From: Siphonodentalium dalli | Taxonomy: Eukaryota; Mollusca; Scaphopoda; Gadilida; Siphonodentaliidae | DNA length: 64,000 nucleotides | Assembly (NCBI GenBank): GCA_032622095.1 | Contig: CP136065.1 | Location: forward strand, 23,941,141-24,005,140 | Direction: 5' to 3' | Shown here: one piece after another, positions 1 to 64,000 of the stretch | Position numbering within the stretch: position 1 is the stretch's first letter | Layout: each line of letters opens with the position of its first letter | The notes under the pieces: model-generated | Told to the model about the DNA's origin: nothing | Databases searched by the model: none | What the model saw: the letters and a program-made list of their open reading frames with translations, nothing else | Translations under genes and position numbers: made by a program

Positions 1-3000
1 CATGTGAGACGAAGAGTCAGGTAAGTAATATCTACATGTACAGTGAGACGGAGAGTCAGGTAAGTAATATCTACAGGGCATGTGAGATGAAGAGTCAGGT
101 AAGTAATATCTACATGTATAGTGCGACGAAGAGTCAGGTAAGTAATATCTACAGGGCATGTGAGATGAAGAGTCAGGTAAGTAATATCTACATGTATAGT
201 GAGATGAAGAGTCAGGTAAGTAATATCTACAGGGCATGTGAGATGAAGAGTCAGGTAAGTAATATCTACAGGGCATGTGAGATGAAGAGTCAGGTAAGTA
301 ATATCTACATGTACAGTGAGACGGAGAGTCAGGTAAGTAATATCTACAGGGCATGTGAGATGAAGAGTCAGGTAAGTAATATCTACATGTATAGTGCGAC
401 GAAGAGTCAGGTAAGTAATATCTACAGGGCATGTGAGATGAAGAGTCAGGTAAGTAATATCTACAGGGCATGTGAGATGAAGAGTCAGGTAAGTAATATC
501 TACATGTATAGTGAGATGAAGAGTCAGGTAAGTAATATCTACAGGGCATGTGAGATGAAGAGTCAGGTAAGTAATATCTACATGTATAGTGAGATGAAGA
601 GTCAGGTAAGTAATATCTACATGTATAGTGAGATGAAGAGTCAGGTAAGTAATATCTACAGGGCATGTGAGATGAAGAGTCAGGTAAGTAATATCTACAG
701 GGCATGTGAGATGAAGAGTCAGGTAAGTAATATCTACATGTATAGTGAGATGAAGAGTCAGGTAAGTAATATCTACAGGGCATGTGAGATGAAGAGTCAG
801 GTAAGTAATATCTACAGGGCATGTGAGATGAAGAGTCAGGTAAGTAATATCTACATGTATAGTGAGATGAAGAGTCAGGTAAGTAATATCTACAGGGCAT
901 GTGAGATGAAGAGTCAGGTAAGTAATATCTACAGGGCATGTGAGATGAAGAGTCAGGTAAGTAATATCTACAGGGCATGTGAGATGAAGAGTCAGGTAAG
1001 TAATATCTACAGGGCATGTGGGTTGAAGAGTCAGGTAAGTAATATCTACAGGGCATGTGAGATGAAGAGTCAGGTAAGTAATATCTACAGGGCATGTGAG
1101 ATGAAGAGTCAGGTAAGTAATATCTACAGGGCATGTGAGATGAAGAGTCAGGTAAGTAATATCTACATGTACAGTGAGATGAAGAGTCAGGTAAGTAATA
1201 TCTACAGGGCATGTGAGATGAAGAGTCAGGTAAGTAATATCTACATGTATAGTGAGATGAAGAGTCGGGTAAGTAATATCTACAGGGCATGTGAGACGGA
1301 GAGTCAGGTAAGTAATATCTACAGGGCATGTGAGACGAAGAGTCAGGTAAGTAATATCTACAGAGCATGTGAGATGAAGAGTCAGGTAAGTAATATCTAC
1401 AGGGCATGTGAGATGAAGAGTCAGGTAAGTAATATCTACAGGGCATGTGAGACGAAGAGTCAGGTAAGTAATATCTACAGGGCATGTGGGTTGAAGAGTC
1501 AGGTAAGTAATATCTACAGGGCATGTGGGTTGAAGAGTCAGGTAAGTAATATCTACAGGGCATGTGGGTTGAAGAGTCAGGTAAGTAATATCTACAGGGC
1601 ATGTGGGATGAGAGTCAGGTAAGTAATATCTACAGGGCATGTGGGATGAGAGTCAGGTAAGTAATATCTACAGGGCATGTGAGACGGAGAGTCAGGTAAG
1701 TAATATCTACAGGGCATGTGAGACGAAGAGTCAGGTAAGTAATATCTACAGAGCATGTGAGATGAAGAGTCAGGTAAGTAATATCTACAGGGCATGTGGG
1801 ATGAGAGTCAGGTAAGTAATATCTACAGGGCATGTGGGATGAGAGTCAGGTAAGTAATATCTACAGGGCATGTGGGATGAGAGTCAGGTAAGTAATATCT
1901 ACAGGGCATGTGGGATGAGAGTCAGGTAAGTAATATCTACAGGGCATGTGGGATGAGAGTCAGGTAAGTAATATCTACAGGGCATGTGGGATGAGAGTCA
2001 GGTAAGTAATATCTACAGGGCATGTGAGACGGAGAGTCAGGTAAGTAATATCTACAGGGCATGTGAGACGAAGAGTCAGGTAAGTAATATCTACAGAGCA
2101 TGTGAGATGAAGAGTCAGGTAAGTAATATCTACAGGGCATGTGGGATGAGAGTCAGGTAAGTAATATCTACAGGGCATGTGGGATGAGAGTCAGGTAAGT
2201 AATATCTACAGGGCATGTGAGACGGAGAGTCAGGTAAGTAATATCTACAGGGCATGTGAGACGAAGAGTCAGGTAAGTAATATCTACAGAGCATGTGAGA
2301 TGAAGAGTCAGGTAAGTAATACCTACAGGGCATGTGAGATGAAGAGTCAGGTAAGTAATATCTACAGGGCATGTGAGACGAAGAGTCAGGTAAGTAATAT
2401 CTACAGGGCATGTGGGTTGAAGAGTCAGGTAAGTAATATCTACAGGGCATGTGGGTTGAAGAGTCAGGTAAGTAATATCTACAGGGCATGTGGGTTGAAG
2501 AGTCAGGTAAGTAATATCTACAGGGCATGTGGGATGAGAGTCAGGTAAGTAATATCTACAGGGCATGTGGGATGAGAGTCAGGTAAGTAATATCTACAGG
2601 GCATGTGGGATGAAGAGTCGGGTAAGTAATATCTACAGGGCATGTGGGTTGAAGAGTCAGGTAAGTAATATCTACAGGGCATGTGGGTTGAAGAGTCAGG
2701 TAAGTAATATCTACAGGGCATGTGGGTTGAAGAGTCAGGTAAGTAATATCTACAGGGCTTGTGGGTTGAAGAGTCAGGTAAGTAATATCTACAGGGCATG
2801 TGGGTTGAAGAGTCAGGTAAGTAATATCTACAGGGCATGTGAGATGAAGAGTCAGGTAAGTAATATCTACAGGGCATGTGAGATGAAGAGTCAGGTAAGT
2901 AATATCTACATGTATAGTGAGATGAAGAGTCAGGTAAGTAATATCTACATGTATAGTGAGATGAAGAGTCAGGTAAGTAATATCTACAGGGCATGTGGGT

Positions 3001-5340
3001 TGAAGAGTCAGGTAAGTAATATCTACAGGGCATGTGGGTTGAAGAGTCAGGTAAGTAATATCTACAGGGCATGTGGGATGAAGAGTCAGGTAAGTAATAT
3101 CTACAGGGCATGTGGGATGAAGAGTCGGGTAAGTAATATCTACAGGGCATGTGAGATGAAGAGTCAGGTAAGTAATATATACAGGGCATGTGGGATGAAG
3201 AGTCAGGTAAGTAATATCTACAGGGCATGTGGGATGAAGAGTCGGGTAAGTAATATCTACAGGGCATGTGGGATGAAGAGTCAGGTAAGTAATATCTACA
3301 GGGCATGTGAGACGAAGAGTCGGGTAAGTAATATCTATAGGACATGTGAGATGAAGAGTCGGGTAAGTAATATCTACATGTATAGTGAGACGGAGAGTCA
3401 GGTAAGTAATATCTACAGGGCATGTGAGATGAAGAGTCAGGTAAGTAATATCTACATGTATAGTGAGATGAAGAGTCAGGTAAGTAATATCTACATGTAT
3501 AGTGAGATGAAGAGTCAGGTAAGTAATATCTACAGGGCATGTGAGACGGAGAGTCAGGTAAGTAATATCTACAGGGCATGTGAGATGAAGAGTCAGGTAA
3601 GTAATATCTACATGTATAGTGAGATGAAGAGTCAGGTAAGTAATATCTACATGTACAGTGAGACGGAGAGTCAGGTAAGTAATATCTACATGTATAGTGA
3701 GATGAAGAGTCAGGTAAGTAATATCTACAGGGCAGGTGAGATGAAGAGTCAGGTAAGTAATATCTACATGTACAGTGAGACGGAGAGTCAGGTAAGTAAT
3801 ATCTACAGGGCATGTGAGATGAAGAGTCAGGTAAGTAATATCTACATGTATAGTGAGACGGAGAGTCAGGTAAGTAATATCTACATGTACAGTGAGATGG
3901 AGAGTCAGGTAAGTAATATCTACAGGGCAGGTGAGATGAAGAGTCAGGTAAGTAATATCTACATGTACAGTGAGACGGAGAGTCAGGTAAGTAATATCTA
4001 CATGTACAGTGAGATGGAGAGTCAGGTAAGTAATATCTACAGGGCAGGTGAGATGAAGAGTCAGGTAAGTAATATCTACAGGGCATGTGAGATGAAGAGT
4101 CAGGTAAGTAATATCTACAGGGCATGTGGGATGAAGAGTCAGGTAAGTAATATCTACAGGGCATGTGAGATGAAGAGTCAGGTAAGTAATATCTACAGGG
4201 CATGTGGGTTAAAGAGTCAGGTAAGTAATATCTACAGGGCATGTGAGATGAAGAGTCAGGTAAGTAATATATACAGGGCATGTGAGACGAAGAGTCAGGT
4301 AAGTAATATATACAGGGCATGTGAGACGAAGAGTCAGGTAAGTAATATCTACAGGGCATGTGAGATGAAGAGTCAGGTAAGTAATATCTACAGGGCATGT
4401 GAGACGAAGAGTCAGGTAAGTAATATCTACAGGGCATGTGAGATGAAGAGTCAGGTAAGTAATATCTACAGGGCATGTGAGACGAAGAGTCAGGTAAGTA
4501 ATATCTACAGGGCATGTGAGATGAAGAGTCAGGTAAGTAATATCTACAGGGCATGTGAGACGAAGAGTCAGGTAAGTAATATCTACAGGGCATGTGAGAT
4601 GAAGAGTCAGGTAAGTAATATCTACAGGGCATGTGAGATGAAGAGTCAGGTAAGTAATATCTACAGGGCATGTGAGACGGAGAGTCGGGTAAGTAATATC
4701 TACAGGGCATGTGAGATGAAGAGTCAGGTAAGTAATATCTACAGGGCATGTGAGATGAAGAGTCAGGTAAGTAATATCTACAGGGCATGTGAGACGAAGA
4801 GTCAGGTAAGTAATATCTACAGGGCATGTGAGACGAAGAGTCAGGTAAGTAATATCTACAGGGCATGTGAGATGAAGAGTCAGGTAAGTAATATCTACAG
4901 GGCATGTGAGATGAAGAGTCAGGTAAGTAATATCTACAGGGCATGTGAGATGAAGAGTCAGGTAAGTAATATCTACAGGGCATGTGAGATGAAGAGTCAG
5001 GTAAGTAATATCTACAGGGCATGTGAGATGAAGAGTCAGGTAAGTAATATCTACAGGGCATGTGAGATGAAGAGTCGGGTAAGTAATATCTACAGGGCAT
5101 GTGAGATGAAGAGTCAGGTAAGTAATATCTACAGGGCATGTGAGACGAAGAGTCAGGTAAGTAATATCTACAGGGCATGTGGGATGAAGAGTCAGGTAAG
5201 TAATATATACAGGGCATGTGAGACGGAGAGTCGGGTAAGTAATATCTACAGGGCATGTGAGACGGAGAGTCGGGTAAGTAATATCTACAGGGCATGTGAG
5301 ACGGAGAGTCGGGTAAGTAATATCTACAGGGCATGTGGGT
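1..5340 (+). repeat. 39-bp minisatellite array carrying a splice-donor motif
   Basis: About 137 head-to-tail units, open at the left edge of the window. A typical unit reads GAGATGAAGAGTCAG then GTAAGTAATATCTACAGGG then CATGT. Two linker types alternate (AGGGCATGT and ATGTATAGT), and the block after the linker varies (GAGATGAAG, GAGACGGAG, GGGTTGAAG). Some units between about 1600 and 2580 are 38 bp because one A is missing. Longer blocks are themselves repeated: a 7-unit block near the left end (273 bp offset) and a block at about 1592 repeated 345 bp later. The stretch from GTAAGT to CTACA is the most constant part; I saw no unit with GTAAGT broken. Because 39 bp is 13 codons, long frames stay open on both strands. 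I treat these as a by-product and not as a gene. The array probably lies in an intron of CEP112 upstream of the exon at 6306. Confidence 0.97.
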
Positions 5341-5933
5341 TGTCACAAACTGTGACAGAACATGTTACTACTTATAGAACATTATAACATTCTATCTTTT
5401 AAAAACAGTTCAAGTGGAACATATTATAACACTTTAAGTGGAATATTAATGGCATGGATGGTCTTCGTTGTAGGTTATAATATAGAAACTACAGTTATAA
5501 AATTATGAAAATTACCTTAAAAATATACTAATAGTATAGTATAATGATAGTATGAATGCAATATTATCCACAAAACACACTTTGTCCAAGTCAAGCATTT
5601 GTTTATATACAGCACATAAAGAGTGAGCGATAAGCAAAACACTCAACACCCAAGCGATTATTTTAGGAGAGTGATTCACCGTGACCCATTCAACACCAAA
5701 ATCTAGAGTAGTGAGGATTAGCGAGCGATATACCAGTATGTTGTAAACAACATGGTGGCAGTTTTAACCAAATTTTGCTTATCACATACTCTTTATGTAC
5801 TGTACTGTAGCAGAATTTGGCTTTTGTTTACATTACACTGTATTTATGATTGGTGTAAGAACAGTTATAAGAAGGAGCTAGCTACCATAAAAATAAATCC
5901 TTTGTATAATGTTCACTGCTGCTTTGATATAAT
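5341..5933. other. AT-rich spacer, presumed CEP112 intron
   Basis: No exon, RNA gene or clear element is seen. Around 5740-5885 a segment with TTTTGTTTACAT and TATTTATGATTGGTGTAA resembles the inner part of the foldback at 32952-33320, so this is probably a decayed partial copy of that family. Confidence 0.5.
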
Positions 5934-6192
5934 AACCCTTCCATGACTGGAGATTCCTGAAATTTTGCGTAAAACCCTGTGCCAATGCATTCTCTTTTAT
6001 ATGTGAGTCTCCCATATGGAGTCTCACATATATAAGAGAATGTATTGGCCTAATAATATTTACCTTGACCTTGTAAGCCAGTGAATTCTCTTAATATGTG
6101 AGGCTTCCTATGGGAGACTCGCATATATAAGAGAATGCACTGGCCCAGGATTTTTAATGCTGCACCAGTGCAGCTTCCATCACGAAAGGGTT
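5934..6192. mobile_element. Double-hairpin foldback MITE (family P1)
   Basis: The ends are AACCCTTCCATGAC and, inverted, CACGAAAGGGTT. Inside are two successive palindromes, 5981-6050 and 6077-6144, built from arms like GCCAATGCATTCTCTT and AAGAGAATGTATTGGC. The same layout recurs at 17813-18056 and 30366-30622. It has no coding capacity, so it is a non-autonomous element. It ends 113 bp before the CEP112 exon at 6306. Confidence 0.85.
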
Positions 6193-6305
6193 TTAAACTC
6201 TTTATTGTTTCTGGAACCTGAGGGAAATTAGAATAAAAATGAAGTGAATGCAATTAATCTGCTTCCATTAGTCACACATGTACAAGTTTTATATCTCATC
6301 AACAG

Positions 6306-6413
6306 ATGGCGCAAGTGGAGGCTGATTTAAATAAATCCAAACAAATAAGAGAGAAACAAGGAAAAGAATTTGTTCGGCTATCAGAGGAAGCTAACAATCG
6401 GCACAATAAAGAG
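6306..6413 (+). CDS. CEP112: CEP112 exon, first visible (36 codons)
   Basis: Acceptor CTCATCAACAG and donor GAG/GTCAGT, phase 0 on both sides. It encodes MAQVEADLNKSKQIR and a further 21 charged residues ending RHNKE, a helical coiled-coil segment. The ATG at the exon start is most likely internal, because the exon has a good acceptor and the coiled coil continues upstream in CEP112. A foldback element starts only 24 bp after the exon ends. Confidence 0.85.
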
Positions 6414-9400
6414 GTCAGTCTATATAATAATTAAAAAAAGCCTGAGTCATATGCAGAATGAGGTCCCCAGAGGGTGAATTTAGTGACGCTATCCCGCATA
6501 GCAGGCTAGCATCACTAAATTCACCCTCTGGGGACCTCATTCTGATTATGCCTCATCTTCTCTGGAAATTTTCTCTATTATAAGATTTCTATAGAATCTT
6601 CTTCACGTAGATTCTATTTCTTTTTTAGTTTATTTTATCTATATCCCCAAATTGGCAGACGACACATTGCATAATCGAGGTTATGGGTGTACATCACAAT
6701 ATTCACCATTTGGGAACTTCAATCTGAGTCTATGTTTCCCATAGCAGATGAGGCCATGCAGATTGAGGTTCACAGAGGGTGAATTTAGTGATGCTAGCCT
6801 GCTATGTGGGATAGCGTCACTAAATTCACCCTCTGGGGACCTAATTGATGGTGTTTAGATACTGGTTTTCAAAAGAGGCAATTTATCAGGTTTATCATCC
6901 AATAAACCATTAGATTGCCGAAAAATAAAGTGTGCATATTGTTTCCTTGCCTAATAACGGAAAATATTAAAAAGCCTTCTTAAAATATGTTTTTAACTTA
7001 TTCTTATATGCTTAACTTATTATCGGAACATTTGAATGAATATGAATCTTTGAGTGGTCCACTTGTGTGTCCTTCATTCATCTGATGCTTCTGTGACCAG
7101 AGATGTATACACTTTCTCTTAACATCTGATGCTTCTGTGACCAGAGATGTATACACTTTCTCTTAACATCTGATGCTTCTGTGACCAGAGATGTATACAC
7201 TTTCTCTTAACATCTGATGCTTCTGTGACCAGAGATGTATACACTTTCTCTTAACGTTTGATGATTCTGTGACCAGAGATGTGTACACTTTCTCTTAACG
7301 TCTGATGCTTCTGTGACCAGAGATGTATACACTTTCTCTTAACATCTGATGCTTCTGTGACCAGAGATGTATACACTTTCTCTTAACATCTGATGCTTCT
7401 GTGACCAGAGATGTATACACTTTCTCTTAACGTTTGATGATTCTGTGACCAGAGATGTGTACACTTTCTCTTAACATCTGATGCTTCTGTGACCAGAGAT
7501 GTATACACTTTCTCTTAACATCTGATGCTTCTGTGACCAGAGATGTATACACTTTCTCTTAACATCTGATGCTTCTGTGACCAGAGATGTATACACTTTC
7601 TCTTAACATCTGATGCTTCTGTGACCAGAGATGTATACACTTTCTCTTAACATCTGATGCTTCTGTGACCAGAGATGTATACACTTTCTCTTAACATCTG
7701 ATGCTTCTGTGACCAGAGATGTATACACTTTCTCTTAACATCTGATGCTTCTGTGACCAGAGATGTATACACTTTCTCTTAACATCTGATGCTTCTGTGA
7801 CCAGAGATGTATACACTTTCTCTTAACATCTGATGCTTCTGTGACCAGAGATGTATACACTTTCTCTTAACATCTGATGCTTCTGTGACCAGAGATGTAT
7901 ACACTTTCTCTTAACATCTGATGCTTCTGTGACCAGAGATGTATACACTTTCTCTTAACATCTGATGCTTCTGTGACCAGAGATGTATACACTTTCTCTT
8001 AACATCTGATGCTTCTGTGACCAGAGATGTATACACTTTCTCTTAACATCTGATGCTTCTGTGACCAGAGATGTATACACTTTCTCTTAACATCTGATGC
8101 TTCTGTGATCAGAGATGTATACACTTTCTCTTAACGTCTGATGCTTCTATGACCAGAGATGTATACACTTTCTCTTAACGTCTGATGATTCTGTGACCAG
8201 AGATGTATACACTTTCTCTTAACATCTGATGCTTCTGTGACCAGAGATGTATACACTTTCCCTTAACATCTGATGCTTCTGTGACCAGAGATGTGTACAC
8301 TTTCCCTTAACATCTGATGCTTCTGTGATCAGAGATGTATACACTTTCTCTTAACATCTGATGCTTCTGTGACCTGAGATGTATACACTTTCTCTTAACA
8401 TCTGATGCTTCTGTGACCAGAGATGTGTACACTTTCTCTTAACATCTGATGCTTCTGTGATCAGAGATGTATACACTTTCTCTTCATTCATCTGATGATT
8501 CTGTGACCAGAGATGTATACACTTTCTCTTAACATCTGATGCTTCTGTGACCAGAGATGTATACACTTTCTCTTCATTCATCTGATGCTTCTGTGATCAG
8601 AGATGTATACACTTTCTCTTAACATCTGATGCTTCTGTGACCAGAGATGTATACACTTTCCCTTAACATCTGATGCTTCTGTGATCAGAGATGTATACAC
8701 TTTCTCTTAACATCTGATGCTTCTGTGATCAGAGATGTATACACTTTTATCTTAACATCTGATGCTTCTGTGACCAGAGATGTATACACTTTCTCTTAAC
8801 ATCTGATGATTCTGTGACCAGAGATGTATACACTTTCTCTTAACATCTGATGCTTCTGTGACCTGAGATGTATACACTTTCTCTTAACATCTGATGCTTC
8901 TGTGACCAGAGATGTATACACTTTCCCTTAACATCTGATGCTTCTGTGATCAGAGATGTATACACTTTCTCTTAACATCTGATGCTTCTGTGACCAGAGA
9001 TGTATACACTTTCTCTTAACATCTGATGCTTCTGTGACCAGAGATGTATACACTTTCTCTTAACATCTGATGCTTCTGTGACCAGAGATGTGTACACTTT
9101 CTCTTAACATCTGATGCTTCTGTGACCAGAGATGTGTACACTTTCTCTTAACATCTGATGCTTCTGTGACCAGAGATGTATACACTTTCTCTTAACATCT
9201 GATGCTTCTGTGACCAGAGATGTGTACACTTTCTCTTAACATCTGATGCTTCTGTGACCAGAGATGTATACACTTTCTCTTAACATCTGATGCTTCTGTG
9301 ACCAGAGATGTATACACTTTCTCTTAACATCTGATGCTTCTGTGACCAGAGATGTATACACTTTCTCTTAACATCTGATGCTTCTGTGACCAGAGATGTG

Positions 9401-12400
9401 TACACTTTCTCTTAACATCTGATGCTTCTGTGACCAGAGATGTATACACTTTCTCTTAACATCTGATGCTTCTGTGACCAGAGATGTGTACACTTTCTCT
9501 TAACATCTGATGCTTCTGTGACCAGAGATGTATACACTTTCTCTTAACATCTGATGCTTCTGTGACCAGAGATGTATACACTTTCTCTTAACATCTGATG
9601 CTTCTGTGACCAGAGATGTGTACACTTTCTCTTAACATCTGATGCTTCTGTGACCAGAGATGTATACACTTTCTCTTAACATCTGATGATTCTGTGACCA
9701 GAGATGTATACACTTTCTCTTAACATCTGATGCTTCTGTGACCAGAGATGTGTACACTTTCTCTTAACATCTGATGCTTCTGTGACCAGAGATGTGTACA
9801 CTTTCTCTTAACATCTGATGCTTCTGTGACCAGAGATGTATACACTTTCTCTTAACATCTGATGATTCTGTGACCAGAGATGTATACACTTTCTCTTAAC
9901 ATCTGATGCTTCTGTGACCAGAGATGTATACACTTTCTCTTAACATCTGATGATTCTGTGACCAGAGATGTATACACTTTCTCTTAACATCTGATGCTTC
10001 TGTGACCAGAGATGTGTACACTTTCTCTTAACATCTGATGCTTCTGTGACCAGAGATGTGTACACTTTCTCTTAACATCTGATGATTCTGTGACCAGAGA
10101 TGTATACACTTTCTCTTAACATCTGATGCTTCTGTGACCAGAGATGTGTACACTTTCTCTTAACATCTGATGCTTCTGTGACCAGAGATGTGTACACTTT
10201 CTCTTAACATCTGATGCTTCTGTGACCAGAGATGTATACACTTTCTCTTAACATCTGATGCTTCTGTGACCAGAGATGTATACACTTTCTCTTAACATCT
10301 GATGCTTCTGTGACCAGAGATGTGTACACTTTCTCTTAACATCTGATGCTTCTGTGACCAGAGATGTATACACTTTCTCTTAACATCTGATGATTCTGTG
10401 ACCAGAGATGTATACACTTTCCCTTAACATCTGATGCTTCTGTGACCAGAGATGTATACACTTTCTCTTAACATCTGATGATTCTGTGACCAGAGATGTA
10501 TACACTTTCTCTTAACATCTGATGCTTCTGTGACCAGAGATGTGTACACTTTCTCTTAACATCTGATGCTTCTGTGACCAGAGATGTATACACTTTCCCT
10601 TAACATCTGATGCTTCTGTGACCAGAGATGTATACACTTTCTCTTAACATCTGATGCTTCTGTGATCAGAGATGTATACACTTTCCCTTAACATCTGATG
10701 CTTCTGTGACCAGAGATGTATACACTTTCTCTTAACATCTGATGATTCTGTGACCAGAGATGTATACACTTTCTCTTAACATCTGATGCTTCTGTGACCA
10801 GAGATGTGTACACTTTCTCTTAACATCTGATGCTTCTGTGACCAGAGATGTATACACTTTCTCTTAACATCTGATGCTTCTGTGACCAGAGATGTATACA
10901 CTTTCTCTTAACATCTGATGCTTCTGTGATCAGAGATGTATACACTTTCTCTTAACATCTGATGCTTCTGTGATCAGAGATGTATACACTTTCTCTTAAC
11001 ATCTGATGCTTCTGTGATCAGAGATGTGTACACTTTCTCTTAACATCTGATGCTTCTGTGACCAGAGATGTATACACTTTCTCTTAACGTCTGATGATTC
11101 TGTGACCAGAGATGTATACACTTTCTCTTAACGTCTGATGATTCTGTGACCAGAGATGTATACACTTTCTCTTAACGTCTGATGATTCTGTGACCAGAGA
11201 TGTATACACTTTCTCTTCATTTATCTGATGATTCTGTGACCAGAGATGTATACACTTTCTCTTAACGTCTGATGATTCTGTGACCAGAGATGTATACACT
11301 TTCTCTTAACGTCTGATGATTCTGTGACCAGAGATGTATACACTTTCTCTTCATTTATCTGATGATTCTGTGACCAGAGATGTATACACTTTCTCTTAAC
11401 GTCTGATGATTCTGTGACCAGAGATGTATACACTTTCTCTTCATTTATCTGATGATTCTGTGACCAGAGATGTATACACTTTCTCTTAACGTCTGATGAT
11501 TCTGTGACCAGAGATGTATACACTTTCTCTTAACGTCTGATGATTCTGTGACCAGAGATGTATACACTTTCTCTTAACGTCTGATGATTCTGTGACCAGA
11601 GATGTATACACTTTCTCTTAACGTCTGATGATTCTGTGACCAGAGATGTATACACTTTCTCTTAACATCTGATGCTTCTGTGACCAGAGATGTATACACT
11701 TTCTCTTAACGTCTGATGATTCTGTGACCAGAGATGTATACACTTTCTCTTAACATCTGATGCTTCTGTGACCAGAGATGTATACACTTTCTCTTAACAT
11801 CTGATGCTTCTGTGACCAGAGATGTATACACTTTCTCTTAACATCTGATGCTTCTGTGACCAGAGATGTATACACTTTCTCTTAACATCTGATGCTTCTG
11901 TGACCAGAGATGTATACACTTTCTCTTAACATCTGATGCTTCTGTGACCCGAGATGTATACACTTTCTCTTAACATCTGATGCTTCTGTGACCAGAGATG
12001 TATACACTTTCTCTTAACATCTGATGCTTCTGTGATCAGAGATGTATACACTTTCTCTTAACATCTGATGCTTCTGTGACCAGAGATGTATACACTTTCT
12101 CTTAACATCTGATGCTTCTATGACCAGAGATGTATACACTTTCTCTTAACATCTGATGCTTCTGTGACCAGAGATGTATACACTTTCTCTTAACATCTGA
12201 TGCTTCTGTGATCAGAGATGTATACACTTTCTCTTAACATCTGATGCTTCTGTGACCAGAGATGTATACACTTTCTCTTAACATCTGATGCTTCTATGAC
12301 CAGAGATGTATACACTTTCTCTTAACGTCTGATGATTCTGTGACCAGAGATGTATACACTTTCTCTTAACATCTGATGCTTCTATGACCAGAGATGTATA

Positions 12401-15400
12401 CACTTTCTCTTAACGTCTGATGATTCTGTGACCAGAGATGTATACACTTTCTCTTAACGTCTGATGATTCTGTGACCAGAGATGTATACACTTTCTCTTA
12501 ACATCTGATGCTTCTATGACCAGAGATGTATACACTTTCTCTTAACGTCTGATGATTCTGTGACCAGAGATGTATACACTTTCTCTTAACATCTGATGCT
12601 TCTATGACCAGAGATGTATACACTTTCTCTTAACGTCTGATGATTCTGTGACCAGAGATGTATACACTTTCTCTTAACGTCTGATGCTTCTGTGACCAGA
12701 GATGTATACACTTTCTCTTAACGTCTGATGATTCTGTGACCAGAGATGTATACACTTTCTCTTAACATCTGATGCTTCTGTGACCAGAGATGTATACACT
12801 TTCCCTTAACATCTGATGCTTCTGTGACCAGAGATGTATACACTTTCTCTTAACATCTGATGCTTCTGTGACCAGAGATGTATACACTTTCTCTTAACGT
12901 CTGATGATTCTGTGACCAGAGATGTATACACTTTCTCTTAACATCTGATGCTTCTGTGACCAGAGATGTATACACTTTCCCTTAACATCTGATGCTTCTG
13001 TGACCAGAGATGTATACACTTTCTCTTAACATCTGATGCTTCTGTGACCAGAGATGTATACACTTTCTCTTAACATCTGATGCTTCTGTGACCAGAGATG
13101 TATACACTTTCTCTTAACATCTGATGCTTCTGTGACCAGAGATGTGTACACTTTCTCTTAACATCTGATGCTTCTGTGACCAGAGATGTATACACTTTCT
13201 CTTAACATCTGATGCTTCTGTGACCAGAGATGTATACACTTTCTCTTAACATCTGATGCTTCTGTGACCAGAGATGTATACACTTTCTCTTAACATCTGA
13301 TGCTTCTGTGACCCGAGATGTATACACTTTCTCTTAACATCTGATGCTTCTGTGACCAGAGATGTATACACTTTCTCTTAACATCTGATGCTTCTGTGAC
13401 CAGAGATGTATACACTTTCTCTTAACGTCTGATGATTCTGTGACCAGAGATGTATACACTTTCTCTTAACATCTGATGCTTCTGTGACCAGAGATGTATA
13501 CACTTTCTCTTAACATCTGATGCTTCTGTGACCAGAGATGTATACACTTTCTCTTAACATCTGATGCTTCTGTGACCAGAGATGTATACACTTTCTCTTA
13601 ACATCTGATGCTTCTGTGACCAGAGATGTATACACTTTCTCTTAACATCTGATGCTTCTGTGACCAGAGATGTATACACTTTCTCTTAACATCTAATGCT
13701 TCTGTGACCAGAGATGTATACACTTTCTCTTAACATCTGATGCTTCTGTGATCAGAGATGTATACACTTTCTCTTAACATCTGATGCTTCTGTGACCAGA
13801 GATGTGTACACTTTCTCTTAACATCTGATGCTTCTGTGATCAGAGATGTATACACTTTCTCTTAACATCTGATGCTTCTGTGACCAGAGATGTATACACT
13901 TTCTCTTAACATCTGATGCTTCTGTGACCAGAGATGTATACACTTTCTCTTAACATCTGATGCTTCTGTGACCAGAGATGTATACACTTTCTCTTAACAT
14001 CTGATGCTTCTGTGACCAGAGATGTGTACACTTTCTCTTAACATCTGATGCTTCTGTGATCAGAGATGTATACACTTTCTCTTAACAGCTGATGCTTCTG
14101 TGACCAGAGATGTGTACACTTTCTCTTAACATCTGATGCTTCTGTGATCAGAGATGTATACACTTTCTCTTAACATCTGATGCTTCTGTGACCAGAGACG
14201 TCTACACTTTCTCTTAACATCTGATGCTTCTGTGACCAGAGACGTATACACTTTCTCTTAACATCTGATGCTTCTGTGACCAGAGATGTATACACTTTCT
14301 CTTAACATCTGATGCTTCTGTGACCAGAGATGTATACACTTTCTCTTAACATCTGATGCTTCTGTGACCAGAGATGTATACACTTTCTCTTAACATCTGA
14401 TGCTTCTGTGACCAGAGATGTATACACTTTCTCTTAACATCTGATGCTTCTGTGACCAGAGATGTATACACTTTCTCTTAACATCTGATGCTTCTGTGAC
14501 CAGAGATGTATACACTTTCTCTTAACATCTGATGCTTCTGTGACCAGAGATGTATACACTTTCTCTTAACATCTGATGCTTCTGTGACCAGAGATGTATA
14601 CACTTTCTCTTAACATCTGATGCTTCTGTGACCAGAGATGTATACACTTTCTCTTAACATCTGATGCTTCTGTGACCAGAGATGTGTACACTTTCTCTTA
14701 ACATCTGATGCTTCTGTGATCAGAGATGTATACACTTTCTCTTAACAGCTGATGCTTCTGTGATCAGAGATGTATACACTTTCTCTTAACATCTGATGCT
14801 TCTGTGACCAGAGATGTGTACACTTTCTCTTAACATCTGATGCTTCTGTGACCAGAGATGTATACACTTTCTCTTAACATCTGATGCTTCTGTGACCAGA
14901 GATGTGTACACTTTCTCTTAACATCTGATGCTTCTGTGATCAGAGATGTATACACTTTCTCTTAACATCTGATGCTTCTGTGACCAGAGATGTATACACT
15001 TTCTCTTAACATCTGATGCTTCTGTGACCAGAGATGTATACACTTTCTCTTAACATCTGATGCTTCTGTGACCAGAGATGTATACACTTTCTCTTAACAT
15101 CTGATGCTTCTGTGACCAGAGATGTGTACACTTTCTCTTAACATCTGATGCTTCTGTGATCAGAGATGTATACACTTTCTCTTAACAGCTGATGCTTCTG
15201 TGACCAGAGATGTGTACACTTTCTCTTAACATCTGATGCTTCTGTGATCAGAGATGTATACACTTTCTCTTAACATCTGATGCTTCTGTGACCAGAGACG
15301 TCTACACTTTCTCTTAACATCTGATGCTTCTGTGACCAGAGACGTATACACTTTCTCTTAACATCTGATGCTTCTGTGACCAGAGACGTATACACTTTCT

Positions 15401-18400
15401 CTTAACATCTGATGCTTCTGTGACCAGAGATGTATACACTTTCTCTTAACATCTGATGCTTCTGTGACCAGAGATGTATACACTTTCTCTTAACATCTGA
15501 TGCTTCTGTGACCAGAGATGTATACACTTTCTCTTAACGTCTGATGATTCTGTGACCAGAGATGTATACACTTTCTCTTAACATCTGATGCTTCTGTGAC
15601 CAGAGATGTATACACTTTCTCTTAACATCTGATGCTTCTGTGACCAGAGATGTATACACTTTCTCTTAACATCTGATGCTTCTGTGACCAGAGATGTATA
15701 CACTTTCTCTTAACGTCTGATGATTCTGTGACCAGAGATGTATACACTTTCTCTTAACATCTGATGCTTCTGTGACCAGAGATGTATACACTTTCTCTTA
15801 ACATCTGATGCTTCTGTGACCAGAGATGTATACACTTTCTCTTAACGTCTGATGATTCTGTGACCAGAGATGTAACACTTTCTCTTGACATTGTTTTTGA
15901 TTGATTTGATACTCTTTTATGTGAATAATAAAAATATAGGTAATTCACTTTGAGATCAAAGATGTTTTTAACAGACATGATTTGGCGCCGTGCATCCTTT
16001 AGTTTCAATAGTAGTCAACAAAATATCTGCAGTCATAGAAAACAAAGCACATAGGTGCTAACTTAGATAATCTTATATGTATGGCTCTCAGAAAATATGT
16101 ATGTAAAATTCCTTGCTTTACAAATAAAAAAACTCCCAACAACTAGGGGCTTGTGGCAATTTAGAAAGACTCTGTACTCAGTAGGGAAAATATGAGAGAA
16201 AACTAAATTAATGAGCAGCATCTGATTTTATTTGAGATTCAATTCAACATCTATTTGAGAAATGGATGTTGATTTTCTTGCGTTCCACGGTGCAGCCCTC
16301 GAAATTAGGAAAAATGTCCCATGGTAAATTTAATGCTGTGGCATTATGGATTCCATATGTTGCCACGCATATCCCACAGCATTGCTTATTGCCGCGGCCA
16401 AATTTGAGGACTGCCTGGTGTATAGAACACGTTGGTCTGTCATTTTGTTTGGGATGCAAAAACTTACCACACATAACAATGTCAGACCAACTTGCATCCA
16501 TACTCCAAGGCACTTATCCATAATCCATGGAAGGCAAGAAAAGCAACATTGTCGTAGGACCCTATACTTTATGCCTGTCATTCCGCATCTTTCTAACACA
16601 TTTTATTCATTTCTAATTAACAGGTTACTGAGTTAAAAGACTCACTGGAGCAGCAGAAGGAACATATGAGACGAGAGCATTGTAGAGAGTGTGAATCTCT
16701 GAAGTCGGAGTTAAAGAAAGAAATCGAGAAGATGGGAGAACTGCATTTAATAGAAACCAAAGAGTTACACACTAAACACAAACAGTCGAAAGAGAGAAGT
16801 AACAAGGTAACATGCTATTTACTTATTAACCCTTTACCCAACAGAACGGCCCTGTGCCAATGCATTATCTTATATATGCGAGTCGACCATAGGTCGCCTC
16901 GCATATATAAGAGAATGCATTGGCTTAACACATTAAAAATTATAAAATTGTTAAAGAATGTAAGAAAAAATGGTAAAAAGTGTTAAAAAAAGGCCAATGC
17001 ATTCTCTTATATATGCGAGGCGACCTATGGTCGACTCGCATATATAAGAGAATGCATTGGCACAGGGCATAACTGTAACTATCACAATGTGGTCAACGAG
17101 CCGGTTCCAACGATATCCATATTTGTATGGTTCTATTGAGACAGACCGAAGATATTTTAGGCTGTTGAAGCTTTATTTGGCCGGTTTTGGCCGGTTTGTT
17201 GGGTAAAGGGTTAAAGTTATAAATATGATCTTCAAATCTCAAATTAAACCTAGTAATTGTTTGTGTATTTTTTTTTATCAAACATTAAAATTATGTTGAT
17301 GCGGCAAAGTCAAATTCCTGTTTCTCCGGCCTGGGCGCATGGTCCCGAAACCCAGCATTTGTAACCTTTTTATTTGCGTTCCATCTATGGGAGACTCGCT
17401 TATATAAGAGAATGCACTGGTAAAGGATATTTAATGATGCATCAGCGCAGCTCCCATCATGAAAGGGTTAAAACGTGCATAATTCTGATTATTATATCTG
17501 ATAAAATACCTTACATTTTTATAGAGCATTGATGCTTCAGAGCAACAAGTTAGAGATTTACAAGAAGAGGTCATGCAAGGGACACAACTCCGGAAACAGC
17601 AGCTTGTAGAATTGGGTCTGCTGAGGGATGACGAGAAGCAGAAAATGAAGAGAGAACATGAAAATGAGGTCAGTGTTCAAAAACTTAAGTTTTTTTGAGA
17701 AAACTAATAAATCTCAGATGTGCATATTACCAGGGTTCGCGCTGGCCAAAAAATCTTTTGCCTATTTTTTGGCCATTTCTGAATATGTTTTCAGAACCTT
17801 TGACCAAATTATCTCTTTCATGACTAAAGCTTCCTGAAATTCTGTGAAAACCCTGTGCCAATGCATTCTCTTATATATGCTAGGGAGCCTCGCATATATA
17901 AGAAAATACAATGGCCTAACAATATTTACCTTGACCTTGTAAGCCAGTGCATTTTCTTATATATGCGAGGCTGCCTAAGGGAGACTCGCATGCATAAGAG
18001 AATGCACTGGAACATGATTATTAATGCTGCCCCCCACCACAGCTCCCGAAAGGGTTAGAAACCAAAAATACATGATCGTTGAGAAAACTGAAACTAAAAC
18101 AAAAACATACATAAAAAAAACAAAGCAAATCTTAAAATAAATCAAAGGAGACTAAAACATACTCAAAAAACTAACTGATCATTTATGAGATGGACTTATA
18201 TGAGAAAATCGATACTGCAAATGTTCACCGATGAGAGCCACAAAACTTTAAAATAGGTATTCTTGATATCGTATTTCAATATAAATGAGTACAAATTTGT
18301 TTATTAGGCCACAATAAAATAATTGCAAGATTTTCATCCCCGCCAGCCATGATTTTTAAGCCGCATCAAAATATTTTATTTATATTAAATATTGCTACCG

Positions 18401-21400
18401 AGTATTTACCTAGACCAATATGTATAGCCGAGATTTAATCGCATTGTGTATCAAAGTATTTTTACTGATCGCAGTAAGTCAAGTAATATTGGAACATAAT
18501 ATTGAGAGATCTCATGGTTATTGTCATGCAAAGAATTGAATGGGCTGGCGCCCATACCTTAGTAGATCGATATGTGTACACAGTTGATGATACTAAGAGT
18601 ATCATCAATATATAACATCGATTCGCAGGATGAGAGCTGGGCAATGCTGCTCCGTTCCCCGATATGCCACCCCAATTTTGAGCTAGTGCGGTTAGGAGTA
18701 AAATTGTGCGGACTCAATGTAGTCCGACAAGTATGTTGGTGACATTGTTGGATTTTTAGGACCTTTTATAGTTTGATCCTGACATACTCTCACATGGTGA
18801 ATCACCCAGATTTATGGTTATTATTTAGTAAAATATAGTATAAATGCATGTTTTTGTTTTTTCAAAAGAATATATCCAAATATTCCTTGCCAGTGTCTTC
18901 ATCTCCCCGATGTACGTTTACATAATTCCAACAAATCAGATGTTTTGGCTAAGACTATTATATGACACCATTCATATCCCATATACGCGAAGCAGAGGTG
19001 CAAATAATTGCCCTTTCCTAATGTTTCTAGTGGTGACATAATATATATGCTTCATGTGGCATTGAACACTAATCAACCAATATATGTGAGCCCCCCTCCC
19101 CCCCCAGCCCCACTTTTGAAAAAAAAGTGGATGAAAATCTAGCAATTTATTTTTATTATGGCCTTATTGAAACCATAAATCAATAAAGTATTATTAATTG
19201 ATTAAAAAAGGACATAGTGCTAGGTTTCTAGAGGCTAATCATCATTGTTTAGATTAGTAAGCATATGTGATATCCGATAAATTGTTATTCAGACGTAAAC
19301 GACCGAGCAACTACTGATTAACTGTTTGATTGATGTAAGGGTTTCACAGTAAGATGTTGCGATATTCGGGGAGGTGATTGTCGACTATTGGCTCAAAATT
19401 GTTGGCTGAAAGTTTGGCCAAATGAAATTTTCTTTGGCCTTTTTCAGATTATCCCCCAACAGCATGAACCTTGAATATTGCATTTTGATTTGATATCCTA
19501 TTTTTCGGGCCACTAAAATCCATTCTATGAAACATTTTTTAAAGACTAAAGGCCTTTGAAGTGGGTTCATGCGAAATAACATAAAAGTCTAAAACAATGA
19601 TTACCAACAAGTACATGAAAAAATAGATTGACTTTGTTCTTATTTTCATTTATTATATTAATAACTCTCCAATAATGAGATTCTCATATCAAAACCACTG
19701 TTATGTAAACATTACTGTTACAGTGTAATTACTGATAACAGTCCAATTAGTCCAATAAGATACCGAAGGTAAAAGGTCAAAGCATTGAAAAATACTCTCA
19801 AAATCATATTCAGACTAAAATAATTCATCTATCTACACATTTAGTGATGTTTGTTGACAAATCACTGTAACAGTGTTGTTTATTTAACTTATGTAATTAA
19901 CTTATTGGAGAACTATCAATAATGAATATAAGAACAAAGTTCACTATTTCTCCATGTTCTTCTTAGTGGTGATAACAGACTTTTATATGTTTTGCATTTA
20001 CTCACTGCGAGTGCCCTGGGTACCGTTAGTTGTATTATTTTTCCAAGAAAACACAGGAGAAACATCTGATGTTATACATATCTCGCTTAAATTGTGAATA
20101 ACGTTCAATCATCAGAGCTGAATGTAATGTTCAATTAGGAAATAGAGGATCTCTAATGAATTGAAATTCTATGTGAAATTTCTTATGGCATTGCTTCGAA
20201 TTTGAGATCCATTTTTATCACATAATCACATTTTAGCAAGGAAAAACGATTTCAAAATGGCTGGGGTTAAAAAAAAATATTGATTTTCTTATCACAACCA
20301 AAGCGGAAGAAAAGACACCTTCAAGAAAAAATATAGTTTCATTTTAAATATGTCTTTTCATGTTGAAAAAATTGTTCAAACACCCTTATCACCCATGTTT
20401 ATCTTACAGTCAACACTAAACAACCCAACACAAATCGAATATCAAAATTATTTTCTAATTAACATAATAATAAAGTTCCGGCATTGACATCAACATCATT
20501 GTGCTAAGCTTTTATGTCACTGTGCATTCCAATAATAGTGTCTTACTAAATAATATGAGGCTGGGTTTAGGGGCTAATTATGTGATAAAAACAAGCCTTG
20601 AAATAGGGTGTCTGTCATTTGCAGAATGAGGTCCCCAGAGGGTAAATTTAGTGATGCTACCCCGCATAGTGGGCTAGCATCACCAAATTCACCCTCTGGG
20701 AACCTCATTCTGCTGAGGTGTAGCGGGGTAGCATCACTAAATTCACCCTCTGGGGACCTCATTCTGCAAATGACAGACACCCTATTTCAAGGCTTGGATA
20801 AAAAACATTGTTTCATTACAGACGCTCCTATTGACTGGTCTCTCTGATGTAAAATTATTATTAGCTCAACTTTACTTTGTAAAGTTTGAGCTATTGCCAT
20901 GGCTTGGTATCCGTCGTGCGTGTGTGTGTGCGTGATTCGTCAACAATTTCCTTTAGCACGGGCTACAGTTCGTACCTTTGGTCCGATTATTATTAAATTT
21001 GTCATGGATGTTGACATTGACATGTAGATGGGAACGAGTCATTTTGGGGTCATTCGGCCGAAAAACATGGCCGCCCGTGACCATTTTGGATTTCAAAATT
21101 CAATCCATTAGCACGGGCTACAGGCCGTACTGTTTGTCTTATTATCATGAAATTTGTCATGGATGTTAATATTGACATGTAGATGGGAACGAGTAATTTT
21201 AGGGTCATTCGGCCAAAAAACATGGCCGCCGGCAGCCATCTTAGATTTTACTCTTTGTATGACTAAATTCTTTAGCCCGGGCTACAGGTCGTACTTTTAG
21301 TCTGATCATCATAACATTTGTCAAGAATGTTAATAATGACATGTAGATGGGAACGAGTCATTTTGGGGTCATCGGCCAAAAAACATGGTCGCCAGCAGCC

Positions 21401-24400
21401 ATCTTGGATTTTACTCTTTGTATGACTAAATCCTTTAGCACGGGCTACAGGTCCTACCTTTAGTCTGATCATCATAAAATTTGTCATGGATGTTAATAAT
21501 GACATGTAGATGGGAACGAGTCATTTTGGGGTCATTCGGCCAAAAAACATGGCCGCCAGCAGCCATCTGGGATTTTACTCTTTGTATGACTAAATCCTTT
21601 AGCACGGGCTACAGGTCGTACCTTTAGTCTGATCATCATAAAATTTGTCATGGCTGTTGATATTGGAATGTAGATGGGAACGAGTCTTTTTGGGGTCATT
21701 CAGACAAAAAACATGGCCACCAGCGGCCATCTTGGATTTCAAAATTTAATCCATTAGCACGGGCCACAGGTCGTACTGTTTGTCTGATCATCATGAAATT
21801 TGTCATGGATGATAACATTGACATGTAGATGGGAACGAGTAATTTTGGGGTCATTCAGCCAAAAAATATGGCCGCCAGCAGCCATCTTGGATTTTACTCT
21901 TTGTATGACTAAATTCTATAGCACGGGCTGCAGGTCGTACCTTTAGTCTGATCATCATAAAATTTGTCATGGATGTTAACGATGACATGTAGATGGGAAC
22001 GAGTAATTTTGGGGTCATTCGGCCAAAAAACATGGTCGCCAGCAGCCATCTTGGATTTTACTCTTTGTATGACTAAATCCTTTAGCACGGGCTACAGGTC
22101 CTACTTTTAGTCTGATCATCATAAAATTTGTCAAGAATGTTAATAATGACATGTAGATGGGAACGAGTCATTTTGGGGTCATTCGGCCAAAAAACATGGC
22201 CGCCAGCAGCCATCTTGGATTTTACTCTTTGTATGACTAATTCCTTTAGCACGGGCTACAGGTCGTACCTTTAGTCTGATTATCATAAAATTTGTCATGG
22301 CTGTTGATATTGGAATGTAGATGGGAACGAGTCATTTTGGGGTCATTCGGACAAAAAACATGGCCGCCAGTGGCCATCTTGGATTTCAAAATTTAATCCA
22401 TTAGCACAGGCCACAGCTCATACTGTTTGTCTGATCATCATGAAATTTGTCATGGATGATAATATTGACATGTAGATGGGAACGAGTCATTTTGGGGTCA
22501 TTCGGCCAAAAAACATGGCCACCAGCAGCCATCTTGGATTTTACTCTTTGTATGACTAAATTCTTTAGCACGGGCTGCAGGTCGTACCTTTAGTCCGATC
22601 ATCATAAAATTTGTCATGGATGTTAACAATGACATGTAGATGGGAACGAGTAATTTTGGGGTCATTCGGCCAAAAAACATGGTCGCCAGCAGCCATCTTA
22701 GATTTTACTCTTTGTATGACTAAATCCTTTAGCACGGGCTACAGGTCGTACCTTTAGTTTGATCATCATAACATTTGTCATGAATGTTAATAATGACATG
22801 TAGATGGGAACGAGTCATTTTGGGGTCATTCGGCCAAAAAACATGGCCACCAACAGCCATCTTGGATTTTACTCTTTGTATGACTAAATTCTTTAGCACG
22901 GGCTACATGTCGTACCTTTAGTCTGATCATCATAAAATTTGTCATGAATGTTAATAATGACATGTAGATGGGAACTAGTCATTTTGTGGTCATTCGGCCA
23001 AAAAACATGGCCGCCAGCAGCCATCTTGGATTTTACTCTTTGTATGACTAAATTCTTTAGCATGGGCCACAGGTCGTACCTTTAGTCTGATCGTCATAAA
23101 ATTTGTCATTGATGTTAACGATGACATGTAGATGGGAACGACTCATTTTGGGGTCATTCGGCCGAAAACATGGCCGCCAGCAGCCATCTTGGATTTTACT
23201 TTTCTCTTTATATCTATAAACTAGTATTAGACATTCAACTTTCCACATTCCTAATCGCTCCATTGACTGTAATACATTAAATTATTCCCTTTCCAAGTTG
23301 AGCTACAGTGTCATTGACACTTTCATTGTTTACCCCTAAGTCAATAGAGAAAGGTTAGGGAGGAGATGAACCATCTGATTTGAATGTCAGAAGCAGGTCA
23401 AAACAGTGTTCCATGTGGCCAATAATCTAGGTCAATAGGTGTCTGTCTGTCCCTAGAAAACATATTTAAAAACATTTATTCTCAAATTGGTGATTTCAAA
23501 TTCTTTTCCATTGAAGGAAGCCAAATCAAAATCCACTATGGAACAACAGAAATTAGAGCTACAGAAAGGTCATAATGCCGAAATGGAGAAAGTTTTAGAT
23601 AAGGTAAACTGATTTCAGCAGCATTACCACACACTATGTGTATGATTTGACAACTAATCAGTTTAGTTATCAATAGAAGACTGGCCACTCATGACTATCA
23701 TTCTGGTTTTGGGAGACTTTAATGTTTATCAAACAATATCTGGTTCTTGTTTCCCAAATTATGATGTATTATATACTACACCTTTTAAGACATTTTCAAT
23801 GCATATTTATATTAGTAAATATATAAAATTAACTAATTTTCAGTGCAACTATTACCGTGATTATCTTGGAATTTGAATGCCCATCTCATTAGCAGCACAA
23901 AAGAATAACAAATCTGAGCACCCATCCGATTTACAGCACAATGGAAAACAGAGTTCAGAATTTAAAATTTATTTCAAACACAATCTTAACTTCTGAAAAG
24001 TAATAATATCGTTTTAACAGACTCATCTCACCCTTATTCTTGTCTGCTGGACATGACAATTCCTTTTTGTAATCTTCAATCTTTTGGTGTAAACCTTACA
24101 CAGCAATTAAATATTCCCTTTTCCTTCTCAGATGAACAGTCGGCTGAAGGAAGTCGAGGAGGAGAATGTTGTAAGGAATAGAACTTCAAATGAGGTCAGT
24201 TTTCTATGATCATCCCCTGTTCACTGTAAAATCTAAAGCTACGAAAATTTTCTTTCTTGTTAATCATGTGAGACTGATAAACAATTTAAAGTTTACCTCT
24301 CCTTTGGCAGGATCATTTAGAAGTTAGATATATAATTTTGCAGATAATTTATTTATTTTTCTCATATCAGAATGAATGAATGATATAAGGATTTAGGAAT

Positions 24401-27400
24401 GTTTGAATCTGCTTTGAGTTCAGTAAAGCATTTTAATGTTGATACATGTTATTTTCTGTATTTATTACATACCTTTGAGTTCAGTAAAGCATTTTAATGT
24501 TGATACATGTTATTTTCTGCATTTTAATGTTGATACATGTTATTTTCTGTATTTATTACATACCCTTCTGGTTGATAGTTTCATTTCTTATTCATGTCAC
24601 TGCAGTCATAACAAAAATTTGAAAATCAACATTATCTACACCTCACACCATCTCTATTGTGAGTGAGTTCCAGACTGTATTCCACATACGGATGAATCAC
24701 ATATTATTCAGCAGATGAACCACATATTATTCAGTGGATGAACCACATATTATTCAGTGGATGAACCACATATTATTCAGCAGATGAACCACATATTATT
24801 CAGCGGATGAACCACATATTATTCAGCGGATGAACCCCATATTATTCAGCGGATGAACCACATATTATTCAGCGGATGAACCACATATTATTCAGCGGAT
24901 GAACCACATATTATTCAGTGGTAGCAGTTCCATTGAAACATGTGTTTGATGTAATTTGGTATCGAATGGGATTCTTTTTCTGTATGAGTTGTTGTCTCAG
25001 ATTTGCATCATTATTTGCAGATGATCTCAGAATTACAGTCAACAGTTGAAGGGTTACGACAAGAAATCAAACGGTTAGTATTATATTCTTACATTGTTAT
25101 ACAATACACCACATCAAACTCTGTTCAAACTGCACTGGTTAGTTGACATATGGTTGCCAAGTGGGGCGTGACATCAAATACAGTAATGCCCTAAGTAATC
25201 GACCTCTTAACCAAAGCAGAATTATGGGTAACTTTTCAGGATTTAGTCGGAAATATGGCTTGTTGCCATTCATCGGAAAGCTCTCATGAATGGCAACAAG
25301 CCATATTTCCGACTAAATCCTGAAAAATTACCCATAATTCTGCTTTGGTTAAGAGGTCGATTACTTAGGGCATTACTGTACTTTCAGCTTAGTTTCTTGA
25401 CCCTTTTTATTTAGATGTATTCTCTGATCGGTTATAAAAGTGTACATTGGAATGGTCCATTATTCATCTGGGGGATGTTCAGGATATAGAAGCAGACGAC
25501 AGACAGTTGAATAGATACGATAAGTGCAGAAGGAGTCCTATTAATTAATTGGAGGAAATGTTGAGATAATAAGTTCAACAAACTGCCTCTGAACATTTCC
25601 TACAGGAACTACTCGTCAATGAGTATTTAGTTAAGAAAGGGTTAATAAGGGAACTACTCATCAATGAGTATTTAGTTAAGAAAGGGTTAATAAGGGAACT
25701 ACTCATCAATGAGTATTTAGTTAAGAAAGGGTTAATAAGGGAACTACTCATCAATGAGTATTTAGTTAAGAAAGGGTTAATAAGGGAACTACTCATCAAT
25801 GAGTATTTAGTTAAGAAAGGGTAATAAGGGAACTACTCATCAATGAGTATTTAGTTAAGAAAGGGTTAATAAGGGAACTACTCAATAATGAGTATTTAGT
25901 TAAGAAAGGGTTAATAAGGGAACTACTCATCAATGAGTATTTAGTTAAGAAAGGGTAATAAGGGAACTACTCATCAATGAGTATTTAGTTAAGAAAGGGT
26001 TAATAAGGGAACTACTCATCAATGAGTATTTAGTTAAGAAAGGGTTAATAAGGGAACTACTCATCAATGAGTATTTAGTTAAGAAAGGGTTAATAAGGGA
26101 ACTACTCATCAATGAGTATTTAGTTAAGAAAGGGTTAATAAGGGAACTACTCATCAATGAGTATTTAGTTAAGAAAGGGTTAATAAGGGAACTACTCATC
26201 AATGAGTATTTAGTTAAGAAAGGGTTAATCCTCAGTTGAATTTTAGGTAATCTTTACTCTTAACCCTAGTAATATCATATCCACATGACCATTTAGGGAT
26301 AATAATAGAGTAGTCACACTATATCCGGGTAACACTTGAAACAAACCATCATTGTTGCAATATGATAATTTTATATTTCTGATCAAATGATTCGGTTTCA
26401 AAAATGATTATTCAATAAACGTGGCTCTTATCACAATAGGTTAATCAAGTAAAGGTCTACTCAAGTGGAAATGATCAAGAAAGTGTGTCAAAACAAAATA
26501 GGATTATAACAAAGCATTGACGCGTATCACCATTTCGCCCTGTGAGATCTCAATACAAACTTATTCTGAATAATGATAAACAGATATCCTGATAGCTAAA
26601 AAATAATGACAGTGTATACATGTGATTAAGGCCTTAGTTACCTAGAAACAATACTCAATGTAATAGTCGGTCAAATTTTAAACTCCTAATATAAATTCAT
26701 CCAGGAGATTTATATGATCCTTGACATAATCAGGTAAACTGAGCTTTTGTCAATTGTTATTTGACAGCATTGACACAGCCTCAACTACATTACCATCACT
26801 ATAGAACTTCTGTTGTACTGTGCTGGTGTCTCCATTTCACATAAAATGCATTGGTGAGGGTTAAACTAACTTGTTGGAGGAGATACAATATTATGGTTTG
26901 TCGGACTGTGGTTTATCTTAGAATATATTGACATGTAGTGAGTGAGTTAGTTTTTTTCTTTCCCAACAGGACTAGAGAACAGTGCGATAAGAAATTATCA
27001 GATTCACATGCTAAAGGCAGTTCAGAGAAGAAATCACTACGCCAACACTACACAACCAAACTTGAGGTATATTACAAAACCCTCCTTTACTGTATCCGAG
27101 GAATGACTCTGGTATTAATAACCACATAGTATGTGTGCAACATGGAAATATATCCAAGAATTATTAGACAGGATTTATTGTGGTTCTCAGCATAAGATTT
27201 CACAGTCGAAAAGTCCTGGCTTTATGAGGGTATCACCCCCTCGAGTCTGGAGGTACCACCCCTCCACCTCGAGTCCGGGGTTACGGCAGCTCCCCCTCGA
27301 GTCCGGGATCCAGCTTTAAAAAGGACTTGGAATCTAGGATTCAGTTAATGGATAATAAGCACTATGTGACTAATTCATAGTGAATCAGACATTGTAGAGA

Positions 27401-30190
27401 GTAAAATCAAACCAATAAAAGGGATTTTTTTTGCAAAATGCAATTCAAAGAGCACATGTTAATGATGTTACAGTGAATTAATGTAAATATATGAATTACT
27501 AGGGGCAATTTTAATGTTGGCTCGTGACTAGATCAACATGTCAATTTTTGTGTTTATCGAATCATATCTATGTATTTATAGTTTCGGAATGCATAAATGT
27601 TGCAAAAATATGAGAATAAAAAAATGGGATCTAGTTTATGCAGTATAAATTTTACTCACGATAGAGTCGAAATCCGACGTATGGCTCTAAAAACACCCTG
27701 AATCTGACATATGAAAAAAAGACTGGCACCCTCATCTATGCATATCACGTATATGGAATTTTGCTTCTCCTTATTAGGTATAGGATATGATACATTGATA
27801 ATCCAGGAATTATGATTCTTATTTAACTAGTCTTAATTTTGTTGTAATAGACAAGTGTTAATATATTTTGACACAGTCACAAGATTTCTGGAGAGTTTGG
27901 TTAAAGTTATATTGTGTTATCTATGTTAAAGTTATATTGTGCTATCGTTGTTAACGTTATAATGTGTTGTTAAAGTTATAATGTGTTATATTTGTTAAAG
28001 TTATATTGTGTTATCTATGTTTGATAGGCAATGCACAAAGAGCTTGAAAGACAAATTGATAAAGTGAGAACTTGCGACCGAATACTACAGAAACAAGAAG
28101 CCAGTGCTGATGAGAAGGTTCGTTTCCTTCATTCGCCATTTGTACATTTCAGAGACAGCAACTATAAATGTTTTTGAATGAGCTCATAATAATCAACCCT
28201 TTCTTTACTGAATGGATTCTGAAAGTAATATATTGTATTGGTCTATTATTCATCTGGAGGGGTGTTCATGAAAAATAAGCAGATGGGTGACAAGACAAAA
28301 AAGGTATTGGAAGAGCAGGATTCCTATTCATTGTTGGGAAATGTTCATTGGCTGTTTCTTGGGGGAAATGTTCAGATAATAAGTTACTTATTATCTGAAC
28401 ATTTCCTAAAGGAACTACTCATCAATGAGAATTTATTAAAGAAAGGGTCGGTCAATCCATGCATTAGAAAACTTCATTGCTTGTTTTGTTTGATGAACTT
28501 ATTATCTGAACATTGATACATATGAATGAATGGGAATCCATAGGGTAACTTTCTACCATTTGCTCAGCGCCCTGCGAATATTCGAATATCCCATTTGTTC
28601 TCATCAAATTTTGTGTAGGTTGATGATGAAATATGCATTGTCAATATTTGGCGCAACATGCGTATTGCCTTATACCAGGTATAGGCCTATACCTGCCATA
28701 TAAAGCTGCCCAACTTATTTCAGTTTAAGTTGGTTATTTGGAATGTTTATTATGGACACTGTACTATACCTTTTTGTACCTAAATATGTTTCTTTTGCAA
28801 ATCAGATGACTCAACTTAAGATACAGTATGAAGAGAAGATAAGGGGATTGATTCCAACCTCAATACGAAAGGTTTGTGGGTAGTTATCTGGCTCCATGTA
28901 ACATGTCTCTCACATCATGATAGGTTTGTGGGTAGTTATCTGGCTCCATGTAACATGTCTCTCACATCATGATAGGTTTGTGTGTAGTTACCTGGCTCCA
29001 TGTTACCTATCTGTTATGATTAACATGAAAAAAAATTCTGTGATAGTGTTAATTTGTATAATATAATAAGAGTGGAAACAGTCTTTTTGAACGTTTTGGG
29101 ATATCTTAAAATTCGTTCATAAAGCATACTATTTACTCTATTGTCAGCTAAACAAACTTTGATGTAAAAACCTTGTGTCCTATCTATATGCTATTTGCTC
29201 TTATTGAGCTTCACCCAGATAATTTTCTATTACATGTTGACAATAATCTCAAAATTATATCCACAAAAGTATTCTGTTCAAATAACAGAAATGGACTATC
29301 TGAAAATATTGATGTTTGAGACTTTCTTGATGGTTTTTTACTTTTTGAATAACAAAATTTCTTATATTTTAAAATAATAAATTTTTCTTTGATGGTGTCA
29401 ATGTGTACCATTTGCACTTATTGTTCAACTGCTTAACATTAATGTATTATGTATAACATATTTTCTAAAATTGTCGGAATGCTGTTCATCACATAATTAG
29501 CCTCTAAATCCGGCCTCATTTTTTTTAGTAAGACACACGTGTATTATCAGCATGTGCAGTGATGTAAGAGCTTAGCATAATGATATTGATGTCAATGCCT
29601 GAACTTTATTATTATGTTAATTAGAATATAATTATGATATTTAAATTTGTGTTGGGTTATTTAGTGTTGACTCTGAGATAAACATGGGTGATAAGGGTGG
29701 TTGAACAATTTTGTCAACATGAAAAGACACATTTAAAATGGAACTATATTTTTTCTTGAAGGTGTCTTCTTCCTCTTTGGTTGTGATAAGGATATCAATA
29801 TTAATTTTTTTTTAACTCTCACCATTTCGAGATCATTTTTCCTTGCTAAAATGTGATTATGTGTCAAAACAAATCTCATATTCATCGAAATTCTAAACAA
29901 AATTTATTAATCTAAAGCTCAGCTCGAATCAATTTTAGTGCACTTGGTTAATAGAGAATTGCGACTCATTAGAGATCCTTTATTTATGCTTTTAATTAGT
30001 AATAGTCCTGTAGCTTCAGCTTTACTCAAATTTATTTCCTATTTTTCAGGAACTGGAGAGCACAATAGACTCCCTAAGATCTCAAGTGACGACTATGCAG
30101 CAAAAGATAACAGTACTACAGGAAGAACTCGATCTTAAAACCAAATATGCATTGACTTTTACTTCAAGTTCACCCATAAAATCATTCTGA
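6306..30190 (+). CDS. CEP112: CEP112 (CCDC46), 3' part, ten exons, partial at 5' end
   Basis: Joined exons are 6306-6413, 16624-16806, 17525-17668, 23517-23603, 24132-24194, 25021-25073, 26970-27066, 28028-28117, 28806-28871 and 30050-30190. They give 343 codons and a TGA with no frame break; every junction is AG/GT. The product is almost entirely charged, heptad-type coiled coil, rich in E, K, Q and L. Recognition rests on segments that follow the order of the CEP112 C-terminus: QLVELGLLRDDEKQK (exon at 17525), a YEEKIRGLIPTSIRK stretch (28806), and ELESTIDSLRSQV followed by KITVLQEEL (30050). Vertebrate CEP112 is a centrosomal coiled-coil protein of roughly 950 residues, so about the last third is present. 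The final residues after EEL differ from the vertebrate tail. CEP112 is found at centrosomes and spindle poles; nothing here shows its partners. Repeats fill most of the 24 kb, and upstream exons lie outside the window. Confidence 0.9.
6438..6846. mobile_element. Double-hairpin foldback MITE (family P2)
   Basis: Two palindromes, about 6452-6545 and 6755-6846, have arms GCAGAATGAGGTCCCCAGAG and TTCACCCTCTGGGGACCTCA around a core TAGTGATGCTAGC. The same family occurs at 20590-20800, 30716-31168 and 33373-33781. It sits 24 bp downstream of the splice donor at 6414. Confidence 0.85.
6847..7075. other. Short AT-rich intron spacer
   Basis: Unassigned intron sequence between the P2 element and the 44-bp array; no feature seen. 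Confidence 0.5.
7076..15890. repeat. 44-bp minisatellite array, about 200 units
   Basis: The unit reads CATCTGATGCTTCTGTGACC then AGAGATGTATACACTTTCTC then TTAA. Spacing is 44 bp throughout (for example CCAGAG at 7141 and 7185). Common variants are TGATTCTG for TGCTTCTG, GTGTACAC for GTATACAC, TGATCAGAG for TGACCAGAG, CCCTTAAC for CTCTTAAC, and a TTCATTTATC junction near 11215-11460. Higher-order duplication is visible: rare marks CTTAACAGCT (14081 and 15181) and GAGACGTCTACAC recur exactly 1100 bp apart, which is 25 units. The array lies in the CEP112 intron between the exons at 6306 and 16624. Minus-strand open frames inside it are repeat artefacts. Confidence 0.98.
15891..16267. other. Unassigned intron sequence
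   Basis: AT-rich sequence after the last, degraded 44-bp unit. I see no exon, hairpin or element. Confidence 0.5.
16268..16545. mobile_element. Imperfect foldback / TIR element
   Basis: TGTTGATTTTCTTGCGTTCC at the left is matched by the inverse of the right end (TGTTGCTTTTCTTGCCTTCC read on the other strand). Internal inverted pairs include AATGCTGTGG with CCACAGCATT and GTTGGTCTGTCATT with AATGTCAGACCAAC. The four overlapping frames here (85-96 codons on both strands) are by-products of this symmetry. It ends about 80 bp before the exon at 16624. Confidence 0.55.
16624..16806 (+). CDS. CEP112: CEP112 exon (61 codons)
   Basis: Acceptor TTCTAATTAACAG and donor AAC AAG/GTAACA, phase 0 on both sides. 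It starts VTELKDSLEQQKEHMRREHC and ends KQSKERSNK. It is strongly helical, with E/K-rich heptads and no glycine/proline breaks except one Gly. A foldback element begins 20 bp after its end. Confidence 0.9.
16826..17214. mobile_element. Nested palindromic MITE, P1 variant
   Basis: The outer ends are TTAACCCTTTACCCAACA and TGTTGGGTAAAGGGTTAA, a perfect inverted pair. Inside, palindromes at about 16857-16924 and 16993-17062 are reverse complements of one another apart from one base, and each is a hairpin with GCCAATGCATT / AATGCATTGGC arms. The core GTCGACCATAGGTCGCC differs from other P1 copies. The element sits in a 718-bp CEP112 intron. Confidence 0.9.
17386..17470. mobile_element. Truncated P1 MITE (right end only)
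   Basis: Contains ATGGGAGACTCGC, TATATAAGAGAATGCACTGG and the terminal CATCATGAAAGGGTT of family P1, without the left half. It ends about 55 bp before the exon at 17525. Confidence 0.75.
17525..17668 (+). CDS. CEP112: CEP112 exon (48 codons)
   Basis: Acceptor CATTTTTATAG and donor GAG/GTCAGT, phase 0 on both sides. It encodes SIDASEQQVRDLQEEV, then QLRKQQLVELGLLRDDEKQK, ending KREHENE. The ELGLLR-(D/E)-(D/E)-EKQ stretch is one of the recognisable CEP112 blocks. At 144 bp and phase 0/0, skipping it would keep the frame. Confidence 0.92.
17813..18056. mobile_element. P1 foldback MITE
   Basis: Two palindromes (about 17856-17915 and 17943-18010) with AATGCATTCTCTT / AAGAGAATGCACTGG-type arms, closed by CCCGAAAGGGTT. 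The first hairpin has a shortened core. It starts about 145 bp after the exon at 17525-17668. Confidence 0.8.
18057..20099. other. Unassigned CEP112 intron sequence
   Basis: About 2 kb of AT-rich DNA with a short poly-C run near 19090. I see no exon-like coiled-coil frame, hairpin or array. The small open frames (up to 65 codons) look random. Confidence 0.5.
20100..20589 (-). mobile_element. ~490-bp non-autonomous element (family P4), inverted copy
   Basis: Read on the minus strand it matches 29490-29985 and 47885-48365. Shared landmarks are TAATTAGCC near one end, AGTAAGACAC, CAATGCC..AACTTTATTAT, TTGTGTTGGGTTATTTAGTG, ATAAACATGGGTG, GAAAAGACA, GGAACTATATTTT, TTTGGTTGTGATAA and the other end ATTAGAGATCCTC. 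No coding capacity is visible and the superfamily is not assigned. Confidence 0.8.
20590..20800. mobile_element. P2 foldback MITE with long arms
   Basis: The outer arms AAGCCTTGAAATAGGGTGTC and GACACCCTATTTCAAGGCTT are perfect reverse complements and continue inward through GTCATTTGCAGAATGAGG and its inverse. The core carries GGGTGAATTTAGTGATGCTA-type sequence in three inverted blocks. It is nested at the end of the P4 copy. Confidence 0.85.
20862..23290. repeat. ~162-bp tandem array, about 14 units, within an interspersed repeat
   Basis: Each unit has TTTAGCACGGGCTACAGGTC, a GTCTGATCATCATAAAATTT block, ATGTAGATGGGAACGAGTCA, then TTTTGGGGTCATTCGGCC and AAAAAACATGGCCGCCAGC. Unit starts fall near 20957, 21112, 21273, 21434, 21600, 21753, 21917, 22083, 22247, 22402, 22567, 22732, 22896 and 23060. 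Units of ~165 bp contain ACTCTTTGTATGACTAAAT; the shorter ~155-bp ones have TTCAAAATTTAATCC instead. The array is bordered by AGCTCAACTTTACTTTG at the left and AAGTTGAGCTAC at the right, so it probably expanded inside an element whose end is AGCTCAACTT. Minus-strand frames of 60-77 codons repeat here and are not genes. Confidence 0.93.
23291..23516. other. Intron end before CEP112 exon
   Basis: Unassigned sequence leading to the acceptor TTTTCCATTGAAG; no further feature seen. Confidence 0.5.
23517..23603 (+). CDS. CEP112: CEP112 exon (29 codons)
   Basis: Acceptor CCATTGAAG, donor GATAAG/GTAAAC, phase 0/0. It encodes EAKSKSTMEQQKLELQ and then KGHNAEMEKVLDK. It fits between the LLRDDEKQK block and the NSRLKEVEEE block, as in CEP112. 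Confidence 0.85.
23604..24131. other. CEP112 intron
   Basis: AT-rich intron with a pyrimidine-rich end (CCCTTTTCCTTCTCAG). Nothing else seen. Confidence 0.6.
24132..24194 (+). CDS. CEP112: CEP112 exon (21 codons)
   Basis: Acceptor CCTTCTCAG, donor GAG/GTCAGT, phase 0/0. It encodes MNSRLKEVEEENVVRNRTS and NE. The position and the NSRLK(E/Q) pattern match the corresponding CEP112 segment. Confidence 0.87.
24413..24565. repeat. Direct duplication in intron (~60-bp units)
   Basis: TTGAGTTCAGTAAAGCATTT followed by TAATGTTGATACATGTTATT occurs at about 24413 and 24475, and part of it (GCATTTTAATGTTGATACAT) a third time near 24519. Confidence 0.85.
24688..24920. repeat. 23-bp minisatellite, about 10 units
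   Basis: The unit is CAGCGGATGAACCACATATT plus ATT. Spacing is 23 bp (GGATGAA at 24851 and 24874). Variants are CAGCAG and CAGTGG at the start. It lies in the intron upstream of the exon at 25021. Confidence 0.95.
25021..25073 (+). CDS. CEP112: CEP112 exon (17 codons + 2 bases)
   Basis: Acceptor ATTATTTGCAG, donor AAACG/GTTAGT; it enters in phase 0 and leaves with two bases (CG) of a codon. It encodes MISELQSTVEGLRQEIK and part of Arg, which the next exon completes. This is the only junction here that is not phase 0. Confidence 0.87.
25180..25379. mobile_element. Foldback MITE with Tc1/mariner-like ends (family P3)
   Basis: The ends are TA-CAGTAATGCCCTAAGTAA and, inverted, TTACTTAGGGCATTACTG-TA, so a TA target duplication is likely. 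The arms run almost the full length (about 95 bp) and meet at GGAAAGCTCTCATGA. A second copy is at 31231-31451. TA duplications and CAGT ends are typical of Tc1/mariner MITEs; the family assignment is inference. Confidence 0.85.
25399..26231. repeat. 45-bp minisatellite (14 units) grown from the end of a MITE
   Basis: From about 25605 the unit GGAACTACTCATCAATGAGT then ATTTAGTTAAGAAAGGGTTA then ATAAG repeats 14 times, with occasional one-base deletions (at about 25821 and 25957). The sequence before it (25399-25605) matches the element at 28195-28447: CCATTATTCATCTGG, GTTCAG, GATAATAAGTT, GAACATTTCCTA. The repeated unit is thus the right end of that element, TIR included. Minus-strand frames of the MSSSLINPFLTKYSL type are artefacts of the 15-codon period. 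Confidence 0.93.
26232..26969. other. Unassigned CEP112 intron sequence
   Basis: AT-rich intron ending in TTTTTTTCTTTCCCAACAG. No element or exon is recognised. Confidence 0.5.
26970..27066 (+). CDS. CEP112: CEP112 exon (1 base + 32 codons)
   Basis: Acceptor TCTTTCCCAACAG, donor CTTGAG/GTATAT. The first G completes the Arg codon begun at 25072. It encodes RTREQCDKKLSDSHAKGS then SEKKSLRQHYTTKLE. Helical and charged, in the expected CEP112 position. Confidence 0.87.
27067..28027. other. CEP112 intron with two small repeats
   Basis: Near 27225-27310 there are three GC-rich CCCTCGAGTC(T/C)GG motifs, unusual in this AT-rich setting. At about 27899-28020 a ~25-bp unit, GTTAAAGTTATATTGTGTTA plus TCTAT, repeats about five times. 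The last copy ends about six bases before the acceptor GATAG of the next exon. Confidence 0.8.
28028..28117 (+). CDS. CEP112: CEP112 exon (30 codons)
   Basis: Acceptor GTTTGATAG, donor GAGAAG/GTTCGT, phase 0/0. It encodes AMHKELERQIDKVRTC then DRILQKQEASADEK. The acceptor has an unusually poor pyrimidine tract because a tandem repeat runs up to it. Confidence 0.85.
28195..28447. mobile_element. MITE with ACCCTTTCTTTA termini (family P10)
   Basis: The ends are AACCCTTTCTTTACTGAAT and, inverted, ATTTATTAAAGAAAGGGT. The internal inverted pair GTTCAGATAATAAG / CTTATTATCTGAAC sits near the right end. A frame of 92 codons spans the element, but nothing suggests it is a protein gene. It is the intact relative of the element amplified at 25399-26231. 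Confidence 0.75.
28806..28871 (+). CDS. CEP112: CEP112 exon (22 codons)
   Basis: Acceptor TTGCAAATCAG, donor CGAAAG/GTTTGT, phase 0/0. It encodes MTQLKIQYEEKIRGL then IPTSIRK. The Y-E-x-K-(I/L)-(R/K)-G-L-(I/M)-P-x-S-(I/L)-R pattern is the most diagnostic CEP112 block in the window. Confidence 0.93.
28872..29025 (+). repeat. 52-bp tandem repeat starting at a splice donor
   Basis: The sequence from the donor, GTTTGTGGGTAGTTATCTGG on to CATCATGATAG, is present at 28872, 28924 and, degenerate and partial, 28976. Each copy is preceded by AG, so AG/GTTTGT occurs three times in a row. Confidence 0.93.
29026..29489. other. Unassigned CEP112 intron sequence
   Basis: AT-rich sequence between the 52-bp repeat and the P4 element. 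The two small frames here (60 and 68 codons) overlap on opposite strands and look random. Confidence 0.5.
29490..29985 (+). mobile_element. ~490-bp non-autonomous element (family P4)
   Basis: Same landmarks as the inverted copy at 20100-20589 and the copy at 47885-48365: ACATAATTAGCCTC, AGTAAGACACACGTG, TTGTGTTGGGTTATTTAGTG, TTTGGTTGTGATAA, ending CATTAGAGATCCT. It lies in the last CEP112 intron, about 60 bp from the terminal exon. Confidence 0.82.
30050..30190 (+). CDS. CEP112: CEP112 terminal exon with stop codon
   Basis: Acceptor CCTATTTTTCAG, phase 0. It encodes ELESTIDSLRSQVTTMQQ, KITVLQEELDLKTKYA and LTFTSSSPIKSF, then TGA at 30188-30190. ELE(D/S)TI(S/D)SL(K/R)SQV followed by LQEEL is the CEP112 C-terminal signature. 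The serine-rich tail after EEL is not what I know from vertebrates. Confidence 0.93.
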   Translation, partial: ELESTIDSLRSQVTTMQQKITVLQEELDLKTKYALTFTSSSPIKSF

Positions 30191-30247
30191 CAGTGAATAT
30201 ATGATATTCAGGATTATCTGACAGTGAATATATGATATTCAGGATTC
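30186..30247 (+). repeat. 31-bp tandem duplication at the stop codon
   Basis: TCTGACAGTGAATATATGAT then ATTCAGGATTA occurs at 30186 and again at 30217. The first copy contains the TGA stop and the start of the presumed 3' UTR. No AATAAA is seen in the next few hundred bases, so I cannot place the polyadenylation site. Confidence 0.9.
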
Positions 30248-30365
30248 TTCCACTGAAATTCAGGCCAGTTATTCTAAAAATGAAAATGACTTGGCATGCT
30301 ATTTCAATATTTATGGCTGTGAGTTGGATCAATCCATTCCAAGAGTCGCAGGGGCCAGTCTCTTT

Positions 30366-30622
30366 AACCCTTCCATGACTGGAGCTTCCTGAATATTTTG
30401 CGAAAACCCTGTGCCAATGTATTCTCTTATATATGCGAGTCTCCCATATGGAGCTTCGCATATATAAGAGAATACATTGGCCAAACAATATTTACCTTGA
30501 CCTTGTAAGCCAGTGCATTCTCTTATATATGCGAGGCTATAGGGAGACTCACTTATATAAGAGAATGCACTGGTAAATGATCTTTAATGCTGCACCAGTG
30601 CAGCCCCTGTCATGAATGGGTT
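30366..30622. mobile_element. P1 foldback MITE, near-intact copy
   Basis: The ends are AACCCTTCCATGACTGGAGC and, inverted, CCTGTCATGAATGGGTT. Two hairpins (about 30412-30481 and 30509-30573) are separated by CAATATTTACCTTGACCTTG, a spacer shared with the copies at 5934 and 17813. It probably lies in or just after the CEP112 3' UTR. Confidence 0.87.
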
Positions 30623-30715
30623 AAAAAGCTGATGAACATGCTATCAGATTTATGTCTTAGGTTCTGCAATTGAGGTTTGATTTCTCTGTAGATGGGATTT
30701 TCTTCATTCTATTCA

Positions 30716-31168
30716 AGCCTGAGTTTAGTGTGCCTGTCATTTGCAGAATGAGGTCTCCGGAGGGTGAATTTAGTGATGCTATCCCACATAGTGGGCTAGC
30801 ATCACTACATTCACCCTCTGGGGACCTCATTCTGCTTAGGCCTCATCTTCTCTGGAAAGTTTCTTTGTTATCAAATTTCTATCGAAACTTCTTCACATAG
30901 ATTCTATTTCTTTTTTAGTATAATTTCTCTGTATCTCCAAATTGGCAGACGACACATTGAATAATTGTGGTTCCCAATGAGTGTACATCATAATATTAAA
31001 CATTTGGGAACTTCAATCTGAGTCAATCTGACTCCCAAAGCAGATGAGGCCAAACATAATGAGGTCCCCAGAGGGTGTATTTGGTGATGCTAGCCTGTGG
31101 AATAGCATCACTAAATTCACCCTCTGGGAACCTCATTCTGCAAATGACAGGCCCACTAAACTCAGGCT
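30716..31168. mobile_element. P2 foldback MITE, ~450 bp
   Basis: The outer arms AAGCCTGAGTTTAGTGTGCC and GGCCCACTAAACTCAGGCTT match each other. Inside are palindromes of the GAATGAGGTC..GACCTCATTC type at about 30746-30834 and 31058-31139. The central part (CTCATCTTCTCTGGAAA, AATTGGCAGACGACACATTG) is shared with the copy at 6438. Confidence 0.87.
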
Positions 31169-31230
31169 TGATTCCATCGGTGCTATTTCATTTGTTGTGT
31201 ATGCAACAGCCCACTGCAAGGCGGGATATA

Positions 31231-31451
31231 CATTAATGCCCTAAGTAATCGACTCCTTAACCACAGCAGAATTATGGGTAACTTTTCAGGATTTAGACGG
31301 AAATATGGCTTGGTGCGGCAATGTTGCCATTCATCGGAAAGCTCTCACAGAGCTTTCCGATGAATGGCAACAAGCCATAATTCCAAGTAAATCCTGAAAA
31401 GTTACCCATAATTCTGCTGTGGTTAAGGAGTCGATTACTAAGGCATTACTG
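31231..31451. mobile_element. P3 foldback MITE, second copy
   Basis: The ends are CATTAATGCCCTAAGTAATC and, inverted, GATTACTAAGGCATTACTG-TA. The arms meet at CTCTCACAGAG. The left arm carries a small insertion (GTGCGGCAAT) relative to the copy at 25180. Confidence 0.87.
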
Positions 31452-31844
31452 TAGTCTCTTTAAAAATCTGTAACAATTACAACAGCTTGATGATTGGTTA
31501 TATTTAAAATGCGAAATTGGAGGTGAATGACATGATGACAATTTTGCCACACATAGCGAAACAACAAATTTTATAATGTAGAATACAGGCAACATATTCA
31601 TAATTCATTATACTCATTGCAGTCTGGGAGACATTATCTTTGAGTTTTTATCAGTCAATAATATTTATCACTGATTATTCGTTCTTTTATAAATACTACG
31701 ATTCTCACAAACATACTACACCAGGCTTGATCTCGATGTTTGGAAACAATTTATTACATCATCATGGGAAAGCCCAGTCAATCTAGAAATCAATCTGAAT
31801 TGGATTTCCAGAGACATAAATCTGATAAAATTATCATCGGCATT
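31452..31844. other. Unassigned intergenic sequence
   Basis: AT-rich; nothing recognised. Confidence 0.4.
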
Positions 31845-32009
31845 TTAACCCTTTCAGTGCCAGGGGCCGATCTCATCGGCCCTAAACCTACAAAATAAGT
31901 CTGTTTAATAAAGAATATAAGAATAAATGATTAAAATTGTAAAAAAAAAAAAAAAATGTTATATGTATATGGGTTGATACAAAAATCGACCTGGCACTCA
32001 AAGGGTTAA
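31845..32009. mobile_element. Short MITE with TTAACCCTTT ends
   Basis: The ends are TTAACCCTTTCAGTGCCAGG and, inverted, CCTGGCACTCAAAGGGTTAA. Near the left end is a small hairpin GGCCGATCTCATCGGCC; a 16-base A run is in the middle. The ends resemble family P1, the body does not. Confidence 0.75.
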
Positions 32010-32951
32010 AGAGACTGGGCAGGGACCAACTGTTCCGTGCAACTCCACAACGTAACGCTTCTGCCATCAGAGTCCAGTAAGTGCCACCATGTTAGGAGGC
32101 GGAATTCCGCCCCTACTATTTTTGGATACGAGGTTATAAGCTCTTGATGTAGTAAATGTACTGCTTTCCTATGCTCCAGTACACCTGAGCGCTGGTTACC
32201 TGGTGGATTTCTGGTGATGCTATATATATCAACGATGTAATCCCCAGAAAAGGTATGGTGGTACTTACTTGCTGGAGTGTTACGCCTTAGCCTAGAGGAG
32301 GCTGAGTGCTAGGAACGAGTCCAGGGACCAGCGTGACTTTTGAGCTGTTGTTGGAGACATTTCATTCCACATGCTATCAAATATATGGGAGCTACATATG
32401 CATAATCATCAAAAGATAAAAACGACTGTAATCATCAATATGAACATTAAATTTAACGTCAATGGATGAAGGCATAAAATGTTTGCTAACATCTCTGCTA
32501 GCACATATCTCAACTGAAGAGGAATTTGTCTGTTGATTTTGGACCATTTGATGTGTTAAGACAGTATCAGCTATCCATATAATTAGACAACGTATGATAT
32601 CTTCCAATTTTTCAACTGTGTTGACTGAATAACTGGCAAGGTGCTTGCTGAAAACAACAAAACAATTAAAAAAGAGAAACAAAATATAACTCAAGGGAGA
32701 TGATATAATCCATAAACACCAAATTAATCAGATTCCGAAATTTCATGAAATCCTCTCTGTTCGGCAGGACCATTTCTTATTGACCTTGACATTTGTATGG
32801 ATTGCTGATACGCAACTAATTGTTATCCTAATTTATACATTGTTTATAGCCATCAATTCATACTTATTTTAATAAAATAATCACCAAGGTGCTAAAATGA
32901 TTCTTCTCCTATGTACTCCAGGGGGACTTGCAGGTAAACTTTTTGATATTA
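32010..32951. other. Unassigned intergenic sequence
   Basis: No credible exon. The 100-codon minus frame at 32392-32694 shows no domain or homology that I recognise. Confidence 0.4.
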
Positions 32952-33320
32952 AAGGCACAGATGGCCTTCATGGTGGGTATTGCTGTTAAAATAGTCACAC
33001 CCGTAAACCACCATGAACAGAAAGAATATTAAAATGTAGACACGCTTTGTTCTTATACCAATCATAAATATCGCGTAAATAGTATTTTATTGCTAAGTTC
33101 ATATGATTTGTTATGCAAACAAAACCCAAAAATGTTACAGAACCTGGCTTTTGTTTACATAACACAGTGTATGAACTTGACAATAACATACTATTTAGGC
33201 AATATTTATGATTGGTGTAATAATAAAATATGTCTATATTTTAATATTCTTTGTTTACGGCAGTTTTAACGGTGTGTGACTATTTTAACAGCATACCCAC
33301 TGCGAAGGCCACCCGTGCCT
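32952..33320. mobile_element. Foldback element, ~370 bp (family P6)
   Basis: AGGCACAGATGGCCTTC, GTGGGTATTGCTGTTAAAAT and AGTCACAC at the left are matched in inverse order at the right by GTGTGACTATTTTAACAGC, ATACCCAC and GAAGGCCACCCGTGCCT. Inner arms pair GAATATTAAAATGTAGAC with its inverse near 33235. A decayed partial copy appears to lie at 5740-5885. Confidence 0.85.
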
Positions 33321-33372
33321 GTAAAGGTATAAAAAGTTTGCAACCTCAAATTTTAATGATACAAATATTATC

Positions 33373-33781
33373 TGGCCTCGAAATATGGTGCCGGACATTA
33401 ACAGAATGAGGTCCCCAGAGGGTGAATTTATTGACGCCACCCCACACAGCAGGCTAGCATAACTACATTCACCCTCCCAGGACACCATTCTGCTTAGGCC
33501 TCATCTTCTCTGGAAACTATGTTTTTTATCAAGTTAACAAGTTTTATAGTTTCTTTAGAAAGTTTCTTTATCATTTTTAGTTTAGTTTGATGCTCAATGA
33601 GTGCACATCACCATCTGGGAACTTAAATCTGAGTCCAGGTCTCCCATAGCAGATGACGCCATGCAGAATGAGGTCTCAGAGGATGAATTTATTAATGCTA
33701 ACCCGATGTGCAGGGTAGCATCACTAAATTCACCCCCTGGGGACCTCATTCTGCAAATGTCCAGCACCATATTTTGAGGTA
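33373..33781. mobile_element. P2 foldback MITE
   Basis: The outer arms CCTCGAAATATGGTGCCGGACA and TGTCCAGCACCATATTTTGAGG (each at or near 22 bases; only the middle is strictly conserved) pair with one another. Palindromes lie at about 33404-33492 and 33664-33755. A small internal deletion distinguishes it from the copy at 30716. Confidence 0.83.
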
Positions 33782-34071
33782 TTGAATATTATCTATCAGT
33801 GGAAAGAGTTCAAAACAATTATCGTCCAATAAAACCTCTGATATTCATATAAATCTGTCTTGAAGTGAAAGCTGACTATGATTCACTGTAAACATGTTAG
33901 TCTGAATGTTCTAAGAATGTTAGATAAAAAAATTGGTACATACAATGTCCATAAATAATATAGATGCAATGCATAAATTTTGATCAGTATTATGGACCTT
34001 TTAATATCAGGTAATTACCAATTGTTTCCCATTAACTTGAGTTTAATGATGCATAATCCGAATTAACGCAC

Positions 34072-34495
34072 ACGAATTACTATTTCTTTGGCTTCGGGGG
34101 TAAAAGATATTTGATTCAAGTCAAGGAAACCACCCATCAAAGCTCAGAGTGATCAAATATCGATTTTTCCCATGATACAAGTATGTAATTTTTGGCGGCC
34201 TGGCAAATATTTGTCACGCCGACAGTATTGCACCAAATTGTGGATAAAGATGGATAATTCTAAAATAAAGTGGCTTTGGGTGTTAGATATTTGACAAACC
34301 GGCCAGATTTCGTTGAACAAATTGTTAATAAATAACATGTTTTTGGCAATTTTATACTATATATAATTGACTGTGGTTAGCATTATTTTTGGGCAATTAA
34401 TCAATTCTGATAACTGAAGCGGCATTTCAAAAAATGTTGTTGTTGTTGATGTTGGAATCTGATGATATGGGGACCATTGGATTGAGTACCTTTAA
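34072..34495. mobile_element. Truncated TIR element (family P7)
   Basis: Shares ATTACTATTTCTTTGGCTT, GGGTAAAAGATATTTGATTC, AAAGCTCAGAGTGATC and the terminus GGATTGAGTACCTTTAA with the fuller copy at 51565-52052. The left terminus is missing or decayed. Confidence 0.7.
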
Positions 34496-35023
34496 TTAGA
34501 GCTATCTTCTTCATATATGATATATTGGATTGATAATACAACTCACGTTCAATTTCTAACATTGAACTTCTGTCTGATTGACCACCCTTTGGATTGGGGT
34601 AGTGATCTATGAAAACATCACAAAACTATTACAAGAATACTAATGTTCAAGGACATGCATTGGAATAATATTTAACTAAAACTAACTGACACCATTGGAG
34701 TCGAGATCTCGGTCGCGGAATTCGGCGCCATGGACTCTACCATGGCAGTGTCTTATCTAGATTGAAATGGATCTGGCTAAAATTCCATTGGCTGAGTTTA
34801 AGATTCACCTTTCAACAACCTTCAGATCCTGTCCGTCAACCAAACGTCAACAATGTCTTCTGCTAACGTTATTTTTCACATAAATGCCAAGAACATTTTA
34901 CATCACTCCTGGTCCTCCCTTTTAAACATATGCGGCTACACTAGTCTCTGGAATTTGTACCTGGTCTTCCGTTTTGGCTTAGCGTATCATTCCTTGAACA
35001 TATGCACTCTATGTAGACACTTA
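34496..35023. other. Unassigned intergenic sequence
   Basis: Nothing recognised except ordinary short frames. Confidence 0.4.
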
Positions 35024-35345
35024 TTTATCACATAATTAACCCACAAAACCAGCTTCATAATTATTGGTAAGACACACGTGTAATATTAGCGCGTGCGATG
35101 ACGTCATGCCATTATTTGCTGAAGTTTACGATTGTTGTTTTTGATGAATACTTTGTGTTGCTTCACGGTTATTTGATTGTGTGATAAAAGGTATCTCAAA
35201 CTCGTTCTATTTTATACGTAATTTATCAACCTCGTCCACTAAATTCTATTTGAGCCTCGGTAAACCTCTGTTCAAATCGAATTTAGTGAACTCGGTTGAT
35301 ATTGATAAATTCCATATAAAATAGAAACTCATGTGAGATCCTCTA
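35024..35345 (+). mobile_element. Partial P4 element with a different interior
   Basis: The left end (CACATAATTAACCCACAAAA, GTAAGACACACGTGTAATAT, GTGATGACGTCA-like) and right end (GTGAGATCCTCTATTTCTAT) match P4. The interior is replaced by an inverted pair around 35190-35330 (TCTATTTTATACGTAATTTA and its inverse). It may be an internally deleted or recombined copy. Confidence 0.6.
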
Positions 35346-35741
35346 TTTCTATGACTTGCATATTGCGCAAGAATTGTGCACATCTATCCTAGCGCCACCA
35401 GTTAAACAAGCAGCTGCATCCCTGACATTTTAACAAAATCTTAGTGAATCAAGCCGTAAACATTTGAAGTCTAGAACTATTATTTCTTAAGGAACCGTTT
35501 CCACCCCTTACCCCTTAAACTTGCAAGAACATCTGCCGGTTTCACGCTAATCCAAATCCTGTTCTGCAGTTTATCATTTTGTTCCACAATCCGTTCCATT
35601 CAGCCAGAAACATAAGATAAGATAAGTTTATTGACAATATGATATTGCACGTGTTTTTTTATCATTTCGCAGTATGAAAATGAATTTTTGTGTATCAGTC
35701 ATATTAGTAAACTTTTGATTTACTTTATCTATTTCGTCAAA

Positions 35742-36250
35742 GAAACGGAGACGAATGACGAAGTCTCCGGTGGAGCTATAGTCATCACTCCTCGTCCGTC
35801 CATCCGTCCGTCCGTCCATCTGTTCGTCAACAATTCTTTAAACTTCTTCTCCTCTGGAACCATAAGACCAATTGGGTTCATATTTGGTGTGGATGTTCCC
35901 TAGGTGACTCACATTCAGATTTGTTCAAATGAGGTCACTGGGTCCAATAGTTGCGAAGCCAGGGCCATAACTCGTTCCCTACATAGTAATTCTTTTAAAC
36001 ATCTTCTCAAATACCATCAGGCCAAATGGGTTCATATTTGGCATGAAGGATCCTTGGGTGACTGGGGTTCAGATTTGTTCAAATGAGGTCACTGGGTCAA
36101 ATGTGGGCGGGGCCAGGGACATAACTCCAAAAAATATTTTTTTTAAAATATTTAACTCCATGGTCAATTATATATATATATATATATTGTGCCCCCTGGC
36201 CCTTTACTCAAGTTCACTGCTTCTGCCACCCTGGTCACAAAAATAATATT
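35742..36250 (+). repeat. Dispersed repeat, GTCTCCGGTGGAGC type, copy 1
   Basis: Starts ACGAAGTCTCCGGTGGAGCT, then CATCACTCCTCGTCCGTCC and a CCGTCCGTCC-rich run, then modules TGGGTTCATATTTGG, GTTCAGATTTGTTC, GAGGTCACTGGGTC, GCCAGGGCCATAACTC and CATAGTAATTCTT that themselves recur in near-tandem (at ~35870 and ~36025). Further copies: 36460-37130, 38894-39290, 39960-40260. It ends in an AT-rich tail with (TA)n. Confidence 0.8.
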
Positions 36251-36459
36251 TACTCAAATTCTTGACAGACAATCATTAATAAGAAGCATTTACTTTGGCT
36301 CTAACTGTATGCGGGGTATGCCTACACATGTCAAGTGAAATCTGACATTTTTATAAACATTCCCTGGAGATCTGCTAGAGTTCATTAATTCCCAATTACA
36401 ACAACAATCTATCATATTTATTGTTCAAATCTTTCAACAGGACATTTAACACTCCCACA

Positions 36460-37130
36460 TCCACCACTTCACTAGAACATATTTGGCAAACTTGAAAAGT
36501 GTTCTTTGAAAGAACCACCAGCTCTATTTAGCTCATATTTAATATTAAGGCTCCTTTGGTCATTGTGACTCAGATTTGTTCAATCAGGGTCACCAGGTCA
36601 AGTAGGTGCAAGGCCAGCTACATTACGCTTTCTCTCCATAGTAATTCATGATATGTCTTCTATGCAAGAATCAAATGGCCTCTTTTGCTTTTATTTGGTA
36701 TGAAATTACCTTGGGTGACAGATTTGTGAAAATGGGATCACAAAGTCGAATAAGGGCAAAGCCAGAGACATAACTATTTCACCACATAGTAATTCTTAAA
36801 ATATGTTTGCAAGAACCAAGAACTAGTTGGCTTATTTAGCATGGAATGTTCTTGTTTAACTGCCATTCAGATTTTTTTAAATGGGATCACCTGGTCAAAT
36901 AGGGGCCAAGCGAATGACAGCTTCCTAAATAGGGTGGGACCAGGGAGATAACTGTATGTCTCTATAGTAATTCTTAAAATGTCTTCTCAAGAGAGGTTGG
37001 ACTATTTAGCTTACATATAGTATGGAGGATCCTTTAGTGACTGAGATTCAGATTTGTTAACATGAGGTCAACCTGTTAAGAAATGACGGGGCTATGGGGA
37101 GTTAAAACTTTTGTGTCAAATAAAATCATT
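36460..37130 (+). repeat. Degenerate tandem part of the GTCTCCGGTGGAGC-type repeat
   Basis: Several ~150-160-bp modules with CAGATTTGTTCAAT, GGTCACCAGGTCA, GCCA(G)..ACATAAC and CATAGTAATTCTTAAAAT recur at about 36560, 36715, 36860 and 37030, more diverged than copy 1. Confidence 0.7.
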
Positions 37131-37779
37131 GAAATACCAAATTAATTAAAACATCTACATTGGAACTACGTGACTGATTAATCTGACATACATGTATGGT
37201 GTTTTGGGTCCATGGATAATTGGGCTTCAAACATGTCTAAATGGTTTTATAAAAAGGCGCTTGTGAGATTAGAAATTTCCAACAATTGAGAAAGTTTGAG
37301 ATGTCGGTTGTGAAATTCCAACCTAAGACTTGGGAGTCTGGAGCCCGGTCGGGAGGGGACTTGTTGAGCTGGAGGAGGGGGGTGATTAGTAGTGTGCAGT
37401 TGATAATTCCAAGGTGGATATTCACCGATCTACATACATGAAGCCTCTCTAGCCACTTATTTTGTTTAGATCTACTTCTTTTAAAGTGATTACAATACAG
37501 TTCTGACTGTTGTGGTCTCCAGAGTCCCAGTCTTATCAGTCTTTGCAGTCATTGACTGTCTTGTATCAATAATTTCCGTGAGTTTTGGAATGTCAAATTT
37601 AAAAGACCACTTATTTGGGATTATGCGGTTAACGCATATTTAGTAGCACGAGATAATGCTTCATAAACAATGGGGTATCTACCAAGCTCAGCAAGTACCG
37701 CGTGATTGGATGCTTTCGTGTTTACTCCAACTTCTCGTTTGCAAAAAATTAAGATGGGTCGATTAACATGGCACAGTAT
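37131..37779. other. Unassigned intergenic sequence
   Basis: Nothing recognised. Confidence 0.4.
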
Positions 37780-38290
37780 CTATATCTAATATATATTTTG
37801 GGACTTGTCTGTCTGTCTGTCTGTTTGTCTGTGTGTTAGCTATGGCCAGGAAAACTGCCAGACGGATTTTGCCAAAATTTGATACCTGTGGGTATTTTTG
37901 TCCAGGGAGTGTTTTGGACAGGTCAAATCGTGACCCCGACCTGACCTTGACCTTCAAAAAGGTCAATTCAAGGTAAAAACGGGACGGATTTCGATGAAAT
38001 TTGATACCTAGAGGTACTTTTGTCCGGGGAGTCTTTTGGACGGATCAAATCGTGACCCTGACCTTGACCTTCAAAATTGTCAATTCAAGGTCAAATCGCG
38101 AATTTTGACAGGATCTCGACGAAATTTGATACCTAGGGTTACTTTTGTCCGGGGAGTGTTTTTGGACGGGTAAAAACGTGACCCCGACCTGACCTTGACC
38201 TTCAAAATGGTCAATTCAAGGTCAAATCGCGCAATTTGACGAAAAGCAGAGGGGAGACAGCCCGGACGAAGTCGGGGCCACCAGCTGGTA
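37780..38290 (+). mobile_element. Helitron-like non-autonomous element
   Basis: Begins in ATCTATATCTAATATATATT, then GTCTGTCTGTCTGTCTG, then three ~115-bp modules with GACGGATTT(C/T)G, AAATTTGATACCT, TTTTGTCC(A/G)GGGAGT, TGGAC(A/G)G, GTGACCC(C/T)GACC and TCAATTCAAGGTC. The right end has a hairpin GCCC-G-GAC-GAA-GTC-G-GGGC followed by CACCAGCTGG-T. A GC-rich hairpin a few bases before a terminal CTRR is a Helitron feature; no Rep/helicase is present. Confidence 0.6.
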
Positions 38291-38301
38291 TATATATATT
38301 G

Positions 38302-38617
38302 TTGATATCAGATGCCCATATTTCGCAACCATATAGTGTAATGAGTTTATCATAAAGTTTGATCCACAAATGAATTGAGAATATATTGTGTTGTTGTATA
38401 GTGACCGAACAAGCGAAGAGAGTGCTTTCATGCCCTTGCTGCTTACTTCATATTGTGCTTTTCTCAATGACCCATTAGCACATAATCTAATGCCTAAATA
38501 TGTGTAGTCATCAATAAGTGCAATGGGAAGATTGCCAGTCTTAAATGAGGGCAATTTTACAGTTTTTCTTTTTCGAAATACCATACATTTACTTTTTTCA
38601 GTATATAGTAATTGCAA
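38302..38617 (-). pseudogene. LINE reverse-transcriptase fragment, frameshifted
   Basis: On the minus strand the frame reads LYTEKSKCMVFRKRK, then IDDYTYLGIRLCANGSLRKA and KGMKALSSLVRS. After a frame change the same strand continues LWIKLYDKLITLYGCEIWAS. This is the region downstream of the catalytic YADD box in non-LTR retrotransposon ORF2: K-x-K-x-M-V-F, Y-x-Y-L-G, then L-x-x-L-(V/I)-x-x-x-x-L-Y-G-x-E-(V/I)-W. The palm motifs, endonuclease and 3' end are missing, so it is a dead internal fragment. It abuts the Helitron-like terminus at 38290. Confidence 0.88.
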
Positions 38618-38893
38618 GGTTGTTGTTATTTACATATACTTGTAACTAATGATTTATATACGTAAGAAACTTCTATCTGAGATGCCGTGAACAAATACTA
38701 TTAGGTTAAGGTATACCAATTATTCTCCATTGGCGACAGTGTTAATGACTGGAGCTATGCTCGATTCCTTGTGAATGCTGGAACTTTATAACCTACTCAA
38801 ATTTTGAAGAATGACTCTTCAGACCCAATATGACCCAAAAAAAGAAGTTAATAGGTCTGTGTGCCTTTTCCGTGTTTAAATTTACCGCTTTTT

Positions 38894-39290
38894 AGCTCAC
38901 CTGAGACGAAGTCTCCGGTGGAGCTATAGTCATCACTCCTCGTCCGTCGATCCGTCTGTCCATCCATCCGTCCATCCGTCCGTCTGTCAACAATTCTGTA
39001 AACATCTTCTCTGAATACATAAGACCGAATGGGTTCATATTTGGTGTGGATGTTCCCTAGGTGATTGGTATTCAGATTTGTTCAAATGAGGTCACTGGGT
39101 CAATTAGTTCCGAAGTCAGGGCCATAACTCTTCCCCTCCATAGTAATTCTTAAAACGACTTCTTCTCAAGTAGCATCGGGCCGAATGGGTTCATAATTTG
39201 TATGAAGGGTCCTTGAGTGACTGGGGTTCAGATTTGTTCAAAAGAGGTCACTGGGTCAAATGTGGGCGGAGCCAGGGACATAACTAAAAA
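38894..39290 (+). repeat. Dispersed GTCTCCGGTGGAGC-type repeat, copy 3
   Basis: AGCTCACCTGAGACGAAGTC then TCCGGTGGAGCTATAGTCAT and the same modules as at 35742. It is followed by an A/T-rich tail to about 39400. Confidence 0.83.
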
Positions 39291-39959
39291 AAAATAATTT
39301 TAGATTGAACTTGCTTAATTGAAAAAAAACAAACAAAAATTTTAATTTAAAATTTATTTCAATAATAATTTTTTTAAGTTAATTATTAAAGACACATATT
39401 AAAGAAGCCCCTCACCGTTGCCCATTGGTGCTTCTGGCATCCCTGTTATCAAACACTTATTTTAAATTTATTTCACAGTCACAATACAATATACCCTTTG
39501 CATATGCTAGAATGCTATCTCTTACAGTGAAATTAATACTACAGGTCAGCATACCAGTCTGCTCTGTTGATAATTATCCACATGTCAAATCTGACAGTGC
39601 AGTATCAAAAAGCACACAGCTCTCTCTAGCCAGACCAGAGAGGTTTTGTTTTGGTAATTAATTCTGAAATTGAATGTCAAATGTATTCCCAGGAGCCTTC
39701 AGTCTCTACTCATATAAACTATTACTTTGTTCAAATGGTGGGTCTGTAATTTATACAGTTTTAACACTTCCTTTCAGTGAATTAATTTCTACCCTATGAA
39801 TGGTTCTGTAGTTTGTGTGAACCACCTTTTGTTGATTGAGACTGTTTCTAATAGAGACAGCTTTATAAGTTTAAGAATCAGCCACTAACTCCAAAATCTT
39901 TAACCCCTTCCATAAGACAAACTATTTGAGTTGTTGAGTTCAAGTTTGGTACAGATTTA
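39291..39959. other. Unassigned AT-rich sequence
   Basis: No gene or element recognised beyond the tail of the preceding repeat. Confidence 0.4.
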
Positions 39960-40260
39960 AGCTCACCTGAGGCAAAGACTCTGGTGGAGTACCGGGTATA
40001 GTCATCACTCCTCTTCCATCGTCCATCCGTCCATCAAAAATTGTTTAAACATCTTCTCCAGACACATAAGACCAAATGGGTTCATATATGGTGTGGATGT
40101 TCCCTAGGTGACTTTGTTAAAATGAGGTCACCAAGTCAAATAGTTGCGAAGCCAGGGCCATAACTCTTTTCCTCCATAGTAATTCTTAAAACAACTTCTT
40201 AAGAACCGTTGGGCCCATTAGGCTTATATTTGGTATGGATGTATATATTCCCTGGTCTTT
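39960..40260 (+). repeat. Dispersed GTCTCCGGTGGAGC-type repeat, copy 4
   Basis: AGCTCACCTGAGGCAAAGAC, CATCACTCCTCTTCCATCG and TGGGTTCATATATGGTGTGG, with the later modules diverged. Confidence 0.78.
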
Positions 40261-42152
40261 ATAGTCTGGTGTGCGGCCTCACAGTCATTGGCTGTCTTGT
40301 TATACTGCCCTAATTCCACACAAGATATCATCAACTTTTCAAACATACCCCCATTAAATGCCAGGTTAATTATTTCACTCACTCCGAATCAAAAGTATAA
40401 CATTTCCATAGTGCAATTATGATTTTTTCTTTTTAGAGCATTAATTTTATCCCAATCATAATCAACCACTCAGCTGCCAGATGTGAATTTATGCTGAATT
40501 GAGTGTGGTGACAGCACACCGGGGGGGGGGGGTAATTTGGTGTACTATAACATATATCCGTGGTGATGTTCTCCATCTCCCATTTTGATAGAGGTATATT
40601 CCTTCCAAAAAAGTAATTATGAAGTTATATACTCATGTATAATAAACGAGGCAACACACTTACTGGATATATAATGTGAGTATCCAGTAATGAATACATA
40701 TATTTTTAGGCATATCTTGGTAATTTCCGTTCAAAACCAAAGGGATCATAATGGAATTAGCCAGAGTTGGGAGTTTGATTTCAAGTAATGAGGTGCATGC
40801 AGTTGGGAATTTGTGAACAGATATCATCTATGTCCCTGCATATATGAATCTACTGCACGTGAATCCCCCATCATGTCATTACGATACTGTATATATATGG
40901 ATAGAAATGGAATTGAGGGGCGTTGGTGGTATTAATTGAAAAGAGGAATCCTTCGCCGATCCCACCGTGCCGTCATCGACTCCATTGCTGGGATAAATCT
41001 ACTAAAATTGGGAAATAAACGTGTCTCTGTTATATACCATAAAATTACCTATTGCAAGCGTGTATATAAGAGCTGTGCATGCTCCACCACATGCGCCATC
41101 CATGGTGGGGGCGGGCTGTCAACGCTATATGTTACACGCCCCTATGCATCAAATGCATGGTAACTTCCGATGTTCCTTCAGTCAGCTTTAGTCTGAATTC
41201 CTCATACAAGCGCCAAGGCTCCAAATATCAATTGGAAGCTCCGCATTGTTCCCGACAATTTGCCTGTGATTTGAATGATGATACTTTGCTTTTAAAAGAA
41301 TTGGAGGGAACAAAATTTAATAATGACCCGCGGAATTCATTAATTATCACGGGGCTGGTGGAACACGCATCATTAGGCGGTCTGTATCACGAATCTCCAG
41401 AGTGAGGGAATGGAATTTGGAGAGAATGGGGATGCCAGTTGGGACGGCGCTGCACGGGACGGGGATGATTGCTTACCGTGTGTGATTGATAAGTCTGTTT
41501 ATAGAATTATCCTGGAGTCAAATGAGCTGTGAGAATAAAATTTCAATTGGGAATATTCTGCGATTGCTATCATGCACCAAACCGGGCATAAAAAGATGCA
41601 CCCACGGGAGAGTACCGCGGAGCTAACCGGTGCAAGAGATTTGCGGGTTCTATAGTGCGGGGCTACTTGTACTGGTTGTGGTTGCCAAGTGGATATAGCC
41701 CAAAACCAGTTATCTAAATATGCACACAAGGGCGAGAACTCTTGTGCCTGGTGGAGCTAGCTGGTGCAAGAGATTGTCGGCTACATGCACGTTTTGGTTT
41801 TTCACACATGGTGGGGCGTACGTCACTACAGTGTCTCCGTTTTGGTGTCCAGTTTGGAGTTTCGAACTCCACCCTACCCCCACCCCGTGCACCCCCGCTA
41901 TTGAAGAGCGAAATATCTAATTCAGGGAAATTTCATTTGCAACTTTTCCAATTGGTACCTAACATTTTAAAAATGTAAATTTCCAATATAACACCCGATG
42001 AGTGGCAGCTTCCAACTGATGTCCATTTCAGTCCAACAAGTTGGCCGAAAGTAGGAATATATTCTATGTTTGGTCTGAAAACGACGAATTGCACACATGT
42101 AATAGTGGTTGGAAAATATCTGAATAATTTCAACATATGTTTGGTCTGAAAT
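40261..42152. other. Unassigned intergenic sequence
   Basis: Contains a run of twelve G near 40521. Overlapping short frames on both strands (for example 41079-41405, 41720-41978) show no recognisable domain. Confidence 0.4.
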
Positions 42153-42695
42153 TTGTTGTTCGAAAACAATGCCCGATGCATGCTGTGTGGCCACACATAT
42201 AACAATGAAATTGGACATATTACTGACTCGTGCAGATCTTCCACCATGTACAGACTCCGATATAATTACTGGTGTATGCTTATCGATAGCTTCGACATCC
42301 AACTATTTAGTTACCTGGATGCTCTCCCAAACGACCATTTAAATGCGCTGTTACTTGGCAGTACCCAGCTTGGTTGTCATATCCCGACTGAGTCATGGGA
42401 GCAGCTCATCGCCGCATCTGCTGCATTTCTGTATGTTAATTCGCCCCGGAAGTTAAAAGATGACATTCACATGACATTTGATGCAATATGCCTCTCAGGT
42501 GGACAATATTCAACTATGATCTGGCCTCCTTGCCACCCGCATCTACAATGCTTTCTCATATACTCGTTTTTACCTTGCTCTTCGTACAATGTACACATCT
42601 TTCCAATTTATGTATACAATGTCCTTCCTTGTAAATATATGCTGGTGTATAGTCCACTTACAATGGTCTCGTTACCACATACTTTCTGTAACTGA
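42153..42695 (+). pseudogene. Probable C-terminal fragment of a LINE ORF2
   Basis: The first ~80 residues show C-x2-C, then H-x4-C: CMLCGHTYNNEIGHITDSC, followed by STMYRLRYNYW and LPNDHLNALLLGS. A zinc-binding CC..H..C block followed by an arginine, a tryptophan and an (L)LG-type motif is the usual tail of invertebrate non-LTR reverse-transcriptase ORFs. A stop codon lies directly upstream and no palm motifs are near, so it is a remnant. The last half of the frame, after SGGQ, is probably non-coding. A short chance frame cannot be excluded. Confidence 0.5.
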
Positions 42696-43633
42696 TATGT
42701 ATATATGCTCTTCATACTTGGAGGTCAATAAACAATAATGTAATTACTTTGTATTCGCTGACTATACACACGGACCAGAGGACATGAACTCAAATTACAA
42801 GGGACAAAATTAAAAAAGGGTAGCCGAAATATTGTTTAACCAATCGTGTAATTTCTCACTGGAACAGTTTACCAGATTTCGTAGTCGCGAGTGGATCATT
42901 GGACTATTTCAAGAAAGGCATAGACTCATACTCCGGTAGGGTGATCAAATAATAAAAGTAGTTATTTTTTTTACAAATATTATATCCAAATTGACAACAC
43001 ACATCGTCATTCTTATATATTAATTAAATTCAGTGATTCTCGATGACGAAATCGTCTTTGTTAGTTTGTCGCAGATAGCTGTGTCCCGATTCGAGAAGTA
43101 AATATTTACATTTGAGCGCAGTTCAGACTATGTTTTCTATGGAGTAGTACGGTCGATTTGTTTGAGATCTTTGCGATGTTAGTATAATGATACATTCCTC
43201 CAATTGGCATAGCGACTGAATGCTAACTTCTCAGTTTCACGCACCAAAATTAGTCCTTAATATGTCTTTAAAGTAAATTCACGATTCCGAAGATTAGTGA
43301 CATTCAAATTCAATTTGATGATCAAAGTCATATTTGATGTATTATATGTAACTTCCAGGGACAGAGCCGTAGGCTCCTTCTGGTTATATTTGATATTGAA
43401 ATGTTGTGTCAGGCATGAAGTTTTCAATAGCTTAAAATTTTGGCCATGGATCTCGATACATACGAAATATCTCCGAGAAATAGAGGATTACCTATTGCTA
43501 GATTATAATATCAATTAACTATATGACTTTACGCACAAGAAATCACAAACGCCCCAGAAAACAAAGTGCTATAACCATCGACCATTTATGATTATTCCGA
43601 CGGCCCATGCACATTTGTATGTAGACCCTAATC
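42696..43633. other. Unassigned intergenic sequence
   Basis: Nothing recognised. Confidence 0.4.
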
Positions 43634-43716
43634 ACAGGTCCGCTGGTACGACAACCCCACCACGAAGGTGGATGTGGAAACTCGTGGTGGGGTTGTCGCA
43701 CCAGCGGACTTGTGGC
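43634..43716. repeat. Strong GC-rich hairpin
   Basis: Arms CACAGGTCCGCTGGTACGAC-AACCCCACCACGA and TCGTGGTGGGG-TTGTCGCACCAGCGGACTTGTG pair over about 33 bp with two or three mismatches around a 16-base loop (AGGTGGATGTGGAAAC). It stands out from the AT-rich surroundings. It could be a small MITE or a transcribed hairpin. Confidence 0.9.
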
Positions 43717-43789
43717 CCTAATCTTGAATTCGGCGACGGATACCACAACAATGATACTGAAATGTCGGGAACTCAAAAATAAATATCTG

Positions 43790-43890
43790 AAACCGTACTA
43801 CCACCTATAATGATTATAATTTAACCGTACTACCACCTATAATGATTATAATTTAGTACTACCACCTATAATGATTATAATTTAGCAATT
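43790..43890. repeat. Short tandem triplication
   Basis: CCGTACTACCACCTATAATG plus ATTATAATTTA occurs three times (the third lacks the first few bases). Confidence 0.93.
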
Positions 43891-45944
43891 ATATAGGTAC
43901 GATCGAATTATTTTGTTCTTGAATAGAACACGTACAAATGCTGGGACATCTTTAAAACCGTCATTTCTCGCTGTCACACAGATGTCCTCTGATTCTCAAT
44001 ATGTGGCATCGTATCAATGTGTGATTAGTGTATGATGCAACGATTTCCCTCCAATCAATATCATATCTCTCAACAAATAATGCACGGCACAGCGCGCCAC
44101 AATACAAACGTCAAGATTTGATATACGGTCCGTTTGAAGTTATCCCAGGAGCACCCTACGTCTCCACAAATCTATCCCAAAACACCGCTGTCTCCACAAA
44201 AATGTTCCAGACCATCAAAATCGATCAATAAATTTTGGACTGGATCATTTCATATGGTCATTGATCTGTTTGTAATTTGCTCTGTGAACAATACCCTTAT
44301 TGTGGAGTTAGAAAAGTAAATCCCGTATGGCATGTTCCAATATTGGCCCACCACTTGCAGCTGAGTTGACTTCCTTCTTTTAATAATAGGAGTTTGTTTC
44401 TCAGTAAATTTGTTTTTGCTGGCAGCACGCGTCGAGATGTCACCGACCGGCTTCGGCGATTGGTTTTATTTTATACGGCTGTTGCTCGTGGGAATAAAAA
44501 AAAGAAATTTATACCGGCTAAAAATATTGCTACATGCCATATGATCAGATGAAATCTGTCTATTAGGTATTTGTGATATCTCTTTTTTGTTAAAAGAGTG
44601 GCGTCTCGAGGGAAATTATTCAAACGGTTCTGACATGCTGCAATGCTCTATCGTGTTTTCTCTAAATTGACAAATTAGATCTGGTGAATGCGTTTCTCGT
44701 ATCGATGCATTTCATCACTGACAAAGAGATAGCACGTCGAAAAAACCAGTCAATTTCACAACTCTTTGGTTAAGTAATGCTAACATTTCATTCCCGTGAA
44801 CTCAATTTAACCGAAAACAAAGCCGTTCTATTTTAGAGTCAATTTACTTTTATCGTCAAATATTTAGAAATTAGAGATAAATGTGTTTATACTATGCATC
44901 AGAAATGTATACACGCATAGGCTCTACGATATGTTTTGATGCACGCTCCACGCAGAGTTCAGTCCCTGCTACGCAGGACTTACTCCTGCCAGGCCTACGC
45001 ATAATGAGAAGAAATCACTCATTGTTTTATATGAGACTTTTGTATTCTGCATCATTCTGATAAACTGAACTGCTCATATTCATTTGCATATTGTCTAGAT
45101 CAAACCAGAATGAATTGTAACTGACAAAACACTTCAATCAAAAATGTTAGATTTAATTAAGAAAATACACATGGCGGCAGCGGTCAGACATAGCGTAGCG
45201 AGGGGACAGAAGTCTGTTTTGTAACTTGGTTTTGATTGTCGGTTATTGTCTTGACACATTTTGAAATTTGCCATGCGGAGTTAATTCCCGATTTTGTAAA
45301 AAGAAAAGCTTTTGTTAAATTTTTTATATTTGAACAAATTAAAAAGCCATATATACGGCTGGAAAATTTCTATAACATTTTGACAACTGTTTTAAAGGAG
45401 TGTATAACTCATGTGGATCGGTGTTTCGTTTTGTTATCGACCTAGATGATGTCATAGATGTCTACTTTGCCTACTATGCGTCGGTATATATAAAGATTAT
45501 ATTCCACCAGTTCAAACCCTGGGGAATGTTTGATATTCTGACGGGGAACTTTAATACATGGAGAAAAAAAACAAGGCAAGAAATACATTCCTCAGGATGG
45601 ATACACACATGCATGTAATTTCTGTATGTAAAATACATGTATTTTACATGGCCACACCAATAATTGTCAACATTAATCACCTGCGCGCGAGCGGTTCATT
45701 GTTGACAGGCCAGACAAGTGAGTAGTGATACGCGAAGTCAAACTGTCTGCTATCAGGACATTTAAGGCCAGTCCAAAACATGTCTTCTCTTACGGATGCG
45801 GAAATTGGTCAAGTCTGTGTGATATCTGGCATTTTATTAATGCACGAACACCAGAAGCGACACGACTGTAATATACAGGCTTGATATAGAACATTTTCGA
45901 CCATGATGCTTGTTTGGCGTGGGTTCTCGAAAGCTTCAAATCGC
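43891..45944. other. Unassigned intergenic sequence
   Basis: No gene or element recognised. Short frames at 45236-45680 overlap on both strands without a domain. Confidence 0.4.
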
Positions 45945-47437
45945 TAAGGCCCGTTCCAAACGACGGATTTTTGTCGACTCGAATCTAATACCAGACCCAC
46001 AATTGTATTAAATGCGTCAAAAATGCGACGTTTGAAACAATTAGATCCGTGTCAGACGCATCACAGACGAATCTCCGTCCAATTCAGACGAATCTTCGTC
46101 GGTGATGCGTCTGAAATCCGTCTTGGTTTCAAACGTCGGATTTTTGACGACTCGAATCTAATACATTTGACGAGAAGAGCCGAAAGTTGCCGAAGAACGA
46201 ATGCAAATGATATGATAATGATATGATAATGGTATAATAATGAGGGGGCTCCCCTTATCTGAGGAAATACCCACATGACGTCATTTGTCGCACGCTCTCT
46301 TTGTCACAAAGAAAGATATATCTATAAGCATTGCTTAGGTAACATTGTGCAAATTGTAATTATTTTGATAGTTTGATTCCTCAACGACATGGCATGTCAC
46401 TGACTCACATCTTATAATGGATATAGTATCAATGTTTTAGAATAATCCATATATACCGGTATAAGGGGTAGGGGTTGTAGCAACTGATTTATAATAATTC
46501 ATATAGACCGATATTCCTTATTGTAAGGAATAGGGGTGGTAGTCTCTGATGTATAATAATTAATATTTACCGGTATTACTTATTATAAGGGGCAGAGGTG
46601 GTACTACTGATTTGTAATCATTCATATATACCGATATTACTTATTTATATATGCCGGTATTCCTTATTATAAGGGGTAGGGGTGGTAGCCTCATATTTAT
46701 AATAATTAATATAAACCGGTATTACGTATTATGAGGGGTAGGGATGGTAGCCTATGATTTATAATAATTCATAGATACCGGTATTCCTTATTATAAAGGA
46801 TATATAGGTGGTAGCCTGTGATTTATAATATATAATTAATATATTCCGGTATTCCTCATTATAAGGGGTAGGGGTGGTACCACTGATCTTATTTATAATA
46901 ATTCATATATACCGGCATTACTTATTATGAGGGGTATAGGGGTGGTAACCACTTATTTATAATAATTCATATATTTCGGTGTTCCTTATTATAAGGGTAG
47001 AGTGGTAGTCTCTGATTTATAATAATTCTTGTATACATGCATTTATATACACATTTATGGCAATTGGTTGCACGATCTAACATTTATTTGTAGCGCCTAT
47101 TATATTATATTATATAACTATATGTAGTATATACATCCTCATATACATATGCACATATATTCGCGCTGCAATCGCGCATATATTTATACATAATTTATAC
47201 TGTATTTTAGTATATATATATGTATAACATACCGGTATATATAGGCCTCTATATCTACGCGTGACCATTTTGTGAAGGTAACATGGAGTGCACCTTTAAA
47301 TAAATCGACCGATGTATTAGATTCGACGCGACAAAGATGCGTCCGTCTGAAACAAAATTGACCGCAGACGCATCACCGACGGATTTAATACAATTAGATT
47401 CGAGTCGACAAAAATCCGTCGTTTGGAACGGGCCTAA
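45945..47437. mobile_element. PIF/Harbinger-like non-autonomous element with TAA duplications
   Basis: The TIRs run from 45948 (GGCCCGTTCCAAACGACGGA then TTTTTGTCGACTCGAATCTA) and to 47434 (the inverse, about 42 bp nearly perfect). TAA flanks both ends (45945-45947, 47435-47437). GGCC-starting TIRs and a 3-bp TAA/TTA duplication are typical of PIF/Harbinger. The interior has further inverted copies of GATGCGTCTG / CAGACGCATC and no transposase frame. Its middle is an AT-rich tandem array (46430-47010). Confidence 0.88.
46430..47010. repeat. Degenerate ~63-bp tandem repeat inside the Harbinger-like element
   Basis: About nine units of the form TTTATAATAATTCATATATA, CCGGTATT(A/C)CTTATTATA, AGGGGTAGGGGTGGTAGCC. 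The units are diverged, with several small indels and one partly doubled unit near 46640. Confidence 0.87.
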
Positions 47438-47884
47438 GGGACTTAGTTGAATGTATCGGTCGGAATAATCTGGGCAAGAAGGTACAATATAATATGTTTT
47501 ATTTAAATAGCGCAGAGTTAGCCACCACCGCCTGGTAGCTGTCGGGGTCATATATAGCCCCAAGTCGGGGATCATATATAGCCAAGAGAGGACTGGTAAT
47601 TATTTAAATAGAACGTCAACCATATATGGGTTATCACACGAACAATTATTTTAAGTGGCCTGGCGACACGGGCCAAAATAGCGGATTATCTACATTCCGA
47701 CTTAATTTGAACTAGAACTCAGTGCGGTCAACACCTCGGCAATGATTGGGTTTGGGTTGTCAGTTGACACATATTACATTGTCTGTATGATCCATGTAAA
47801 ACGAAAAATACACGATAATTACAGAGATTACATGCATGTGTGTATCCACCCTTAATGGTTAGTCCTAATTGTTCATTATAATGA
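47438..47884. other. Unassigned intergenic sequence
   Basis: Nothing recognised. Confidence 0.4.
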
Positions 47885-48365
47885 TTTATCACACAATTAA
47901 CCCATAAACCCGGTCTCATATGTTTAGTAAGACACACGGGTATTATCGGCACGCGCAGTGACGTGAGAGCTTAGTGCAATTATGTCAATGCCGGAACTTT
48001 ATTATGATGTTAATTAGAATATAATTATGATATTCGATTTGTGTTGGGTTATTTAATGTTGACTGTGAAATAAACATGGGTGTCAACATGAAAAGACACA
48101 CATAAATGGAACTATATTTTATCTTGAAGGTGGCTTTACTACCTCTTTGGTTGTGATAATGAATTCAATAATAATTTTGTTTAACCCCAGCCGTTTCGAG
48201 ATCGTTTTTCCTTGCTAAAATGTGATTATGTGATAAAATGGATCACAAATTCGTAGCAATTCTATATATACGAAATGTATTAACATCGTCCACCAAATTC
48301 CACTCGTTTAATAAATTTCGTTTCGAATTGCGACTCATTGGAGATCCTCTATGTATTTCACACGA
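47885..48365 (+). mobile_element. ~480-bp non-autonomous element (family P4)
   Basis: CACACAATTAACCCATAAAC, AGTAAGACACACGGGTATTA, ATGCCGGAACTTTATTATG, TTGTGTTGGGTTATTTAATG, TTTGGTTGTGATAATG and the end CATTGGAGATCCTC match the copies at 20100 and 29490. A short internal deletion after ATAAACATGGGTGTC marks this copy. Confidence 0.83.
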
Positions 48366-49423
48366 GTTGAAGGTCCCAGCTCGAGATTACAAGATTAGTC
48401 CACTTTTGTGAGTCTATTTTGCTTCACGTCGCTTATAATCATGAAATATTTCCAGAGTAATCAATTCAAAGTTTATTGCGATATCGGCTCATAAATGTCG
48501 CTTAATCATGCAATATCGAGCCGGTACCACCCCTACTGTGAATTAGGAAGATTAAGGAAAGATTCTATAGGGCGTGTTTACATTGCAGTAGATCTGTATA
48601 CAGATATGTGTGAAGTAACGTGTCGGAGATTGCTGTGATAACAACATGAGTACTGATAGTGATCATCAGTACTCTGGTTATTGACAATTCAAGATGAGTC
48701 GTGTCAGTTTAGGCCAGACAAAAAAAAAATAATCAACTATCAGCAGACCAAAGCAGTTTATTATTACACCAGTTGATAATGGTTATGCTATGCTTTTGCG
48801 GAGCCCCGTTGATCACTGAATGTGCTAAGGTATTACAAAACTCCAAGAAGAACAAATATTAATAAGATATACTGTATATAGTAAACACTTTACTTTAAGT
48901 ACTTTGTCACAACACGCACACAGGTTCCAACACCTATCCATACTTGCACATAACGGCCCACCACACTGGCCAGGGGAGCCCACTTTAATCCAACTGTAAT
49001 TATATGTCATGTATATCGATCTCTCCTATACTTGGAGGTAATACAGATATCTCTTATATACACAGTGTGAAATACGTGAGTTGAAATGACAAAGAAAGAT
49101 TAAGCACATTCGCCAAGCCCGAGTAACAATTAATCAAATAAGATTTGCCTGTCGCAATACCTCGGTGTTGACCATGACTTATAACGGATACGATTTTTGC
49201 TCACACGAACGAATACCGTTTTCTTTCTGTGTGCATTTCTATATCAACCCGTTTACACTAGTATGCGTGTAGAACTGTATACATATATACAGCAATGTAA
49301 ACAGTCCGACGGAACAGGTAAATGTATTAACAAAGAAATATTTTCTCTGCATGCGTTGTACGTTCAAAGTTATAAACTGGACGTCAGAACATGAACACGT
49401 TCCCAGGTTTTGAACTGGTGAAG
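48366..49423. other. Unassigned intergenic sequence
   Basis: Nothing recognised. Confidence 0.4.
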
Positions 49424-50765
49424 TATGATACGGGTGCAGCCGGAGTATATCGATTCGTGGTATGATACGGGTGCAGCCGGAGTATATCGATTCGTGGTAT
49501 GATACGGGTGCAGCCGGAGTATATCGATTCGTGGTATGATACGGGTGCAGCCGGAGTATATCGATTCGTGGTATGATACGGGTGCAGTCGGAGTATATCG
49601 ATTCGTGGTATGATACGGGTGCAGCCGGAGTATATCGATTCGTGGTATGATACGGGTGCAGCCGGAGTATATCGATTCGTGGTATGATACGGGTGCAGCC
49701 GGAGTATATCGATTCGTGGTATGATACGGGTGCAGCCGGAGTATATCGATTCGTGGTATGATACGGGTGCAGCCGGAGTATATCGATTCGTGGTATGATA
49801 CGGGTGCAGCCGGAGTATATCGATTCGTGGTATGATACGGGTGCAGCCGGAGTATATCGATTCGTGGTATGATACGGGTGCAGCCGGAGTATATCGATTC
49901 GTGGTATGATACGGGTGCAGCCGGAGTATATCGATTCGTGGTATGATACGGGTGCAGCCGGAGTATATCGATTCGTGGTATGATACGGGTGCAGCCGGAG
50001 TATATCGATTCGTGGTATGATACGGGTGCAGCCGGAGTATATCGATTCGTGGTATGATACGGGTGCAGCCGGAGTATATCGATTCGTGGTATGATACGGG
50101 TGCAGCCGGAGTATATCGATTCGTGGTATGATACGGGTGCAGCCGGAGTATATCGATTCGTGGTATGATACGGGTGCAGCCGGAGTATATCGATTCGTGG
50201 TATGATACGGGTGCAGCCGGAGTATATCGATTCGTGGTATGATACGGGTGCAGCCGGAGTATATCGATTCGTGGTATGATACGGGTGCAGCCGGAGTATA
50301 TCGATTCGTGGTATGATACGGGTGCAGCCGGAGTATATCGATTCGTGGTATGATACGGGTGCAGCCGGAGTATATCGATTCGTGGTATGATACGGGTGGT
50401 GCAGCCGGAGTATATCGATTCGTGGTATGATACGGGTGCAGCCGGAGTATATCGATTCGTGGTATGATACGGGTGCAGCCGGAGTATATCGATTCGTGGT
50501 ATGATACGGGTGCAGCCGGAGTATATCGATTCGTGGTATGATACGGGTGCAGCCGGAGTATATCGATTCGTGGTATGATACGGGTGCAGCCGGAGTATAT
50601 CGATTCGTGGTTTGATACGGGTGCAGCCGGAGTATATCGATTCGTGGTATGATACGGGTGCAGCCGGAGTATATCGATTCGTGGTATGATACGGGTGCAG
50701 CCGGAGTATATCGATTCGTGGTATGATACGGGTGCAGCCGGAGTATATCGATTCGTGGTATGATC
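49424..50765. repeat. 37-bp satellite, about 36 nearly identical units
   Basis: The unit is GTATGATACGGGTGCAGCCG plus GAGTATATCGATTCGTG. I noticed only three departures: CAGTCGG near 49588, a 3-bp insertion (GGGTGGTGCAG) near 50397 and TTTGATACG near 50611. The array starts and stops sharply, the last unit running into GATCTATTATCGATATATC. Confidence 0.98.
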
Positions 50766-51564
50766 TATTATCGATATATCTGATCCTTCTTACAAATTCA
50801 GAACGGAACAGTAAAGATCATTGAGTGTTAATCTATTACGATATAGAAAAAAATAAAGATCATTCAGTAATAAAGTGCGTTTGTCTGACTCCTGGGCGAA
50901 TAATTTAAAACGGTCGGGGGGGGTCTGGAACAAATTTGCAGACACGAGGCTAAAAAAAAATTTCAAAACTCAAGGCACCCCACCACTTGCAAATAAAATA
51001 TGTTTTTCTTGGGCAAAATTTGTGACCCACCCCCTTATCCCATATTTGACACTTTTAAATGCATTTTTACTAATTGTTTTTATTGGGAATACCATCCCAA
51101 ATGTATTCCTTGTTCACTCTTGTTTCCAATCCTGTTTTACAAGTCACTAAAATTGACTAAATATATCAACAGCGTGGAATTCTAAATGCTCAGCAGAACT
51201 TCGATAGAATTTGAACATTGTGCGTATGTAAATGAAAGGTGAGTGTTATGTGAATTTCATGTCAATATAGATATTGTGTATGTCTAGAATTGCTATTTTC
51301 ACGAGTATAAACCGATATTCAATCATGTATATATTGCTTAAAACAAATCTACCGTTGTTTCGTATGAACAGTATACGTATAACATGCCACGTATAATATA
51401 TCTAGCAATGGTTTTGGCAGCTTTCGATTATGGCCATTTGTATTAGTATATCTCGATTTTCCTCAACACCACAATATCTAGATATCATCTACACCATCAT
51501 TACTTAACTTACTCCTGTGTATCTAGAACCATCAAACATACACTCCGGTGACGTTTCATGGCCA
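50766..51564. other. Unassigned intergenic sequence
   Basis: Nothing recognised. The plus frame at 50875-51150 has no recognisable domain. Confidence 0.4.
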
Positions 51565-52052
51565 TTAAAGGTACTCAATCCGAACAGAGGGTCCCCATCT
51601 CAACAGATTCCAACAACAACAATCCGATCAGAGGGTCCTATATTACTATTTCTTTGGCTTTGTGGGTAAAAAATATTTGATTCGAGTCGAGGAACCCATC
51701 AAACAAAGCTCAGAGTTATTAGATATTGATTTTTGAAATTTGTTATTTACTCGAGATGAGTACTAATAATTGCCTTCAACTGCCGTAATCTGCTCTGGAT
51801 GTGTACACCAAAATCTATTCAAACAGACAAGGATGGATAACTCTAAAATCAAGTGGTAATAATAACGCAATTTTGACTGAGTTCTGGGCCAGATAGTATT
51901 CCCGATAATGAAAAATAATAGATTTCTAAAATCGATGTCTAACAAATCTGAGCTTTGATGGGTGACTTCCTCGACTCGAATCAAATATTTTTGACCCCCG
52001 AAGCCATTGAAATAGTAATTGAGAGGAGTTTTATCGGATTGAGTACCTTTAA
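51565..52052. mobile_element. Long-TIR element (family P7), full copy
   Basis: Left TTAAAGGTACTCAATCCGA and right TCGGATTGAGTACCTTTAA are inverted. The arms continue with ATTACTATTTCTTTGGCTT, GTAAAAAATATTTGATTCGA and AAAGCTCAGA and their inverses, well over 100 bp. Truncated copy at 34072-34495. Confidence 0.87.
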
Positions 52053-55000
52053 CAACATCCTGACCGAATAACACGGTAAAAAAATAATTTAATTCCACCT
52101 CGAATGCTAGCAATTTCATGAATGTGGGATTCGAACCTGTTTCTAACATTAACAGTGAAGAAAAACGTCAATTATTTTGCATCCCCCCCTAATAACCAAT
52201 TGAAAACCAGTAAAATATGCGGCTACGGCTGTCCGAAATATACCACTAATACCACGATTTCCAACTCACATACTCATCAAAAATACATCCTCCGCCATAT
52301 TGGATCATCTTCATCGTTTTATCCACCGTTTTCTCCACCGATCCTGCACCACTGTGTATATGTGCCATCCTACTATACCATTTAGTCTTCACCATTATTA
52401 TTGACTATTGATCCAAATAAATGGCGTGAAAAATTCTATCCAAGTCTGCTTCAATTATATTAATATAGGTAAGGTACTGTATTCTCTGAAACAAACTATC
52501 TGCCTAAAAACCAAATTTAACCCCATGCAACATAATTTTGAGCGTGATATTGTTGTAAAATCCAGTGATAAAACCAGGTGACTTCTCGGTCCGTGTGTAT
52601 TGTGTAGCAATGTGGTGACTGATCTGGAGTTTAGTTTAAACATATTTATTAAGCTAAACTCAGCTTAAGGGATCGGAGCACAAGTTACAAAACTTACGGT
52701 TGCTCCTCTCCCTACAAATGTTACAAATAATAGATATACATACAAAAGACGACAATTACAGCACGATACAAAAACAATCAAAGCAAGTAAATTTGGAGAA
52801 AAACCGTCATCCGTGATCCACTGGCGAAAGGAAGGGACTCTCTACCACATATCCATCTGAATTGAAGAGCACTGTTTGAGGTTTTAATATACGATTACGG
52901 TCAAGATCTGGAGCCTGCCACACCTTTGCGCACATTATTATCATTTGAACATTTTTAATTTAAAAAAAAACATTTGAAACAATTTGAAAACCTGAGGCCG
53001 TTATACCATCATCCAGGTTGCCCCGAGTCATCACACCTAATTTGGTTGAGATCGGTCCAGGAGTCAGGGAGAAATGTTGCGAACAGACATACGGATATAC
53101 AGATAGATAGACAGATTATATACTCCTTTATATCAGCAGATATACACGTAAATACACAAAAATTGGTTCACAATTTTGTAGTATTTAGTGTGTAAATTGT
53201 TTTCAGGGAAAAACCCGCATATTTAGATAATTTAAATAATTTCGGCCAAATTTGTGGACTGAAATGGTCGCCAGATGAAAAAAATATAAACTTATAGGTT
53301 GTAATATCCAACAGTTGCAAGAACCCGTTGTAAACTCGATGAAAACTAGAACCTAACATGGGGTGAAAATAGAAATTACTGAAAGGGGTGCATATAGAAA
53401 CTATAGGTGAACACCCCTAACATGGACCCTCTAGCCACGTCCCTGTTAACTCATGATTTACACTGGTTTAATGTTTCCATTCGTTGTACAGTTCCGGGCC
53501 TATAATGTCGAATAACAGGATAGCCTATACTATTAATATGACATTAGAACATAAAACACAAACAAACATAAACGTTTTGACCCTTGCACATGCACCCCCG
53601 CCCTAAAGATGATCCATGTGCCGGCCTGTCCGAATGATAATTGGGATACTTTCAAGCAGAAACGGTCAAAATGTGAAGCATATATCATTCGCATCTTTGA
53701 CATCCCAGCTCTGGTTTGGCAACATCTCATCGATGGATCGATATGTGGCTTTGATACCCGAAATTATGGTGGGTACCCACACTTGGACGCAGATAGTATT
53801 TTTGCGAACCGATCTGCGGGCTGAACAATTTTATGGTTAATTAAACATATAGTTTTCTATTGATACACGCATTATCAGCCACCTATGACTGATAATTATG
53901 TTTCAAACGAACGACCTAACGTCAAAAAGTGTCTACTATTTATGATAAACTCGGAAATGAGTCGGAATTTCTATTAAATTTATCGGGGTGAGAGCAAGCT
54001 ATGGTTCGCTTTGCGGAATTATGTTTTGAATAGTGGATATCACCATTTAACTGGGAGATATATAGCTTCATATGAGGGAAGATATGTTCATTTATCAAAA
54101 CCACATGGTCTGGTTTGGTGATACCCTCGGGTTTGGCGATACCACATACACGGGGGTGTTAATTTGATCGAAGAATGCATCGACAGCGTGCAATTACCAA
54201 CTTTACATTTTAATTTCGGAGATTTTATGTCACTTGAAGACACATGGCGGTGTTCGCTCCAAAATATTCGCTTTTGAATTTTTCCCGGTATCGAAGTAGG
54301 TCGATAAATACTTTAACTACCTTTCTACGAGGATTATTTGTCACGGGAAGACGCATTGAAGTAAACAAAAATACAACTGCGAACACGATGTCTGGGTCCC
54401 AAACAAAAACAGCCATTTGCACGACGCGGAACAGAAAAGAGCGTTCCGTGTTAGTCTATTCCTGTTATTGAAGAAACAAAGAGAGTTTGTTTAATTTCTG
54501 TGCGAAACATTTAACACAGCTGGATAATCGCTGTGACCATGGAAAGTAATTTTCACATTATATGAAGGGCCTAAATATTTTGTGTATTTGTCAACCTATC
54601 TTATATCTCCTTAGTCTTACACGTAGAGCGAATTTGGGAGCTCGAATGAGCCATGTCCGTTTAAATTATCTTGCTATACACTAAAGTCTCACATACATCA
54701 TGGTATCACGTGAACCTATTCCATTGATAGAATTTCACAGGTTCGCAGAGTTAGGCGACAGACGTGGGGCCTTTTGGGATTTCCCTAACAACCTACAGAA
54801 TTACGCATCCAATCAAAATCCCCGTGAGATCGCCTTCAATTATTCATTCACGTGACGGGAAAATTCACAAAAAAATAGAACCCAAAAGGCCGCTGTGCTT
54901 ACGTCAACCCCCGGCAACGAAAGTTATTCATCAATTTGTTTTCGGTGTTTTAAATTAGAGTTAGATGTTATAATCAATAAAAACTGTCAATCACCTAATC

Positions 55001-55379
55001 ACAAGCCATTGTCAATTGATCATTGGTGCTTTGTACACGGTGGTGGGTGTTCCCGAGGTTTCAATTGATCGGCGTAGAGACGGACAAATCAAATTTGTGA
55101 GTGCCACCAATCTCCAATAGAGTTTGATTGGGATCACCGGAGCATGGTGTTGAACTAATTCAACTCAACTGGCACGTGCTGTAGTTTGTATTCCAGGCTC
55201 GTTTACACCAACAACACATTCACTGACACCAGGAACGGAGTTATTCGTTTGTTGATATCAATGTAAGGTAAGATTGAATTGTATGTTTTCTTGTTTATGA
55301 AAGTTTCAAAGTGCGATCACATAGTGCGTCGACTCCAGTTTCGAGGATACGTGGCCCCGATTTTTCCTAAGGATTCACT
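52053..55379. other. Unassigned intergenic sequence with repeat remnants
   Basis: A tail at 52630-52820 (inverse of GAGCAACCGTAAGTTTTGTA with an AATAAATATG end) looks like the 3' end of a minus-strand transposon. At 53010-53125 GAGATCGGTCCAGGAGTCAG followed by GACA/GATA runs resembles the simple-repeat flank of the Helitron-like elements. No gene is supported. Confidence 0.45.
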
Positions 55380-56267
55380 CTTGATAAGATAGGATAAGAT
55401 AAGATACGTTTTAATGGTCTTTAAGACACATATTGGTGTAGGACAACCTACATGTATAGATAAAAATAAACATGAATACATGGTATATATGTGATATACA
55501 TGTAACAAGTAACAGATTAACATAAATTGTAAAGATGTAGAATATCAAATTATTTGATTTATTACTGGACATAGGTCACCTGCTGAAGGATGGGATGTAC
55601 CATATGGTACATTACCACTTCCGCAGTTGACCAATGCCCAGCATGAGTATGGAGTTTATACGGGATATGAGACTGTAAAGAAGTTGTCCGGCACTAACAG
55701 GTGACCAAAAACCATCGGGGATAGCATAAGAAAACAGTCCTAAGACCATTTATTTCCATTATGGTCCCCATTATTCCTCTTGGAATATTCATCATATTTT
55801 GTAGCTATAAGCATTATCGAAAGGTGTTATAGACGAAAGTAAATAATACAACACGAGCCAACACTTCTGGAAAAAACAACTGCCAAGTATTGTATACCCC
55901 AAACAAGTTACCCAATTTCATGGTATATATTGGGATCCTCTGAGTCAGAGATCCCATTTTGTTTGCTCAGGCAAGGAATCTACTAATGCAGAATTCATCA
56001 CATTTTGCTGCTATGCAACGTTGAGAGGAGATATTGACCATGATAAATCATTCACTACCAAAAATATCCAAACAATTAAGGAAACTCAGTTGTTAGATTA
56101 GATTTTATTATATTTTTCGGTAACATTCATGAATCATGTGCATGTAGACAGTGCAATGCTACAGAAAATATTATAAAACATTATATATATCATATGGTAT
56201 GTAAACTGTATGTATAACACAAGTAAAATCGCTTAGTATATCATATTGTTATATATAATATACTAGC
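55380..56267. other. Intergenic sequence starting with a GATAAGATA tail
   Basis: GATAAGATAGGATAAGATAA at 55385 and a similar AAGATAAGATAAG at 35607 look like the ends of a dispersed retroelement family. The rest is unassigned. Confidence 0.4.
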
Positions 56268-58110
56268 AGGTTTAGCCGGCGTTGCCCAGTTAAAAAAAAA
56301 CCCTCTGTGGTGGACATTTGGTGGGAATAAAGAATAATCTTGCTCAAAGTGTTACATGTATTCTCATAATTTGTATATCAAAATGGCAGCACAAAACGCC
56401 ATTCTTATACATAGGTAATAAGTAGCGCATCACCTTGTCGGAGTGATTGTCATTTTGTTTATCGCAATTAATTCGTCCCACAAATAAAGAAGTATTTATT
56501 TATTTTCAACTGCGCGTATTTCAAACGGTATAATTTTTTTAATCGTACAGTCGATGTTGTTGGAATTGACGTTTGTTTGTTTTTAGTATTTGTTATTGGG
56601 ATTAAAACATGAACATGGCTATCGGCGACTAAAACATTCTTATTAATATTAGTACCCCTCCTCTCTCCATCCCTGACCCCAAACGGCATATATTTAAACC
56701 ACGTCTCATCAAAACGCACCAATTTGGCGTCCTTCACTCACACGATTGGATTCCCCGTATCATGGAGAATATGTATCAATTTGGTGTAAATTGGTGCTTA
56801 AAATATTTTTTTTAGTCAATGTTGGTGCCCCTCTCCCCTCCGTGCACCCCTGACTCGAACGACGTCATATCATGGAGATGATTATGTACAAGTTTGGGGT
56901 AGAAATGGGCGACAAAAATATTTCATAATTTTGGCTGCCCCTACACCTTTTCTGCCCCTGACACTAACACCGTCACTTTAGAAAAATTAACCCGTACTAT
57001 TATATTCCTCATAAAAAAGTTACCCCTTTTAGACCGCTTTGGTGCCATCTAGTTGGTTCCCCGTGAGGTTATATAGAACACAGACAGACATTAACAAATA
57101 TAGGCACGAAATGTGGCGTCTTCAATCACGGACGTAAATGAGACATATACATCGCTGCTTCAATCCACACGATTTGATTCCTCGCATCATTATAGAAGAA
57201 CGCGTATGAAGTTGGTGGTGATTGACGCTAAACATATTTTTTTTATCAGTTTTGGTGACCATCCCTATATATCCCTGACTCAAGCGGCGCCACTGTTATG
57301 TCTATTGACATTTTAAACCACACAATTAGACTCATTTTGAAGATGACTATAAATAAAATTGGTGAAAATCGGCAACTAAATAAATTCGCATCAAAGTTAG
57401 TGCGTCCCCATCTTTCACCCAAACGGCACCAATTTGGCGTAATTAAACCACACGATTAAATTCCTCGTATTATGGAGAAGAATGTGTTATCAATTTTGTG
57501 GAAATCTGCGCTAAAATAATTTTATCAATGTTGGTGCCCATCTCAGTTCAGTTTAACCCTGACTCAAATGACGCCACTGTTCACAGCTTTAGGCCACTTT
57601 AGACTCCTGAGATCATGGTGATGATTATGTACAAGTTTGTGGTAATCGGCGACCTAACAAATTCTTATCAAATTTAGCGCTCCCCATCTATCATCCAAAA
57701 GGCACCAATTTGGCGTCGTTAAATCACGCGATCATAGGTGCATTGTACTATGGAGATAAGAAGAATGTATATACATTTGGTGAAAAAATGATGTTTTATC
57801 AATTGTCGTGCCCCTCCCCTGTTCCGTGTACCCCTGAATCCAATAGTTTCAAGCACCACCATCATGTTCCTCTTATATATCATGGAAATGATTATATGAG
57901 TTTGGTGGAAATCGGCGACAAAACTTTTCGCTGCCCTCCCCCTTTCTGCCCATGACAACATTATCTAACACCATTATCTTCCTCAAGTTATATCTGTTCG
58001 ACCCCTTTGCTGCCATGTTGAATTGTAGATGGTGCCCCATTAATTTGTATAGAACAGACAGACAGACAGACAAACATACAGGCATTTGCAAACATAGATA
58101 CAGATATATA
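56268..58110 (-). mobile_element. Helitron-like element with ~150-bp internal tandem modules
   Basis: Read on the minus strand it starts in a TATA-rich end, runs through GTCTGTCTGTCTGTTC and ends with AACTGGGCAACGCCGG, CTAAACCTGCTAG-T, i.e. a small GGC-AAC-GCC hairpin before CTAG. The interior has about eight degenerate modules with ACCAATTTGGCGTC, CACGATT(G/A), ATGGAGA(A/T)GA, TTGGTGCCC and CCCTGACTC(A/G)AA. The plan is that of 37780-38290 in the opposite orientation. Short frames inside are artefacts of the modules. Confidence 0.58.
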
Positions 58111-58162
58111 TATATATCTTAATCTCGTTTAAAGCTGTGATGGGATAAAAGCATGAGCACAT

Positions 58163-58688
58163 TAAAGATGGATTATCTCTTTAAATAACAAATTTGAAAT
58201 AGTTGCGCATTATAAAAATAATAAATATCAATTGAAGACCCCTGTCCGGAAAGGCTTCTATCAATTTTATTATGAAAGGAGATGATTAATTGGGACACTT
58301 TATTGTTCTATTTTTAGAACAGACCATTCAGGCGATACCATATAGCGATAGAGATCGTTAGGATTTTCCAAGAGCTAGGTACCGAACGTCAAATGTCCCA
58401 GATTGATTGATTGTATTGTTTTATTCCATATAGTTATAAGCGGTAATGAGTCTAATTAACGTTTATTTGTGACAAAATTACATAATATAATTTCTGGTCT
58501 ATGTTAACAGTAACCTCTATTGTTCGTTAGCTAAACAACCACACCTTTTTAGACCAGAACATTTTCGAAATAAAATCAATATTAATTGATAGAAGCATTT
58601 CCGGACAGGAGTCTTCGATTCATGTTTAAATATTTTATACCCCGGTAACTTTTTGGCACATGTTTACAAAAAGATAATCCATCTATAA
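58163..58688. mobile_element. TIR element, ~525 bp
   Basis: The left AGATGGATTATCTCTTT and right AAAAGATAATCCATCT termini are inverted. Inner arms pair CTGTCCGGAAAGGCTTCTAT with its inverse ATAGAAGCATTTCCGGACAG, and further TCAATTGAAGACC with GTCTTCGATTCA. The central ~300 bp are unique and carry no frame. Confidence 0.8.
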
Positions 58689-58906
58689 AGAAAATCAGTT
58701 GCGTGAACTGGAATGTGACTGAAATTCACTGAATGTTATCCACATGTGATGACACGATAAGCAGACCAGGGCCCATTTATTACGCCCCGACCCTCCGAAG
58801 GAGGATTCGGGAGTATATAGTGGAGACCCCCCCCCCCCCCTCCACCAATAACAAACATTTCACAACACAGCTCAAGTATCGATAGTCCAATTTCGATGTC
58901 CTTTGG
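58689..58906. other. Spacer with a 13-base C run
   Basis: Contains CCCGACCCTCCGAAGGAGGA and a C homopolymer near 58828; no element assigned. Confidence 0.5.
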
Positions 58907-61900
58907 GGTTACAATACACCAAATACAAATTAGTAGAGTGATTTCCCATGGCACTACCAAGCTAGGATCAGCATAAAAAAAATTCTGGCAGCTGAATGGT
59001 CAATGATACATGGATGAAAAGTGCACGAAAAAATGCACAGATGTGTTTCCCGTCGAGAAACATCAAATATAACCACATGGTAAATGGTTATGGCTGTACA
59101 AGTTGCGAATAATTTATGGGAGGTGTTTGTGTTTTTTTTCGATGTAATTTTTTTCTCACAATTTTAAGGGTAGTGTGACGTTTGTCAAGCTCCAGTGTGA
59201 TCTACCATGTTAACAAGTACTTTTTTGCACATTTCTGTGTGTCTAAAAGGACGTTCTTTAATTTCAAATACTCGTGCAGGGTCAAAGCTTTGCAGCGAAT
59301 ATAGGCCAGCGGGATTTGTTAACACTGAGGCCTATGTAAATCATTTGGTGTATTGTAACCTATAGTGAAAAATGGTCCTTTTTCAGATTTCTGCTCTGAA
59401 ACAAGTCCCGTGCTCATTACGCCCATGAAACAAATTGGAAACATAAAGAACGCGATACGACAGCTTATTTGGCGCCGGAGCCGTCCAAAAAAAATTACAA
59501 ATTTACCCCTCTGATGCTATTTCTGCTTCTCGTTGTAGAACCGAAAATTACCATTTTCGACCAATTTGTGGGCCCAATGGTGTCCCTTTAATGAATGTGA
59601 GCTGGCGTCCGACATCCTAGGTGAACGACAAGGCAGATTTTTCGGGTTTGGGCACGACATGAGAATAAAGCGTGACGTCAGATGGACCATACCCTAAAAT
59701 ATGATGCAAAATCGGACCCGATTCGGGTCAAACTAAGTTGAATTGCCCCTGTTAGATGACAGATTGACAAAAAAGCCTACCATGGACGTTTGCAGAAATG
59801 GTTCGACTATCCAACGCGCACAAATTTTGGCCAATAAATATATTCTTGTAACGGGACAATTTTGATTTTCTGTCGATTTTTTGCGAAAATTGTGTAGTTG
59901 CGTCCAATGTGAAACCTAAGTGCGCCCAATTCGCCTAGCGAATCGTATGGCATATTTTCTGGAAGTGGTATCTACAAGCTATCAGATCGACAACCTGTAT
60001 GTACATCGTCATTGTTTACTTTGCCAATATTCAGCTAAAATGAAAAAAAATTGACATTCAAGTCAAAGTATTTTTTTGGCAAATTCAGCTATGGGTGGTG
60101 ACTGAAAAGGGTTAATAAAGTAAGAAGACAGACATATTTCGAATCAAATTTATTTATTTTAACGTGGGTATATAAATGGACGCAATATAACATCATTTGG
60201 GCGACTTTCTTTACCTTCCAGTGATTCACTATAGGTTACAATACACCAAATACAAATTAGTAGAGTGATTTCCCCTGGCACTACCAAGCTAGGATCAGCA
60301 TAAAAAAAATTCTGGCAGCTGAATGGTCAATGATACATGGATGAAAAGTGCACGAAAAAATGCACAGATGTGTTTCCCGTCGAGAAACATCAAATATAAC
60401 CACATGGTAAATGGTTATGGCTGTACAAGTTGCGAATAATTTATGGGAGGTGTTTGTGTTTTTTTTCGATGTAATTTTTTTCACAATTTTAAGGGTAGTG
60501 TGACGTTTGTCAAGCTCCAGTGTGATCTACCATGTTAACAAGTACTTTTTTGCACATTTCTGTGTGTCTAAAAGGACGTTCTTTAATTTCAAATACTCGT
60601 GCAGGGTCAAAGCTTTGCAGCGAATATAGGCCAGCGGGATTTGTTAACACTGAGGCCTATGTAAATCATTTGGTGTATTGTAACCTATAGTGAAAAATGG
60701 TCCTTTTTCAGATTTCTGCTCTGAAACAAGTCCCGTGCTCATTACGCCCATGAAACAAATTGGAAACATAAAGAACGCGATACGACAGCTTATTTGGCGC
60801 CGGAGCCGTCCAAAAAAAATTACAAATTTACCCCTCTGATGCTATTTCTGCTTCTCGTTGTAGAACCGAAAATTACCATTTTCGACCAATTTGTGGGCCC
60901 AATGGTGTCCCTTTAATGAATGTGAGCTGGCGTCCGACATCCTAGGTGAACGACAAGGCAGATTTTTCGGGTTTGGGCACGACATGAGAATAAAGCGTGA
61001 CGTCAGATGGACCATACCCTAAAATATGATGCAAAATCGGACCCGATTCGGGTCAAACTAAGTTGAATTGCCCCTGTTAGATGACAGATTGACAAAAAAG
61101 CCTACCATGGACGTTTGCAGAAATGGTTCGACTATCCAACGCGCACAAATTTTGGCCAATAAATATATTCTTGTAACGGGACAATTTTGATTTTCTGTCG
61201 ATTTTTTGCGAAAATTGTGTAGTTGCGTCCAATGTGAAACCTAAGTGCGCCCAATTCGCCTAGCGAATCGTATGGCATATTTTCTGGAAGTGGTATCTAC
61301 AAGCTATCAGATCGACAACCTGTATGTACATCGTCATTGTTTACTTTGCCAATATTCAGCTAAAATGAAAAAAAATTGACATTCAAGTCAAAGTATTTTT
61401 TTGGCAAATTCAGCTATGGGTGGTGACTGAAAAGGGTTAATAAAGTAAGAAGACAGACATATTTCGAATCAAATTTATTTATTTTAACGTGGGTATATAA
61501 ATGGACGCAATATAACATCATTTGGGCGACTTTCTTTACCTTCCAGTGATTCACTATAGGTTACAATACACCAAATACAAATTAGTAGAGTGATTTCCCC
61601 TGGCACTACCAAGCTAGGATCAGCATAAAAAAAATTATGGCAGCTGAATGGTCAATGATACATGGATGAAAAGTGCACGAAAAAATGCACAGATGTGTTT
61701 CCCGTCGAGAAACATCAAATATAACCACATGGTAAATGGTTATGGCTGTGCAAGTGGCGAATAATTTATGGGAGGTGTTTGTGTTTTTTTCGATGTCATT
61801 TTTTTCACAATTTTAATGGTAGTGTGACGTTTGTCAAGCTCCAGTGTGATCTACCAAGTTAACAAGTACTTTTTTGCACATTTCTGTGTGTCTAAAAGGA

Positions 61901-62009
61901 CGTTCTTTAATTTCAAATACTCGTGCAGGGTCAAAGCTTTGCAGCGAATATAGGCCAGCGGGATTTGTTAACACTGAGGCCTATGTAAATCATTTGGTGT
62001 ATTGTAACC
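58907..62009. mobile_element. Composite element M-N-M-N-M with TTGG flanks
   Basis: M blocks of ~452 bp (58907-59360, 60234-60685, 61559-62009) begin GGTTACAATACACCAAAT and end with its exact inverse ATTTGGTGTATTGTAACC. Two N blocks of 873 bp (59361-60233, 60686-61558) separate them and look nearly identical. TTGG directly precedes the first M and directly follows the last, fitting a 4-bp target duplication of the whole. N begins TATAGTGAAA and ends TTCACTATA. I see no coding frame in M or N longer than about 100 codons. Either M are LTR-like direct terminal repeats with unusually good inverted ends, or the unit grew by unequal exchange. The superfamily is not assigned. Confidence 0.88.
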
Positions 62010-63042
62010 TTGGTATGCCGGTAGACCACCATTGTGGAATGGATGTCCACATGGTGCAAGCTTTGTTCGCACTTTTCCAGAGTTATGTCCCTTTGCTGGA
62101 CTTCGTGAAAACACGTCAACGCGTCCATAACTAACATTATGTTGTGGATGTGTTTATTTTTGGATTTAGTTGTCATTTGGCATGGTGATGACATGGTGAT
62201 GGCATGGTGATAGCACAGATCGTGGGAAATTATATCCACAAACTACGGCTTTCTCCCATTTCAGCTTGTACCGTGGGCATGGATAATCGGATTTGGTTGT
62301 GCTTTGGTGTATTGAAAGGATACCCACTTCTTGGATTTAGAAAAAAATCCATTCATTGCCCACTCTCTAAACTGAGCGTCGGGGGCATATGCCACTCTTG
62401 GCGTTGTATTTGTTTCCATTATGGACTCCGGTGCCATCCAGTCACACGAGATGCCACACAACTCTTTCGGAACTTCCCATACTCCACTAAATCAGGTGTA
62501 AAATGACCATGTACCTACCCCCAAAATATGGGACCCTGATCCATCAGGGTTGCGGGAGGGTCAACATATCTATCAAGATGAGAATGTGAGAAAAGCAAGC
62601 AGTTATTAAGAAGCATAATCGAGTAAATTGTTTGCACCACATGGCATTGTTTTTCAAGAATGTCAGTAACTTTGTGTTGTGAATAATTTATGTTTAACAG
62701 GTTATCCTTTTCTCTGTATGATGCTACAATTTTTATCACTTGACAAAGACGAGCAATTGTGATGGTTAATTTCAGACTTGAAGTTTATGAATCATTTCGA
62801 GACAATGCCTCTAAAAATGTTCATTTGAACTATGAAATGTAGAGTCTCAGTATTATACATAAATTCAAAAATAACGATTTGGCCGCGCGTAATGTTTTCA
62901 TCAATCAATGTGAGATAAGCGCGTATATATCTTTTCGCCAGATCTATAGATAGAAATGATGAATATACACCGAAGTAGAGAACAGCGATAAGTAAATCCA
63001 ACAAATGTGCGTTTTATCGCTCTATCCCGTTATACATATATC
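62010..63042. other. Unassigned intergenic sequence
   Basis: At 62040-62110 CTTTTCCAGAGTTATGTCCC and surroundings look like part of another dispersed repeat. The frames at 62204-62506 (+) and 62261-62461 (-) have no recognisable domain. Confidence 0.4.
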
Positions 63043-63150
63043 CCTTTCGTGACGGGAGCTGCGCTGAGGCATCACTAAAAATCATGTGCCAGTGCATTCT
63101 CTAATATATGCGAGTCGCCCATAGGGAGTCTCGCATATACATGTACCTTA
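63043..63150. mobile_element. Truncated P1 MITE
   Basis: CCCTTTCGTGACGGGAGCTG then CAGTGCATTCTCTAATATAT, GCGAGTCGCCCATAGGGAG and CTCGCATATA: one end and one hairpin of the P1 family, broken after the first palindrome. Confidence 0.7.
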
Positions 63151-63520
63151 CTCGTATTTAAATTAGCTCATTACTATTTTTCGCTCAGTTTTGAATTCGC
63201 AAACTTTGAATTCGCGCACCGTGCTGTGCGAATAAGCCTTATTTCTAAATCGCGACCATATTGGATCCATCCAGCCTCATTCAGCTCATTCAGTGCTACA
63301 GGTCAAAGTTCTGGAGGCGCATTCCATACAAAAGCTCCTTAATCTGTCATATATTTTGGAGCTGATGTCTGTATGTATGTATGTGTGTGTTATAGACTTG
63401 AAAACTGCTCGACCAATCCGACTCAAATTTGGTATGTGGCCTACGTTGATCCCGGGAACAATATGGACAGGTACAATTTCACGTCTGTGGAAATAGCCAC
63501 AAAAAGACATTCTATTTCGT
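63151..63520. repeat. Fragment resembling the flank of the Helitron-like repeats
   Basis: TGTATGTATGTATGTGTGTG followed by GACTTGAAAACTGCTCGACC and GACTCAAATTTGGTATG follows the same plan (simple repeat, then a conserved CGACC..CAAATTTGGTA segment) as 37800-37900. Confidence 0.45.
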
Positions 63521-64000
63521 CATAACATCACTTCCGGTATAAAATGAGATATGCTGGTGCGCAGGCGCCAATCACTTTTGCCTTTGTAACGCAAGGCGTA
63601 GGACGTTACCTTTATCGTCGTCCTCATTTATAGCCGCGAAGATAGTGAAATATATTAGTGCCTTGTCTTCGTATAAATTTATTGTATTTGCGGTTATCTA
63701 TTTACCGCATTTATTATTCGCACCACTTCCTTGTCTAGTGGACTGCGAATTAATAGCAATTCGCTGAGTATAGCGATTGCAATTGTCTTAGAGACTTTCT
63801 TTATGTACTGTCTCGAGTTGTGAATAACTCGTCGACAAACAATTTCTTGTGGTTACGTTAGTACCACGGAATAGTACATAATTAAAATAACTTACTTGCG
63901 ACTTCGTCTTGGTTAACTAGTTATTTTGATAGCGGCAATCTGGTTTGAGATTTGCTCGACTTGCCGTTTATCCGAAACAAAATGGCGGATGCCTTTTGTT
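63521..64000 (+). promoter_or_regulatory. Possible promoter and start of a transcription unit leaving the window
   Basis: CCGGTATAAAATGAG at about 63535 is a good TATA box, and an ATG at 63982 in the context AACAAAATGGCG begins MADAFC before the window ends. The intervening ~440 bp could be a 5' UTR or the long terminal repeat of a retroelement. There is too little sequence to decide. Confidence 0.3.

Follow-up and report, generated by a model that had tools for sequence, protein, structure and literature searches.

The array of splice donors

The DNA analysed, referred to as the window, is a stretch of 64,000 nucleotides of Siphonodentalium dalli (GCA_032622095.1, contig CP136065.1), and it opens inside a long tandem array of splice donors. 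The motif GTAAGTAAT occurs there 137 times without mismatch, always on the + strand, with the first copy starting at 21 and the last at 5313; 100 shuffles gave 0.90 copies on average and 3 at most. Every one of the 137 copies falls inside a single 39/38-bp array, with 124 spacings of 39 bp and 12 of 38 bp (n = 136), and TRF reports a repeat at 1–5337 with a period of 39 and 137.2 copies. Read from the donor, common units consist of GTAAGTAATATCTACA, GGGCAT or TGTA[TC]A, and GTGAGATGAAGAGTCAG. The twelve 38-bp units (GTGGGATGAGAGTCAG type) are confined to a zone at 1581–2582 (+ strand), where the reading frame is shifted. The last donor, closest to the 3' splice site, and the remaining intron occupy 5313–6305 (+ strand); this segment starts with GTAAGTAATATCTACAGGGCATGTGGGTTGTCACAAAC, which we regard as the intron edge from the initial duplication. 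The RNA fold of positions 1–312 is unremarkable (z +1.65), as 92 of 100 shuffles fold equally well or better, and a structured RNA was rejected on this ground.

The start of the window cuts through the array, whose donors extend in the genome from C5:23918576 to 23946453. The whole array comprises 716 donors in 27.9 kb, the last 137 of which lie in the window (1–5337, + strand), and its spacings are 39 bp (699 cases), 38 bp (12) and 40 bp (4). The donors read CAG/GTAAGT in 649 cases and CGG/GTAAGT in 60; GT is intact in all 716 and GTAAGT in 709, the other seven being GTATGT (three), GTAAAT (two), GTAATT and GTAAGA (one each). A first-pass annotation had described tandem consensus donors in 39- or 38-bp units, preceded by CAG or sometimes CGG and complementary to U1, and the present data bear this out: three fetched U1 loci all start with ATACTTACCTG, a sequence that can base-pair with CAGGTAAGTA in the unit. 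Its further remark that no unit had lost GTAAGT is correct for the window (137/137) and fails for the seven donors of the whole array that retain GT only.

Host gene and founding exon

A coding exon of 136 nt (C5:23918440-23918575) provides the first array donor as its 5' splice site; it lies 22.6 kb upstream of the window, ends in ...KVQVERNQNLMYSEMKSQ, and has its acceptor, tttcttgcag, 136 nt upstream of the first donor. That the array begins at a real exon end was beyond the reach of the first-pass annotation. The founding exon has a single matching place in the genome, in which a second, array-free copy was sought and not found. Its last 25 bases are exactly repeated in 58 interior units; as the unit consists of an exon end and an intron start, these copies indicate that the donors were copied from a real exon edge. 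The next coding exon after the array (6306–6413, + strand, 108 nt, MAQVEADLNKSKQIREKQGKEFVRLSEEANNRHNKE) has the acceptor ...catcaacag and the donor gtcagt, so that the donors lie, as annotated earlier, on the sense strand of the intron preceding it. No credible Pfam match was obtained for the two exons flanking the array (best E 0.32). The only DUF4485 match found in the genome is located 41 kb upstream on the same strand, and it is on this one exon that the probable identification of the host gene as CEP112 is based. An open in-frame extension of the founding exon is possible from 287 of the 716 donors only (donors 0–286).

Variation among units

Fifteen of the 39 unit sites are invariant, most of them outside the donor, and variability is highest mainly at sites where the exon edge differs from the intron edge. 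Of 699 units, 330 have the base of the exon edge at site 17, and 329, 328 and 329 have it at sites 19, 20 and 22. Units with GGGTT (18/715) agree with the intron edge and are found mainly on that side of the array, with a mean index of 556 that none of 20,000 shuffles reached when units were treated as independent; three of the 18 are within the first 300 units. The exon-edge type is first seen at unit 10 (TGTATA) and unit 21 (TGTACA). Since it is not commonest beside the exon, edge exchange would be old or would have been followed by turnover. Turnover is apparent in the 62 unit types of the array; a 26-unit block is present twice, exactly, at units 58 and 138 of the one assembly, and neighbour identity (0.178 for lag 1, 0.226 for lag 2) exceeds the 0.118 ± 0.012 of shuffles.

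Other boundary arrays in the genome

Homology-confirmed exon ends were found at the first donor of 12 of 38 other donor arrays, compared to 0 of 12 reversed-motif controls. The 38 loci (L017–L054) were chosen among the matches listed: 2 from the AGGTRAGT x3 list, 12 from the CAGGTAAGT x3 lists and 24 of the 25 distinguished places from the AAGGTAAGT x3 list, while at least three listed CAGGTAAGT x3 arrays (C1 24.3, 28.1 and 257.64 Mb) were left out. Seven loci (L028, L029, L030, L032, L035, L043, L047) have no open frame of at least 18 codons before the first donor; at L029, an alternative first-donor placement 34 bases earlier follows 96 open codons, the peptide of which lay outside the Pfam scan. 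The fetched sequence of L030, L031 and L035 begins no more than 66 bases before the first repeat and may therefore not reach the real array edge; L020 is ambiguous. Thirty loci were scanned with Pfam, L018 being left out as a near copy of L017, and matches were counted at ten (L019, L023, L036, L037, L038, L040, L041, L045, L048, L054). PDB searches add L024 and L049; with the related pairs L036/L037 and L048/L054, the 12 confirmed loci represent 10 gene families.

The curated Pfam score is passed by only four of the ten matches (L019, L041, L048, L054). The other six, 26- to 80-residue pieces, fall short of that score, and one of them, L040, is also confirmed by PDB. Weak matches include MgtE (E 0.0033, or 0.02 with a longer query) and EMP70 (E 0.0022), and the matched stretch stops short of the donor by 12 residues in MRPS22, 15 in dynein and 5 in STRAD. 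In PDB, nothing matched the peptides resembling USP47, dynein, MgtE and TM9SF. Bacterial families at L017 (E 0.066 and 0.082) and Kinocilin at L036 (E 0.66) were discounted as chance matches. Seven more loci (L017, L018, L021, L022, L034, L044, L050) look exon-like by unblinded eye, and the others are ambiguous.

The 12 controls (L055–L066) were likewise taken among the matches listed and belong to about six repeat families. Five of them have no open frame, and the six peptides scanned with Pfam (L062 being identical to L061) gave no match at E up to 1. PDB searches covered chosen case peptides only and no controls; the Pfam-only case-control comparison yields p 0.046, with a control that is small (12 arrays, ~6 repeat families). 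Motif counts against reversed motifs point both ways: 5626 versus 3477 for AGGTRAGT x3, 925 versus 452 and 734 versus 221 in two counts of CAGGTAAGT x3, 126 versus 240 for AAGGTAAGT x3 and 788 versus 1943 for the acceptor-like TTTGCAG x3. These five counts are dominated by a small number of long arrays, and two run in the opposite direction; they therefore do not settle whether donor arrays are enriched, and the claim of recurrence rests on the array edges. Boundary arrays smaller than that of CEP112 occur in the conserved genes CCT6, MRPS22, STRIP1 and USP47, and one STRIP1 exon has arrays at both boundaries.

Origin and splicing of the array

With a probability of roughly 0.8, we regard the tract as a giant exon-boundary minisatellite of the lancelet 'mirage' type in the probable CEP112 gene, with its first donor mostly in use and with no function of the array needed to account for it. 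Judging from both edges, a 39-bp stretch spanning the exon–intron junction, composed of 17 exonic bases (GTGAGATGAAGAGTCAG) and 22 intronic bases (GTAAGTAATATCTACAGGGCAT) and offering GTG at both ends as microhomology, would have been duplicated in tandem. Unequal exchange or slippage would have enlarged it to its present size, and exchange with both the exonic and the intronic edge would have seeded the main variant kinds. Under this model, an orthologous short intron without the array would begin with GTAAGTAATATCTACAGGGCATGTGGGTTG.

Exon definition would rely on the exon's own acceptor together with the closest donor, so that the first donor would be mostly used; most likely, the remainder of the array is intronic and is removed as such. 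With plentiful U1, competition between identical donors can reportedly go in favour of the one closest to the 3' splice site, an outcome that would ruin the CEP112 mRNA. Of the 11 genes with exon-confirmed arrays, 4, among them CEP112, have a unit length divisible by 3, as expected by chance; this gives no sign that inner donors have to preserve the frame, so that the functional donor is probably the first. If some splicing leaked to the few donors that follow, in-frame steps of 13 residues resembling VSNIYRACEMKSQ would be added, whereas distant donors would give giant exons that, past donor 286, meet an in-frame stop codon.

A unit that stays open for 287 donors leaves room for a coded repeat, and several of the first donors might be used, with CEP112 coiled-coil isoforms growing in 13-residue steps (39 bp being 13 codons) as in the human IFI6 minisatellite, for which two downstream repeat units serving as donors and three mRNA species are reported (PMC4526556). 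We consider such a ladder unlikely: 7 of the 11 comparable genes have a unit length not divisible by 3, frame and stops are not maintained across the array (4 units of 40 bp and 12 of 38 bp), and 13 is not a heptad multiple. Somewhat more doubtful still is the broader proposal that this lineage keeps growing minisatellites from splice sites, at both exon boundaries and in many genes, and that low-level use of the 287 open in-frame donors among 716 near-identical ones gives a coiled-coil length ladder varying by individual and tissue, an allelic length series for 5'-splice-site choice.

A further reading, building on the first-pass annotation, is that GTAAGT is kept by selection for U1 binding, the donors acting as decoys, a sponge or a shield from early polyadenylation; the many alternative transcripts that the annotation also proposed may occur. 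The retention of GTAAGT in 709 and of GT in all 716 donors is in keeping with such selection, and in raw counts GTAAGT ranks with exonic sites 32–37 (2 units versus 7) and the overlapping sites 39–5 as one of the three six-site windows, out of 39, that vary least. However, 15 of 39 sites never vary, mostly outside the donor, and among the 699 units of 39 bp, with rare alleles defined as those seen in at most 12 units, 4 rare alleles fall on the 6 GTAAGT sites and 17 on the 33 remaining ones (p 0.55), and 7 units carry them in GTAAGT versus 58 elsewhere (p 0.39). This test, which has little power, shows no depletion and does not support selection on GTAAGT. Protection from early polyadenylation is conceivable: none of the four poly(A) hexamers looked for is present in the array itself, but AATAAA (5892 and 6232) and TATAAA (5496) lie downstream, in the remaining intron. 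The genome has at least 42 U1 loci that score above the Rfam cut-off, a number that would make titration by the nascent RNA of one gene implausible. Altogether, we hold a selected U1 array to be very improbable.

Long tandem arrays are difficult to assemble, but an artefact is hardly to be expected given 62 ordered unit types, a fetched stretch without N, clean exon and intron edges and similar arrays at other loci. Recursive splicing, in which each CAG/GTAAGT (649 of 716 donors) would be both acceptor and regenerated donor, is scarcely credible, as the common unit has only 6 pyrimidines among the 20 bases before GT and hence no polypyrimidine tract.

Comparison with known systems

Experiments on the choice among equally competing 5' splice sites usually rely on small numbers of engineered copies. 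CEP112 would offer a natural case, with 716 near-identical donors at one exon, and as the smaller arrays at conserved genes often have frame-breaking units, donor choice should be readable from ordinary RNA-seq. The arrays suggest that introns can grow, and possibly arise, from splice sites, on a larger scale than in the lancelet genes named below.

The human IFI6 (6-16) minisatellite has a 12-bp unit in about 26 copies, giving 4-residue steps. It shares with the CEP112 array tandem units that each have a donor at the exon end; in IFI6 the exon is extended by repeat units, and alternative donor use is reported (PMC4526556). Internal tandem repeats at human exon–intron boundaries can alter splicing and create new introns, but differ in having units of on average 30 bp in four copies within recent segmental duplicates (PMC2812944). 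The intronic minisatellites of C. elegans were set aside as a parallel, since they are regulatory motifs and of a different kind (PMC4039745).

The closest systems are the amphioxus 'mirages' (Adh, the globins BflGb6 and BflGb9, troponin C and PGBD5), which are reported to be minisatellite-like tandem duplications across an exon–intron boundary like the CEP112 array, with AG/GT signals in many units, 5' and 3' boundaries, homogenised interiors and no disturbance of splicing (PMC3087553, PMC3902484). In the CEP112 array, the unit spans a genuine exon–intron boundary (the first donor is the exon end), the tandem units are of minisatellite size (39 bp, 716 donors) and they contain splice signals (GT in 716/716, GTAAGT in 709/716). 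BflGb6 has 6 and 3 units of 150–160 bp in its two haplotypes and Adh3 units measure 10–72 bp, whereas the CEP112 array has 716 donors over 27.9 kb, in a 2.23-Gb, 9-contig genome. Lancelet genomes amount to about a quarter of 2.23 Gb. The CEP112 array is most likely an extreme case of the known lancelet 'mirage' kind.

Extent and probable host gene of the array

The first-pass annotation had reported about 137 tandem splice donors in the window and no unit with loss of GTAAGT. The count was borne out, exact GTAAGTAAT being present 137 times (0.90 expected), on the forward strand only, with starts from 21 to 5313, in 39-bp tandem units of which 12 are 38 bp long. All 137 keep GTAAGT. Over the whole array, GTAAGT is lost in 7 of 716 donors and GT itself in none. 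The assembly (2.23 Gb, 9 contigs) was searched in full with the unit core, allowing up to two mismatches. This gave 716 forward and 0 reverse matches, and the places among the matches listed all lie just upstream, on the contig of the window. The stretch fetched from this contig holds a single uninterrupted array of 716 donors (C5:23918576 to 23946453), with 62 unit types and spacings of 39 bp (699), 38 bp (12) and 40 bp (4).

The array starts at the end of an exon and not in mid-intron (tttcttgcag/GGAGAAGGATGA...AACCTCATGTACAGTGAGATGAAGAGTCAG/GTAAGTAAT). This founding exon, which encodes ...EKDELIRKIENEKAQQAAASEKSLADLKVQVERNQNLMYSEMKSQ, was found in one place only in the assembly search, and the next exon (108 nt, MAQVEADLNKSKQIREKQGKEFVRLSEEANNRHNKE) lies at window positions 6306-6413; joined, the two had no convincing hit in Pfam (best E 0.32). 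CEP112 is the likely host gene, because the one match found in the genome to DUF4485, a domain of the CEP112 N-terminus, is on the strand of the array, 41 kb upstream (E 1.4e-7). A short, dispersed-looking element (GGGAGACTCGCATAT..AGAGAATGCACT..) occurs on both sides, from 6112 in the window and from 7335 in the fetched locus L009, one copy lying before the founding exon and the other after the array.

Beyond the next exon, and without contact to it, lies a second very large array (window 7079-15891, 44 bp x 200 copies), and two further arrays look young (25605-26229, 45 bp x 14, 98% matches; 49423-50764, 37 bp x 36, 99% matches). AATGAGGTCCCCAGAGGGTGAATTTAGTG and the complementary sequence make up an inverted-repeat element found at 6457-6537, 6818-6842 and 20735-20759; the element's core is similar to the 46-bp unit repeated in an array at C1:267.80 Mb.

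Unit anatomy, turnover and a test for selection

The most frequent unit (191 of 715), written from the donor onwards, is GTAAGTAATATCTACAGGGCAT followed by GTGAGATGAAGAGTCAG, with 22 intronic and 17 exonic bases, and the intron sequence past the last donor is GTAAGTAATATCTACAGGGCATGTGGGTTGTCAC. A duplication between the exon GTG and the intron GTG would produce exactly this 39-bp unit. In the second main unit type, GGGCAT is replaced by TGTA[TC]A, as in the exon itself (CATGTACAGTGAG), and 58 interior units carry an exact copy of the final 25 bases of the exon. At sites 17, 19, 20 and 22, the exon-edge base occurs in 330, 329, 328 and 329 of 699 units, respectively. The GGGTT type (18 of 715) has the sequence of the intron edge and is found mostly on that side of the array, with 3 of the 18 within the first 300 units and a mean index of 556, as high in 0 of 20,000 shuffles that treat units as independent. 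Much of the unit variation thus consists of sequence from one edge mixed with sequence from the other. The exon-edge type is missing from the first 10 units, which counts against a simple gradient, and sites 29, 31 and 38 vary from other causes. Ordinary array turnover is seen in a 26-unit block present twice, 80 units apart, and in adjacent units being more similar than shuffled ones.

Whether GTAAGT is depleted of change was examined with the substitution test that the first-pass annotation had proposed. Rare alleles, defined as those carried by no more than 12 of the 699 units, number 4 in the six GTAAGT sites vs 17 across the remaining 33 (binomial p 0.55), in a test of low power that assumes independence between alleles; the units carrying them number 7 vs 58 (p 0.39). 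Of the 39 six-site windows, GTAAGT (7 units) belongs with exonic 32-37 (2 units) and 39-5 (6 units), which overlaps it, to the three that vary least by raw count. By allele number, 18 of the 39, GTAAGT included, have as few or fewer. Fifteen of 39 sites are invariant, the donor G and T both among them (chance ~0.14). There is thus no sign of selection on GTAAGT, a low-power result that does not show selection to be absent.

Predicted consequences for splicing

Use of the first donor (donor 0) would give an exon of 136 nt and an intron of 28.9 kb, use of donor 286 an exon of 11.3 kb, and use of the last donor an exon of 28.0 kb, an intron of 992 nt and a changed frame. Past the exon, an open frame of (VSNIYRACEMKSQ)n-like repeats extends up to and including donor 286 and ends at a stop in a 40-bp unit. 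For 287 of the 716 donors, the extension is open and in frame. Since the unit comprises thirteen codons, eight of them new, an open frame would not be surprising by chance. In our opinion, exon definition would lead the cell to use mostly the first donor, with, perhaps, a degree of spill-over to the few donors that follow. The genome has at least 42 U1 loci above the Rfam cut-off, with tandem U1 RNA genes at ~2.15-kb spacing at C1:103842444-103879156.

Other boundary arrays and known relatives

Genome-wide tandem donor-motif counts are not enough on their own to establish enrichment. Donor-bearing arrays were found by pattern, among the matches listed, and the sense-strand start of each was fetched. 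At 12 of 38 loci, the peptide encoded immediately before the first donor has a match among known proteins: CCT6 (2.9e-22, PDB), MRPS22 (1.7e-14), USP47 (6.2e-12), STRAD (2.7e-7, PDB), signal peptide peptidase (6.8e-7 and, at a second locus, 2.6e-6), amino acid permease (3e-5; second locus 1e-5), PPP1R12A (1e-5, PDB, the alignment reaching the last residue before the donor), dynein heavy chain (2e-4), EMP70/TM9SF (0.0022) and MgtE/SLC41 (0.0033). Reversed-motif control arrays gave a protein match at 0 of 12 (Fisher one-sided p 0.046 with Pfam alone, 0.022 with PDB, which was applied to case peptides and not to controls); this control set is small, and exons judged by eye were judged unblinded. 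A STRIP1-like exon (L067, C1:21685300-21685970, reverse strand, 1.9e-17) has both boundaries tandemly repeated: a 49-bp array leads into it on the acceptor side, and another (CTCGAACAATG/GTGAGTAGTAAAGATTGTGTGATT) follows on the donor side.

Because unit length is a multiple of 3 in just 4 of 11 genes, CEP112 included, the frame appears not to be protected across boundary arrays, which would fit silent inner donors. In the amino acid permease pair (L036, L037; C2) and in the signal peptide peptidase pair (L048, L054; C6), the two related sequences share both the boundary array and the exon that bears it, so these arrays were probably copied along with the gene or are older than the duplication.

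A search of titles and abstract beginnings turned up no description of donors repeated in their hundreds, a weak result, subscription literature lying mostly outside the search. Two downstream units of the human IFI6 donor minisatellite are described as used (PMC4526556), and boundary repeats are treated for human duplicates (PMC2812944); PMC2572611 and PMC2915984 go no further than to cite the original IFI6 minisatellite paper. Lancelet mirages are described as tandem repeats across exon-intron boundaries with AG/GT signals, and splicing is said to be undisturbed (PMC3087553, PMC3902484). The CEP112 array shares the testable features of mirages and is classed here as one of them, extreme in size.
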